Origin: a virus
IMG/VR virus record: IMGVR_UViG_3300010375_000028
Coordinates: 1 to 43,644 of that record
Reading direction: 5' to 3' (one strand)
DNA: 43,644 bases
The notes beneath the pieces are model-generated. The model saw only the letters and a program-made list of their open reading frames with translations, searched no databases and had not been told where the DNA came from. A program made the translations under genes and the position numbers. Positions 1-43,644 of this stretch are shown in pieces. The stretch's first letter is position 1; each line of letters begins with the position of its first letter.

Positions 1-191
1 CCATCGAACCCATCCCAGGCACCGAGGTAGCGCCAGGTTACGGTGCCATCGACGACGGTCGGGGTGGTGGCAGAAGGCCCGGTGCCGGACGCCGCCGACA
101 CGCCGGCGATCATGCAGCTATAGACGTTGCCGTTCGCTCGAATCGTCTGGCGAAAGCCATATGCGGTATTTTGGTTCCACAGGCCCGATGA
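1..191. repeat. Terminal overlap, left copy
   Basis: These 191 bases repeat at 43454-43644 at the other end of the window in the same orientation. The only difference is C at 96 against A at 43549. On the minus strand this is a silent Ser codon change (TCG or TCT) in the tail-spike gene. The overlap shows that the sequence is circular or circularly permuted with a unit length of 43,453 bp. It lies inside a reading frame, so a genuine direct terminal repeat is less likely than an arbitrary linear cut of a circular assembly. The mismatch suggests two variants in the sampled population or a sequencing error. Confidence 0.95.
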
Positions 192-1538
192 CGGCTTTGC
201 GCCGTCATAGGCCCCTATCGTGACGCAGGCATAGGGGCTGTATTGGCTATCCTGCGAAGCGCGGCGAGCAGGATCGAACCACGCCGTTTGATCGAGGCTG
301 TCATAGCCGGCGGTTGGCGCGGACGACGGATAGGCAATTGTCGACTCCAGCAGGAATTTCCCCAGCTTGCCGACGAAGGACACGCCCTCCCACATGATGT
401 CGCGGTCACCGCTGACGTTCAGGATGGGATCAAGATCGGTATCGCAGACAATCGTCGTGCCTGGGAACGCGGAGCCGCCCGCATACATCTGGCCCGCACC
501 CTCAAACACGCCGCCGACATAACCACCCTGACCGTAGCCATGTTGCAAGCCACGCGAGACGCGGTGCGTGCCGGGATTGATGCGGCCTTTACACTTCCTG
601 AAATAGCAGCAGTAATCGATGAACGCCTGGAGATTAGCCCATACGTCGGTCCCCGACATGACGTTGTTGTAATCCTGCCCGCCATCGCCGGGCGTCCCGA
701 ACATGCCAGACCACGGCTCAGGCTCGGCCAGCGTGAACCAACGCCCGTTCGCACTCTTGCGCCGCCAATAGCTTTGCAGTGCGTCCATGGATGCTTGAGC
801 GGTCGCTAGCGGCGTCCCCTGATCGACGGAACCGCCGAGCCCGGTCATAAACGCCTGCATCTTGGCGGTATATTGCGTCTGTTCCGGGTCGATTACATAC
901 CGCGCGGACTGAGTGCCAGTGGCCGAACCCGCCGCAAGCGTGTCGGTGGTGATCACCATGTCGAGTCCGACCGGGATCGTGAAGGTTTCGAAATCACGCC
1001 AAGCGCCGATCGCCATGGCATTGCCGCCGGGGTCGCCCTTGTCCCCCTTGAAGGTCGTTTTGGGGACCATGGCCGGCGCGCCATAGTTATCGAAGGTAAA
1101 CACATCGTTCGCGCGATCGGCGGCGGTTGGAAGCCCGAACCCCGTCTCACCGAACGGCACGGAAATGGTCCGGTTCAGCCGGTCCCGCAACCAGATGTCG
1201 CGAAGAGCGGAACGGTCAATGGCGGGATTGATTGTCTCGGGCAGGAAGCCGTTGTTCGTGAACACGGCCGATTGAGTGAAAAGCGGGTTCCCCTCGATGT
1301 ACAGGGGACCGCCAGTGGTGGCGGGAGGGGCTGTGAAGATGACCGAGCCGCCCTCGCCATCGGAAGCGAGGACGACAGTATAGAGCCCAGGCGACAGGGT
1401 GGTCAGCGAACCATCGGTGTTCTTGCGATAGACCTTTAGCTCGCTGGTGCTGGCGGCCTTGAAATTGAAGTCGAACTGGACCGTCACCCCATTGGGGGTG
1501 AACGGGCCAGCCAGCGCTACATCAACAGTTATGGCCAT
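1..1538 (-). CDS. Tail spike/fibre, N-terminal part (continues at 43453)
   Basis: The frame opens with ATG at 1538, preceded by GAGGGG as ribosome-binding site, and stays open to base 1. Across the circular junction it continues from 43453 to the stop at 41686, giving one protein of 1,101 residues. Residues 1-130 look like the podoviral tail-fibre attachment domain (FNFKAAS, VYRKNTDG, then FLPETINPAIDRSALRDIW and a VPFGE end). A collagen-like GDKGDPGG lies at 165-172. From about residue 280 the sequence looks like the start of a right-handed beta-helix of the pectate-lyase type (DVWANLQAFIDYC, then GGVFEG and MWEGVSF). The role is host-surface binding and probably polysaccharide degradation at the tail tip. 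It follows the giant virion protein by 52 bases. The catalytic residues cannot be assigned by eye. Confidence 0.85.
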   Translation of the reverse strand, partial: MAITVDVALAGPFTPNGVTVQFDFNFKAASTSELKVYRKNTDGSLTTLSPGLYTVVLASDGEGGSVIFTAPPATTGGPLYIEGNPLFTQSAVFTNNGFLPETINPAIDRSALRDIWLRDRLNRTISVPFGETGFGLPTAADRANDVFTFDNYGAPAMVPKTTFKGDKGDPGGNAMAIGAWRDFETFTIPVGLDMVITTDTLAAGSATGTQSARYVIDPEQTQYTAKMQAFMTGLGGSVDQGTPLATAQASMDALQSYWRRKSANGRWFTLAEPEPWSGMFGTPGDGGQDYNNVMSGTDVWANLQAFIDYCCYFRKCKGRINPGTHRVSRGLQHGYGQGGYVGGVFEGAGQMYAGGSAFPGTTIVCDTDLDPILNVSGDRDIMWEGVSFVGKLGKFLLESTIAYPSSAPTAGYDSLDQTAWFDPARRASQDSQYSPYACVTIGAYDGAKPSSGLWNQNTAYGFRQTIRANGNVYSCMIAGVSAASGTGPSATTPTVVDGTVTWRYLGAWDGFD

Positions 1539-1590
1539 CTGCCCCTCACCTTTCGCTTGCGCGGTTCATATCACCCCCGGCCCCCTTTGG

Positions 1591-4500
1591 CTATTCCGAC
1601 GCTGGCGCGGGGGAGCCTTGCTGATTTTTCTGCGGACCCTTCACAATGCCGACCGCGACATCCCCGACGCCCTGCGGGTTTTGGTTTCCTTGAGCGACAT
1701 CATAGAGGTACTGACTGGTCGACCCCAGCTGCCCGGTGGGCAGGCCGAAGAAGTACCCAGGCGCGGTCACCGCATGTTGCACCCAGCGATCGGATGGGGC
1801 GTCCCCGGTCGACACCTTATAGGCATCCTTGAGCGGAGCGACGAGGGCGGACGCCGAGCGCGTAATCGGTGTCTGGGCATCCATTGCCCGTTTGCCGATC
1901 GACTCCCGCTCCGCCCCAGCAGACAGTTCGCGAATGATCGGCAGGCCGGACCAGAGCCCGAAGAACATCTTCCGCATGCCCCAATGGAACCAGGACTCAT
2001 CGCTGTCATCATCGGGCCAATCGCCCGTCAGCAGCGCCGACAGCACAGGGCTGGCCATCATGATCCAGAACACATTCATCGAGGCACGACGCCAGTCGCC
2101 AGAGCGCGTGGCGTGGACCGCCTCGCGCTGCTGATTATAGAACACGTTCCAGAACGAATAGAACATGGTCATCACCCGGTAGCCCTCGGACGAATCCTGC
2201 AACGCGGAGAGATCGGCGGCACGGCCAGACGACTGCGAGCGGCGCACGACCTTGTCGCCATAGGCCACCGCGTCCTCTTCGCTCATGCCCTCGTCCAGGG
2301 CTTTCCGATAGCCGCCGAACCACGTCGGCATGTCGACGGTGAACAGCTGCACGTTGCCGATGCCCCAATAGGCCATGGCCCGGAAGCGATCGAGCGGGCC
2401 GTGCTTGTTCGAGAACTCGGCGAAGAAGGTTCGCACGTCGCGGTCGAACTCCTGCGCGCGTTCGGCCATCATGGGAGAGCGGGAAAACACGAACTCGCGC
2501 AGGCTTCCCAGATTGCGGATGGTGTCCCCAACACCGAGCGCCGCATATTTCGGGCCGATCTCCTTGATCGAGTTGGTCATGCCGGCGGCCTGGGCGAACA
2601 TGGTGGTGAAGCGAAAGCCCAGCCCGACCATCGTCGCGTTGACGCGGAACCGGCGCATCATGCGATCGAGCGCGCGCAGCTGCTTGGTATCGAGCGCGGC
2701 GTCGTTGACCTGACGCTGCAACCAGGGCTTGAGCTGCTCGCGATATTCGCGGCCAACCTTGCGATCGATAACGTCCTTGATCTTCGGGTGGCTGATGAAC
2801 TTGAGCGTGTCGCGGACATAGCGACCATAGGCAATCCGGGTCGTCACCCGGTTGATATGGTTCAGCAGCACGCCCTCCAGCGACAGCATGAGCGGAGCGG
2901 CGGCCTCGGTGCGCGTGATGGTGTGGCCTTTGGGCGTGGAGATGACGCGGCCCATCTGACCGAACATCTTGGCGGCGTCATCCTCGTAGTTCGCCTCGGC
3001 CATGGCGGAGCGCGTCGGGTCGTAGACCACCGGATAGTAGCCGCCGTTGATCGGGCCGAACTTGGTCTGAACGATGCGGGGCTCGACCTTTTCGGGAACG
3101 ACGCCGGAAATCTCGCGCTCGGCCTTGACGATCGCCGGCCACAGAGAGTCGACCTGACGCCAGACTTTCTCCACGAACTGCCAGTCTTCCTCGTTCATTT
3201 CGCGATCGAGGACAGCCTGCACCTTTTCATGGGTCCAGGCATTCGCCTCGGAGACGATGCGGCTTTCGCCACGGATCATCTTGTCGAGGTTCGACGCATT
3301 GCCAGTGTTGAGCGCGATAGCCAGGATCTCGGAACGGTCGAAGGCGGTCGGACCTTCTTCGCCGGTGTTCGGGTCGCGGGTCGCCAGTTCGTTGACGGTG
3401 ACCTTTTCGCGCATACGGCGCTGCTGCTCGCGCGACATGGAATTATACAGTTCGGCAAGCGGGCGCATCACGTCATGCACCAAGCGGGTCTTTTCGCTGG
3501 CGGCATCCTGGGCACCGCGCACAAGCACGCGATTGAAGACGCCATTCGGGTCGAAGCCGTCCATCTCGTCAGCCAGGAACTCGACCTTGATCAGCGTGGC
3601 GTCCAAGCCGCGAGCGCGCGAGCGCAGCGTCGGCTTGGGGTTGCGATCGGACGAGACGGGTAGCGAACGCAGCTTTTCGACGGACTCAACCGCCTGCGCC
3701 ACCACGTCCTCGAACTCGGCCTCTTCCTTGGCCAGGAGCATTTTCTTCTTGCGCCGGCCGAGATGCGCGATCGATGTCACCGAATCGTCCAGGCCGATCA
3801 AGTCCTCGACGGTCGCATCCTTGAAATTGACTTTCTCGAAGTCACGCAGGCGAGGCGGCACGTATACCTCTTCGCCCTGCTCCGCCTTGGCCGCTGCCCA
3901 TTCGCGGAACGATTCCCGCTCCGACAGGCCGGCAGCGCTGACGGGCCGGAAATCATAGGCATCGAGCAGGCCATGGATTTGCCCGAGATACTCGGCATCC
4001 ATCGACTTGATTACCCGCGACTTGGCATACTTGCCGAGCCGGCGGACAATGACATCGATCTGATCCTTGGCTTTCTTCGCCGCCCGATAGAGCTCGTTGT
4101 GGTACAGCTGGCGCTGCTTCTCCACGAACGCGGCGTCCACATCGCCTTTAAGGATTGCCTCCTGCGCGGCGCGTGCGGCCTTCGCCTCGTTGCGCTGATG
4201 GCGCAACAGGGCGGCGGCGGTCGCCTCTTCGCTGACCTTGCCCTCGCGAACCTTGTTCTCGGCCCATGCGCGAGCAATGGCGACGGGCGTGGGAACCGTT
4301 GCCCCTTCTCCGGTCTTCACGGTGGTGCGGCGCGACAGATAGCGAATTTCGCTGGCGATGATCTCGGCGCGCTTGTCCGAGTGGATCGCGGTCAGCGCCT
4401 CCTCTTCGATCGAGCCGTCCGAGAGCGGATCGCCATGGCGCTCGCGCATCGCCTGATCGGTGCCGAGGTCGATCGTTTCCTGCAATACCGAGCGGCGGTC

Positions 4501-7500
4501 CTGCGCGGCGCGCAATTCGCGCTGCCGCGTCTCGATGCCGATCAGCGTGTCGACCATATCCTGACCCGACTTGAACCCGACTTGTTCGGCGAGGATATCG
4601 GGATGCACGCCACCCTGGTCCACGATCGTCGGCGGGACGCCGCGCGGCATCATCGCCAAGGCATCCGAGCCATAGTCGTTGACGAACGCCTCGCGGTTCA
4701 GCTGCGTGCGCTTCTCCGGGTCGCGGTTGCGTAGGGCCGCCAGCGCCTTGAACTCGGGACGGTCGCGAACCTGTTCCTCGACTTCACGGCGAACCGATTG
4801 GCGCTCGCGCTTCCATTCGGCGGTGCGCGCGCGGCGGATCGTCTCCATGGTGCGGAACAGCAGCGCGTCGAACGCTTCCGACCGCACGGTCTTGGCCGAC
4901 GCAGTGTACGCCGCGAACTCGGCATCGGTCATGCCTGCCTCGGCGGCGGACGAGAACAGCAAGCCCTGCTCGGGCTGGGCTTCGACCTTGGCGATCTCGG
5001 TGTCGGTGGCGATCAGCCGGTCCATGACCTGACGCACCTCGTCGGTGATTGGCGCGTTCAGGTTTTGCACGACCTTGTAGATGCGCAGCAGCCAGGAGCG
5101 GAACGACGAGAAGGCGCGGGCCAGCGCCGAGGTCGGAGCCTTGCCCTCCATGAAATAGCGTTCCATCCCCCGCGCCCACAATTCGTGGGCATCGGTCGGG
5201 ATCGTTCCGGTCGAGGCGAAGGCGAAGCCATTGGCGCGGAACCAGCGGCGGACGGTCTTCCAATCGTCCTTGACCTGTTGCGGGGCATCAGGGCGAGCGG
5301 CGTCCTGGCGCAATTCTTCGAGCCAGAGGTGCGCGCCTTCATGCAGCAGCGTCGAGAGGTCGCGGCCTTCGAACAGACGGATCACGGCCCGGCCATCCTT
5401 GGCGAAGTCGATGCGACCGCGCGGCTTGGACTCGCCGCCCTGAAACAGCGAGAAGCCGGATTGAGCAGTAGCGGCCATCTGGGGCGTCACCTCGAAGCCC
5501 CACTGCTTGACCAGGGCAGCATCGCGCATCTGCTTGGCGGTTTCCTCGGCAGCATTGGCGTCGGCATAGAGACGCTCGGCACGCGCGCCGTCGACCGCCG
5601 CCAGTGCGTCCGCTTCCTCGCGGGCACGGCGCGCGTCTTCCATCATCTGATCAGCGCGCGGCGTGTCGTCCATCACGTCGACCGGCGCGACCTTGGCTCC
5701 ATACTTCTTGATGATGTCGTTCGTGATGTTGACGAGGTTACGGTCGTAGAACGCCTTCATGCCATCGCCGCCGATCTCCAGATCGCCGGCATCGAAATTG
5801 ACGGGTTCGGTAGAGATGGCGGCAGCGTCGAAGATGCGGCCACCCAGTTCGCCCATCGCCTTGACCAGCTGCTCGCGGTTCATGATCGCATCGCCATGGT
5901 CGCGCGGCGTGGTGCCGACTGCCATGCTCTGCGAGAGCAGCACGTCAGTGACCGAGGGGTCGCCGAACTTGACGACGACCAAGCCATCGCCGAACGCGGC
6001 ACCCGAGCGTGCCGACACACTCCCGACCCTTTGCCCGAGGCTATAGCGCTCGGACTGCTGGGCACCGGTCGTCCACGCCACCGAGTGGTAGCCATGATCG
6101 GCCGCCCAGCGGATTACCCGCTTCATGACCAGCGCCGGCCACGTGGTCTTGAACGGGGCCTGGGGGATGCCCGACACCCGCATTGCCGCTGCATATTCCT
6201 GCGCCGCTTCCTCGTTCGCGAGCATGGCTTTGCGGTATTCGGCGCGCAGTTCGGAAATCTTCAGATCGCGATCGGCATCCAGCACCTCGGGATAGCGGCC
6301 ATAGGAGGCCTCGCCGCGCTGATAGCGCGCAAGCCCGACATTGGCATAGGACGCCTGCTCATCGAGCGGCTGGTCCTTGAGGGTGAAACCATCGTACCCG
6401 ACCGCCGGCTTGGGAGGCTCATCGTGCGGCAGCACGTCAAGCTCCTGCCCCATCGCCAGGATCGCCCGCTGCGCAGCTTCCCAGCGCTGCTCGGCGGCGG
6501 CAGTCTTGGCGCGAGCGGCCTCGATGACAGCTGGCGGCGCGGGGACTTCATAGCCCTCGTCGCGGCCCTTTTGGTGCCAATCGGATTGCACCTCTTCAAC
6601 GAACAGGACCGGACGCCCTTGCGCATCGCGTTTTGCCTGGAAACGGGTATGCGCGACGACACCGGGTCGCGACCAATGAGTGTCGGGTGCGTTGCGCGGG
6701 TTCTTCCCTTCCCCGAGCGGAAGGGTGATGAGCAATTCCCGATAGGTTGGCGTTGCCTGTTCGGTCGACGTCCAATCGGCGAAGTGGGTCAGCGCGCCAA
6801 GCGCCTCCTTGGCTTCGCCGTCAAAGTCCTCGGGATCGCGCATGCGGCGCACATCGCTCTCGATGCTGCGGCGGACGTCGTTCTCCCATTCGCGCTGGGC
6901 ATTGAACACGTCCTCGTCATAGGCTTGCAGCGCCTCAGCCTCGGTTTCGTAGACCCAGCCGCTATACTGGAACCCCTCGTCCACCGGCTCGATGGTCGAA
7001 TCGATGCCGGGAAAGTCTTCCTCGCGATCGGCCAGGATCTGCAGCGTGTGGCGCTCGACCCATTCCTCGTAGAGCCGCTCCGCTTCCTTATTGACGTCGG
7101 CCCCGTTGTACTCGCCCAGCACAACCTCGGAAACGCGGATGCCGCCAGAGGCAAGGAACTGCTGCACATCGGTGCGCGAGATTTGGCCTGGCTGTTCCGC
7201 CAGCCATTCGGGCAGGCCGGACCATTCGATCTCTTCCGCCTTCACGCCGGACGTGTTGCGCAGGGTTGCGAGCCATTGAGCGGCGGGAGCCTTCGCCAGC
7301 TTGGCGGTGTCGACGGCATTGGTCAGCGCCGAGTAGAACGGGGCGCTTTCCGGCTGCGATTGATAGAAGGAAATCGACCCGTCATCGGGACCATTGCGGC
7401 GGTCTTCGAGCTGGCGGATCGCATCGGGCAGCAGCAGATGCTCATCGCCGAACCGAGCGCCTGCAAGCCCGCGCTCATCCAGCAGCGGCTGGAGGTTCGC

Positions 7501-10368
7501 GGAGTCGGCCCAGGTATCGTAGAAATCCTGCCAGGCCTTGGGGTCGCCAGCGAGAAGGGCGTCGGCATAGGCGGGCTCGTCGGGCCATTGACGACGCGCC
7601 ACCTCGGCGGCGAACTCACGGCCGGCTTCGCTCACATTCCCGCTGCGGTCGCCCAGATCGATGATGCGATCGGCAACAGTCTGCGGCACCCAGAAGGTAT
7701 AGCGCCAAGGACCGAAGTCGCGGCCAACGGCATCCGAGAATGCGGCCGACCCGAAGTAGTTGGCCAGCATGCCCTGCGGACGCCCCTGCGGCAGCGCTGT
7801 GGGGCCATTATGATGCAGGACGAGGTCAGGGGCCATCCCAGGCGGCGGGACGTTCCACGCCCGCCACTGGTCGAACGTGCGGGTTGTCTGCAATTCCTTG
7901 TGGCTGTCGGCAATGGCCTGCTTGATCTCGTCGACCGTTGCCTTGTCCGGGTCGACGCCCCGATTTTCGAGAAAGCCTCGCAGATCGTCGGCGGCGGTGC
8001 GAAGATGGGCGTCGGTGGACGTACCGCCGTCCGCCGCGCGATCTTCCGAATAGACCGACTGGCCACGCAGTTCGCGGTCGATCGCATCATGGAATGTCTG
8101 AAGGTCAGCCTTGGAGTTGAAGTCGCTGCCTTCCGTCTCGCGCCCGACCAGTTCCGGGAAATAGCCGGCGTCGATTGCAGCCTGGAAGATACGCTCCTGC
8201 GAGTTGGGAGTGGACCCCGTCTCCAGCCCAGCCAGCGTGCCCTGCTCGGTCGAGGCTGCACCCTTGATCAACTTGCGGCGGAACGGCCCAGCCTGATGCC
8301 ACTTGTCGGCACCCATCGCCGTGAGGTCGCCGCCCTTGTCCTCGACACCACCCCTTGAGGCGATGAACTCCAAGAGCGACGGGCCGCGCAGTTTCTTGTC
8401 GGAAGGTGCGGCCTGATCGCGGCGCATGACGTTGACCAGCCGATCGACAGAGTCGGCGCGGTCATAGGGGCGCAGGCTCTCGGGCAGTTCGGAGACGATG
8501 CCACCAACCGATTGCTTGAACAGCGAATAGGCGTCGGTGCCTTGCTGTGCGGCACGCGCGCTGTAGCGGGCAGTCCACAGATCGGCATAGGCACGAGCGG
8601 CATTGAGCCCGACACCGGATTGACGAGCCTGCGAGAGAACCTCGTCATAGACCCGCTGGGCCGGCGCGGCTTGTTCGCGCGCGGCGCGGTCCATTGCAGC
8701 AGCCTCGTCGCCGCGCTGCTGCATCAGATCGACGTGCGAATCCTCGATCGCCTTGCTCTCGGAGAGACTGACGCCGCCGGGCGACAGGCGAACCGAGTCG
8801 CGCCAAGTATCCCAGCGATTGCCCTCCGAGAAATGGGTGACGGCTTCCCCGATCGGGATGACGACATCGCCGCCGATCGGCGCGGCGCTGTCGATCTGAC
8901 CGGCGTACTTCGACCAGAACGGATCGCGGGTGTAATCCTCGCCAGCTTCCTGAAAGAGCGACCGAACCTTATCGGCGGGAATGTAGACGTTCTCCAGGCT
9001 GGTGCCGTCCGCCTGCCCCTGGATGAAATCGGCATAGGCCTGCGGGTTGCGCTGGACGAGCGGGGCCTCCTTGGCGAGCCCCACCGCTTGATCAAGGAAT
9101 TTCGAGCCAGCCAGCGCGGTCAGACGGTCCCCGATATCCTGCGAGTGGTCGGCGAACTTGCGATAGGCACCGTGGATACCGCCCAGCGCCGCCGAGCCCA
9201 TGACAGTCGCGACAGCGGTATCGAGCATCGCCTCTGGGCGCGAAGCCCAATATTGCGACCACGTCGCGCTAGGATTGGCAATGGCGGTATCGGCGGCATC
9301 CTGCCCCATGGTCGCCAGCTGCTCGCCGAGCATTTCACGACCGAGGTAATGGACCAGGAAATGGCCGACGCCTTCCTTGCCGAACCGGTCGACCAGATAG
9401 CCCATGGGGAGTATTTCGGTCCCGGCCTCGATGCCGCCCTCAAGCGTGCCGCCGAGCAGCGCCTCGTTCGCCGTCGCTCCACGCGCACGATACTTGCCAT
9501 AGGCCTGCATGCCCGTCTGCGTGCCGAGGATCGCCAGCAGCGAAGTGCCATCGGTTAGCGGAGCGAGCGCGAGCGCAGGCGCGGTCTGGAGGAAGGACGA
9601 GACGCCGCCATAAGCAGCATTGCCGAGCGGCGAGACGATCGTCGGACGCTGGCTGATTTGACGCTCGCTGGACGTTTGATAGGCCCGCTTCCATTCGTCC
9701 ATATAGGCGGTGTCGCCCTGACCCATGGCGTCGAGCAGATACATGCCCATGCCATAATAGACCTGCCGAAACCCCTCGGTCATATCGACCCCGATGCCAT
9801 GGGCCACAGTCCATGGCGCGGCAACTGGGCGGTTCGCTTCGAGATTGGCTAGCCGCTGATCCTCGGTCGTTTGACTGCCGGTGAGGGACGCGAGCAATTG
9901 CTGCGTGGTGAGCGGCTGGTAAAGCGGCACGCGCGCCGACACCGGCCGGTCGGGTTGGCCGAGCATGCGCGCCAGCGGGTCGGTTTCGGGAACCCCGAAG
10001 ACGCTTTTCGGCGGGCCGAACCAGTTGGCGGTCGCCGCCATCGGATCGATGTTGTCCCGCACAGACGCCATGTTGCGGGGGTCTTCGAGCCAGGGGTGCA
10101 GCTTGGGTGCCGAGGCAATCGTATTGAGATCGCGCGCGGTTTGGATCTTGGCCTGGAACATCGGCAGATTGCGCTGCACAGTGTCGGCCGGCATCTTGAA
10201 GGGAGCCTTGGGGTCCGACCAGTTCGAGATGAGATTTGCGCGACCGGCATCGTCGGCAAGGTGGCGCGCTTCCTCGGTGGCAATCCAGTTCGCGCGGATA
10301 CGCTCCATCTGGTCAGCGCGGCGCTGCCCTACATTATCGATTGCGCCCGAGAGCCAGTCATCACTCAC
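1591..10368 (-). CDS. Giant polyvalent virion protein with zincin motif
   Basis: This is a 2,925-residue protein starting at GTG 10368, which overlaps the stop of the upstream gene (GTGA). It belongs by appearance to the large polyvalent proteins of phages, which join many small domains and are often packaged and ejected with the DNA. Visible parts: a hydrophobic Gly/Ala-rich region around 210-400; the EEVQSDWHQ motif near 1258-1266 and its partner VAWTTGAQQ near 1425, a conserved pair in phage polyvalent proteins; a zinc metallopeptidase motif HEGAH at about 1676-1680 followed by HELWARGMERYF; Glu/Arg-rich helical stretches at about 1750-2250; and a conserved C-terminal part (GGYYPVVYDP near 2445, WNVFYNQQREAV near 2740). 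It lies between the core transglycosylase and the tail spike, where podoviruses keep internal or ejected proteins. The exact function is unknown; peptidase activity is inferred from the motif. Confidence 0.85.
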   Translation of the reverse strand: MSDDWLSGAIDNVGQRRADQMERIRANWIATEEARHLADDAGRANLISNWSDPKAPFKMPADTVQRNLPMFQAKIQTARDLNTIASAPKLHPWLEDPRNMASVRDNIDPMAATANWFGPPKSVFGVPETDPLARMLGQPDRPVSARVPLYQPLTTQQLLASLTGSQTTEDQRLANLEANRPVAAPWTVAHGIGVDMTEGFRQVYYGMGMYLLDAMGQGDTAYMDEWKRAYQTSSERQISQRPTIVSPLGNAAYGGVSSFLQTAPALALAPLTDGTSLLAILGTQTGMQAYGKYRARGATANEALLGGTLEGGIEAGTEILPMGYLVDRFGKEGVGHFLVHYLGREMLGEQLATMGQDAADTAIANPSATWSQYWASRPEAMLDTAVATVMGSAALGGIHGAYRKFADHSQDIGDRLTALAGSKFLDQAVGLAKEAPLVQRNPQAYADFIQGQADGTSLENVYIPADKVRSLFQEAGEDYTRDPFWSKYAGQIDSAAPIGGDVVIPIGEAVTHFSEGNRWDTWRDSVRLSPGGVSLSESKAIEDSHVDLMQQRGDEAAAMDRAAREQAAPAQRVYDEVLSQARQSGVGLNAARAYADLWTARYSARAAQQGTDAYSLFKQSVGGIVSELPESLRPYDRADSVDRLVNVMRRDQAAPSDKKLRGPSLLEFIASRGGVEDKGGDLTAMGADKWHQAGPFRRKLIKGAASTEQGTLAGLETGSTPNSQERIFQAAIDAGYFPELVGRETEGSDFNSKADLQTFHDAIDRELRGQSVYSEDRAADGGTSTDAHLRTAADDLRGFLENRGVDPDKATVDEIKQAIADSHKELQTTRTFDQWRAWNVPPPGMAPDLVLHHNGPTALPQGRPQGMLANYFGSAAFSDAVGRDFGPWRYTFWVPQTVADRIIDLGDRSGNVSEAGREFAAEVARRQWPDEPAYADALLAGDPKAWQDFYDTWADSANLQPLLDERGLAGARFGDEHLLLPDAIRQLEDRRNGPDDGSISFYQSQPESAPFYSALTNAVDTAKLAKAPAAQWLATLRNTSGVKAEEIEWSGLPEWLAEQPGQISRTDVQQFLASGGIRVSEVVLGEYNGADVNKEAERLYEEWVERHTLQILADREEDFPGIDSTIEPVDEGFQYSGWVYETEAEALQAYDEDVFNAQREWENDVRRSIESDVRRMRDPEDFDGEAKEALGALTHFADWTSTEQATPTYRELLITLPLGEGKNPRNAPDTHWSRPGVVAHTRFQAKRDAQGRPVLFVEEVQSDWHQKGRDEGYEVPAPPAVIEAARAKTAAAEQRWEAAQRAILAMGQELDVLPHDEPPKPAVGYDGFTLKDQPLDEQASYANVGLARYQRGEASYGRYPEVLDADRDLKISELRAEYRKAMLANEEAAQEYAAAMRVSGIPQAPFKTTWPALVMKRVIRWAADHGYHSVAWTTGAQQSERYSLGQRVGSVSARSGAAFGDGLVVVKFGDPSVTDVLLSQSMAVGTTPRDHGDAIMNREQLVKAMGELGGRIFDAAAISTEPVNFDAGDLEIGGDGMKAFYDRNLVNITNDIIKKYGAKVAPVDVMDDTPRADQMMEDARRAREEADALAAVDGARAERLYADANAAEETAKQMRDAALVKQWGFEVTPQMAATAQSGFSLFQGGESKPRGRIDFAKDGRAVIRLFEGRDLSTLLHEGAHLWLEELRQDAARPDAPQQVKDDWKTVRRWFRANGFAFASTGTIPTDAHELWARGMERYFMEGKAPTSALARAFSSFRSWLLRIYKVVQNLNAPITDEVRQVMDRLIATDTEIAKVEAQPEQGLLFSSAAEAGMTDAEFAAYTASAKTVRSEAFDALLFRTMETIRRARTAEWKRERQSVRREVEEQVRDRPEFKALAALRNRDPEKRTQLNREAFVNDYGSDALAMMPRGVPPTIVDQGGVHPDILAEQVGFKSGQDMVDTLIGIETRQRELRAAQDRRSVLQETIDLGTDQAMRERHGDPLSDGSIEEEALTAIHSDKRAEIIASEIRYLSRRTTVKTGEGATVPTPVAIARAWAENKVREGKVSEEATAAALLRHQRNEAKAARAAQEAILKGDVDAAFVEKQRQLYHNELYRAAKKAKDQIDVIVRRLGKYAKSRVIKSMDAEYLGQIHGLLDAYDFRPVSAAGLSERESFREWAAAKAEQGEEVYVPPRLRDFEKVNFKDATVEDLIGLDDSVTSIAHLGRRKKKMLLAKEEAEFEDVVAQAVESVEKLRSLPVSSDRNPKPTLRSRARGLDATLIKVEFLADEMDGFDPNGVFNRVLVRGAQDAASEKTRLVHDVMRPLAELYNSMSREQQRRMREKVTVNELATRDPNTGEEGPTAFDRSEILAIALNTGNASNLDKMIRGESRIVSEANAWTHEKVQAVLDREMNEEDWQFVEKVWRQVDSLWPAIVKAEREISGVVPEKVEPRIVQTKFGPINGGYYPVVYDPTRSAMAEANYEDDAAKMFGQMGRVISTPKGHTITRTEAAAPLMLSLEGVLLNHINRVTTRIAYGRYVRDTLKFISHPKIKDVIDRKVGREYREQLKPWLQRQVNDAALDTKQLRALDRMMRRFRVNATMVGLGFRFTTMFAQAAGMTNSIKEIGPKYAALGVGDTIRNLGSLREFVFSRSPMMAERAQEFDRDVRTFFAEFSNKHGPLDRFRAMAYWGIGNVQLFTVDMPTWFGGYRKALDEGMSEEDAVAYGDKVVRRSQSSGRAADLSALQDSSEGYRVMTMFYSFWNVFYNQQREAVHATRSGDWRRASMNVFWIMMASPVLSALLTGDWPDDDSDESWFHWGMRKMFFGLWSGLPIIRELSAGAERESIGKRAMDAQTPITRSASALVAPLKDAYKVSTGDAPSDRWVQHAVTAPGYFFGLPTGQLGSTSQYLYDVAQGNQNPQGVGDVAVGIVKGPQKNQQGSPAPASE

Positions 10369-12551
10369 TTGCCACCCCTCGGCCCGTAACGGTAAATTTC
10401 AACGATCTCGGATTCGCTCGGCTGACGACCCCAGCGCTTCATGTAGAGTTGTTTGATCCGCTCGACCTGACCCGTGTCCATCTTGAAGAATTGGCCCGGT
10501 TGCGCCGCCCCTCCGGTTTCGAAGGCGAAGCCCAGATACCGCTCACCATTGGGCGCGCGCTGGTACATCTTGATCAGCTGGCGATCGGCGATCTGCGACA
10601 AGGTGACGTCGTCCAAATCCTTGTTCGGATTGGCGGCCTGCCAGCGCTGCACGTCGCCCAGCACCGACAGGCGATACTGGCTGACCCGTTGCCAATAGGC
10701 TTGATCGAGCGTTTCATCGCGCTTGCCGTTCTTTTCCGGTGGGCGCGTGATGCCGGCCGCCGAGATCAGCGGGTCAGTGACCGACGACACCCGCGACAGA
10801 TTGATCTGTTCCTGGGATTTGCCGTTAGGATTGGCCTGGGCGATCTGACGCCACGAAAGGAATTGCTTGAACTCGGTGTCGCCAAGCTTCGCCCGCATTT
10901 CGGCGGGCGAATATTGCGACAGGAACGCGGTCGGGTTCTTCGCGAACGAATCAGACACCTCGGAGAAGGTCGTCCAATCGGTCTTTTCGCGCGCCTTATT
11001 GATGTTGCGCTCGCCGATCGCGTCGAAGGTCAGGCGCTGCTGCGGCGTGAGGCGAGCCCGCACCGACACCGGCAAGTCCTTTTGGCCAGCGAACCCATCG
11101 CCCTGCCGTTCCACATACTTGTATGCCTCGTCCTCGGCATCCTTGCGCTGGCGATCGAGTAGCGTCTCATCGGTCGAAATGCGGCGGGTAATCTCCTGCT
11201 TGAGTTGGCGGCGGTCTTCGAACGGCAAGTCCATGCCGTCGACCTTGGCCAGCATCTCGGTCAGGTTCCATTCGCGCGGAGTCGCCTGGGCATTCGAGCC
11301 GCCGCCGAGCGCGGCCATGTTGGCACGGACATAGTCCTGCGTTTCCTTGGGGACATAGGCGATCCAGTTGCCGCGCTTTTTCGGATCGGCCAGCACCGCG
11401 TCGAGGCGACCAGGGCCGGCGTTATACGCCGCCCAGGCCTTCGCCGGGTCGTTGCCATAGCGGCTCATCATCGCCGCCAGATAGTCCTTACCGACCCGCG
11501 CGCGCTCGGCATCGGTGCTATCGGCAGCAGGCTTAACGCCGAACCCAGGGTCGGTGTTCGTGCCCGGCATGACTTGCATCGAACCCTGCGCGCCCTTTGG
11601 CGAGGTGACGATGTTACCGCCCTTGTCCCGGTCGCGCCCACGGCTTTCGGTATAGGCCGTGATTTGCGCCATGCGGGGCAGCACAGCACCGGGTTTCATC
11701 GCGGCGGCCGACGACACGTCGGTCGGCGGAGCCGTCCCCATGAGGCTGTCAGCGAGCCCAGAGATGCGGCGCTCCATGAGCGGCTGGAACAGCTGGCCAT
11801 CGATCGCGGACTCGGCGTCAGGGTCGAGCGCTTGGCGGTTCGCTTCGAGGGTCGCCTGCGCACCCTCGATGTCGCCTTTGTCCAATTTCCATTTGATCGC
11901 CCGAGTGGTGATATTCGAGAGCGCCGACTTTTTAGCAGCGGTCAACGTCTCAGCGCCCCATCCGTTCTTGACCGCCTGATCGGTCAGTTCGGAGTCGATG
12001 TCGGCGACGGCCTTGCCACGCTTACTCGGATCGTCCCAGAAGGTGACGGCATCGTTACCCGAGGCGACGATGCGCGAATTGCTCTGCCGCTTCTCCTCTT
12101 CGACCAGCTGGCTGCCGGAATAACGAGCGATGCCCTGGAACTCAGGACCATAGCGCTGCTCCGACGCCATATCGTACAGCTTGCGCTGGTGTTCGCTGGT
12201 CAGGGACGCGCGGGTTTGCGCGCGCCGATCGCGCAGTTCCTGCTCAAGCGGCGTCCGGGCATTCGCCGCGTTGAACCCCTGGAGATTGTAGAAAGCGTTA
12301 TCGCCGGTCCACAGCCGCTCGCGAAGGTAGTTAGAATCCTCAGTGTCGGCCTTCTTGACCGCCGCCATGTCAAGCGCATTATTGATGTTTTCCTGTTCCT
12401 TGCTCGCATCATTCAGGAACTGGCCGGTCTGCTGGAGCGCTTGGCCGACCATCTGGCCGCCAGCATGGATATTTGCGGGAACTAGGGACGCGTCGGGAAG
12501 TGGGCGGAGTTGCTCGCCAGCACCGGCGACGGGGATAGGGACGCGCGCCAT
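10365..12551 (-). CDS. Internal virion protein with lytic transglycosylase domain
   Basis: This protein has 728 residues. Its ATG at 12551 overlaps the preceding stop codon (TAATG). Residues 1-280 are rich in Gln, Ala and charged residues and predicted helical. A lytic transglycosylase (SLT) domain occupies about 290-395: Glu302 in TAYTESRG is the likely catalytic acid, followed by SPKGAQGSMQVMPGT and AAYNAGPGRLD, the usual family signatures. The C-terminal half has no recognised domain but contains several helical repeats. By position and domain it corresponds to the T7 gp16 type of core protein, which is ejected into the periplasm and opens the peptidoglycan for DNA entry. It sits between a gp14-like protein and the giant ejected protein, overlapping both by a few bases. 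Confidence 0.85.
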   Translation of the reverse strand: MARVPIPVAGAGEQLRPLPDASLVPANIHAGGQMVGQALQQTGQFLNDASKEQENINNALDMAAVKKADTEDSNYLRERLWTGDNAFYNLQGFNAANARTPLEQELRDRRAQTRASLTSEHQRKLYDMASEQRYGPEFQGIARYSGSQLVEEEKRQSNSRIVASGNDAVTFWDDPSKRGKAVADIDSELTDQAVKNGWGAETLTAAKKSALSNITTRAIKWKLDKGDIEGAQATLEANRQALDPDAESAIDGQLFQPLMERRISGLADSLMGTAPPTDVSSAAAMKPGAVLPRMAQITAYTESRGRDRDKGGNIVTSPKGAQGSMQVMPGTNTDPGFGVKPAADSTDAERARVGKDYLAAMMSRYGNDPAKAWAAYNAGPGRLDAVLADPKKRGNWIAYVPKETQDYVRANMAALGGGSNAQATPREWNLTEMLAKVDGMDLPFEDRRQLKQEITRRISTDETLLDRQRKDAEDEAYKYVERQGDGFAGQKDLPVSVRARLTPQQRLTFDAIGERNINKAREKTDWTTFSEVSDSFAKNPTAFLSQYSPAEMRAKLGDTEFKQFLSWRQIAQANPNGKSQEQINLSRVSSVTDPLISAAGITRPPEKNGKRDETLDQAYWQRVSQYRLSVLGDVQRWQAANPNKDLDDVTLSQIADRQLIKMYQRAPNGERYLGFAFETGGAAQPGQFFKMDTGQVERIKQLYMKRWGRQPSESEIVEIYRYGPRGGK

Positions 12552-13069
12552 TACCAGCCCGATCCGCCGGCAGACTGTTTAGCTTTGATGCCGCCGAAGC
12601 GCTGCGCACCGCCAGCGATCGTCGAGCCTATCTGGAACAGCCCACTGACGAGCGCGCCAGAGGCGGCGCTCTTCGCGGCTTTCTCCTTCATGGCATAGTT
12701 GGCCGCGTTGATATCGTAGCCCATCATTTCGCGGCGGGTGTTTTCGCGGATCGTGCCCCGGTCTTCCTGCGCGAGCATCGCGGAATCACCCAGCGTATCG
12801 GCGGCAGAGCCAAACCCGATGTCGATGCCGTTCGCCGCCATGGCCGCCCGCTGCGCGCCCATCAGAGCGGATTGGCGGCGAGCCGCATTACGCTCCTCGA
12901 TCTGGCCTCGCTGGGCCGCATCCTGAACCTTGGCGTCCTCCTGCTTCCGATTGAAGTCCGCAACGCGCGCCTCGTACCGGTATTGGGATACCTGGCTCAT
13001 GGTCGACGCGGCGGTACCCGCAACGGCTAGCACCGTTGCGGTGATCGCCAGCGTTCCCGGATCACACAT
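12551..13069 (-). CDS. Internal virion core protein, T7 gp14-like
   Basis: This 172-residue protein begins MCDPGTLAITATVLAVAGTA, a hydrophobic start typical of the small podoviral core protein that precedes the transglycosylase protein. The middle (about 25-110) is a charged, Ala/Arg/Gln-rich coiled coil (SQYRYEARVADFNRKQED). The end has a second Gly/Ala-rich hydrophobic segment (SGALVSGLFQIGSTIAGGA). The ATG at 13069 has an excellent ribosome-binding site, GGAGGGG, which lies inside the last codons of the upstream gp13-like gene (8-base overlap). The family is inserted in the inner core of the capsid and forms part of the trans-envelope channel after ejection. The assignment rests on gene order and residue pattern rather than on a diagnostic motif. 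Confidence 0.75.
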   Translation of the reverse strand: MCDPGTLAITATVLAVAGTAASTMSQVSQYRYEARVADFNRKQEDAKVQDAAQRGQIEERNAARRQSALMGAQRAAMAANGIDIGFGSAADTLGDSAMLAQEDRGTIRENTRREMMGYDINAANYAMKEKAAKSAASGALVSGLFQIGSTIAGGAQRFGGIKAKQSAGGSGW

Positions 13070-13520
13070 TTTCGCCCCTCCAGAAAGTCAGGAAGGGCTC
13101 ACCCCCCTCGACCACGACCTCATCACCGACCTCGAACCCCAGCTTCTTGAGGAATGCCAGCGCCCGCACATTGCGCGCGGATACTACATTTTCGAGACGC
13201 CGAAAGCTACCGTGCATAAAGGCAACCACACGCGGGCCATAAACGAGCAGATCGCGAGGATGATCAAACACCGCATCAGTCCCCAGAAACCACGGCCGGC
13301 CGATGCTGCTGACCAGCGAATGCTCCCATACGCCGAACATCGCATGAGGCGAGCCGTCGACCTTGGCGGTCAGCGCGAAGCGCGAGCCAGCAAGACTGAC
13401 GGCCAATCCCTGGCGCGGCGTCCGCCCCTTGGCCGCGCATTCGATCCGGTCAATTTCGCGCATGCGCCGGGCGATCCTGCCTATATGGGCATGAGACGCC
13501 GGAACAAGCTCGACGGTCAA
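13062..13520 (-). CDS. GNAT-fold phage protein, T7 gp13-like
   Basis: This 152-residue protein probably starts at TTG 13520, which overlaps the stop of the nozzle gene (TTGA). This start gives the expected N-terminus (TVELVPASHAHIGRIARRMR), like other gp13-type proteins. The residue pattern is that of a small acetyltransferase (GNAT) fold: an N-terminal helix that positions the protein (IGRIARRMREIDRIE), a central strand pair (ALTAKVDG, FGVWEHS), and the C-terminal helix-strand end NVRALAFLKKLGFEVGD with a following strand. T7 gp13 homologues share this fold and help assemble the internal core without known catalysis. The acetyl-CoA loop is poorly conserved here, so enzyme activity is doubtful. 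It is translated between the nozzle and the gp14-like gene and coupled to both. Confidence 0.7.
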   Translation of the reverse strand: MTVELVPASHAHIGRIARRMREIDRIECAAKGRTPRQGLAVSLAGSRFALTAKVDGSPHAMFGVWEHSLVSSIGRPWFLGTDAVFDHPRDLLVYGPRVVAFMHGSFRRLENVVSARNVRALAFLKKLGFEVGDEVVVEGGEPFLTFWRGENV

Positions 13521-15355
13521 CCGGTCACACCCAAATCGATATAGACCGCAGTGACCGACAGCGGCGTAATGCGATGCTTGATGACGATCGACGCTTCGCC
13601 ATTGGTGACCGGTTCGGTGCTGATCTCATAGACGCCGTTGAGCAGGGAATCCTCCGACGTGCCGGGCGCGGCATAGGGCGTCTTGAGGGTGTACATTTTG
13701 TTGTCGTCGACATCATCGTCGAATTGCCGGCGAACCCCGATCGTCGGCGGGCGCGACCGAAGAAGAGCGACGTTCACATCTCCGGTCTGATTCACGCGCC
13801 CAGCATTGGTCTGGCCGGTAGGCACGAACAGCGGCAGCGTTTCGACGTGAACATCGAATGGCAATCCCACGGTGATGACCGAGCCCTGATAGCCCTCGGG
13901 CAAGGTGATCTGCCCGTTCGCCACGACCAGCCCCTCGACCGCCAGTCCATCGACCAGGGCGGCGACCGTTTCGCCCTCCAGATACCACAGGCCGGTCACG
14001 ACCGAGGACGGGGTGGTGAAGGTCACCGTGGTCGAACAATCCATGTGGCAAGCATAATTGAGCCCGAACCAGCGCCCCGACGCCATGCGGCAACGGACCT
14101 CCCGCGCGACCCCGGCAATGGTAAACTCGATGATCGCATAGACCCGGTTCTCGACCATGCCATCGGAGCCGATCTCAGGAATCGAACACAGCGACTTGAC
14201 CTTGCCCTCGTTCGCCAGCGGGCAGATGGTCCAACCCCAGACTTGCTGCTCCTTTTCCCAGGTGAAGCACAGCAGCGCGCCATCCGAGCGCGCTGCCCAG
14301 ATGACCGAATAGGGTTGCTGCGAATAGCACCACGACACGATGTCGAAGCCCTCGAAGAAGTCGGGTGAATAGATCGTGACGTTGGACGACTTGATGCCGT
14401 CGATCTGGAAGTCGTACCCGGAAGCGAAGATCTCCGCAGAGTTGTCGGACTTGTAGAAGGCGACCGAGTCGACCACCAGCGGAGAGAGCCGCGAGCAGGG
14501 AGTGCCCGACTGCCGCCGCACGCGCGGCGGTGGCGAGGCGGACAGATAGTCCTCGTTCGAGCCCTCGATCTTGTAGATGCCGTCCGAGGTGAACCCGAGC
14601 AACGATTGAAGCGAGGCGAGCTGGTTGATGTGGTTTACGCCCTGCGACACCAGCCGGATGGTAATCGCATCATCCGCGCGCAGCGGTTCGGAGATGTCCT
14701 GGTTCTCGAAGTCGGCCGAGCGCGACGAGAAGAGCGCGTTTGGATTGTTGCGCGTGCGCGCCCACCACAGACGACCCTCGAAGAAGGCGACCGTTGACGG
14801 ATAATTGCCAGTGCCGGTGAACGGGTTGTTCCCGGTGGGCGGCCCGACCGTCAGATCGGCATCGATGAAATCGTCGACAAAAGAAAGACTTTCGGTCTGA
14901 CCGGCATAGCCCAGGCTTCCGGTGTTCTCCGCCTTGTAGATGCGATAGCGCACCGCGCCGGTCACCGCCGACCAACCAATGGTGTTAAAATTACGCTTGA
15001 GCGTCAGATCGTTGGTGCAAGTCGATGGCGTTGAACCCCGGCTTTCCTGGGCGGTGTCGCCGTCGATCGTCGTCACGACATAGGTCGCCGGCTGCGGGAA
15101 ATAGGCATCGCCGCTGTTTGCCGCGTCGGTGTTGGGCGTGGTGGCCGTGGCCGTCACCCCGGAAGGGGCGACGACGGTCGGGCCGAAGGTGATATCCGAG
15201 AAGGCCCAGGAAGTATGCGAGGCGCGCGTCAGTTTCGACGGCACATGGTCCAGATGCGCCAGATACATGACGTCGAACGATTGGACCCAATCGACCTCCG
15301 ACAGTTCGCTGGCGTTGAACGGCGACCCAACCTTATAGATGCGAAGTATGCCCAT
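13517..15355 (-). CDS. Tail nozzle protein, C-terminal part (gp12-like)
   Basis: This is a 612-residue protein. In related podoviruses the nozzle (tail tubular protein B) is one polypeptide. Here the first part is encoded by the gene just upstream and this frame begins at what is normally an internal point: RIYKVGSPFNASELSEVDWVQSFDVMYLAHLDH corresponds to the internal segment of intact homologues, where a short strand leads into SPF/TPY, then VQSADVLYLVHP. The rest is rich in beta strands, with fibronectin-like and propeller-like blades (FEGRLWWART, ALFSSRSADFENQD, LLGFTSDGIYKIEGSNEDYL). The ATG at 15355 overlaps the upstream stop (TGATG), so it is probably made by coupled re-initiation. It would form the narrow end of the tail tube. 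The split and the Hint domain at the break are the odd features. Confidence 0.8.
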   Translation of the reverse strand: MGILRIYKVGSPFNASELSEVDWVQSFDVMYLAHLDHVPSKLTRASHTSWAFSDITFGPTVVAPSGVTATATTPNTDAANSGDAYFPQPATYVVTTIDGDTAQESRGSTPSTCTNDLTLKRNFNTIGWSAVTGAVRYRIYKAENTGSLGYAGQTESLSFVDDFIDADLTVGPPTGNNPFTGTGNYPSTVAFFEGRLWWARTRNNPNALFSSRSADFENQDISEPLRADDAITIRLVSQGVNHINQLASLQSLLGFTSDGIYKIEGSNEDYLSASPPPRVRRQSGTPCSRLSPLVVDSVAFYKSDNSAEIFASGYDFQIDGIKSSNVTIYSPDFFEGFDIVSWCYSQQPYSVIWAARSDGALLCFTWEKEQQVWGWTICPLANEGKVKSLCSIPEIGSDGMVENRVYAIIEFTIAGVAREVRCRMASGRWFGLNYACHMDCSTTVTFTTPSSVVTGLWYLEGETVAALVDGLAVEGLVVANGQITLPEGYQGSVITVGLPFDVHVETLPLFVPTGQTNAGRVNQTGDVNVALLRSRPPTIGVRRQFDDDVDDNKMYTLKTPYAAPGTSEDSLLNGVYEISTEPVTNGEASIVIKHRITPLSVTAVYIDLGVTG

Positions 15356-16350
15356 CAGAGATTATCCGGGTCCATCTTGAGGTTGTGCGACAGCACGCCA
15401 TTCGACACATAGGTCCGCGCGCCAGAGATGGTGATTTGCGCCACCTTGCCCCGCTTTGCGCGCTTGCCGGCCCGTTGCATCGTCGTCCACTCCCCATCGA
15501 GAAAGACCCGGTGGAGCGCAGTCGCGAACAGGTACCGATCGCCAGCGCGATAGCGATACAGCTGCTGGTTGTCGGTGAACTCGACGGCTTCGACGCGATA
15601 ATCACCCCACTCGAAATCGCGATCGGGGTTTTGCGTCCGAACCATCGCGCCGACGTAGAGCAGCCCAGCGGCGATCTCGGACCCATCGGCCAGCAGGATC
15701 ATGGTGTCGACGGCCACGCAACGCGTGCCGCCACCACCGCCACCACCGCCCACGATCGGCGGATCGGGTGGAGCGACGGGCGGAGGGACCGGCGGCGGGG
15801 GAGGAGGAGGGGGCGGAGGGGAGACGTTGGTTACGCCCCCTGTCGCGCCCGTGAAGGTTCCCCAGGCGGTGCTGTTGGCATTGATCGCGATGTGGTCGGC
15901 ATCCGGCACACCGGTCACGGTCCAGACGCGCCCATTCAGTTGCGTCATTCCAGCGACGGTGCCGGCCGGAATAAACACGCGGTCGCCCACCGCATAGCCA
16001 TGAAGCACGACGTTCAGGACGCAGGGGTTTGCCTTGGTCGCGCCAGCAATGGCGAACTCGGTTTCAAGGAGGAAGCCGCCATAGGCGAGCGGCTGCATAT
16101 ACCCTTGCCCCATTGCCAGCGCATAGGTCTGCTCGTTCGAGAAAGTGAAGGGGAACAGCTGCTCCCCATCGTCGAGCGTTTCGTCCACATACCGGAAGCC
16201 AGGCCGGATAGTGAACCCGCCCTCTCGGCGGACGATGATGTTATCGCCGCGCCGAAGACCGGCCGAGTAGCTTTCGACGTCGACACGACGGAGAAGGCGT
16301 GCCGATAGAACGCCCTTGGAGAAATTGGCTTGAGCGAGACGAATCGCCAT
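15355..16350 (-). CDS. Tail nozzle protein, N-terminal part, with C-terminal Hint domain
   Basis: This protein has 331 residues. Residues 1-92 match the start of podoviral nozzle proteins (AQANFSKGVLSARLLRRVD, FTIRPGFRYV, FPFTFSNEQTYALAMGQGY). Residues 100-172 form the beta-domain often inserted in these proteins (IAGATKANPCVLNV, HGYAVGDRVFI, MTQLNGRVWTVTG). A proline-rich linker (177-198) and eight glycines (201-208) follow. The end, 211-323, is a Hint/intein-like domain: Cys211 in CVAVDTMILLADGS, His280 in ATALHRVFLDG, and the terminal ARTYVSNGVLSHN with Asn323. Only eight residues (LKMDPDNL) follow, and residue +1 is Leu instead of Cys, Ser or Thr, as in bacterial intein-like domains. Self-cleavage is therefore more likely than normal splicing. 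The ATG at 16350 overlaps the previous stop (TGATG). Confidence 0.8.
   Translation of the reverse strand: MAIRLAQANFSKGVLSARLLRRVDVESYSAGLRRGDNIIVRREGGFTIRPGFRYVDETLDDGEQLFPFTFSNEQTYALAMGQGYMQPLAYGGFLLETEFAIAGATKANPCVLNVVLHGYAVGDRVFIPAGTVAGMTQLNGRVWTVTGVPDADHIAINANSTAWGTFTGATGGVTNVSPPPPPPPPPPVPPPVAPPDPPIVGGGGGGGGTRCVAVDTMILLADGSEIAAGLLYVGAMVRTQNPDRDFEWGDYRVEAVEFTDNQQLYRYRAGDRYLFATALHRVFLDGEWTTMQRAGKRAKRGKVAQITISGARTYVSNGVLSHNLKMDPDNL
15382..15720 (-). other. Hint (bacterial intein-like) domain coding segment
   Basis: This stretch codes for residues 211-323 of the nozzle N-terminal protein. It carries the three signatures seen in Hint domains: a first Cys followed by a DT.ILLADG block, a block-B-like segment with His280, and a C-terminal TYVSNGVLSHN block ending in Asn. 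No homing endonuclease is present; the domain is only about 113 residues. The family self-cleaves at its N-terminus or C-terminus, and full inteins also join the flanks. The missing +1 nucleophile and the stop codon eight residues later argue against canonical splicing. Confidence 0.75.
15727..15822 (-). repeat. Pro-rich and Gly8 low-complexity linker codons
   Basis: CCN codons (ten consecutive Pro at 15790-15819, then more up to residue 198) and eight GGN codons (15727-15750) link the nozzle fragment to the Hint domain. On the plus strand they appear as GGA/GGC/GGG and CCA/CCG runs. Such repeats are prone to slippage, so length variation between isolates can be expected. Confidence 0.8.
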
Positions 16351-17048
16351 CAGCGGCCAACCGGCCAGTAAGCGGTGCCGAAGGGCATCAGAGCCCCGGA
16401 GCGGGCAAGCTCGGTATCGTTGATGAACTCGCCATAGGTCGATTGCGCATCGTCGCGGTTGATCTCGTCGCAGATGGCGCGATCGATGGCCAATTCCGCC
16501 ATCTTGATCAAGTCGCCCTGGCGAGCCCGGTCCTTCTTGATCGGCATGACCAATTGGGACGCCAGTTGCTTGACGAAAGCATCAATGAACAGGGGGCGAA
16601 ACACGCTCTCGCTGGGAGCGCCGGTGATGAATTCCAGCGTGGCATTCTCGATGTTCGAGTACAGCTTGGAGCCGGCAACGAGGTAGCGATAGATCGCGGG
16701 AATGGAGAGGGCCGTCAGGTACCAAGTCGAGAGAACCTGCCCAGCCAGAAGCGGGATCGAATCGCCCGTATCGTCATATTGCGGGATGACGCGCAGTTCG
16801 GTGACGCATTCCTCGGGAATGGCATAGGCGAACGCCCACTCACCGGGCCGGTCGTTGGTCACTTGAGCCATGACCAGCCGGGTGATTGGGAATTTCCAAT
16901 CATGGCGGTCGAGCATGTAGGCGAGGGTCGGGGAATAGAGACGCCCGCACCACTCCGCCTCGGGTGACCGTTCGTCGAAGTCGGTGATTGCCGTAGTCGG
17001 CAATTGCCCCAAGGCCATGTTGCACAGCCCGATCTTGTCTACAGCCAC
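16350..17048 (-). CDS. Tail tubular protein A / head-tail adaptor (gp11-like)
   Basis: This 232-residue protein probably starts at GTG 17048, preceded by AAGGAG at a good distance. The N-terminus (DKIGLCNMALGQLPTTAITD, then SPEAEWCGRLYSPTLAYMLDRHDWKFP) is the standard beginning of podoviral tail tubular A or adaptor proteins: a helix with the N-x-AL-x-xLG motif, then a second helix ending in a W-x-F/A pattern. The C-terminal helices (PLFIDAFVKQLASQLVMPIKKD and AELAIDRAICDEINRD) also fit. The protein forms a twelve-fold ring that joins the portal to the nozzle. It is encoded directly before the nozzle gene with a TGATG junction, the usual order in this type of phage. Confidence 0.85.
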   Translation of the reverse strand: MAVDKIGLCNMALGQLPTTAITDFDERSPEAEWCGRLYSPTLAYMLDRHDWKFPITRLVMAQVTNDRPGEWAFAYAIPEECVTELRVIPQYDDTGDSIPLLAGQVLSTWYLTALSIPAIYRYLVAGSKLYSNIENATLEFITGAPSESVFRPLFIDAFVKQLASQLVMPIKKDRARQGDLIKMAELAIDRAICDEINRDDAQSTYGEFINDTELARSGALMPFGTAYWPVGR

Positions 17049-17109
17049 CGCACGCTCCTTTGAGCGGACTTATGCCACAACCGCAGGCCCGCCGCTATAC
17101 GCATGGAAA

Positions 17110-17137
17110 TGGCCGGCCCCCGCAAAGGAACCGGCCA
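17110..17137 (-). terminator. Possible weak terminator or processing hairpin after the cement/linker gene
   Basis: On the minus-strand transcript TGGCCGGTTCC pairs with GGGGGCCGGCCA around a short loop, giving about 11 pairs with two G-U pairs. TTT follows at once, but the T run is short. It lies in the 114-base gap between the gene at 17163-17591 and the tail adaptor. It could reduce read-through from the highly expressed capsid block into the tail block. Confidence 0.4.
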
Positions 17138-17162
17138 CCCCCATCAACCCCAGGAGAGGGGT

Positions 17163-17591
17163 TTACTTCGCCTTACCGGCCGGCTTCCCGGCGGCGGCGT
17201 CATCGACCGGCTTGATATCCGTGTCGCGGCGAACGGGAGGCTCGGCCTCCAGTTCAGCCTCGGTGGTATCGGGACGGATCTCGGTCGAACCGGCATTTTC
17301 CCCGGCCGCATTGGGCTGGAGGAAGCGACCAGTCGACCCCTGGACGGTGCCGCCGGGAAGCCCCTGCGGCATGTCCGCGCCGGGCGCGCGAGGCGCGACC
17401 GACGCGATGGCGGCGGTGGAAATGGGCTGCTCGTCCCCTTCCTTCACCTCTTCCAGGCTTTCCGAGTCATCGAGCGAATCGATGCCCAGCTCGTCCAGAT
17501 CGACGCGCACCAATTCGCCCGGCTGATGCAGGGCGGAATTGATGAACAGTCCGAACTTGGACGTGACGCGAGCAAGTACCATTTTCGTCAT
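17163..17591 (-). CDS. Acidic hypothetical protein downstream of the capsid genes
   Basis: This 142-residue protein has no family that I recognise. Residues 1-60 contain a short possible folded part (KMVLARVTSKFGLFINSALH, followed by an acidic ELGIDSLDDSESLEEV stretch). Residues 60-142 are rich in Pro, Gly, Ala and acidic residues and look disordered, ending in KPAGKAK. The ATG at 17591 has a strong AAGGAGG site nine bases upstream. Its place between the cement protein and the tail adaptor suggests a small structural or head-completion role. The N-terminal LFINSALHQPGELVRVD resembles the short proteins found after the capsid gene in several phages, but this is weak evidence. Confidence 0.6.
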   Translation of the reverse strand: MTKMVLARVTSKFGLFINSALHQPGELVRVDLDELGIDSLDDSESLEEVKEGDEQPISTAAIASVAPRAPGADMPQGLPGGTVQGSTGRFLQPNAAGENAGSTEIRPDTTEAELEAEPPVRRDTDIKPVDDAAAGKPAGKAK

Positions 17592-17605
17592 GGCTCAGTG
17601 CCTCC

Positions 17606-18022
17606 TTAGCGGCCAGTCTCAACCGGGAACGAGTCCGGCGAGGTGTTGTTGAGGACGAACAGGCCATCGACCGCACCGGCACCATGCGTCCCCGAGGCGA
17701 CGTACTGGAACCCGACATAGCGCTTGGTGGTACGCGGAACGACCACGTCCATCACGCGCGTGCCGGCGGTCAGGCTCGCCTCGACAGTCGGGCCGACAGC
17801 CAGAAGGATGTCGGGCGACGAGAGGTCGGAGTTTGCCGACTGCACGAGGTTGAACGTCTCATTGGTGCCACCGGTAAAGGTGGTCGAGACGTTGACCACC
17901 GCACGAACGGCGGTGCCAATGCCCATGTCGCGGGCAAGCCCGAGATCATAGCTGTTCGAGTACTGAGTGCCCGTGGTCAGCGCCTGCTGCTGGGACACCC
18001 AAAGTTCACGATCGGTAATCAT
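17606..18022 (-). CDS. Capsid cement protein, Bbp16-like
   Basis: This 138-residue protein is beta-rich throughout. It resembles the Bbp16-type cement proteins encoded directly after the capsid gene in BPP-1-like phages: an N-terminal arm with LWVSQQQALTTGT and SNSYDLGLARDMGIGTAVRAVV, then a beta-sandwich with VSTTFTGGTNETFNLVQSANS, an ILLAVGPTVEASLTAGTRV strand pair, and a final KRYVGFQYVASG. The family trimerises on the outer capsid and stabilises the packed head. The ATG at 18022 follows AAGGGA at suitable spacing. It is 33 bases downstream of the capsid gene in the same direction, fitting a high-expression unit with it. Assignment is from overall pattern and gene order. Confidence 0.7.
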   Translation of the reverse strand: MITDRELWVSQQQALTTGTQYSNSYDLGLARDMGIGTAVRAVVNVSTTFTGGTNETFNLVQSANSDLSSPDILLAVGPTVEASLTAGTRVMDVVVPRTTKRYVGFQYVASGTHGAGAVDGLFVLNNTSPDSFPVETGR

Positions 18023-18055
18023 TTCGAAAATTCCCTTCGAGATCAGGAGTCAGGT

Positions 18056-19060
18056 TCAGACGACGCGCGCCTCGTCCGCCTTGAGGGCATCGGTACGGCG
18101 GACAGGAATGCCATCGAACGTCGTGACACGGCGTCCGGCGATGTCCTCATAGGAGAGGAAAGCGTTCTTGTTCGCGAGCAGCTGGCGGCGGAGCATCGAG
18201 GACACGACGCGAGGCGCATAGAACGCCGCCTTGGTGCCGGTCAGATCGGTCGACTGCACCAGTTCGGTCATCTGAACCATGAGGTCCTGAATGTCAGCGC
18301 CGGTCGACTTGTCCTTGGTCATCAGCGAGCGATCGATGTTCGCAGCGCGAACGGCATAACGCCAATCCTTGACAGCCAGGCCGCAGTCCCACTGGAACCA
18401 GTCCTCATAGGCCGGGTAGCGGTTGCCGTTGGCATCTGTGACCATGTAGCCCTCAGGCCCCGACATATCGCGATGGTCCAGACCGGCTTTCGACCCCTTG
18501 GGATAGATGCCGGTAATGGTCTGCTCACCCCAGACGATCAGCCAGATCGACAGGTTGTCGGTGCCGGTGCCGCCAGCATCGATGATGTTCGCAGCGGTCG
18601 GACCCGAGAGCGAGTTATAGCGCGGCGCAAGGCCGGTAAACTGCTTCGGGCTGGTGCCGGCGTTGCCGTAGAACAGGCACGACGCCATGGTCTGGTTCAT
18701 CGCCTCCATGAAGGCAGACGCCTCGTCCAGGCGATATTTCGGAACATCGCCCGACAGGCGAGCCTCCGAAACGTCGATCTGGTGGGTGCCGGCGATCTGC
18801 GCCGCACCCTCGGTGATCTGGCCAACCTGGGACTTCGATCGCGGCGTGCCCTCGTTGAGCGAGCGGAACGCAACGGCCGGCAGGCCTGCGCGGACGGTGG
18901 TCTGCTCACCGGTCGGAAGGTTGCCTTCCTTCCAGAGCATGTCGTCCAGAACCGGATTCATGGCAGTGAGGCGCTCGGCAATCCGGGCGGGCTTGCCGTC
19001 CGGGTCCAGGCGCTTCGCCATATTTTCGAGCGTCGGGAGGACGCTACCGAGTACAGTCAT
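18056..19060 (-). CDS. Major capsid protein
   Basis: This 334-residue protein is of the BPP-1-like HK97-fold type. It begins with MTVLGSVLPTLENMAKRLDPDG, and the body shows the pattern of this group: a helix around NPVLDDMLWKEGNLPTGEQTTVRAGLP, the region GTHQIDVSEARLSGDVPKYRLDEASAFMEAMNQTMAS, then FTGLAPRYNSL, GLDHRDMSGPEG, WDCGLAVKDWRYAVRAANID, and the end FDGIPVRRTDALKADEARVV. These resemble the capsid proteins of Bordetella-phage-like podoviruses. The ATG at 19060 has GGGGAG eight bases upstream. It lies between scaffold and cement protein, the expected order. No decoration domain is fused to it. Confidence 0.85.
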   Translation of the reverse strand: MTVLGSVLPTLENMAKRLDPDGKPARIAERLTAMNPVLDDMLWKEGNLPTGEQTTVRAGLPAVAFRSLNEGTPRSKSQVGQITEGAAQIAGTHQIDVSEARLSGDVPKYRLDEASAFMEAMNQTMASCLFYGNAGTSPKQFTGLAPRYNSLSGPTAANIIDAGGTGTDNLSIWLIVWGEQTITGIYPKGSKAGLDHRDMSGPEGYMVTDANGNRYPAYEDWFQWDCGLAVKDWRYAVRAANIDRSLMTKDKSTGADIQDLMVQMTELVQSTDLTGTKAAFYAPRVVSSMLRRQLLANKNAFLSYEDIAGRRVTTFDGIPVRRTDALKADEARVV

Positions 19061-19083
19061 TTCAATTACTCCCCATCAAAAAC

Positions 19084-19857
19084 TTAACCACCGGTGCCGT
19101 AGAAAACATCGGTGTCGGACTTACGGCCCGCCCCAACACCATCCGCCCGAACGAACCCGCCCTCGCTCACTGCCGCGCCAACGCGCGACAGGAAGCGGAG
19201 CATGTCGGGATGATTGCCAAGGCCGCTGTCATCCAGCAGCCCACGAAAGCCAGACCCGGCAGGAATGCCGAACTGTTGCCAGACCCGAGCGACCCGATCG
19301 ATCGTCTCATCGAACTTCGCACCGCCGATCTCAGGATCGGCGCGCGCTTGGTCGGCCAGTTCTTTACGATAGGAGGCGTTGCGCTCGTCGGCCGCCTTTA
19401 CCGCGCCTTCCTCGGCGCGCTTTTGCAGCAGCGGAATCACCTTGCCGGCATAGGCGTCGACCAGCTTCTGGGCGGCGACAGGCGACAAGTCGAGTTCGCG
19501 CAGGACCGGCTCTACTTCGCCGAATGCTTCCGCGTCGAAGTCCATGCCATCGGGAGCCTTGAGATCGTACTTTTCGGGAGCCCCTAGCGTTTCCGGCTTG
19601 GCAGCTTCCGCACCCTCGCCCTCCGTGCCTGACTTACCGGCGTCGGTTTCGGTTCCGGCGGCTTCCTTGCCCGCGACGCCTTCGCCTGCAGCGGCGGCAG
19701 CTTCCCCCGCTCCGCCCGCAAGGCTGGTAACCCGGTCGGTGGTTCCGGTTTCGGTGGCAGCAGCGCCACCATCAGCACCCGACGCAGCAGCAGTGCCAGC
19801 GGGAGCGGCAGCTGCGGCATCAATTGGGGTCGTCGTCGTGGTCGTTTCGGTAGTCAT
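19084..19857 (-). CDS. Capsid scaffolding protein
   Basis: The frame is open further upstream, but the ATG at 19857 (MTTETTTTTTPIDAA) has the best site, AGGAG six bases before it, giving 257 residues. Residues 1-100 are a low-complexity Ala/Gly/Thr/Glu-rich region. The C-terminal half is helical and resembles phage scaffolds: PEKYDLKAPDGMDFDAEAFG, a motif also found in many alphaproteobacterial scaffold proteins, then VLRELDLSPVAAQKLVDAYAG and a charged helix with KELADQARADPEIGG. The protein guides assembly of the capsid shell and is expected to leave before DNA packaging. Its first 38 bases overlap the end of the Bbp19-like gene in another frame. Confidence 0.85.
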   Translation of the reverse strand: MTTETTTTTTPIDAAAAAPAGTAAASGADGGAAATETGTTDRVTSLAGGAGEAAAAAGEGVAGKEAAGTETDAGKSGTEGEGAEAAKPETLGAPEKYDLKAPDGMDFDAEAFGEVEPVLRELDLSPVAAQKLVDAYAGKVIPLLQKRAEEGAVKAADERNASYRKELADQARADPEIGGAKFDETIDRVARVWQQFGIPAGSGFRGLLDDSGLGNHPDMLRFLSRVGAAVSEGGFVRADGVGAGRKSDTDVFYGTGG

Positions 19858-20137
19858 CGGAGTCTCCTGGAGGTTGGACATCTTCAGCCAGCGCTGCGCG
19901 GATTGCTGTGCGGTCGGATGAGGAAGTGTCCTCATCGCACCAGCGGAAGATTTCGAACCCCAGACTCCTGCGTCCCTCGGCAAAGCGGAGGTGAGCGTCT
20001 TCGGACCTGTAAGTTGCCTCACCGATACCCGATTGCTCGTACACGCGCAATAGGAAGCGGCGGAAGGGTGGTTGAGCCATCAGGGCCAGCATGTCGCGCT
20101 GGCGCAGCAGATGAGCAGTGCGCTCCTTAGAGGCCAC
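19820..20137 (-). CDS. Bbp19-like phage protein
   Basis: This is a 105-residue protein that I place at GTG 20137, overlapping the last codons of the portal gene. The alternative ATG at the first internal Met (MLALM) would remove conserved residues and lacks a good ribosome-binding site. Key stretch: RQRDMLALMAQPPFRRFLLR, then YEQSGIGEATYRSEDAHLRFA and EGRRSLGFEIFRWC. This is the pattern of the Bbp19-like domain found between portal and scaffold in BPP-1-like phages (a helix, a short segment with a hydrophobic pattern, and EGRR...G). The end is acidic (SDDYRNDHDDDPN). Function is unknown; a role in head assembly is inferred from position. It overlaps the scaffold gene by 38 bases. Confidence 0.7.
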   Translation of the reverse strand: MASKERTAHLLRQRDMLALMAQPPFRRFLLRVYEQSGIGEATYRSEDAHLRFAEGRRSLGFEIFRWCDEDTSSSDRTAIRAALAEDVQPPGDSDDYRNDHDDDPN

Positions 20138-21938
20138 CCGAGCCCCCCAACAGGCGCGACAGCGCGGTATCATTCTGACCAGAGCCCCGCATGTCCGTCT
20201 TGGACAGCAGTTCAGCGGCCTGCGCGCCTTGCGCCATGGCGGGCGCGGATTGGCGGGCCTGTTCGGCGGCAGCGGCCTGGGCGCGCTCGGCGCGCATCTT
20301 CTGCACCTCGGCCGGATCGCGCAGGCCAATCGCAGGCGCACCGGAGCGCTCCCAATATTCGCGGCCAATCGCATCCGAATCCACGTTGTCGGTGACACCA
20401 GAGAACACGCCGGCCATGTTGCCGAGGAAGCCCAGCGTCCGCTCCCACGTTCCCAGACCCGCCGCGCGCTGAGCGCGCGCCAGGGTCGAAACGAAGTCGG
20501 TCGACACCTCGGCACCGTGGATGTCTTCGGGCGCGTCGGGCATGATCTGGCGGCGAGTGCAGATGCCAAACACGCGCTCGACGGCAACGCCCAGCTTCTC
20601 GACGTTCACGCGGGTGATCACCGGCCCGAGCTGGGTCAGCTTTTCCTCGTTGCGGGAGAAGATTTCCTCGTTGTTCCGAGGCTGGACGCCGTCCATTTCG
20701 GTGATCGCCATGAAGAGGTCGACATAGAACGCCTCGTCAATCTTCTTATAGTAGCGCCCCATCGCCTGATCGATCATTTCGAGCGCTTGGTAGGGCACCT
20801 GATAGACCGGGAACACAGCACCCTTATCCATCGAGCCGGCGGCGGTGTAGGCACCGGCATGAAGCTTGATCTTGGTGGTTCCGGGACCGACCAGCGGCGG
20901 ACGCAGCGCGAGGTCGGTGCCATCGCCCAATTTCTTCGAGTTCAGCTGCAGCGCGGCCAGATCGGGAAGCGCGGCAAAGCCAGGGCCAGTGCCCCAAGGA
21001 TCGCCACCGCCCAGGGTATCCCAGCGCGCCGCCCAGAACGGCTGTTCATGCGAGCCGTCGACCATGAGCAGCTTGCCCGCCGCATCAGACTTCGGGTCCC
21101 AATAAACCGACCGCCACGCCCGACCACGGAAATCCTTATAGAGCGGGTCATATTCCGGGTTCGGCTCGCACAGATGCAGCACGTCGAACACGTTCTCTTT
21201 GTTGCCCGCGTCCCAGGCGGAGCGCATCGCCATCGAGGCGCGCGTCCAATCGATCTTGGTCCGATCGCGCGGGTCGACAAGGAACTTCTCCACGATCTGG
21301 CGAATCGTCATCGGCACCCAGCGCAGCAAGGTATCGACACGGCGATCGTCGCCCTCGGCAATCCAGTACTCGCCGAACGTCAGGGCATGGCAGACAAGCC
21401 CATGCTTCCAGTGCTCCTCCATAAAGCACGCCTCGGTGCCGAACAGGCCAAGCTCGCCATAGCCCGACTTCGCCGCCTCGTAGAAATTGGTATCTGCCAA
21501 AAAGGAGTACATCACGTCCTGAGCGGCCGACAGCCATTGCTTGCCGGGGAACGATTGCGGGGCGTCGTGGAGCGCCGGCAGCTTGAGCGCGAACCATTCG
21601 CCAGACGGTGACGACAGGCCGCTGTTCATGCCATTTTGCAGGATCTCGGACGCGCGAGTCCCATGACCATCGAGCAGCATGCGCGATCTGACGCGGCTGC
21701 GTCGTGCGGCGGTGCTCCCACTGGTCGAAGCCGAACCGCCATTGACGCTCACCCCCGGCGCGAAGCGCGAGCGAAGCGGCTGGGTCAGCTGCGAAACTTC
21801 CGTGACCAGCGGGTCAACTTCCGAGCGCGACGATTGCATGATGCGCGCACGCTGGTCGCAATGCTCGCGCAGTTTGACGTTATCGACGGCCAGGGTCAGC
21901 GTGGGCTGCGGGTCCGACAGGACCGGGCGCGAGGCCAT
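20127..21938 (-). CDS. Portal protein (head-tail connector)
   Basis: This 603-residue protein is of the podoviral head-tail connector family. Recognisable segments: RARIMQSSRSEVDPLVTEVSQ near the N-terminus, SRMLLDGHGTRASEILQNGM with SGLSSPSGEWFALKLP, then DTNFYEAAKSGYGELGLFGTEACFME, a central domain, a long helix with ALEMIDQAMGRYYKKIDEAF, and the typical EIFSRNEEKLTQLGPVITRVNVEKLGVAVERVFGI. The last 70 residues are Ala/Gln-rich. Twelve copies would form the ring through which DNA enters and leaves the head. The ATG at 21938 overlaps the stop of the small upstream gene (TGATG). Its length is normal for the family. Confidence 0.9.
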   Translation of the reverse strand: MASRPVLSDPQPTLTLAVDNVKLREHCDQRARIMQSSRSEVDPLVTEVSQLTQPLRSRFAPGVSVNGGSASTSGSTAARRSRVRSRMLLDGHGTRASEILQNGMNSGLSSPSGEWFALKLPALHDAPQSFPGKQWLSAAQDVMYSFLADTNFYEAAKSGYGELGLFGTEACFMEEHWKHGLVCHALTFGEYWIAEGDDRRVDTLLRWVPMTIRQIVEKFLVDPRDRTKIDWTRASMAMRSAWDAGNKENVFDVLHLCEPNPEYDPLYKDFRGRAWRSVYWDPKSDAAGKLLMVDGSHEQPFWAARWDTLGGGDPWGTGPGFAALPDLAALQLNSKKLGDGTDLALRPPLVGPGTTKIKLHAGAYTAAGSMDKGAVFPVYQVPYQALEMIDQAMGRYYKKIDEAFYVDLFMAITEMDGVQPRNNEEIFSRNEEKLTQLGPVITRVNVEKLGVAVERVFGICTRRQIMPDAPEDIHGAEVSTDFVSTLARAQRAAGLGTWERTLGFLGNMAGVFSGVTDNVDSDAIGREYWERSGAPAIGLRDPAEVQKMRAERAQAAAAEQARQSAPAMAQGAQAAELLSKTDMRGSGQNDTALSRLLGGSGGL

Positions 21939-22162
21939 CAGCCGAGGTAAGTCTTGCCGCCGCTGCCAGAGCCGGCGGCACTACCCGAATTGAGCGGAGC
22001 GCTGACACCAGCCGCAGAGGTCAGGATGGTCGCGAGCATGCCACGACGGCGAGCCTCGTCATCCTTCGCACGCGAGCGGGCCATGTCGGCCGGCTGCTTG
22101 GCCGCCTGACGTTCCGGGATGGACGGCATGTCCTGCTGTTTCGGCCCCATTCCAATGCACAT
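21938..22162 (-). CDS. Small conserved protein before the portal
   Basis: This 74-residue protein has an ATG at 22162 immediately after the terminase stop (TAAATG), with GGGGGAGG seven bases upstream. It begins MCIGMGPKQQD, has a charged helical middle (ADMARSRAKDDEARRRGMLATIL), and ends in a Gly/Ser stretch with KTYLG. Proteins with a short cysteine-containing start, a charged middle, a T-L-L-T or T-I-L-T step and a C-terminal K-T-x-L-G are common directly before the portal gene in podoviruses of this group. Their role is not known. The length and placement make it a real gene. Confidence 0.65.
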   Translation of the reverse strand: MCIGMGPKQQDMPSIPERQAAKQPADMARSRAKDDEARRRGMLATILTSAAGVSAPLNSGSAAGSGSGGKTYLG

Positions 22163-23791
22163 TTAACGCCTCCCCCACCACAGGTCCTCGGAGGTTCCGC
22201 TATCGCCGCCGAGCGCCAAATCGATCAACTGGTCGCGCAACGGTTCCTCCTTCACAGTATCGAGCAATGCGAGACATACAGCATCGCCGTCGTCAGGGCT
22301 ACGCCCTATGCGTTTTTTCATTTCGTGCTTGGGCCAGATCGAGATTTTGCCCGATGAAACCGAGTAGCGATAGGCGGCAAGATCGAGTTGCAGCTGCAAA
22401 TCATCGGGCAGCATGATGGGGTTATCTTGCTCGGGGTCGAGCGCTTCCATCAACCGCCAGACAAGCTCGGTGCGCTTGTTCGCGAACTCGATGCCCATCG
22501 CCAGCGCCTTGCCATGCGAGCCCGATGACACGTCGACCGGCACCGACTGCACATTGTTGGTGATCAGGGAGTCGTGCGTTGACGCGCCATAGCCGATGAC
22601 ATCGACATGCACCGGCGCTTGATTGCGCCGATGCTTCACGACCAAGGCGGCACCCTTTGGACCATTGTCGATCGCCGGCCCCTTGTAGCGGATCAGATCA
22701 TCGAACCAGCGGCCATGACGGCGCGCGATGACGAACTTGTCGCGCCCTCCACGCGCAACATCGACGCCCATCGAATCCATCGGGCCAGGGCTGAACGCCG
22801 GCCCCTGGGCCTTCGCCAGCTTCCACTGCGTCATTGATTGCTCGATCCACGCCGTTGGGATCACCTGCCAGTCGTCATCCTTCATACCAGCCTCGAAATC
22901 GCCGTTGAGCATCTGCGACCGCAGCGGCTCGGGGAACTGCTGGAGGCGGGCGAGATACGCGCTGCCGAGCAGGAAGGGGTTGTCGACCAGCTTCGCCGGA
23001 ATGAACGTGCGCGACAGCGGAGTGATGATGTCGGTTTCCTTCACCTCCTCCGGGTCGAAGTCGTAGCACGGCTTGCCAGCGCGCCAGATGAACTTGCGAT
23101 CGTCGGTCAGCCAGAAGTCCTGGCCATCCGGGTCGGTCGTACACCAGAGCAATTGACCAGGGGCAGCGGGATAGAGCGCATGGCGCTTGTCCAGCCACGG
23201 CCCGAAGAAGCCGACAATCCAGCGCCCCTCCGGCTTGGTCGGCGGGTTGAACGTCAAGAGGATGCGCGTCCGCTGCTTGCGCTTGGCCGAGCGGTTCCAG
23301 CCGATGACGAAGCGCACCGCCGCCTCGCGCATTTCCGCCGCCTCATCGAACACGACGAGATCGTTAGGACTGCCCTGATAGCGCCCCTCATCGCCGGGAT
23401 TGGGGAAGCCGCCGAACCGGACGCGGTGACCAGGCGCAATGCGCCAGAGATTGGTCTGCCCATTGAATCCCCGGCGAGAGCCGAGCAGTTCCTCGAACCG
23501 CTCCTTCACCGCCTCCAGCTGGGAAATCTCGTTGCGGAAGATGGTCGTTTGACGGTGGTCGACAATCGACAGGCCGCAGGCAAGGTCGGTCTTGCCGCCG
23601 CCGGCCGCGCCACCGTAGCCGGTGATGTCGGCTTCCGAATAGCGCGCCTCCGATTGCGGGCCGGGGAGCGAGTACCAGATATCGCGATTGCCGCCACTGA
23701 GCAGGCGCAGCATTTCCGCGCGGTCCTCGTCGTCCAGATACTGCATGGCAGTCCGGACATCTTCGACCGAGATCGCGGGAATCGCCGTCAC
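22163..23791 (-). CDS. Terminase large subunit
   Basis: This 542-residue protein starts at GTG 23791, overlapping the small-subunit stop (GTGA). Residues 61-68 are the ATP-binding loop GAAGGGKT, and the DNA-translocating ATPase core continues to the Walker B LVVFDEAAEM at 145-154, with the coupling motif around RTRILLTFNPP. The C-terminal nuclease (RNase H fold) begins near 340, with Asp344 in SMGVDVARGGRDK as a probable metal ligand and further acidic residues near the end (RSPDDGDAVCLALL). The enzyme cuts concatemers and packages DNA into the head. It is encoded between the small subunit and the portal, as usual. The best match by eye is to the BPP-1-like terminases; headful packaging is plausible but not proved. 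Confidence 0.92.
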   Translation of the reverse strand: MTAIPAISVEDVRTAMQYLDDEDRAEMLRLLSGGNRDIWYSLPGPQSEARYSEADITGYGGAAGGGKTDLACGLSIVDHRQTTIFRNEISQLEAVKERFEELLGSRRGFNGQTNLWRIAPGHRVRFGGFPNPGDEGRYQGSPNDLVVFDEAAEMREAAVRFVIGWNRSAKRKQRTRILLTFNPPTKPEGRWIVGFFGPWLDKRHALYPAAPGQLLWCTTDPDGQDFWLTDDRKFIWRAGKPCYDFDPEEVKETDIITPLSRTFIPAKLVDNPFLLGSAYLARLQQFPEPLRSQMLNGDFEAGMKDDDWQVIPTAWIEQSMTQWKLAKAQGPAFSPGPMDSMGVDVARGGRDKFVIARRHGRWFDDLIRYKGPAIDNGPKGAALVVKHRRNQAPVHVDVIGYGASTHDSLITNNVQSVPVDVSSGSHGKALAMGIEFANKRTELVWRLMEALDPEQDNPIMLPDDLQLQLDLAAYRYSVSSGKISIWPKHEMKKRIGRSPDDGDAVCLALLDTVKEEPLRDQLIDLALGGDSGTSEDLWWGRR

Positions 23792-24240
23792 TGGATGGTG
23801 GGCGGTTTGGCCTTGTCCGCCATGCGCCGGGCTTTCTCAATGAGCCCAGCGAGCCGAGCCGCGACGGCGGTTTCGTCCTGATCGTCGCTTTCGGGAAGGT
23901 TGACGTTTTCGTTAGTCGCCCAACCGCCGCGCGTGTTGAGGAAGAACATCGCCGCGCGCAGGCGATCGGCCGCCGAGGCGTCCGATGCGCCGTTAGGGCC
24001 AGGGGATGCCAGCGCCATGCCGACCACCTTACCAGCGATCAGCGCCTTGACCTTGGCAAGCCCGGTGTCCAGTTCGGGGCCGAAGTGACGGGTGAGGGTG
24101 TCGACCGAGATCGGATTGCCGTCAGCGCCCTTGATCAGCATGGCGATCTGCACATGCGTGATGCCGACAGCGGCGTACATTTCGACTTGATCGCGCTGTT
24201 CCTTGGTCGGCTCGAAATTGGGGATGCCCTTGCGGCTCAT
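23788..24240 (-). CDS. Terminase small subunit
   Basis: This 150-residue protein has an ATG at 24240 that overlaps the stop of the upstream coiled-coil gene (ATGA). Residues 10-60 carry a helix-turn-helix: EQRDQVEMYAAVGITHVQIAML followed by ISVDTLTRHFGPEL, as in small terminases where the start resembles RKGIPNFEPT. A helical oligomerisation region follows (AKVKALIAGKVVGMALAS), and then AADRLRAAMFFLNTRGGWA, a stretch commonly found in these proteins. The C-terminal part is Ala/Arg-rich and may contact the large subunit. It recognises the packaging site in the phage DNA. The pac site itself cannot be seen in the sequence. Confidence 0.8.
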   Translation of the reverse strand: MSRKGIPNFEPTKEQRDQVEMYAAVGITHVQIAMLIKGADGNPISVDTLTRHFGPELDTGLAKVKALIAGKVVGMALASPGPNGASDASAADRLRAAMFFLNTRGGWATNENVNLPESDDQDETAVAARLAGLIEKARRMADKAKPPTIQ

Positions 24241-24401
24241 GGTTGAACCACCGCCTCCAGTTCGTCGATGCGCGCGACAGCGGCGTCAAGCTGGGCCTTG
24301 AGGTCGTCGATCTCGGCCTGCTTCGCCGGACTCGTTGCCGGGGGCGACGTCTGGGTTTGCTGCCGACGAATGGGCGCTCCAGCTTCACGCAACACAGCCA
24401 T
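24237..24401 (-). CDS. Short coiled-coil protein
   Basis: This is a gene of only 54 residues. The longer open frame that reaches 24674 is not credible. The ATG at 24401 has GGAGG eight bases upstream and overlaps the preceding stop (TGATG). The first half (MAVLREAGAPIRRQQTQTSP) is polar; the second half (KQAEIDDLKAQLDAAVARIDELEAVV) shows clear heptads and would form a coiled coil. It ends by overlapping the small-terminase start (ATGA). Function unknown. It may oligomerise with the small terminase, but that is only suggested by its place. Confidence 0.65.
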   Translation of the reverse strand: MAVLREAGAPIRRQQTQTSPPATSPAKQAEIDDLKAQLDAAVARIDELEAVVQP

Positions 24402-24625
24402 CAGAATAACCTCCGTTCGAGCGGCTTTGAGAGCCACAGCGAGAAGGGACAATACACCACCAGCGCGAGGACCGCCATGGGGCCAGGAGGCGAGCCCAGC
24501 CAGCCCCCGAAGCGCACGAACGCCACCTCGAACACGGCCAGCCCGAACCACCATATCACGATGGCGCACAAGCCGATCGCCATGCCGGCCGCAAGGTCGA
24601 CCACCAGCCCGGCGAGCTTCACCAT
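24401..24625 (-). CDS. Small membrane protein
   Basis: This 74-residue protein has two strongly hydrophobic segments, roughly residues 4-32 (LAGLVVDLAAGMAIGLCAIV onwards) and 50-63 (MAVLALVVYCPFSLWL), and a positively charged C-terminus (KPLERRLF). The ATG at 24625 follows GGGAGG about nine bases upstream. It is located between short unknown genes and the terminase, away from the lysis cassette. An inner-membrane location is predicted. A role in superinfection exclusion is possible, but nothing in the sequence tells. Confidence 0.6.
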   Translation of the reverse strand: MVKLAGLVVDLAAGMAIGLCAIVIWWFGLAVFEVAFVRFGGWLGSPPGPMAVLALVVYCPFSLWLSKPLERRLF

Positions 24626-24828
24626 TCGCCATCCCTCCCGAAGCCAATCGGATAGGGAGCGCGCATGATGGCATCGCCCCGGATATCGACCAGACCGGTG
24701 TCGACAGGCCTATGGTCGGGCACCCACAGATCGGGGCACAGCCCCGGTTCCCACCAATCGTCGCGATCGGCGCGGGGAGTAATTTGCATTTTCTGCAAAG
24801 AAGTCGGGGCGGAGAAGTATCTGGCCAT
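24619..24828 (-). CDS. Hypothetical protein with Trp-rich middle
   Basis: This 69-residue protein has an ATG at 24828 that overlaps the previous stop (TGATG), with GGAGG before it; a TTG just upstream is less likely. The sequence starts MARYFSAPTSLQKMQITP and has a DDWWEPGLCPDLWVPDH stretch followed by DIRGDAIMRAPYPIGFGRD. No family recognised. The tightly coupled start and stop with its neighbours and the normal composition support a real gene. It overlaps the membrane-protein gene by seven bases. Confidence 0.55.
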   Translation of the reverse strand: MARYFSAPTSLQKMQITPRADRDDWWEPGLCPDLWVPDHRPVDTGLVDIRGDAIMRAPYPIGFGRDGEW

Positions 24829-25115
24829 CAATGCACCTCCGGTTTCCAGGCATAGTCGGGCTCGATATTGGCATCGAGGAACACCGGACCGTCAGCCATG
24901 CCGACAAACCCGAAGCGACCGGGAAAATCAGGGTTGGCCCGCGTATCGCGACTGTCGCAGCATAGCACCCAATACTTATAGCCGGGCAGGTACTCAATGG
25001 CGATGGCGTTGCAGGCACCGGGCAAGTCGAGGTCGTTGACCCGAGATGCGCTGCCTTGGCCGCCGCCCTTCGGGTGGTTGGTGCAGACGACGTAGGTTCG
25101 CTCGGAAACAGACAT
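24828..25115 (-). CDS. Hypothetical protein
   Basis: This 95-residue protein has an ATG at 25115 three bases behind the methyltransferase stop codon, with GGGAGG closely upstream. The sequence contains a Tyr/Cys-rich strand region (TYVVCTNHPKGGGQGSASRV, then LPGYKYWVLCCDSRDTRAN), suggesting a compact beta fold. No family can be named. It may be functionally connected to the methyltransferase, as the two are adjacent and coupled, but this is not shown. Confidence 0.55.
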   Translation of the reverse strand: MSVSERTYVVCTNHPKGGGQGSASRVNDLDLPGACNAIAIEYLPGYKYWVLCCDSRDTRANPDFPGRFGFVGMADGPVFLDANIEPDYAWKPEVH

Positions 25116-26543
25116 TCAGCCTCCCGCTGCCACGGCGACTTGACCGACCGCGTTGTAAAATCCCGCCTGGGCTTCCCGTTCGGCGACGAGCTGCGCCCAG
25201 GTTCGGCCATCCCCTTCGAGAATCGCCTCCTTGCCGGTGAACGCTTCCCAGCGTTTCACCGCCACATCAACATAGCGCGGATCTAGTTCGATGGCGAACA
25301 CGCGACGGTCGGACATTTCACCCGCGATGATCGTGGTTCCCGAGCCCGAGAAGGGTTCGTACACAACCTCGCCAGGAACCGAGTTGTTCTCGATTGGCCG
25401 CTTCATGCAGTCGACCGGTTTCTGCGTTCCATGCCCGGTGTCGTTCTTGAGATGCTCAATGAACCAGACAGTGGTTTGCTTCCGGCCACCACGCCAGTGG
25501 GCGGTCTTCCCCTTCTTCACGACATAGAGCGCGGTCGCATGGTCCTGCTCGAACGCCTCGGCAGGATCGACGGTCAGCTGCTCGCCTTCGCGCACGGCGA
25601 AGAAGGCGGGCTCATGCTGCCAGTGGAAGTGACCACGGCTGAGGGCGGCGCGGGTCTTTACCCAGATGATTTGAGCGCGGGGCAGCAGCCGGCAGGCTTC
25701 GAGCGAAGCGGCCACCTCGGCAGCGTGGACGCCGCCATGCCACACATAGGCGACTTGGCCAGGGAACAGACCCCAGGCTTCGCGCCAATCGGCTTGATCG
25801 TCGTTCATCACCTTGCCGACAGCATCGGACGCATGGGCGTCCACCACCTTGCCCGACGACTTGTGGCGGGTGACACCGGCCGCATCCTTGCCCGTTTCGT
25901 TCCGCCACGCCGGGTCATAGTCGACGCCATAGGGCGGATCGGTGACCATCAGGTTCGGCACTTCGCCGTCCAACACGCGCTCTACATCGGTTGCCACGAT
26001 GGACGAGCCGCACAACAGGCGATTGCCGCCCAGCAGCCAGAGGTCTCCAGGGCGGGAGATTGCCACCTCTTCGAGCGGAGGCGCGTCATTCGGATCGGTC
26101 TTGCCCTCGGTGGGGTTGGCCAGGATGTCCGCCAGCGAATCGGGGTCGAAGCCCAGCACGCCGAGATCGAAGCCGGCATCGCCCAAGGTGACCAATTCGG
26201 TCTTGAGCATGTCGAAGTCCCACCCGGCATTAAGCGCCAACTGGTTATCCGCGATGATGTAGGCCTTGCGCTCCTCTTCGGAGAGCCCCGACAGGTCGAT
26301 CGTCGGCACCATGCCGCGCGGGAGGATCGCCCGCTTGCCAGGCCCCGGCACGTCTTCGCCGGCCGCCCACATTTCCGTCATCGCCTGCAACCGGCCGTGG
26401 CCGACGAGGATGCCCTCGCCGTCCACACCCAGCGGCGTGTTCACCCCGAACTTGCGGAACGAGGCTTTCAGCTGCTCGATCTGCTCAGGCGAATGGGTGC
26501 GGGCATTGTTGGCATAGGCGACCAGTTCGGTCGCAGGGCGCAT
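25116..26543 (-). CDS. ParB-like domain fused to DNA methyltransferase
   Basis: This 475-residue protein has two parts. Residues 1-150 are a ParB/sulfiredoxin-like domain (ATELVAYANNARTHSPEQIE, ILVGHGRLQAMTEM). The second part is an amino-methyltransferase of the beta arrangement: the catalytic DPPYG at about 202-206 comes before the S-adenosylmethionine motif FSGSGTT at about 398-404, with the target-recognition part between them. The expected product is N6-methyladenine or N4-methylcytosine in phage DNA. No matching restriction enzyme is encoded nearby, so it is an orphan enzyme, probably for protection against host restriction or for regulation. The ATG at 26543 has no strong ribosome-binding site and lies 17 bases after the previous stop, so re-initiation is likely. 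Confidence 0.85.
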   Translation of the reverse strand: MRPATELVAYANNARTHSPEQIEQLKASFRKFGVNTPLGVDGEGILVGHGRLQAMTEMWAAGEDVPGPGKRAILPRGMVPTIDLSGLSEEERKAYIIADNQLALNAGWDFDMLKTELVTLGDAGFDLGVLGFDPDSLADILANPTEGKTDPNDAPPLEEVAISRPGDLWLLGGNRLLCGSSIVATDVERVLDGEVPNLMVTDPPYGVDYDPAWRNETGKDAAGVTRHKSSGKVVDAHASDAVGKVMNDDQADWREAWGLFPGQVAYVWHGGVHAAEVAASLEACRLLPRAQIIWVKTRAALSRGHFHWQHEPAFFAVREGEQLTVDPAEAFEQDHATALYVVKKGKTAHWRGGRKQTTVWFIEHLKNDTGHGTQKPVDCMKRPIENNSVPGEVVYEPFSGSGTTIIAGEMSDRRVFAIELDPRYVDVAVKRWEAFTGKEAILEGDGRTWAQLVAEREAQAGFYNAVGQVAVAAGG

Positions 26544-26560
26544 TGAGATGGCAGGATCGG

Positions 26561-28654
26561 TCAGGTGACGACTCCCAGGCGTTCGTACATGTAGCGCTTC
26601 ACGACCTGGATGATCGGCCCAGCGTCCAGCTGCAGACCGCCATGCACATAGCCGAGGCGGCGCTGACTGAACCCCGTCGAGTTACCGAGCAGCGTCAGAT
26701 TGCCATTGGGGAACCCGGTCGCAGTCACCGTTGAATTTGTCGGCGAACTCTTGCTGCGCACGTAGATCGTCTTGGTGGTTCCCGCGCGTTGCGACATCAG
26801 CAGGAACGTTGCGGAGCCCACGGCCTTCGACAGGCTTGTGCCATCGGCGAGCAGCGTGCTTGCGTTGTTGCTGGTCGACTGCGCAGAAAGCGTGAGGGCG
26901 GCGGTTGTTGCGGTCGTGCCCAGATCGCTGCTGGCAGCGGTGACGTTCTCGGTTGGCACGATGCACAGCTGGATGCTGGTCGTGGTCATGCGCTTGGTGA
27001 CAGAGGTCGAAGGATTGAACGCTGCGGTCAGCTTGGCGGACGCGGTGCCGTCGATGCCCAGATATGGCGTGTGCGTCGGGCCAGCGGCGGTATCGGTCAG
27101 CGACGTGCCAGCGTTGACCGCCTCGAACACGTTCTTGCGGGCAACGGCTTCAACCGGCTCACCGAGCAGGTAGGCGAAGTCGCCCTTGAGCCACCAGCCG
27201 ACGCGCTTGATGCCACGGAAATAGGCGGTGACGATTTGCCGATCGACATCGCCGTACGATGCCGCGCCGATATACGTTGCGGCATCGGTGTCCTCCACGA
27301 ATGGCGTGGTGACAATCCCGGCGGTGCCCCAGCCGAAGGTGCGCAGATTGCCGCCCGTCGAGAAGTCGGCGTCGTCGATCGCGCGCTCGCAGAAGGCAAA
27401 CCGGAAGTTGGCCGGCGCACCCTCCACGCGGGCCACACCGTCCAGGGGATGTACCGGCGTCGTTGCCATCACCAGCGCAGCAGCAGACCAAGAGCCGCCA
27501 GTCGGGCGCGTGGTGCGATAGATGTTCCCGCCACGAACGAACGCGGCCTGCGTTTCCATGTCGTTGACCGCGCCGGTGAGCGACGGATAGAGGACTTCGA
27601 CGCCGCCGCCCGGCAACGGCCCGATGGCCGGAGTCGAATAGCGATAAGGCGCAGCGCCAATGTTCGTCGGCCCCTCAAGCAAGGCCCCCGCCAGACTGTA
27701 GCGGGCATAGTAGAAGATCAGCCCGCCGACGCCGCCTTGGTACAGGCAGTGGATGCCCTCCGCGTCAATGAAGATTGACGGGGTGTTGCTTTCCTCGGTG
27801 CCGCCGGTGGTCTGATCGACCAGCCGAAACGAGGCGTCAGCAGGGGTGCGGAGAAGCGGGAAACCGGCACCGCTTACCGACACGGTCCCAGCGAGATTGC
27901 GGAAGGTGTCGGTGGTGGTGTCGTAGACGCCCAGATAGAGATCGAGCCGAATGCTATCGGCGGCGTTGGCGCGGCACCAAGGAATATAGAGGAGGTTGCC
28001 TTGAACGACGAGCGTGCCCGCATAGGTTCGCGAGTCGTTCTCCATGTCGATCACGGTTACCTTGGCGTTCCACGAAACAGCCCCGGTCGAGGCGTTGATG
28101 CTGGACGATTTATACAGCACCAGCGGGTAGGTATTGCCGCCCGGCGACTCCCGCATGAACAGATATTGCGTGTTCCCGACATGCACCGGATGCGGGTAGG
28201 TCATGCCCGTCCCGACCGCGCCCTGCGCTGCCCAGGTTGCCCCGCCGTCGATCGAGATGCTGTGCTTCATTGGCAGGCTGTGCGCGCCGCCATAGGAATG
28301 CCAGAACCCGTACTGGTCCTTGCAGAGAACGCCAACGCCATGCTGGTCAGCGGTGCCCACCACAGCGCTGTCATCGGTCATGATCACGTTGCCGACCGAC
28401 GCGGCCTGGGCGGACAGGTCATAGGAGAAGAACGTGTTCTCCTTGAGGACAGTCCCGCCGTTGTAGTTGTAGCGCTGGATAACGCCCAGAACGCGGTTCG
28501 TCGGCGCATCATAGACCCATGCAGGGCCTGAGTTGGCACCATACCACAGGCCAGCAGAGGCCCCGCCGTCATCGAGATACGACACGCGGGCGGCGGCGCT
28601 TGCGCTTGCCGCTCCGAGTGCCAAGCCGAGGCCCTCAAGCCCAAGCCCTGCCAT
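26561..28654 (-). CDS. Head-spike-associated beta-propeller, probable polysaccharide lyase or sialidase type
   Basis: This 697-residue protein has four visible parts. Residues 1-15 (MAGLGLEGLGLALGA) repeat the N-terminus of the next-upstream fibre gene and probably dock it on a common base. Residues 25-450 look like a beta-propeller of the BNR_4 type: DQHGVGVLCKDQYGFWHSY at 103-121, GGAH at 122-125, and a canonical Asp box SIDGGATW at 134-141. His105, His119 and His125 are possible active-site residues, as in ulvan-lyase-like propellers. The end (from about 530) is a Thr/Ser-rich beta domain (LTAAFNPSTSVTKRMTTT onward) that may bind carbohydrate. The ATG at 28654 overlaps the previous stop (TGATG). 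Enzyme class is inferred. Confidence 0.7.
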   Translation of the reverse strand: MAGLGLEGLGLALGAASASAAARVSYLDDGGASAGLWYGANSGPAWVYDAPTNRVLGVIQRYNYNGGTVLKENTFFSYDLSAQAASVGNVIMTDDSAVVGTADQHGVGVLCKDQYGFWHSYGGAHSLPMKHSISIDGGATWAAQGAVGTGMTYPHPVHVGNTQYLFMRESPGGNTYPLVLYKSSSINASTGAVSWNAKVTVIDMENDSRTYAGTLVVQGNLLYIPWCRANAADSIRLDLYLGVYDTTTDTFRNLAGTVSVSGAGFPLLRTPADASFRLVDQTTGGTEESNTPSIFIDAEGIHCLYQGGVGGLIFYYARYSLAGALLEGPTNIGAAPYRYSTPAIGPLPGGGVEVLYPSLTGAVNDMETQAAFVRGGNIYRTTRPTGGSWSAAALVMATTPVHPLDGVARVEGAPANFRFAFCERAIDDADFSTGGNLRTFGWGTAGIVTTPFVEDTDAATYIGAASYGDVDRQIVTAYFRGIKRVGWWLKGDFAYLLGEPVEAVARKNVFEAVNAGTSLTDTAAGPTHTPYLGIDGTASAKLTAAFNPSTSVTKRMTTTSIQLCIVPTENVTAASSDLGTTATTAALTLSAQSTSNNASTLLADGTSLSKAVGSATFLLMSQRAGTTKTIYVRSKSSPTNSTVTATGFPNGNLTLLGNSTGFSQRRLGYVHGGLQLDAGPIIQVVKRYMYERLGVVT

Positions 28655-29421
28655 CAGAACTGCATGCCGTTAATCCACGCGATCTGCCCGGTATTGTTTG
28701 CATCGCTGGTGGTGATCACGATGGTGTCGCCGGTCGCAAGACCGCCGGGGAAGAACTTGAAGAACCCCTGCCCGCTGATGAGAGCGTTCGACCCACCGAA
28801 CTGGTTGGAGGTTGTCGGCGAGCCAGCGGCTGGCACGATGTACGGCCCGACATAAGTCCGCGTCGAGCCAGAGGCGTTGAAGATCGCGAAGCCAGTCATC
28901 GTCTCGACCGGGTTGTTTATCGCGGTGCCGCTGATCGAGCCGAACACGACGGTCTTGCCGGCCGGGTGGGTGTACAGGACGTTGTTGCCGTTCACCCAAG
29001 TCTGGATATCCCAGCGCGACAGGGCGGACGATGCGTCGAACTCGATCACGCTAAGCCATGCCGACATTCCCAGTGCTGACGAATTGATCGTCAGCACCTC
29101 GGCGGCATTCATTACGATCGGGATGCTGTTCGAGCCGTTCGAGCCGTAGTTGTGCCCGATGCCAGCCGCGCCCTCGGTCTTGCCAGCACCGATCTGGAAC
29201 GTACCGTTCGGGGTTGTCAGCTTGGTGAAGTAGGTGATGCCGCCAGCGGTCGGGTTGGTTACCCAGACGTCAACGACAAGCGCCTTCTTGCCAGTGGGCA
29301 CGGTGTAGAGAACTTGATCGCCGGCAGGCAGCGACAGATTGCGAACGACAGGGAATGACGGATTGATCACGGAACCGGCAGAGGTGCCGAGAACGAGCCC
29401 AAGGCCTTCGAGGCCGAGCAT
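28654..29421 (-). CDS. Head spike fibre protein
   Basis: This 255-residue protein begins MLGLEGLGLVLGTSAGS, a short hydrophobic Leu/Gly motif shared with the next gene, then a beta-rich body (LSLPAGDQVLYTVPTGKKAL, then SPTTSNQFGGSNALISGQG and TGDTIVITTSDANNTGQ). It lies immediately downstream of a gene-transfer-agent-like spike base, and the start codon overlaps that gene's stop (TGATG). In the Rhodobacter gene transfer agent a base and a fibre encoded together form capsid spikes that bind the cell surface. By position this protein would be the fibre. The body has two similar halves (VLYTVPTGK and VLYTHPAGK, each about 90 residues), suggesting a duplicated beta domain. The receptor is unknown. 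Confidence 0.65.
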   Translation of the reverse strand: MLGLEGLGLVLGTSAGSVINPSFPVVRNLSLPAGDQVLYTVPTGKKALVVDVWVTNPTAGGITYFTKLTTPNGTFQIGAGKTEGAAGIGHNYGSNGSNSIPIVMNAAEVLTINSSALGMSAWLSVIEFDASSALSRWDIQTWVNGNNVLYTHPAGKTVVFGSISGTAINNPVETMTGFAIFNASGSTRTYVGPYIVPAAGSPTTSNQFGGSNALISGQGFFKFFPGGLATGDTIVITTSDANNTGQIAWINGMQF

Positions 29422-29666
29422 CAGTACAGAGCGATCAGGTTTGAGGCCGTCGTCCCGGTTACTCGCACATAGGCGGGGCGGACAGGGAAGATGCCAACAG
29501 CAACGTTCTTGAACACGACATCAGCCGAATCGTCAGGCGTCCGCATGGTGATGTCGCCAGCGGTTCCGACGTAGATGCCGCGAGCCCCAGGCGTCAGCGC
29601 GTTGGTGTCATGCGGCGTCAGCGTCAGCGCCGATCGAGCAGGCCCACCAGCAACAATGTCAGACAT
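29421..29666 (-). CDS. Head spike base protein, Rcc01079-like
   Basis: This 81-residue protein resembles the family of head-spike bases of the Rhodobacter capsulatus gene transfer agent and related phages: a start with TLTPHDTNALTPGARGIYVGTAGDITMR, then DVVFKNVAVGIFPVRPAYVRVTGTTASNLIALY. The GIYVG-x-AGD and PVRxxxVxxTGTTAxNxxALY parts are what I recognise. The protein would sit on the capsid and hold the spike fibre. The ATG at 29666 has only a weak GGGTGA site, so the hairpin in the leader or re-initiation may matter. It is the first gene of the head-spike module and is coupled to the fibre gene. Confidence 0.75.
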   Translation of the reverse strand: MSDIVAGGPARSALTLTPHDTNALTPGARGIYVGTAGDITMRTPDDSADVVFKNVAVGIFPVRPAYVRVTGTTASNLIALY

Positions 29667-29700
29667 TCACCCAACCCCTTTTTAAGGTCCGCCACTGATT

Positions 29701-29739
29701 GGGGAGGATCAGCCGGTGACGAGCCGGTCAACCCTCCCC
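29701..29739 (-). promoter_or_regulatory. Leader hairpin upstream of the head-spike module
   Basis: In the 163-base gap 29667-29829 there is no gene. On the minus transcript GGGGAGGGT pairs with ATCCTCCCC (one G-U), and the loop holds CCGG...CCGG, which can form an inner stem. No T run follows, so it is not a plain terminator. It lies about 35 bases upstream of the spike-base start, which has a poor ribosome-binding site. It might regulate or stabilise this message. Confidence 0.4.
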
Positions 29740-29829
29740 AGGACACGAACAGGGCACGGCAACGGGAGGAAGCGTGGCCCGGTTCGGGGTTCTATCGCAT
29801 TGCGGTGTCGGGCGCTAGCCCCTTGGCGT

Positions 29830-29991
29830 TCAGAACAGCCCAGCCCTTTGAGCGATCAGCACCGCACCCAGGATGACGATCGCCGCCTGGAGGATGCGGA
29901 CGACGCCAGCATCGAGCGGGGGAGAGAGGAACGAGACACCATAGACCAGCAGGGCGATGATGATGATTCCGACAACGACGGCGACGATCAT
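29830..29991 (-). CDS. Tiny two-span membrane protein
   Basis: This 53-residue gene starts at ATG 29991 with TGGAGTG eight bases upstream, and ends TGA at 29830-29832. It begins MIVAVVVGIIIIALLVYGVS, a long hydrophobic helix, has a short PPLD turn and a second helix, AAIVILGAVLIAQRAGLF. The topology is two membrane helices with a short loop. It is in the leftward unit between the 103-residue protein and the head-spike leader. It resembles small phage membrane proteins of no known function, perhaps a holin-like or exclusion protein. The clean initiation signal and the pure hydrophobic pattern make it real in my view. Confidence 0.6.
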   Translation of the reverse strand: MIVAVVVGIIIIALLVYGVSFLSPPLDAGVVRILQAAIVILGAVLIAQRAGLF

Positions 29992-30024
29992 GGCTTACAC
30001 TCCAAAAGGTAACCGACGCTTACC

Positions 30025-30336
30025 TTAATTGCGCCGCTCCCGCCAGAACTGCCACCAGCGAGTCCGATAGAGGCGAGCCGGCGCTGCCCAAGGGCGCGGC
30101 AATTCGACCAACATGCGCTCCATGTAGTCGAACGTGCTTTCGTCGAGACGAGGCGGGAAGCCCTTGAAGTACATGGTCGGGCGCGACATAATCCGCGCTT
30201 CACCCCAATCCACGTCCCAGCGAAACTTGACCTCTGGCAGCTTTTCGCGAGGGCCCTTGTAGAGATACCCAGGCCCCACCTCGATCCATTCCAGATCGGC
30301 AAGGACCGCGTTCGGTTCTTCGACTTCACGGGGCAT
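30025..30336 (-). CDS. Hypothetical protein
   Basis: This 103-residue protein has an ATG at 30336 overlapping the previous stop (TGATG), with GAGGAGG seven bases upstream, so this start is clear although the frame is open further upstream. The sequence is rich in Trp, Arg and Pro (DLEWIEVGPGYLYKGPREKL, VKFRWDVDWGEARIMSRPT, RTRWWQFWRERRN). The charged C-terminus could bind nucleic acid or membranes. No family recognised. It is coupled to the 75-residue gene. Confidence 0.6.
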   Translation of the reverse strand: MPREVEEPNAVLADLEWIEVGPGYLYKGPREKLPEVKFRWDVDWGEARIMSRPTMYFKGFPPRLDESTFDYMERMLVELPRPWAAPARLYRTRWWQFWRERRN

Positions 30337-30563
30337 CAGGTAACCTCCTCTTGAAACTTCGGGGTGGGTGGGACTGGGAGAGGTTCGGAGAACAGCACGC
30401 CAGCCGTGGGCACCCCATGCCGTTCGGCGAGCCTGCGGTGAGCGTTGCTCAGAACGGCACGGTGGTCGCGTGCCCAATCGATGAGCATCCGCATGCCTTC
30501 CGGGCTGTCCACCTTCACGATGGGTTCCCGAATCACTCGCGCGCCCGCGCGGGTGTAGTACAT
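30336..30563 (-). CDS. Hypothetical protein at the start of a leftward subunit
   Basis: This 75-residue protein starts at ATG 30563, the first coding frame after the 190-base gap. AGAGGT precedes the ATG but is unusually close, so translation may begin less efficiently or at an internal codon. It contains YYTRAGARVIREPIVKVDSP and a helical GMRMLIDWARDHRAVLSNAHR, then a proline-rich tail. I do not recognise the family. It ends inside the ribosome-binding region of the following gene. Confidence 0.55.
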   Translation of the reverse strand: MYYTRAGARVIREPIVKVDSPEGMRMLIDWARDHRAVLSNAHRRLAERHGVPTAGVLFSEPLPVPPTPKFQEEVT

Positions 30564-30753
30564 ACCTCTATGGGTCCCCGGCCCCCTTTCAGGGGGACCG
30601 GCGACCCCGGTAGGGTATGGAGTAAATCGAAACCGTCAAGTCCTGAAAACGGGTACCACAATACCGGTGGAATAGGCCCGGCGCTTGACGCGCCGACCCT
30701 TTTCGCACTTTGCGCACCTTCCGCATGACGAACTGCGCAAGTGCGGGTCGCGG
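30564..30753 (-). promoter_or_regulatory. 190-base gap with possible promoter and three inverted repeats
   Basis: No gene is seen here. On the minus strand TTGACG (30634-30639) and TACCCT (30612-30617) are 16 bases apart and form a sigma-70-like candidate promoter. Just after it, CCGGTCCCC pairs with GGGGGCCGG (30578-30601, one G-U) and would lie near the 5' end of the transcript. Further upstream are a GGCGC/GCGCC hairpin (about 30680-30695) and an inverted repeat with arms 30704-30716 and 30734-30745, CGCACTTTGCGCA and TGCGCAAGTGCG, differing by one base. This is where the leftward unit passes from replication genes to later genes. Confidence 0.45.
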
Positions 30754-31974
30754 TCATTTCTTCGCCCAATTCCCCACCTCCACATACTCGACGTTGCGCT
30801 TTGCTTTGTCGTCGTATTCGCTCCGGGTTCGAAGCGCGCCGTTCTCAATCCACGTCCGCAGGAACAGCTTGATGCGGGCCACGTCAGACGGAGAATCGAG
30901 GTTCAAATCGAGGGCAAATGCCACCAGCTTGCCGACCCAGGCACCGGACGCGGAATGCTTGCGGGCGTCGTCCGGACGGCGCTTGATCAATTCTTGAATG
31001 CCGATCAGCTGATCGACGGTGACCCCACCGAACGCGTCGGGGGCTTCCCAGACCGACAGCGCGCCGATGCTGTCCTCGGGGCCGGTATCGTCCCCATTGC
31101 CGAGCCCGACGCTGACGAACTCATACCAATGCGCCTTGAGCGCGGGCGGAGCCTTGTTGTTCTTGTCGTCGTAGACCGAGATGTACCGCTTTCGATCGCA
31201 GGCCGGGATGCCCAATTCCTCGGCTTGGACGGAAGACATTCGGTTGATCACCAGACAGGATCTGGCGGCAGCGACGACGGAGCCAGCACCGCGCGCATCA
31301 GCCGAGGTCGTTTCGCCAAGCCCGCCATTGGGCGGCTTGCGAACGTGGTGGGCAAGGCTGATTGCCGCATTCGTGGCGACCGCGACCTTGATCCATTCCT
31401 TGGCGATCAGGTCCATGCCGGGATTGTTGTTTTCTTCGACCGAGTGGCTGGAGACGAACGGGTCGACGTCGAGGTAATCGATCTTGCGGGCGAGCATTTC
31501 CTCGATCAGCGCGGCGATGATCGGGCGCTGCACCACAATCCCGCCGGTTCGGTCCTCAACCACCAGCTTGAGCAAGGGCGAGGCGACAGCATCAGAGCCG
31601 TCGAGGAACAGGCGACCGCCCAGATCGTCGGCGGTCAGGTTCCACAGCTTGAGGAAGGCGTGGACGGTCTTCTCGACCTCTTCCAGTTCGTCCTCCAGGT
31701 TCCACATCCAGACGCGGTGCGGACCATCCCAGACCCGATGCCCGAAGAAGTCGCGGCCGGTGGCCATGCAGATCGCACGCCCGACCTTGAGCGTCGTTTT
31801 ACCGGCAGCGCCGGGAGCGATCAGCATTGACAGCTGCTTACGCCTTAACTCGAAGCCATACAGGTATCGCCGACGCGGTATCGTTGTCGGATCGCGCCAC
31901 ACGAAAGGCGAAGCCTTCACCCGCAACGATGTTTCTTGCCCAGGCAGGGGCACCACGTTTGATTCGTCGTCCAT
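30754..31974 (-). CDS. RepA-like ATPase/helicase
   Basis: This 406-residue protein is set at ATG 31974, which follows TTTGGAG six bases upstream; a GTG at 32001 overlapping the primase gene is less likely. Residues 54-60 are the Walker A loop PGAAGKT, in the setting LSMLIAPGAAGKTTLKVGRA. A Walker B-like LDVDPFVSSHS follows at about 190, then AHHVRKP and a DARGAGSVVAAARSCLVINRM region, as in RecA-like hexameric helicases of the AAA_25/RepA family. The C-terminal part (from about 310) is helical and may form a winged helix. It probably unwinds DNA at the fork with the neighbouring primase, 19 bases upstream. No DNA polymerase is found in the window. Confidence 0.8.
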   Translation of the reverse strand: MDDESNVVPLPGQETSLRVKASPFVWRDPTTIPRRRYLYGFELRRKQLSMLIAPGAAGKTTLKVGRAICMATGRDFFGHRVWDGPHRVWMWNLEDELEEVEKTVHAFLKLWNLTADDLGGRLFLDGSDAVASPLLKLVVEDRTGGIVVQRPIIAALIEEMLARKIDYLDVDPFVSSHSVEENNNPGMDLIAKEWIKVAVATNAAISLAHHVRKPPNGGLGETTSADARGAGSVVAAARSCLVINRMSSVQAEELGIPACDRKRYISVYDDKNNKAPPALKAHWYEFVSVGLGNGDDTGPEDSIGALSVWEAPDAFGGVTVDQLIGIQELIKRRPDDARKHSASGAWVGKLVAFALDLNLDSPSDVARIKLFLRTWIENGALRTRSEYDDKAKRNVEYVEVGNWAKK

Positions 31975-31993
31975 TGCCGCTCCAAATTTCCCG

Positions 31994-32968
31994 TCACCCA
32001 CGCTCGATACCTCTCAGCCAATCGTTCCAGTCATAGAAGCTCGGATGCGGGTACACCTTGCGCACCCCGAACCCCCGCTCCGCGAGAGCATCGGCAGCGC
32101 GGTCGACCGCTGCCTTGCCCGGTTCGTCATTCTGCCCAGCGATCACGATCGACCACACGCACTCGGGAAATTCCACGAATGGCATGAGCCCGGTCCCCAG
32201 CGCCACCCACACGGAGCGACCGGGTTGGTCTTGAAGGATGGACAGGCCATCCTCCGGGCCCTCGGTCAGCGCGACCTCAGGCAGCGCCGGCCCAAGGCGA
32301 AGGGCTGCGCCCTTCACTTGCCCGAGCGACAGCTTGCAATCGGCCTTGCCGAGCGTCGGGTCGTCGTTCTTGAAGAACACCCGCTGGATACCGACGAAAT
32401 TACCAGCGCCGTCCTGGCACCCGCCAATGAGACAGGGGTGGTCGCGTTCCCATTCGCCGGCATCGTTCTTGCGCTTCGGGACCATGCCGAACCGCAGGGT
32501 GTCGGGGAGCGCGATCGTTATTCCCCGAGCGCGAAGGTAAATCTCGGCCGGCGAGCCTTGGATGAGATCGGCGCGGGCGAAGAAGCTTACCGCATCCTGC
32601 TTCTTCTGGATGCGCTCCTGCCGCTCGATCTCGATTAAACGGTGGCGCTCGGCAGGGTCGACCGGCGGGAGTTCAGCGGCACCGAGCCAACGCAGCGCAT
32701 CGGGGAATGCCAGCCCCTCATGCCGCATGACCAGCTCAACGATATCGCCGGAGGAACCGCAGCCGAAGCAATAGAATGTGCCCTTGGGATCGTTGAACCG
32801 CAACGATGGGGTCCGCTCCCGGTGGAACAGGCAGAGCCCCACTTTTTCATGGCCAGCGCGCTGCAGCGGCTTGGCACACCAGCGGGCCGCGATATCCGAG
32901 ATGTTATATTTCGCCTTGGCGTCATCGATCGCTTGTCGCTCGAACAGCGGTCGGAGCGGTGGCCTCAC
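31994..32968 (-). CDS. DNA primase, CHC2 zinc finger plus TOPRIM
   Basis: This 324-residue protein is set at GTG 32968, which overlaps the stop of the 32-residue gene (GTGA). The open frame extends upstream, but that part is unlike primases and overlaps two genes. A CHC2 zinc site is present: Cys46 and His49 (GLCLFHRERTPSLRF), Cys67 and Cys70 (FYCFGCGSSGDIVELVM). The TOPRIM domain is around 190-300, with ALTEGPEDGLSIL containing the expected Glu and a later VIAGQNDEPGKAA segment with an Asp. It should make RNA primers on phage DNA and work with the RepA-like helicase downstream. The architecture is compact compared with bacterial DnaG; the helicase-binding domain is missing. Confidence 0.88.
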   Translation of the reverse strand: MRPPLRPLFERQAIDDAKAKYNISDIAARWCAKPLQRAGHEKVGLCLFHRERTPSLRFNDPKGTFYCFGCGSSGDIVELVMRHEGLAFPDALRWLGAAELPPVDPAERHRLIEIERQERIQKKQDAVSFFARADLIQGSPAEIYLRARGITIALPDTLRFGMVPKRKNDAGEWERDHPCLIGGCQDGAGNFVGIQRVFFKNDDPTLGKADCKLSLGQVKGAALRLGPALPEVALTEGPEDGLSILQDQPGRSVWVALGTGLMPFVEFPECVWSIVIAGQNDEPGKAAVDRAADALAERGFGVRKVYPHPSFYDWNDWLRGIERG

Positions 32969-33063
32969 AGAACCACCAACAGCAGCTGGCCGAGATAGAC
33001 CCCGGCGACCAGCATGACGGGCGCGCCGAACGACAGCAGGAACAGGGTATGGACGCGCCTCAT
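32965..33063 (-). CDS. Tiny membrane peptide before the primase
   Basis: This 32-residue gene starts at ATG 33063, overlapping the stop of the previous gene (ATGA), and its own stop overlaps the primase start (GTGA). AAGGA lies eight bases before the ATG. It begins MRRVHTLFLLSFGAPVMLVA and continues as one membrane helix with two arginines at the start, so the N-terminus is predicted to stay in the cytoplasm. It also places the ribosome directly at the primase start, so translation of this peptide may control primase synthesis. Function otherwise unknown. Confidence 0.5.
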   Translation of the reverse strand: MRRVHTLFLLSFGAPVMLVAGVYLGQLLLVVL

Positions 33064-33359
33064 GCCGCGATTCCTTCCTCTGGGAGATCAATCCAATTGA
33101 CCAGGGGCACCAACACCCCGAGATCGCACAGCGCCTGGGCGGCGTCGTTCGGCACCAGCGCCAACGGCCAGTTGGCCGGATCGCCCAGCCAGATCGCCGT
33201 CGCCTCGAAGGTGGCGACCGCCATGCCAGGCCGGTCGAACAGCTTCGAGTTGTTGGCACAGCGCACACCGAGCGTCTTGAGCGAGACGCTCGCATCCGTT
33301 CGGCGGTGCATTTCGACCCAGCGGTCAGCGACCGACCGCAGCCTGTTAAGCAGGTTCAT
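33060..33359 (-). CDS. Hypothetical protein, first gene of the leftward unit
   Basis: This 99-residue protein starts at ATG 33359 with GGGAG seven bases upstream. It starts MNLLNRLRSVADRWVEMHRR, then has ASVSLKTLGVRCANNSKLFDR, which would form a helix followed by a short strand. The middle (ATFEATAIWLGDPANWPLAL) and end (LCDLGVLVPLVNWIDLPEE) are hydrophobic and aromatic. I do not recognise it, but the first 40 residues have a helix pattern compatible with a small DNA-binding protein. It is the first gene left of the divergent control region, so it is expected to be made early. Confidence 0.6.
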   Translation of the reverse strand: MNLLNRLRSVADRWVEMHRRTDASVSLKTLGVRCANNSKLFDRPGMAVATFEATAIWLGDPANWPLALVPNDAAQALCDLGVLVPLVNWIDLPEEGIAA

Positions 33360-33495
33360 TGCGTACTCCCAGCGATTGAGCCGCACGACATAGCACGTCC
33401 TGCGCGACGGACAAGTGCCCGTTGACTAGGGCAGGTGTTTTCGGCATGACCCGCTCGGCCCCGATTTGCGTCGGGACACCAACGGGAGAATACCA
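33360..33495. promoter_or_regulatory. Divergent control region with possible promoters both ways
   Basis: Genes run away from this 136-base gap in both directions. Leftward: TTGTCC (33409-33414 on the minus strand) and TATGTC (33387-33392) have a 16-base spacer. Rightward: TTGACTA (33422-33428) followed by CAGGT (33432-33436), with no good -10 box. The same TTGACTA...CAGGT appears upstream of the gene at 37589. Early transcription probably begins here. The exact boxes are guesses by eye. Confidence 0.45.
33481..33489 (+). promoter_or_regulatory. AACGGGAGA ribosome-binding module, copy 1
   Basis: This exact nine-base block lies seven bases before ATG 33496 and contains GGGAG as Shine-Dalgarno sequence. 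It supports ATG 33496 over the in-frame start at 33466. Three further identical blocks stand before other rightward genes. Confidence 0.65.
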
Positions 33496-34131
33496 ATGCG
33501 AGTTTTTATCAGCCACACGATGCCTGACCCCATCGTTCACGATGTCGCCCTGGCGGCGGAAGATTTGTCGACCGCGCTTATCGCCAGCCGCGAGGCGCTC
33601 ATTCCGATCTTCGAGATCCTTGAGAGAATCGAGGACGACGAGCAGCTGAAGGGCACACTGACCCAGCACCGCGCGCGCGCCGCGAACAACCAGCTGCACA
33701 TCGTTGACGAGCGCATGCACGACCACAGCGACATGGCCTACGCCATTCATGAGAAGGTCGGCGCGGAAACGCCAGCGCAGCCGATGACGGTCGCAGACTT
33801 CAAGGCCAAATGGTTCGACCCCGAGACGCCGGCAAGCGTGTCGACCATCAAGCGGCACACCGACCGCATTCGCTGGCGCGAAGCGGTCGAGGATTGCGAG
33901 CGCGAACTCGAAGTCGCGGCCAAGATGAAGAACGCCAGCGACGAAGAAACCAGCCTGCAGGGCGACCGCACGGCGGCGGCCTACCACCGCATGCTCGCCC
34001 TCCGCGCGCCGACATCGCAGGAGGCGCGCCGCAAGTTGCGGATCATGCGGGAATGGGAATGCGGAAGCCCCAGCGACCTCGCATGGAACTCGATCATGGA
34101 CGACATGGAGGCGCTCACCGCAACCGCGTGA
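33496..34131 (+). CDS. Hypothetical protein, first gene of the rightward unit
   Basis: This 211-residue protein starts at ATG 33496 (MRVFISHTMPDPIVHDVALA). It is mostly helical. The first part resembles a charged helix bundle (SREALIPIFEILERIEDDEQ, HRARAANNQLHIVDERMHDH). The middle (VSTIKRHTDRIRWREAVEDC) and end (RTAAAYHRMLALRAPTSQEA) contain Arg-rich helices. No catalytic motif is visible and I know no family. Being the first rightward gene it is likely to be expressed early, perhaps to alter host metabolism or replication. A strong hairpin follows it (34141-34170). Confidence 0.65.
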   Translation: MRVFISHTMPDPIVHDVALAAEDLSTALIASREALIPIFEILERIEDDEQLKGTLTQHRARAANNQLHIVDERMHDHSDMAYAIHEKVGAETPAQPMTVADFKAKWFDPETPASVSTIKRHTDRIRWREAVEDCERELEVAAKMKNASDEETSLQGDRTAAAYHRMLALRAPTSQEARRKLRIMREWECGSPSDLAWNSIMDDMEALTATA

Positions 34132-34140
34132 CGCCGACTA

Positions 34141-34170
34141 GAGGGGCGGGTATCCCCCCACCCGCCCCTC
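34141..34170 (+). promoter_or_regulatory. Strong intergenic hairpin with C-rich loop
   Basis: GAGGGGCGGGT (34141-34151) pairs perfectly with ACCCGCCCCTC (34160-34170) around the loop ATCCCCCC. No T run follows, so it is unlikely to be a standard terminator. It sits between two rightward genes. It could protect the 3' end of the first message or act as a processing or pausing site. Confidence 0.6.
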
Positions 34171-34188
34171 GAACGGCACCATGCCGAC

Positions 34189-34197
34189 AACGGGAGA
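34189..34197 (+). promoter_or_regulatory. AACGGGAGA ribosome-binding module, copy 2
   Basis: Same nine bases as at 33481, with GGGAG as Shine-Dalgarno sequence, six bases before ATG 34204. Confidence 0.65.
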
Positions 34198-34203
34198 ATT
34201 GAG

Positions 34204-35142
34204 ATGCGCTATTCGACTTCACCAGATTTTGCCCGCGCGAAGCGGTCGCATGACATCGCCTACACCGCCTATGACGCTTTCGCCGAGGCAGGCGAGGAAA
34301 ACACGATGGCCGGGGTCGCCGCATGCGCGGCCGAATACGAAGCGCTCGACCGCATGATGACACTGCCGGCCCAAAGTCCAGGGGACATCCTCGCCAAGCT
34401 GCGCACCTTCCTCGATCGCGAGATGCACGGCTGGGACGGGCCGCGCAATCCCGAGGCCGGCACGACCTACCGGGGCATTCTTGAAAACGACATCCGCAGC
34501 CTGATGCGCCCTAGCGTGTCGGCGCAGATGGCGGACGCTTTCGAGAAATGGGCGGACGCTTGGAATGCTTTCCACTACGCGGAATATGACGAGGACGGCG
34601 ACAATGCCGGCAACCTCCCGATCGCGGTCACGACAGCCGAGGAACAGGCATGGGCGGCGCTCATGGCAGTGCCATGCGCCACGCCGGGTGACTTCCTCGC
34701 CAAGGCTTACGTCGATTTGTTGCAGGACGTCGGAGCATGGAGCGACGGCTTCCCCTTCCAGATCAAGGGGGTCTTCGAACAGGAAGAAGGCGTGCTGGAC
34801 GCCAACGCATTCCTTTACGACGACCTCCGCAATTGCGACCTCGGACGCTGCATGCTGGCGCTCGGCCGGATCGACTTCGACGCCAAGGCGTGGATCGAGG
34901 CGACCGTCGCGGTCGGCGGACAGTTCAAGGTGATGGTCGACCACAACGGGCGGACGTTCTGGCAGGGCATGGACCCGGACAATCAGGCCGACCATGCCAA
35001 GGCCCGCCACCGGATGCTCCAGGAACTGATCGGCGGCGAGTTCCACGTGGAACGCACCAAGGCGGTCTGCGACTTGGTCGAGGCGCACTACCCCGAGCAT
35101 CGGGTGGGCATCGACGTGGCCAAGGCGAAGGTCGACGCATGA
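34204..35142 (+). CDS. Hypothetical protein with internal duplication
   Basis: This 312-residue protein contains two similar segments: residues about 38-77 (YEALDRMMTLPAQSPGDILA, then KLRTFLDREM) and about 140-179 (QAWAALMAVPCATPGDFLAK, then YVDLLQDVG). Both have A/L-x-x-M-x-x-P-A/C-x-S/T-PGD-x-LAK, so the protein arose by duplication of an 80-100-residue unit or carries two copies of a binding motif. The rest is acidic with aromatic residues (EKWADAWNAFHYAEYDEDGD). The end (VERTKAVCDLVEAHYPEHRV) is helical. This kind of helical repeat protein is common in prophages of alphaproteobacteria and has no known function. The start has the AACGGGAGA site. Confidence 0.65.
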   Translation: MRYSTSPDFARAKRSHDIAYTAYDAFAEAGEENTMAGVAACAAEYEALDRMMTLPAQSPGDILAKLRTFLDREMHGWDGPRNPEAGTTYRGILENDIRSLMRPSVSAQMADAFEKWADAWNAFHYAEYDEDGDNAGNLPIAVTTAEEQAWAALMAVPCATPGDFLAKAYVDLLQDVGAWSDGFPFQIKGVFEQEEGVLDANAFLYDDLRNCDLGRCMLALGRIDFDAKAWIEATVAVGGQFKVMVDHNGRTFWQGMDPDNQADHAKARHRMLQELIGGEFHVERTKAVCDLVEAHYPEHRVGIDVAKAKVDA

Positions 35143-35432
35143 GCGACACCCCAGACCTGAAAGCCGCACGCGAGTGGCTGGACGCCTGGGCGAGCATCGG
35201 CGGCGGAGTTACGATCTCCGCCGCCGGGACCATTCACCCTTGGCGGGTCACGCACATCGACGAGCAGCGCGACTGGGGCAGACGATGCGCCAAGGCCGAG
35301 GTTGCCGAGAAGATGCTCGGCCAGCTGCTGACCCACCCGGACTGGCATCAGCCCATCCGGGTCATTCTTTCGACCTCCGCGCGCCGCATGGCGGCACCGG
35401 GGATCGCGCAGATCAAGGACCGCAAGCAATGA
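35139..35432 (+). CDS. Hypothetical protein
   Basis: This 97-residue gene starts at ATG 35139, overlapping the previous stop (ATGA). The frame is open upstream to 34737, but that part is in the shadow of the large gene. The sequence has LKAAREWLDAWASIGGGVTI, then SAAGTIHPWRVTHIDEQRDW, and a helix with CAKAEVAEKMLGQLLTHPDW. No motif is recognised. It is translationally coupled to its neighbours on both sides. Confidence 0.6.
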   Translation: MSDTPDLKAAREWLDAWASIGGGVTISAAGTIHPWRVTHIDEQRDWGRRCAKAEVAEKMLGQLLTHPDWHQPIRVILSTSARRMAAPGIAQIKDRKQ

Positions 35433-35725
35433 GTCTCAATGAGCAATTCATGGCCAGCTTCACCGATGGCCTGCTGCAGCTGATCATCGAGAAGTCGATG
35501 ATCGATACCGGCACCGAACAGAAGGTCGCGATGCTTCAAGCCGCCGAGATGATTGACACGTTCATCACGGTCACCGCCCTGCTCGCGCGCGACAGCCACG
35601 CTACCGCCACGACCAAGGCGACCAGGGAATGGACGGACAGCATCGCCCGCAAGCTGCGCGCCCGCATCGCCGAAGCGAAGCGGGCCGAGCCGCTGTTTGT
35701 CACCATGCCGCTGGGCAATAACTGA
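35429..35725 (+). CDS. Hypothetical helical protein
   Basis: This 98-residue gene starts at ATG 35429, overlapping the previous stop (ATGA). It begins MSLNEQFMASFTDGLLQLII and continues as an amphipathic helix (EKSMIDTGTEQKVAMLQAAE, MIDTFITVTALLARDSHATA), then an Arg/Ala-rich helix (REWTDSIARKLRARIAEAKR). The overall pattern is of a small helical regulator or subunit. No family known. Its stop overlaps the start of the HTH/sigma-like gene. Confidence 0.6.
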   Translation: MSLNEQFMASFTDGLLQLIIEKSMIDTGTEQKVAMLQAAEMIDTFITVTALLARDSHATATTKATREWTDSIARKLRARIAEAKRAEPLFVTMPLGNN

Positions 35726-36342
35726 TGGACGACGCAGAAGATCGCAGGCTCGCTCTCTACCAGCAGGGATTGAGCGACGGCCAGATCGCAACGCAGATTG
35801 GCGTCACCCGGTCGGCAATCGCCTACTGGCGCAAGGCGAACAAGCTCGCGGCCAACCAGCCCAGCCTCGAAAAGCACGCCAGGAGGATGAGCCTCTACCG
35901 CCAAGGCATGAACGACTGCCAGATCGCGGTGGCGATAGGCGTCCACCGCACGTCGATCGCCGAATGGCGCACCGCCAACGGACTTGAGCCCAACACCTCC
36001 GTTGGCGGGCAACTCAGTCCACGCAAGGTGACCAAGGCCGTCAGGACGCATCCGATCGTCGCCACGGTCTTGCGGGCGCTCGGGCCAACCCTTTCGCGCG
36101 ATATCGCCGACGACGCCGCGCAGGACATCTGCGTCGACATATTGACCGGGAAGATCAACCCCGACGACATCAAGGCGTCCGCCAGCCGTTACGCCAATCG
36201 CGTCATCGGGCAATTTGCCTCCCGCTACGGCCCGCGTTCTCTCGATGAGAACGTGGGAGATGACGACTTCAAGCTGATGGACATCATCCCAGACCCCCGC
36301 GCGAGCGGATGGCTTGAGGAAATGGGCGCGACGGTATGGTGA
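35725..36342 (+). CDS. Tandem helix-turn-helix protein with sigma-factor-like C-terminus
   Basis: This 205-residue protein has three parts. Residues 7-43 and 54-90 are two copies of a helix-turn-helix unit: LALYQQGLSDGQIATQIGVT with RSAIAYWRKANKL, and MSLYRQGMNDCQIAVAIGVH with RTSIAEWRTANGL. Residues about 105-191 resemble the beginning of sigma-70-family proteins: DDAAQDICVDILTG, a helix KASASRYANRVIGQFASRYG, then PRSLDENVGDDDFKLMDIIPD, which is similar to the sigma linker with SLDxxxGDD...L.D.IPD. It could be a phage regulator that directs host RNA polymerase. Classical sigma region 4 is missing at the end, and the HTH pair may replace it at the front. Start overlaps the preceding stop (TGATG). 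Confidence 0.7.
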   Translation: MDDAEDRRLALYQQGLSDGQIATQIGVTRSAIAYWRKANKLAANQPSLEKHARRMSLYRQGMNDCQIAVAIGVHRTSIAEWRTANGLEPNTSVGGQLSPRKVTKAVRTHPIVATVLRALGPTLSRDIADDAAQDICVDILTGKINPDDIKASASRYANRVIGQFASRYGPRSLDENVGDDDFKLMDIIPDPRASGWLEEMGATVW

Positions 36343-36512
36343 AGCGTCGCCAGAAAGCCGCATGGGTTTCCCACGACGGCTCGGATATTGCGCCGACAAC
36401 CCCAGCGCAGCGCTGGCAGCGGGTGCAAATCCGCGAAGGTCAGGGCCGATGCCGTGTGGATCGCCCCGGCCAGATCGACTGGCGCACCGTCCAATTCTGG
36501 CGGTTCGTATGA
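36336..36512 (+). CDS. Small basic hypothetical protein
   Basis: This 58-residue gene starts at ATG 36336, seven bases before the end of the preceding gene. It is basic and Trp-rich (MVKRRQKAAWVSHDGSDIAP, RWQRVQIREGQGRCRVDRPG, then WRTVQFWRFV). No family recognised. Its stop overlaps the next gene's start by ATGA, which supports its reality. The high Arg/Trp content could mean nucleic-acid binding. Confidence 0.5.
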   Translation: MVKRRQKAAWVSHDGSDIAPTTPAQRWQRVQIREGQGRCRVDRPGQIDWRTVQFWRFV

Positions 36513-36715
36513 TGAAGCCCGATAACGCTGGCTGGTATCGGCACGCAAGCGGGCCGCGCCCTCGCACCGGTGAGCGCCGGCTGTACGTCCGCATCCGCGC
36601 GCTGTCGCGCTCGCATGTGGAGCAGCGACAGGAACCACGGCCCGCCAGCTGGTGGAAACGGTGGACGCACGACGGCGGACCCGGCGACATTATCGAATGG
36701 AGGTTTGCAGAATGA
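36509..36715 (+). CDS. Small basic hypothetical protein
   Basis: This 68-residue gene starts at ATG 36509 (ATGATG, overlapping the stop before it). It contains MMKPDNAGWYRHASGPRPRT, an RRLYVRIRALSRSHVEQRQE stretch and DIIEWRFAE at the end. It is strongly basic in the middle. No family is recognised. Its own stop overlaps the winged-helix gene start (ATGA). It could be a nucleic-acid-binding protein, but this is guesswork. Confidence 0.5.
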   Translation: MMKPDNAGWYRHASGPRPRTGERRLYVRIRALSRSHVEQRQEPRPASWWKRWTHDGGPGDIIEWRFAE

Positions 36716-37080
36716 CCGACCTGTTCAATTACACCCCAGCCCCGCCAGCGCCAGAGGCCCATGCGCGGGGGACTGACCCGGAAACCAGCCATGAAGCGGC
36801 CGAGGCGATCTCGCCCAGGCTTCGCGAATTGCAGCGGCTGGTCCTCGACTTCGCAGCCAGCGCCCCTGACGGCTTCACCGACGTGGTACTGAATCGCCAT
36901 TTCGACACGCACGGCTCGACCTACCGCACGCGGCGCAGCGAACTGGTCGAGCAAGGGTACATCCGCGACTCCGGCGAGCGCCACACCTATGGCGAAAACG
37001 GCAAGGGTCGCCGCCACGTTATCTGGCAGATCACCGTCGAAGGGCTTAAAGCCTTTCAGGGGATGATAGCCGACGAGTAA
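36712..37080 (+). CDS. Winged-helix phage protein
   Basis: This 122-residue protein starts at ATG 36712, overlapping the previous stop (ATGA). Residues 15-35 contain HARGTDPETSHEAAEAISPR, a motif found at the start of many small phage proteins. Residues 38-115 form a winged helix: LRELQRLVLDFAASAPDGFT, a recognition-helix region with NRHFDTHGSTYRTRRSELVE, then GYIRDSGERHTYGENGKGRR and a final IWQITVEGLKAF. The pattern looks like a DNA-binding regulator, though the role of this phage family is not established. It is followed by a strong hairpin. Confidence 0.7.
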   Translation: MTDLFNYTPAPPAPEAHARGTDPETSHEAAEAISPRLRELQRLVLDFAASAPDGFTDVVLNRHFDTHGSTYRTRRSELVEQGYIRDSGERHTYGENGKGRRHVIWQITVEGLKAFQGMIADE

Positions 37081-37114
37081 CCGCCCGCGCGTTTCCCGTT
37101 CGCGCGAGCGGCCA

Positions 37115-37157
37115 GGGAGCCGCGTCGATCACCCCCCCCCGATCGGCGCGGCTTTCC
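37115..37157 (+). promoter_or_regulatory. Strong intergenic hairpin with poly-C loop
   Basis: AGCCGCGTCGATC (37118-37130) pairs with GATCGGCGCGGCT (37141-37153) with one mismatch; the loop is a run of C after A (37131-37140), and GGG and CCC can extend the base. The structure sits between two rightward genes and has no following T run. It resembles the 34141-34170 hairpin in having a C-rich loop. Confidence 0.55.
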
Positions 37158-37177
37158 CATCCCACAGGAGAAGATGC

Positions 37178-37537
37178 ATGGACATGACCCCGAGAGAAAT
37201 GAAACAGGCCAATTTCTGGCTGCAGCGCTGGAAGCTTCTCGGCGGGTTCGTCAAGCCACGCCTGAACATGGACGGGAGCCTGTCGATCGAACTGCACCGC
37301 AATGTCAGCGACTCCATACGGATCGAGCGCATGCAGGCCAAGACCGCCGCCGTCCTTGAGCAGGAACTGCGCGACAACCCGAAGAAGCATATCCACATCG
37401 CCGAGCTGGTGCGGCGGTACATGCACGCGCAGCAGGCCGAAGCACAGGCGGATTTGAAGGCGCTGAACCATTCCCTTGCCCTTGTGACCGGCATGGCGTC
37501 CGGCGAGGCCCCGGACGACCCTCCGAATGCCGCTTGA
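37178..37537 (+). CDS. Hypothetical protein
   Basis: This 119-residue protein is set at ATG 37178, with CAGGAGAAG upstream; a nearby out-of-frame ATG at 37174 is a shadow. The sequence is helical (LQRWKLLGGFVKPRLNMDGS, then SIELHRNVSDSIRIERMQA, KTAAVLEQELRDNPKKHIHI, AELVRRYMHAQQAEAQADLK). The regular Leu/Ala and charged pattern suggests a helix bundle or a short coiled coil. No family known. A TTGACTA...CAGGT block overlaps its stop codon. Confidence 0.6.
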   Translation: MDMTPREMKQANFWLQRWKLLGGFVKPRLNMDGSLSIELHRNVSDSIRIERMQAKTAAVLEQELRDNPKKHIHIAELVRRYMHAQQAEAQADLKALNHSLALVTGMASGEAPDDPPNAA

Positions 37538-37553
37538 CTATCAGGTTACCTAG

Positions 37554-37589
37554 TCCGATGTGTCGCCTCGACGAACGGGAGACATCGGA
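37554..37589 (+). promoter_or_regulatory. Start-site hairpin before the zinc-ribbon gene
   Basis: TCCGATGT (37554-37561) can pair with ACATCGGA (37582-37589), and the A of the start codon at 37589 is in the stem. The ribosome-binding GGGAG (37577-37581) is in the loop at the base of the stem. Folding would hinder initiation of the next gene, so this may be a translational switch. A short GTCG/CGAC inner stem is also possible. Confidence 0.5.
37574..37582 (+). promoter_or_regulatory. AACGGGAGA ribosome-binding module, copy 3
   Basis: Same nine bases as at 33481, with GGGAG inside, six bases before ATG 37589. Confidence 0.65.
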
Positions 37590-37987
37590 TGACCACCGAC
37601 ACGACCACCGCCCAGGCGCATGCCAAGATTTGCCCCGAATGCGGTGAACTTTTCGAGACGACCCACACCGGCAAGGTGTTCTGCGACGAGGCTTGCCGGG
37701 TCAGTTACGCCAACACCAGCCTTGGACGCGGCAAGAGCGTCGTTCCCTTGCTGGTGACTTGGCGGCGGCACCGCACCACCGAGACGGGCAAGCGCGCGCT
37801 GCGCGAGCTTTGCCGGATCGCCAGCATCTACATCGAGGAAGATCGGCAGGAGGGCCGCGAGTCGGCCATCCAGCTTGAAGCCCTCTGGTCCGGCTTCCAC
37901 CTTTCCAAGTTTGACCGCCCAGCCCGCAAGCTGAAGCCGTCGAAGGCTCGCGCAGCCATCCAGCGCACAACGGGAGACACCGCATGA
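37589..37987 (+). CDS. Zinc-ribbon protein
   Basis: This 132-residue protein has a zinc site near the N-terminus: Cys15 and Cys18 in KICPECGELF, and Cys32 and Cys36 in KVFCDEACRVSYAN, with 13 residues between the pairs. The remainder is helical and basic (RWRRHRTTETGKRALRE-type helix, IYIEEDRQEGRESAI) with a Lys-rich end (ARKLKPSKARAAIQR). The set resembles small phage proteins that bind nucleic acid through a zinc ribbon. It lies in the rightward unit before the S24-like gene, whose ATG overlaps this stop (ATGA). A regulatory role is likely but unproven. Confidence 0.65.
   Translation: MTTDTTTAQAHAKICPECGELFETTHTGKVFCDEACRVSYANTSLGRGKSVVPLLVTWRRHRTTETGKRALRELCRIASIYIEEDRQEGRESAIQLEALWSGFHLSKFDRPARKLKPSKARAAIQRTTGDTA
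37969..37977 (+). promoter_or_regulatory. AACGGGAGA ribosome-binding module, copy 4
   Basis: Same nine bases as at 33481; GGGAG ends nine bases before ATG 37984. It lies inside the end of the zinc-ribbon gene. Confidence 0.65.
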
Positions 37988-38466
37988 ACGCCATAGCCAA
38001 ACTGCCAGACACGCAGATCACCGGGCCGACGACCAACCCGCTGCGCATCTTCACCAAGGCACCGATAGACCGCGACCGGGGCGTCGTCGTGGTCGAGCAT
38101 GACGGCCTATTGCTCAAGGCGGGAGATGTCGCGGTCTACGATCGCATGCCGCTCCAGACCGGCGAAGGTCTGGTCGACGGAGGCCTTTACGCGATCGAGT
38201 ACCAGAGCCCCGTCGCGGGCATGACATGGGAGAGATGGTGGGGAGATGGCACGCACCATCGCAGCCGCATCCACATTAGCCGTAGCGTGGTGTTCCTGCG
38301 CCGACATTCGCGCCTAGAAGAACACTGGACAATCCATCCGATCGCAAAGCGCGACACATACGGATTTTGGCTGATGTCGGACGGCCCCATTCCGGAGTGG
38401 ATGATTTACGACAAGCTGCTTGGCCGCATCGTTGGGATCTACAACCCGGCTGCCTTGCCAGGATAG
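37984..38466 (+). CDS. S24-like hypothetical protein
   Basis: This 160-residue protein starts at ATG 37984, overlapping the previous stop (ATGA), with the AACGGGAGA site before it. The middle is beta-rich with LLLKAGDVAVYDRMPLQTGE, then GLVDGGLYAIEYQSPVAGM, a pattern like the LexA/CI C-terminal fold (GD.V..D...G....GG.Y.I.Y). The catalytic Ser and Lys of that family are not clear. The C-terminal part (PIPEWMIYDKLLGRIVGIYN) resembles short proteins of sphingomonad prophages. It may be a regulator without peptidase activity. It is the last rightward gene and ends before the terminator. Confidence 0.55.
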   Translation: MNAIAKLPDTQITGPTTNPLRIFTKAPIDRDRGVVVVEHDGLLLKAGDVAVYDRMPLQTGEGLVDGGLYAIEYQSPVAGMTWERWWGDGTHHRSRIHISRSVVFLRRHSRLEEHWTIHPIAKRDTYGFWLMSDGPIPEWMIYDKLLGRIVGIYNPAALPG

Positions 38467-38503
38467 CCGCTAGCAGGTATACCAGACCCGCTTGAAGTCT
38501 TGC

Positions 38504-38872
38504 TCATTGGGGCGGGGAGGAATCCCCGCCCCCTTTTTGTGCGGCATAGAAATCGTTCAGCCACGCCATATTGTTCGAGCAGCCGAACAGCTGGCCCTCC
38601 AGCACGACGATGTAGCCCGAGATCACGCCCTCTCGGTTCCGCACCGAGGCGACGTAGCGCAGATGCTCGGACTTCGCCTGGGCGACAGTGGTGACCGCAG
38701 ACCAGTCGATGACATACTCTGGCGGGATCGACGGACGGCCCCCGGCCGGCACGCACTGGAGGCGATCGGACGGCGGCACGATCGGCACCGCCACCCGAAT
38801 GGTATGGTCACATGCTGTTGCCAGGAGGAAAGAGGACGTCGAAAGGGCTAGAGCCATCTTTTTGAGCAGCAT
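38504..38872 (-). CDS. Putative o-spanin lipoprotein (Rz1-like)
   Basis: This 122-residue protein is set at ATG 38872, inside the i-spanin gene. It begins MLLKKMALALSTSSFLLATA and Cys21 then follows in an LLATAC lipobox, so it should be exported, cleaved and lipidated at Cys21 and anchored in the outer membrane. The mature part is about 100 residues and begins DHTIRVAVPIVPPSD, proline-rich like Rz1, though longer than typical. It is predicted to span the periplasm with the i-spanin and disrupt the outer membrane at lysis. Its last codons contain the rightward terminator. A start at the second Met (residue 6) is possible. Confidence 0.65.
   Translation of the reverse strand: MLLKKMALALSTSSFLLATACDHTIRVAVPIVPPSDRLQCVPAGGRPSIPPEYVIDWSAVTTVAQAKSEHLRYVASVRNREGVISGYIVVLEGQLFGCSNNMAWLNDFYAAQKGGGDSSPPQ
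38509..38538 (+). terminator. Intrinsic terminator of the rightward unit
   Basis: GGGGCGGGG (38509-38517) and CCCCGCCCC (38524-38532) form a nine-pair all-GC stem around AGGAAT; a C and TTTTT follow. It ends rightward transcription 43 bases after the last rightward gene. It lies entirely within the last codons of the convergent spanin gene (GGGDSSPPQ). On the minus strand there is no T run, so it is one-directional. Confidence 0.85.
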
Positions 38873-39155
38873 CGAGTTTCGCCTTTTCCTGTTCGACCTT
38901 GGCCGTGAAGTCCACGACGCGAGGCAATTCCTTCTTGTCGGCAATCGCCGTGCCGGCGGCGGCGTTCGCCAAAGCCTTATCGCTCGCCGCCTTCCACTTG
39001 GCGTCGGTCACCGCGACACCCGCCGCATAGCGGTTGTCGCCATAGGCATCGAGCGCGAGATAGAGCGCGCCCAGGATGAGCAGCGGCACCAGGACATAGG
39101 CGATCAGCTTGGCCGGCAGTTCGCCCAGGCCGAGGCGCAGTAGGAGCGGGATCAC
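38808..39155 (-). CDS. Putative i-spanin (Rz-like)
   Basis: This 115-residue protein starts at GTG 39155, overlapping the previous stop (GTGA). Residues 1-35 form an N-terminal membrane helix (LGLGELPAKLIAYVLVPLLI, LGALYLALDAYGDNRY). The rest is a charged periplasmic helix with AKWKAASDKALANAAAGTAI and KVEQEKAKLDAAQKDGSS. This is the layout of Rz-type inner-membrane spanins, with a nested outer-membrane lipoprotein gene in another frame downstream. The pair would connect both membranes in the final step of lysis. It follows the small membrane protein and endolysin in the cassette. Confidence 0.65.
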   Translation of the reverse strand: MIPLLLRLGLGELPAKLIAYVLVPLLILGALYLALDAYGDNRYAAGVAVTDAKWKAASDKALANAAAGTAIADKKELPRVVDFTAKVEQEKAKLDAAQKDGSSPFDVLFPPGNSM

Positions 39156-39427
39156 TTGGCGTTGCCTTTCGCGTTGGGGTCGGTCGTCGGGTCGGGGCCA
39201 GGGATAGACGACCGCAGGGCATCCTGCGCGTCATTGATGGTACGATTCTGCCACCGCTCCTTGATCGCGCCGACGATCGCCATCAGCAGGGTCGACCAGG
39301 CCGCCGCGCCATTCGTGTCGCCATGCTTGATCGACGAGAAGGCGAGAATGCCGGCGATGCCGGCGATCACGCCGAGCAGCCCAAGCTCGCCACCGGTGCC
39401 CGACATATTGGGGGCGCGCCAGTTCAC
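39152..39427 (-). CDS. Small membrane protein of the lysis cassette, possible holin
   Basis: This 91-residue protein starts at GTG 39427, which overlaps the endolysin stop (GTGA) and has AGGAG eight bases before it; an ATG seven codons inside is less supported. It has hydrophobic segments at about 13-30 (GELGLLGVIAGIAGILAFSS) and 43-55 (AAAWSTLLMAIVGAI), and a polar tail with DALRSSIPGPDPTTDPNAKG. The two-span topology and position between endolysin and spanin suggest a holin or a regulator of lysis timing. Confidence 0.5.
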   Translation of the reverse strand: MNWRAPNMSGTGGELGLLGVIAGIAGILAFSSIKHGDTNGAAAWSTLLMAIVGAIKERWQNRTINDAQDALRSSIPGPDPTTDPNAKGNAK

Positions 39428-40092
39428 CTCGCCATCTCCTGCGCCAGCTTCACGTCGTAGCGGTTCCGGTCATAGGCCGCACCGTTGTACGCCTTGGCGA
39501 ACGGCCGGCAGTCGGCGGGATTGGACGAGAGCAGCGCCAGCTCGTCCTGCAATCCGAAATGCTCGATGTACCGGGCGAACAATTCATAATGCGCCGCCTC
39601 GCTTTCGACCGTCGAATAAGCGAGATCGATCGGGGAGGCATAGCCGAAGTCATGCCAATAGGTGCCGAGAACCTGGAAGCGCCCCCAGCTGCATGACGCG
39701 AATGCGGCGTCGGGATCTAGCGCACAAGCCCGCGTCAGCTTCTCCCAAGAGTCGATCGAATACCCGCCATAGGTTGGGTCGCTGAACATGGTGCGGCCAT
39801 ACTTGCCGGCGGTCAGCCGCCAGAAGATATGCCGCTCGAACAGGATGCGCGGACGCCCCTGGTGGTCGAACGACCAGCCGCCCGACTCGACCACATCGAC
39901 AGCGCGCAGTTGCTTGACCGCAGCCCTGAGCCTCACCGCAAAGGAGGTAACCTGATCGAGCGATATGGCTGGGGCATGGGGATTGGAGAAGGCTGCAACG
40001 ATCGCGGCGCGTGTGGCCGGCCCTGCCTTGCCATCGACAACGATCGGCTGCCCCTTGGCAACCAGCCACTGCTGCAATTCCTTGACGTTCAT
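39424..40092 (-). CDS. Endolysin, N-acetylmuramidase with peptidoglycan-binding start
   Basis: This 222-residue protein is set at ATG 40092, preceded by GGAGGGG eight bases away. Residues 1-45 resemble a peptidoglycan-binding domain (KELQQWLVAKGQPIVVDGKA, GPATRAAIVAAF). Residues 60-215 resemble the phage N-acetylmuramidase family: VDVVESGGWSFD with the probable catalytic Glu, HQGRPRILFERHIFWRLT, then AFASCSWGRFQVLGTYWHDF and AFAKAYNGAAYDR-type end (PFAKAYNGAAYD). No signal peptide is seen, so export depends on a holin. It cuts the glycan chain of the peptidoglycan. It overlaps its two neighbours by four bases. Confidence 0.85.
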   Translation of the reverse strand: MNVKELQQWLVAKGQPIVVDGKAGPATRAAIVAAFSNPHAPAISLDQVTSFAVRLRAAVKQLRAVDVVESGGWSFDHQGRPRILFERHIFWRLTAGKYGRTMFSDPTYGGYSIDSWEKLTRACALDPDAAFASCSWGRFQVLGTYWHDFGYASPIDLAYSTVESEAAHYELFARYIEHFGLQDELALLSSNPADCRPFAKAYNGAAYDRNRYDVKLAQEMAR

Positions 40093-40421
40093 CGTCCGAC
40101 CCCTCCCATCCATTCACGCGCGGCTTGTTTCGCCCGCTCGTTCGCAATCCAGTGCCGGTGGATGCGAGCCAGACGCGCGATGAAATACGTAGCGAGCCCG
40201 ACGTGCAGGAGCGTGACGCTCCAGTCATCGAACGGGGTCTGTTCGCCGAAGAAGTTGCGACCCAAGATCGGGCCAATTCGCATGAGCATGCCGGCAGCGA
40301 TGCCGGCCATGCCCATCCGCTCTCCCAGGGTGAACTGGTCGGGGTACGCGAGCAGCTTGAACGTCACGATCATCGCCACGACGATGGAACTCAGGACGTT
40401 GATGATTGTCCAGGCGGTCAT
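40089..40421 (-). CDS. Membrane protein of the lysis cassette
   Basis: This 110-residue protein is set at ATG 40421, with GGAGG eight bases before it, overlapping the previous stop (ATGA). It contains hydrophobic segments around 1-22 (MTAWTIINVLSSIVVAMIVT), 34-54 (GMAGIAAGMLMRIGPILG) and 68-84 (SVTLLHVGLATYFIARLAR). The C-terminus is charged. Its position directly upstream of the endolysin and its three-span topology fit a holin or antiholin. The family is not one that I recognise with certainty. Confidence 0.5.
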   Translation of the reverse strand: MTAWTIINVLSSIVVAMIVTFKLLAYPDQFTLGERMGMAGIAAGMLMRIGPILGRNFFGEQTPFDDWSVTLLHVGLATYFIARLARIHRHWIANERAKQAAREWMGGVGR

Positions 40422-40756
40422 TTGTCGGCCTCCACGCTTGGTGCGCCCAGCGACCGAATAACGCCCTTCGCCTTTGAAATGGCCACCGGGATCAGGAAGT
40501 GTGCGCTTGTTGCCATGAACCACATGACGGCACCATAAGCGCGCAGATTGAAAGGACCATCGCCCGACAATTTGCGCACGACGATCTCTGCAAGAAACGA
40601 GCCCACGAACATACCGAACGTCAGGCTCATGACGAACGCCAGGGTAATCTCCAGTCGACTCATTTCCTTGTACGGGCGGAGCGCGAAGGATGACACCGCG
40701 CCCCCCACCGTCGCCAGGAACGACCAGATCCAGAATAGGAGGTTATTCTCGCTCAC
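40418..40756 (-). CDS. Membrane protein, holin candidate
   Basis: This 112-residue protein is set at GTG 40756, which overlaps the previous stop (GTGA) and has GGGAG about seven bases before it; an upstream in-frame ATG at 40771 is less likely. Three hydrophobic segments are visible: about 6-24 (LLFWIWSFLATVGGAVSSFA), 36-58 (ITLAFVMSLTFGMFVGSFLA) and 76-94 (YGAVMWFMATSAHFLIPVAI). The three-helix topology is like class I holins. It precedes another membrane gene and the endolysin. Which of the cassette's membrane proteins is the real holin cannot be told from the sequence. Confidence 0.5.
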   Translation of the reverse strand: MSENNLLFWIWSFLATVGGAVSSFALRPYKEMSRLEITLAFVMSLTFGMFVGSFLAEIVVRKLSGDGPFNLRAYGAVMWFMATSAHFLIPVAISKAKGVIRSLGAPSVEADK

Positions 40757-41262
40757 GCCCCCACTCCCCATTTCGTTCGCGCATGCTTCGCACCCGCATC
40801 CCAGCTACCGCCGACAAGCCGAGCAACACCCCGATTAAAATGATCCCGAACACCCCGCCCTCCTATGAGCACAAATACCCCGATCTGTGCCAAAAGGGTG
40901 ATGTCGAGGAAGCTTGAATACGCCTCGAAATCGTAGACCCGAAGCCAATAGGCCGCGTGGAATACCTCCTGACACAAGGACGTAAGCAGCAGCGCCCAGC
41001 CCCACCAATACCGATAGGCCGTTGTTATCGCTAGCGCTCCAAATATTCCATCCATTATGGACCAAAGGTCTTTCGAATCGAGCAGCCCATGGAATAGGTT
41101 GGCCGGCTTGAACGGAGTCCAGGCGAGGACATACTCAAGCCAGCCGACAAAGAGCAGCACGGCGAGAGGCAAAGCCACCCGCCGTGCCGTCGTTACATGA
41201 GCCGCGAACACCACGGCCAGGACGCAAAGGCCCCCGTTCAGAATTGCGAAGGGCCAGTCCAC
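40753..41262 (-). CDS. Multi-span membrane protein
   Basis: This 169-residue protein is set at GTG 41262. Hydrophobic segments are visible at about 4-22 (PFAILNGGLCVLAVVFAAHV), 28-48 (VALPLAVLLFVGWLEYVLAW), 70-92 (IFGALAITTAYRYWWGWALL) and 115-133 (SFLDITLLAQIGVFVLIGGR). It therefore has four or more membrane helices. Many Trp and Tyr residues lie at predicted interfaces. No family is known. It is the largest membrane protein of the lysis area and could be involved in superinfection exclusion or holin control. Its start signal is weak. Confidence 0.5.
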   Translation of the reverse strand: MDWPFAILNGGLCVLAVVFAAHVTTARRVALPLAVLLFVGWLEYVLAWTPFKPANLFHGLLDSKDLWSIMDGIFGALAITTAYRYWWGWALLLTSLCQEVFHAAYWLRVYDFEAYSSFLDITLLAQIGVFVLIGGRGVRDHFNRGVARLVGGSWDAGAKHARTKWGVGA

Positions 41263-41268
41263 CGGCCG

Positions 41269-41442
41269 TTACCCGCCGCCGGGCTTATCGGGATCGGTGT
41301 GACCACCGCCACCCGATTCGAGCGTATTGCCGGTGGCGCTGTCACCGCCGGCCTCTTCATAAATGGCGACAAGTTTCTGGCGCGTACCGGGGCTGGGAGC
41401 AATCTCGATCGCCTGCCGGATCAGTTCACAGAAATCTTTCAT
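41269..41442 (-). CDS. Short hypothetical protein
   Basis: This 57-residue gene is set at ATG 41442 (MKDFCELIRQAIEIAPSPGT), with GAGGAG eight bases upstream. A GTG at 41451 overlapping the previous stop is another possibility. The first half is an amphipathic helix followed by RQKLVAIYEEAGGDSATG; the end is Gly-rich (ESGGGGHTDPDKPGGG). No family recognised. It is part of the leftward series between the tail spike and lysis genes. Confidence 0.5.
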   Translation of the reverse strand: MKDFCELIRQAIEIAPSPGTRQKLVAIYEEAGGDSATGNTLESGGGGHTDPDKPGGG

Positions 41443-41447
41443 CGCAG

Positions 41448-41678
41448 TCACTCCTCTTCAGCTGCAGGGACATCCGGTAGTGCGTCGATTATAGCCTCGG
41501 CGGCCTCGGTTTCATCGGTCGGCAGTTCAGCCATGGCAATATCGCCGAGCTGGCGCTGCTCAAGCAGTTGCTCCTGAACCGCGACGTGATCCTCAAGCAC
41601 CTTGCGGCGCAGTTCGATCTCATCGGGATCGGTCGCCATCGAGAGCATCGCTTCCATGTATCCGGTCAAGAATGTCAT
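41448..41678 (-). CDS. Short acidic helical protein after the tail spike
   Basis: This 76-residue gene is set at ATG 41678, with TGAGG six bases upstream. It is helical and acidic: TFLTGYMEAMLSMATDPDEI, ELRRKVLEDHVAVQEQLLEQ, then AELPTDETEAAEAIIDALPD. It could act as a small chaperone for the adjacent tail spike, since such proteins are often encoded right after the spike. No sequence motif proves this. Confidence 0.55.
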   Translation of the reverse strand: MTFLTGYMEAMLSMATDPDEIELRRKVLEDHVAVQEQLLEQRQLGDIAMAELPTDETEAAEAIIDALPDVPAAEEE

Positions 41679-41685
41679 AGCGGCC

Positions 41686-43644
41686 TCACACGTTCGCTGG
41701 AGTTGGACGGCGGAAGAAACCAAGGCGGACCCTCGACCGTGTCTTGTTCGCGTTCTGATCGATCACGATCGAGCCGGGCGCGCCGGCAGTGAGCGTGGTG
41801 AGCTTGGCGGTTTGAGGTGCCAGAGCATTTATCTCGACCGGCGAAACCAGATAGTCGCCGACAGCCAGGCTCGTCGTGATCGTTGAGCCGAGAACGGAGT
41901 CCGTGGCAACGTTAGAGATCGTCGTCGCAGCGGTGATCGAGCCCGACACTGCGCCAGTCGCATTCGCCGTCATTACCGCAGTATTGCCGTTGACGCTGAG
42001 TACAGTTGTTCCGGCCGGGATGTTGGCATGCGTGAGCGGGTCGCCGGGCTTGAGCGCCCCAGTTACTGCGGTGAGGTTCGGCGAGCCGTTGGTGCCGGTC
42101 GCCGTCACGTTCGACTGGAAGTCCCCGAACAGCGGCGTGGCAGGGGTATAGTTCCGGGCATGCAGGAGCATGAAATTGCCCGTCACCAGCGACACTGGGA
42201 ACAGCAGGCTCTTGACCCCCCCGACCGTCTTGTAGTTGTTCCTCGCCACGGCATAGAGCGTGTCGGTCGCATCGTCATAATAGCGCACCGCCCACACCAT
42301 CCCCGTCGTGTTTTCGAGCAGGACAGAGCCCGGCCCGAAGCCTTGCAGATCGGCACTGGTGGTTTGGGTCGAGCCTGTGAAGACAAGCTTGATCTCGGTC
42401 GCATCCGCGCTGACGAAGCTTGGCACGGCAGAGCCTTTACTAATCAGGTACGGGTCGGCATGCGGGACCGGTAGCTCTTCATAGTTGACGCCAGACAGTG
42501 CCCGCACCGTCTTCACCATCGCCGGGATGCAGACCGATCGATCCGAGAACCGGAAGCCGCTTACGGTGACGCACGTCCTTGCACCGATCCCGGTGTTCAA
42601 ATTCCATTGGAGGAATTTCAACCGCTGATCTTCAACCCGATACTCGAGCCCGGTCAGGATCAGGCCGCCGGCCGTGGCGTTGTTAAATGCCGCTTGATAT
42701 AGCGGGATCGCAACGCCGCCAGCGCCGCTGTCGTAATTGTAGATCTGGGTGTTGATGAACTTCGCGCCCTCGACAAAGCACCCGAACACGCCATCGACGT
42801 TGATCCGGCAATTGAGGAACACCGGGCCGCCAGCACCGCCGGACGCGCTCGTTTCATTGATATTCGGGTTTCCGTCGAAATAGTTGTAAAGCTGACGAGG
42901 CGCGCGACCGCGCGCCTCGTTGACGCCGGAGAACGACCATTCGCAGGCGATGAACACCGGGCTCAATCCCGCGACATAGGCAGTGCTGCCAAACACCTGA
43001 CCAAGCCGGAATTGCCCCTCCGAATAGCAGGCGTTGAACACCATCGGCTCGCCATAGGAACTGTCAGTTCGGAACACGTCGACCGAGGCACCGAAGCCGC
43101 AGGTATTGATATGGCCCGCCTTGAAGCTGCCCGACTGAACCCCATGCGTGTTGTTCGTGATCGCGCATTGCAGGACGCCGAAGTTGCAGGATTGCATGTT
43201 GAGGCTGCGAAGCTGGTGGTTGCCCGCGCTGAACCCGAACGAGCATTCGGTGAAATTGCAGCGCTCGCACGACAGGAAGTCATCCTGCGAGGGGTTCGTG
43301 CCGGGCTTCATCATCAACCCGACAATGGCACCCCGGAAGTAGCAATTTCGGAACGTGGCGAAGCTGCCGTAATAGAAGTTGCCATAGGCTTCGCTGGCCG
43401 GGTTCATCAGCCACGCCGGACGATAGGGATTGCGATAGGCGACGTACAGGCCACCATCGAACCCATCCCAGGCACCGAGGTAGCGCCAGGTTACGGTGCC
43501 ATCGACGACGGTCGGGGTGGTGGCAGAAGGCCCGGTGCCGGACGCCGCAGACACGCCGGCGATCATGCAGCTATAGACGTTGCCGTTCGCTCGAATCGTC
43601 TGGCGAAAGCCATATGCGGTATTTTGGTTCCACAGGCCCGATGA
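41686..43644 (-). CDS. Tail spike/fibre, C-terminal part (joined to 1-1538)
   Basis: This frame runs without a stop from the window end (43644) to TGA at 41686-41688. It is the C-terminal part of the 1,101-residue spike; the ATG at 43566 is internal. The 191 bases 43454-43644 duplicate positions 1-191. After the sequence CMIAGVSAASGTGPSA and VDGTVTWRYLGAWDGFDGG, repeated Cys-containing short strands follow (FRNCYFRGAIVG, CNFTECSFGFSAGNHQLRSL, SCNFGVLQCAITNNTHGVQS), typical of a right-handed beta-helix. The C-terminal 120 residues include TATGTNGSPNLTAVTGALKP and DPLTHANIPAGTTVLSVNG, a repeated small beta domain likely to help trimer formation or carbohydrate binding. Confidence 0.8.
   Translation of the reverse strand, partial: SSGLWNQNTAYGFRQTIRANGNVYSCMIAGVSAASGTGPSATTPTVVDGTVTWRYLGAWDGFDGGLYVAYRNPYRPAWLMNPASEAYGNFYYGSFATFRNCYFRGAIVGLMMKPGTNPSQDDFLSCERCNFTECSFGFSAGNHQLRSLNMQSCNFGVLQCAITNNTHGVQSGSFKAGHINTCGFGASVDVFRTDSSYGEPMVFNACYSEGQFRLGQVFGSTAYVAGLSPVFIACEWSFSGVNEARGRAPRQLYNYFDGNPNINETSASGGAGGPVFLNCRINVDGVFGCFVEGAKFINTQIYNYDSGAGGVAIPLYQAAFNNATAGGLILTGLEYRVEDQRLKFLQWNLNTGIGARTCVTVSGFRFSDRSVCIPAMVKTVRALSGVNYEELPVPHADPYLISKGSAVPSFVSADATEIKLVFTGSTQTTSADLQGFGPGSVLLENTTGMVWAVRYYDDATDTLYAVARNNYKTVGGVKSLLFPVSLVTGNFMLLHARNYTPATPLFGDFQSNVTATGTNGSPNLTAVTGALKPGDPLTHANIPAGTTVLSVNGNTAVMTANATGAVSGSITAATTISNVATDSVLGSTITTSLAVGDYLVSPVEINALAPQTAKLTTLTAGAPGSIVIDQNANKTRSRVRLGFFRRPTPANV
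43454..43644. repeat. Terminal overlap, right copy
   Basis: Direct repeat of positions 1-191 with A at 43549 in place of C at 96. It marks the point at which the circular sequence was cut, and codes for the same stretch of the tail spike as the left copy. Confidence 0.95.

Follow-up and report, generated by a model that had tools for sequence, protein, structure and literature searches.

The window, by which we mean the whole 43,644-nucleotide stretch of viral DNA analyzed here, carries adjacent genes for a base, a fibre and a propeller protein that likely specify head spikes of the type known from the Rhodobacter gene transfer agent RcGTA. The fibre and an enzyme resembling uronate lyases would be the alternative cargoes of these spikes, probably producing a mosaic head. 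The three genes follow one another in the order base, fibre and propeller at the minus-strand positions originally predicted, and both of the TGATG couplings that had been proposed between them were confirmed in the sequence (Table 1).

Table 1. Features of the predicted head-spike module, with positions in the window
Feature	Position	Strand	Details	Basis
Predicted head-spike base	29421..29666	-	81 aa, Rcc01079 family	NF048002 and 6tb9 matches
Stop/start overlap, base to fibre	29419..29423	-	TGATG	Sequence
Predicted head-spike fibre	28654..29421	-	255 aa, no recognised family	Position and plug
Fibre plug	29386..29418	-	Residues 2-12, LGLEGLGLVLG	Leucines 2, 4, 7, 9, 11
Stop/start overlap, fibre to propeller	28652..28656	-	TGATG	Sequence
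Propeller protein	26561..28654	-	697 aa; plug, PL25-like seven-bladed propeller, C-terminal module	Profile and model
Propeller plug	28613..28645	-	Residues 4-14, LGLEGLGLALG	Leucines 4, 6, 9, 11, 13
PL25-like propeller domain	27290..28552	-	About residues 35-455	VIA-align, Foldseek
Putative active site	28022..28342	-	H105 (28340-28342), H125 (28280-28282), Y153 (28196-28198), R168 (28151-28153), Y211 (28022-28024)	PL25 alignment
C-terminal module	26564..27289	-	About residues 456-697	Common to full-length relatives

The window represents a circular genome of 43,453 bp: its ends overlap by 191 bp (positions 1-191 and 43454-43644), with one mismatch. Judged from its sequence, the genome appears to be of the podovirus type and to belong to a short-tailed phage; it also encodes a head-tail connector portal, a phrog_212 capsid protein, a Bbp16-like protein and tail tube proteins. 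In transcription order, the spike module is upstream of a DNA methylase gene, which is followed by terminase and head genes. The module is separated from the tail genes by those for terminase, portal, protease and capsid, in agreement with the original prediction that it is far from the tail genes, and the gene for a presumed tail spike of 1101 aa, a protein that gave no family match, spans the contig ends, apart from the module. We found no close relatives of the whole phage, and relatives of its portal were only ~30% identical. Since the propeller relatives in named phages all come from Rhizobium phages and the genomic relatives of the base from Rhodobacterales or Martelella, the host is likely alphaproteobacterial.

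Some further features of this genome, all on the minus strand, were observed alongside the module. A 53-aa hydrophobic membrane-type ORF (29830-29991) is located upstream of the base gene, and RHph_Y25 has a small DUF3309 gene in the same place before its base. The methylase encoded downstream of the module (25116-26543) is of the N6/N4 type, with an N-terminal part that is ParB-like by eye. A 2925-aa protein (1591-10368) with a sub-threshold large-polyvalent-protein domain (LPD22) adjoins a 728-aa SLT transglycosylase protein. A tail protein with a match to phrog_376 is divided between two ORFs (15355-16350 and 13517-15355). By eye, a Hint/intein-like domain (CVAVDTMILLADGS...ATALHRVFLDGEW...TYVSNGVLSHN) follows a proline/glycine linker at the end of the N-terminal half; for this domain, the family libraries returned a weak intein match only.

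The base, originally described as an 81-residue Rcc01079-like protein, was verified as such by a score of 74.5 bits against NF048002, the NCBI equivalog model for the Rcc01079 spike base (cut-off, 28), and by matches to the solved RcGTA base 6tb9_E3 (E = 6.6e-5) and to 8cjz_h (E = 0.005). In RcGTA, the head spike consists of an Rcc01079 pentamer on the capsid five-fold vertex that holds one Rcc01080 fibre, of which residues 2-10 (IALGLGLGL) form a five-point star, its five (iso)leucines filling five hydrophobic pockets of the base (PMC7296036). We observed base genes in capsid or packaging neighbourhoods in RHph_Y60, Edwardsiella ZHS, Flavobacterium immuto, RHph_Y25 and N3_2. In RHph_Y60, the base gene adjoins a propeller homologue and is positioned between the genes for a head morphogenesis protein and the capsid. 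An alignment of base sequences was too diverse for scanning a collection, and a weak base match in one genome (G001; 11.3 bits) was discarded because it falls in another gene. We also observed a viral contig (L014) with two tandem spike-base genes (4020-4295 and 4332-4607) and no plug-tagged gene found nearby.

Both the fibre and the propeller protein of the window begin with a five-leucine plug (N-termini MLGLEGLGLVLG and MAGLGLEGLGLALG, respectively). The two plugs are identical at 10 of 11 residues and share a leucine spacing of 2-3-2-2, which also occurs at the N-terminus encoded at locus L013 (MRIGIGGIGIGV), whereas RcGTA shows the strict alternation 2-2-2-2. Because 8 of the 10 identical residues are specified by different codons, selection on the peptide seems a better explanation of the similarity than a recent copy of the DNA.

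To count such N-termini, we scored as plug-like those with at least four alternating aliphatic residues, a rule that was written after the motif had been seen and under which the window fibre scores 4, not 5, as valine 10 breaks strict alternation. Across diverse loci, 16 of the 22 genes directly after a base encoded plug-like N-termini, as did 19 of the 906 other ORFs of those loci, an enrichment of ~35-fold by frequency (Fisher p = 2e-20) against a background that includes spurious ORFs and in loci some of which are mutually related. Short low-complexity N-termini can arise randomly, as the 19 background ORFs illustrate, and the leucine-rich N-termini of the window might be signal-like or chance sequences in a module of unrelated small virion genes. 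We consider this origin very improbable in view of the enrichment after base genes, the physical role that the RcGTA structure gives to the motif (PMC7296036) and the near identity of the two window plugs. Among complete genomes of propeller phages, a base was present in three of the four with a plug and in none of the four without one (p = 0.07, not significant), and co-variation of plug and base across 13 propeller-phage records was weak (p = 0.12). One locus (L009) had a plug-like N-terminus with no base detected.

Family library searches with the fibre gave no match that reached its cut-off. In the searches with the module proteins, name matches to XpsH, DsbC_N and a Waikavirus capsid were set aside as weak and below cut-offs. 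Neither the fibre nor the propeller protein matched NF048003 (GTA_spike_fiber domain). The fibre also had no match among solved proteins and no homologues in phages, plasmids or viral contigs. An internal duplication in the fibre is possible, with an internal repeat score of 49 relative to 33 +/- 6 (maximum, 54) for shuffled sequences. It is plausible that the fibre is beta-rich; its structure model (pLDDT, 36) was unusable.

The original prediction placed the spikes on the head. This placement is supported by the predicted RcGTA-type docking peptide on both cargoes and by the base genes located near capsid and packaging genes elsewhere, but the arrangement of fibre and propeller needed refinement: as both bear the same plug, they most likely occupy different vertices rather than being stacked in one spike. 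In RcGTA, each base gene is paired with a single fibre protein; the label of the base family in PHROGs is 'tail fiber' (PHROG 12296); and the surveyed loci yielded no other case of a base followed by two plug-bearing genes. All of this would fit a base that takes only one cargo, with the other cargo, or both, docked elsewhere, such as on the tail, or a single stack of base, fibre and propeller. These arrangements seem unlikely, considering that the fibre and propeller have in common a plug whose codon differences look like the result of selection, that the RHph_Y60 propeller homologue is directly on a base gene, and that in N3_2 a plug-tagged propeller occurs with no neighbouring fibre and with the base gene elsewhere.

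The propeller protein produced a real Pfam match to BNR_4 (PF15892), the family originally named for it, but its 22.9 bits are under the gathering cut-off of 27.3, and profile and model analyses led to PL25. In a search of solved proteins with a profile of ten propeller relatives, a PL25 ulvan lyase was the only significant match (E = 6.3e-7). The structure model was of middling quality (mean pLDDT, 48.5; core, ~75). The structural comparison with ulvan lyases that had been proposed as a check gave PL25 as the best match, with Foldseek identifying the PL25 ulvan lyase 5uam as the best PDB match of the model (E = 3.6e-13) and VIA-align superimposing the model on 5uas over 373 residues (Z = 31.3; rmsd, 3.1). 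In structural matching, PL25 was ahead of GH145, PL42 and lectins.

Catalysis by PL25 enzymes involves Y188 as base, H123 as acid and R204 as neutraliser, with H143 and Y246 as helpers (PMC11395424; also PMC8377490). We checked PL25 numbering along the chain, where an offset of 24 fits H123, H143, Y188, R204, Y246 and H264 and the N expected at position 123 is seen in the H123N entry 5uas. In the profile alignment, H123, Y188, R204 and Y246 correspond to H105, Y153, R168 and Y211 of the window protein, all invariant in 10 of 10 relatives, so that the acid, base and neutraliser of the lyase-like active site originally anticipated align with family-invariant residues. H125 of the propeller, likewise invariant in 10 of 10, was one residue off H143. 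No histidine was found at the propeller position aligned with H264, which has been described as a key residue close to the Zn site, and because H264 is not kept, we describe the propeller on these alignments as PL25-like rather than as a proven PL25 member. The C-terminal module is common to all full-length propeller relatives and, at locus L015, stands behind a plug without a propeller; a sequence search of the PDB gave it no significant relative.

Seven-bladed PLL/PHL lectins are also near the propeller model in structure (Z ~27), and GH145 relatives keep residues of the anterior lyase-type site with no lyase activity shown (PMC8377490). The head spikes might thus carry a propeller that is a catalytically silent lectin, binding host polysaccharide only. 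However, PL25 outranked the lectins by all three methods (profile search, Foldseek and VIA-align), and the catalytic residues stay the same even though identity among family members falls to 26-31%, and we regard a silent lectin as unlikely.

In the model that we favor, with the fibre and a lyase-like propeller as alternative cargo, base pentamers would occupy the five-fold, non-portal vertices of the capsid, and the five hydrophobic pockets of each pentamer would take one five-leucine N-terminal peptide. Because the fibre and the propeller carry nearly the same peptide, either cargo should be able to fill a vertex, and the two would hence compete for vertices. Part of the vertices would then bear the fibre, probably a binder, and others the propeller enzyme, resulting in heads with both. 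By analogy with PL25 lyases, the propeller probably acts by beta-elimination on capsule or exopolysaccharide that contains uronic acid. The enzyme would probably clear uronate-containing surface polysaccharide while the fibres hold the particle, with the tail spike engaging the cell next.

Cargo behind base genes differed among phages. We observed plug-like N-termini after a base on, among others, a laminin-G-like protein of Verrucomicrobia phage P8625, on a GDSL-like acylhydrolase of Rhodobacterales (L060; match just under the Pfam cut-off) and on a GTA spike fibre domain protein of Martelella (L061) that matches NF048003. In the Rhizobium phages N3_2 and Y25, the base gene is found just before TerL, and the plug-tagged cargo gene is instead after the lysis genes; the cargo is a propeller in N3_2 (MLLGLSLALTN) and the SGNH hydrolase EVC10_022 in RHph_Y25 (MSLMLGLSLSL; N-terminus, MSLMLGLSLSLNNQLGGGGGGG). 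Propeller bodies ~90% identical to that of the window carry unrelated N-termini in viral contigs (L027/L028, L029 and L030), which indicates that the propeller is a portable effector and its N-terminus an anchor. At another locus (L024, 4632-5969), the gene after the base encodes an unexpected cargo, a DUF285/PARCEL-repeat protein with the N-terminus MIAIGNGIGV.

We are evenly divided on a broader proposal, in which the five-leucine plug and the pentameric base would constitute a general head-vertex display socket of alphaproteobacterial and other phages with exchangeable cargo (lectin-like, SGNH/GDSL hydrolase or lyase-like), and in which the window phage would place two cargoes on one type of socket, producing mosaic heads with a ratio of binder to enzyme set by competition. 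Phage depolymerases are usually regarded as tail parts. If our model is correct, the head as well as the tail could bind and clear the sugary host coat. A head-vertex socket open to any protein with a leucine plug of about ten residues would account for orphan genes of the propeller, lectin-like and esterase kinds near capsid or packaging genes. The plug would also permit annotation of head-cargo genes from sequence, and the base-plug socket would be a natural display scaffold. Such a socket would also suggest that the head spike of the gene transfer agent exemplifies a phage device that is widespread and exchangeable.

Like the head spike of RcGTA (Rcc01079 base and Rcc01080 fibre; GhsA/GhsB), the window module has adjacent genes, the same base family and a downstream partner with an N-terminal five-aliphatic plug. 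Unlike RcGTA, it has two plug-bearing partners, one of them lyase-like; its fibre is without a match to the NF048003 fibre domain; and its genes are in a podovirus near methylase, terminase and head genes. With the PL25 ulvan lyase PLSV_3936 (5uam and 5uas), the propeller has in common the seven-bladed fold, and it has family-invariant residues aligned with the catalytic acid, base, neutraliser and helper Y246. It differs from PLSV_3936 in sequence (~16-17% identity over the structural alignment), in having no H264 equivalent, in being phage encoded and in its extra N-terminal plug and C-terminal module. The propeller proteins of Rhizobium phages (RHph_Y60, N3_2, N17, N3_13 and others), annotated as hypothetical or by a BNR repeat only, are full-length homologues that include the C-terminal module (26-31% identity). 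They differ in their N-termini, and most are without a detectable base and plug, with the base of Y60 directly upstream. EVC10_022 of RHph_Y25 resembles the window cargo in its plug-type N-terminus, in a phage whose base gene is just before TerL, but it is a different enzyme and its gene is away from the base gene. In the open-access literature searched, we found no report of an enzyme on head spikes of the RcGTA type. RcGTA head spikes and PL25-like lyases are each known separately, and within that literature scope their combination in the window phage is apparently new.
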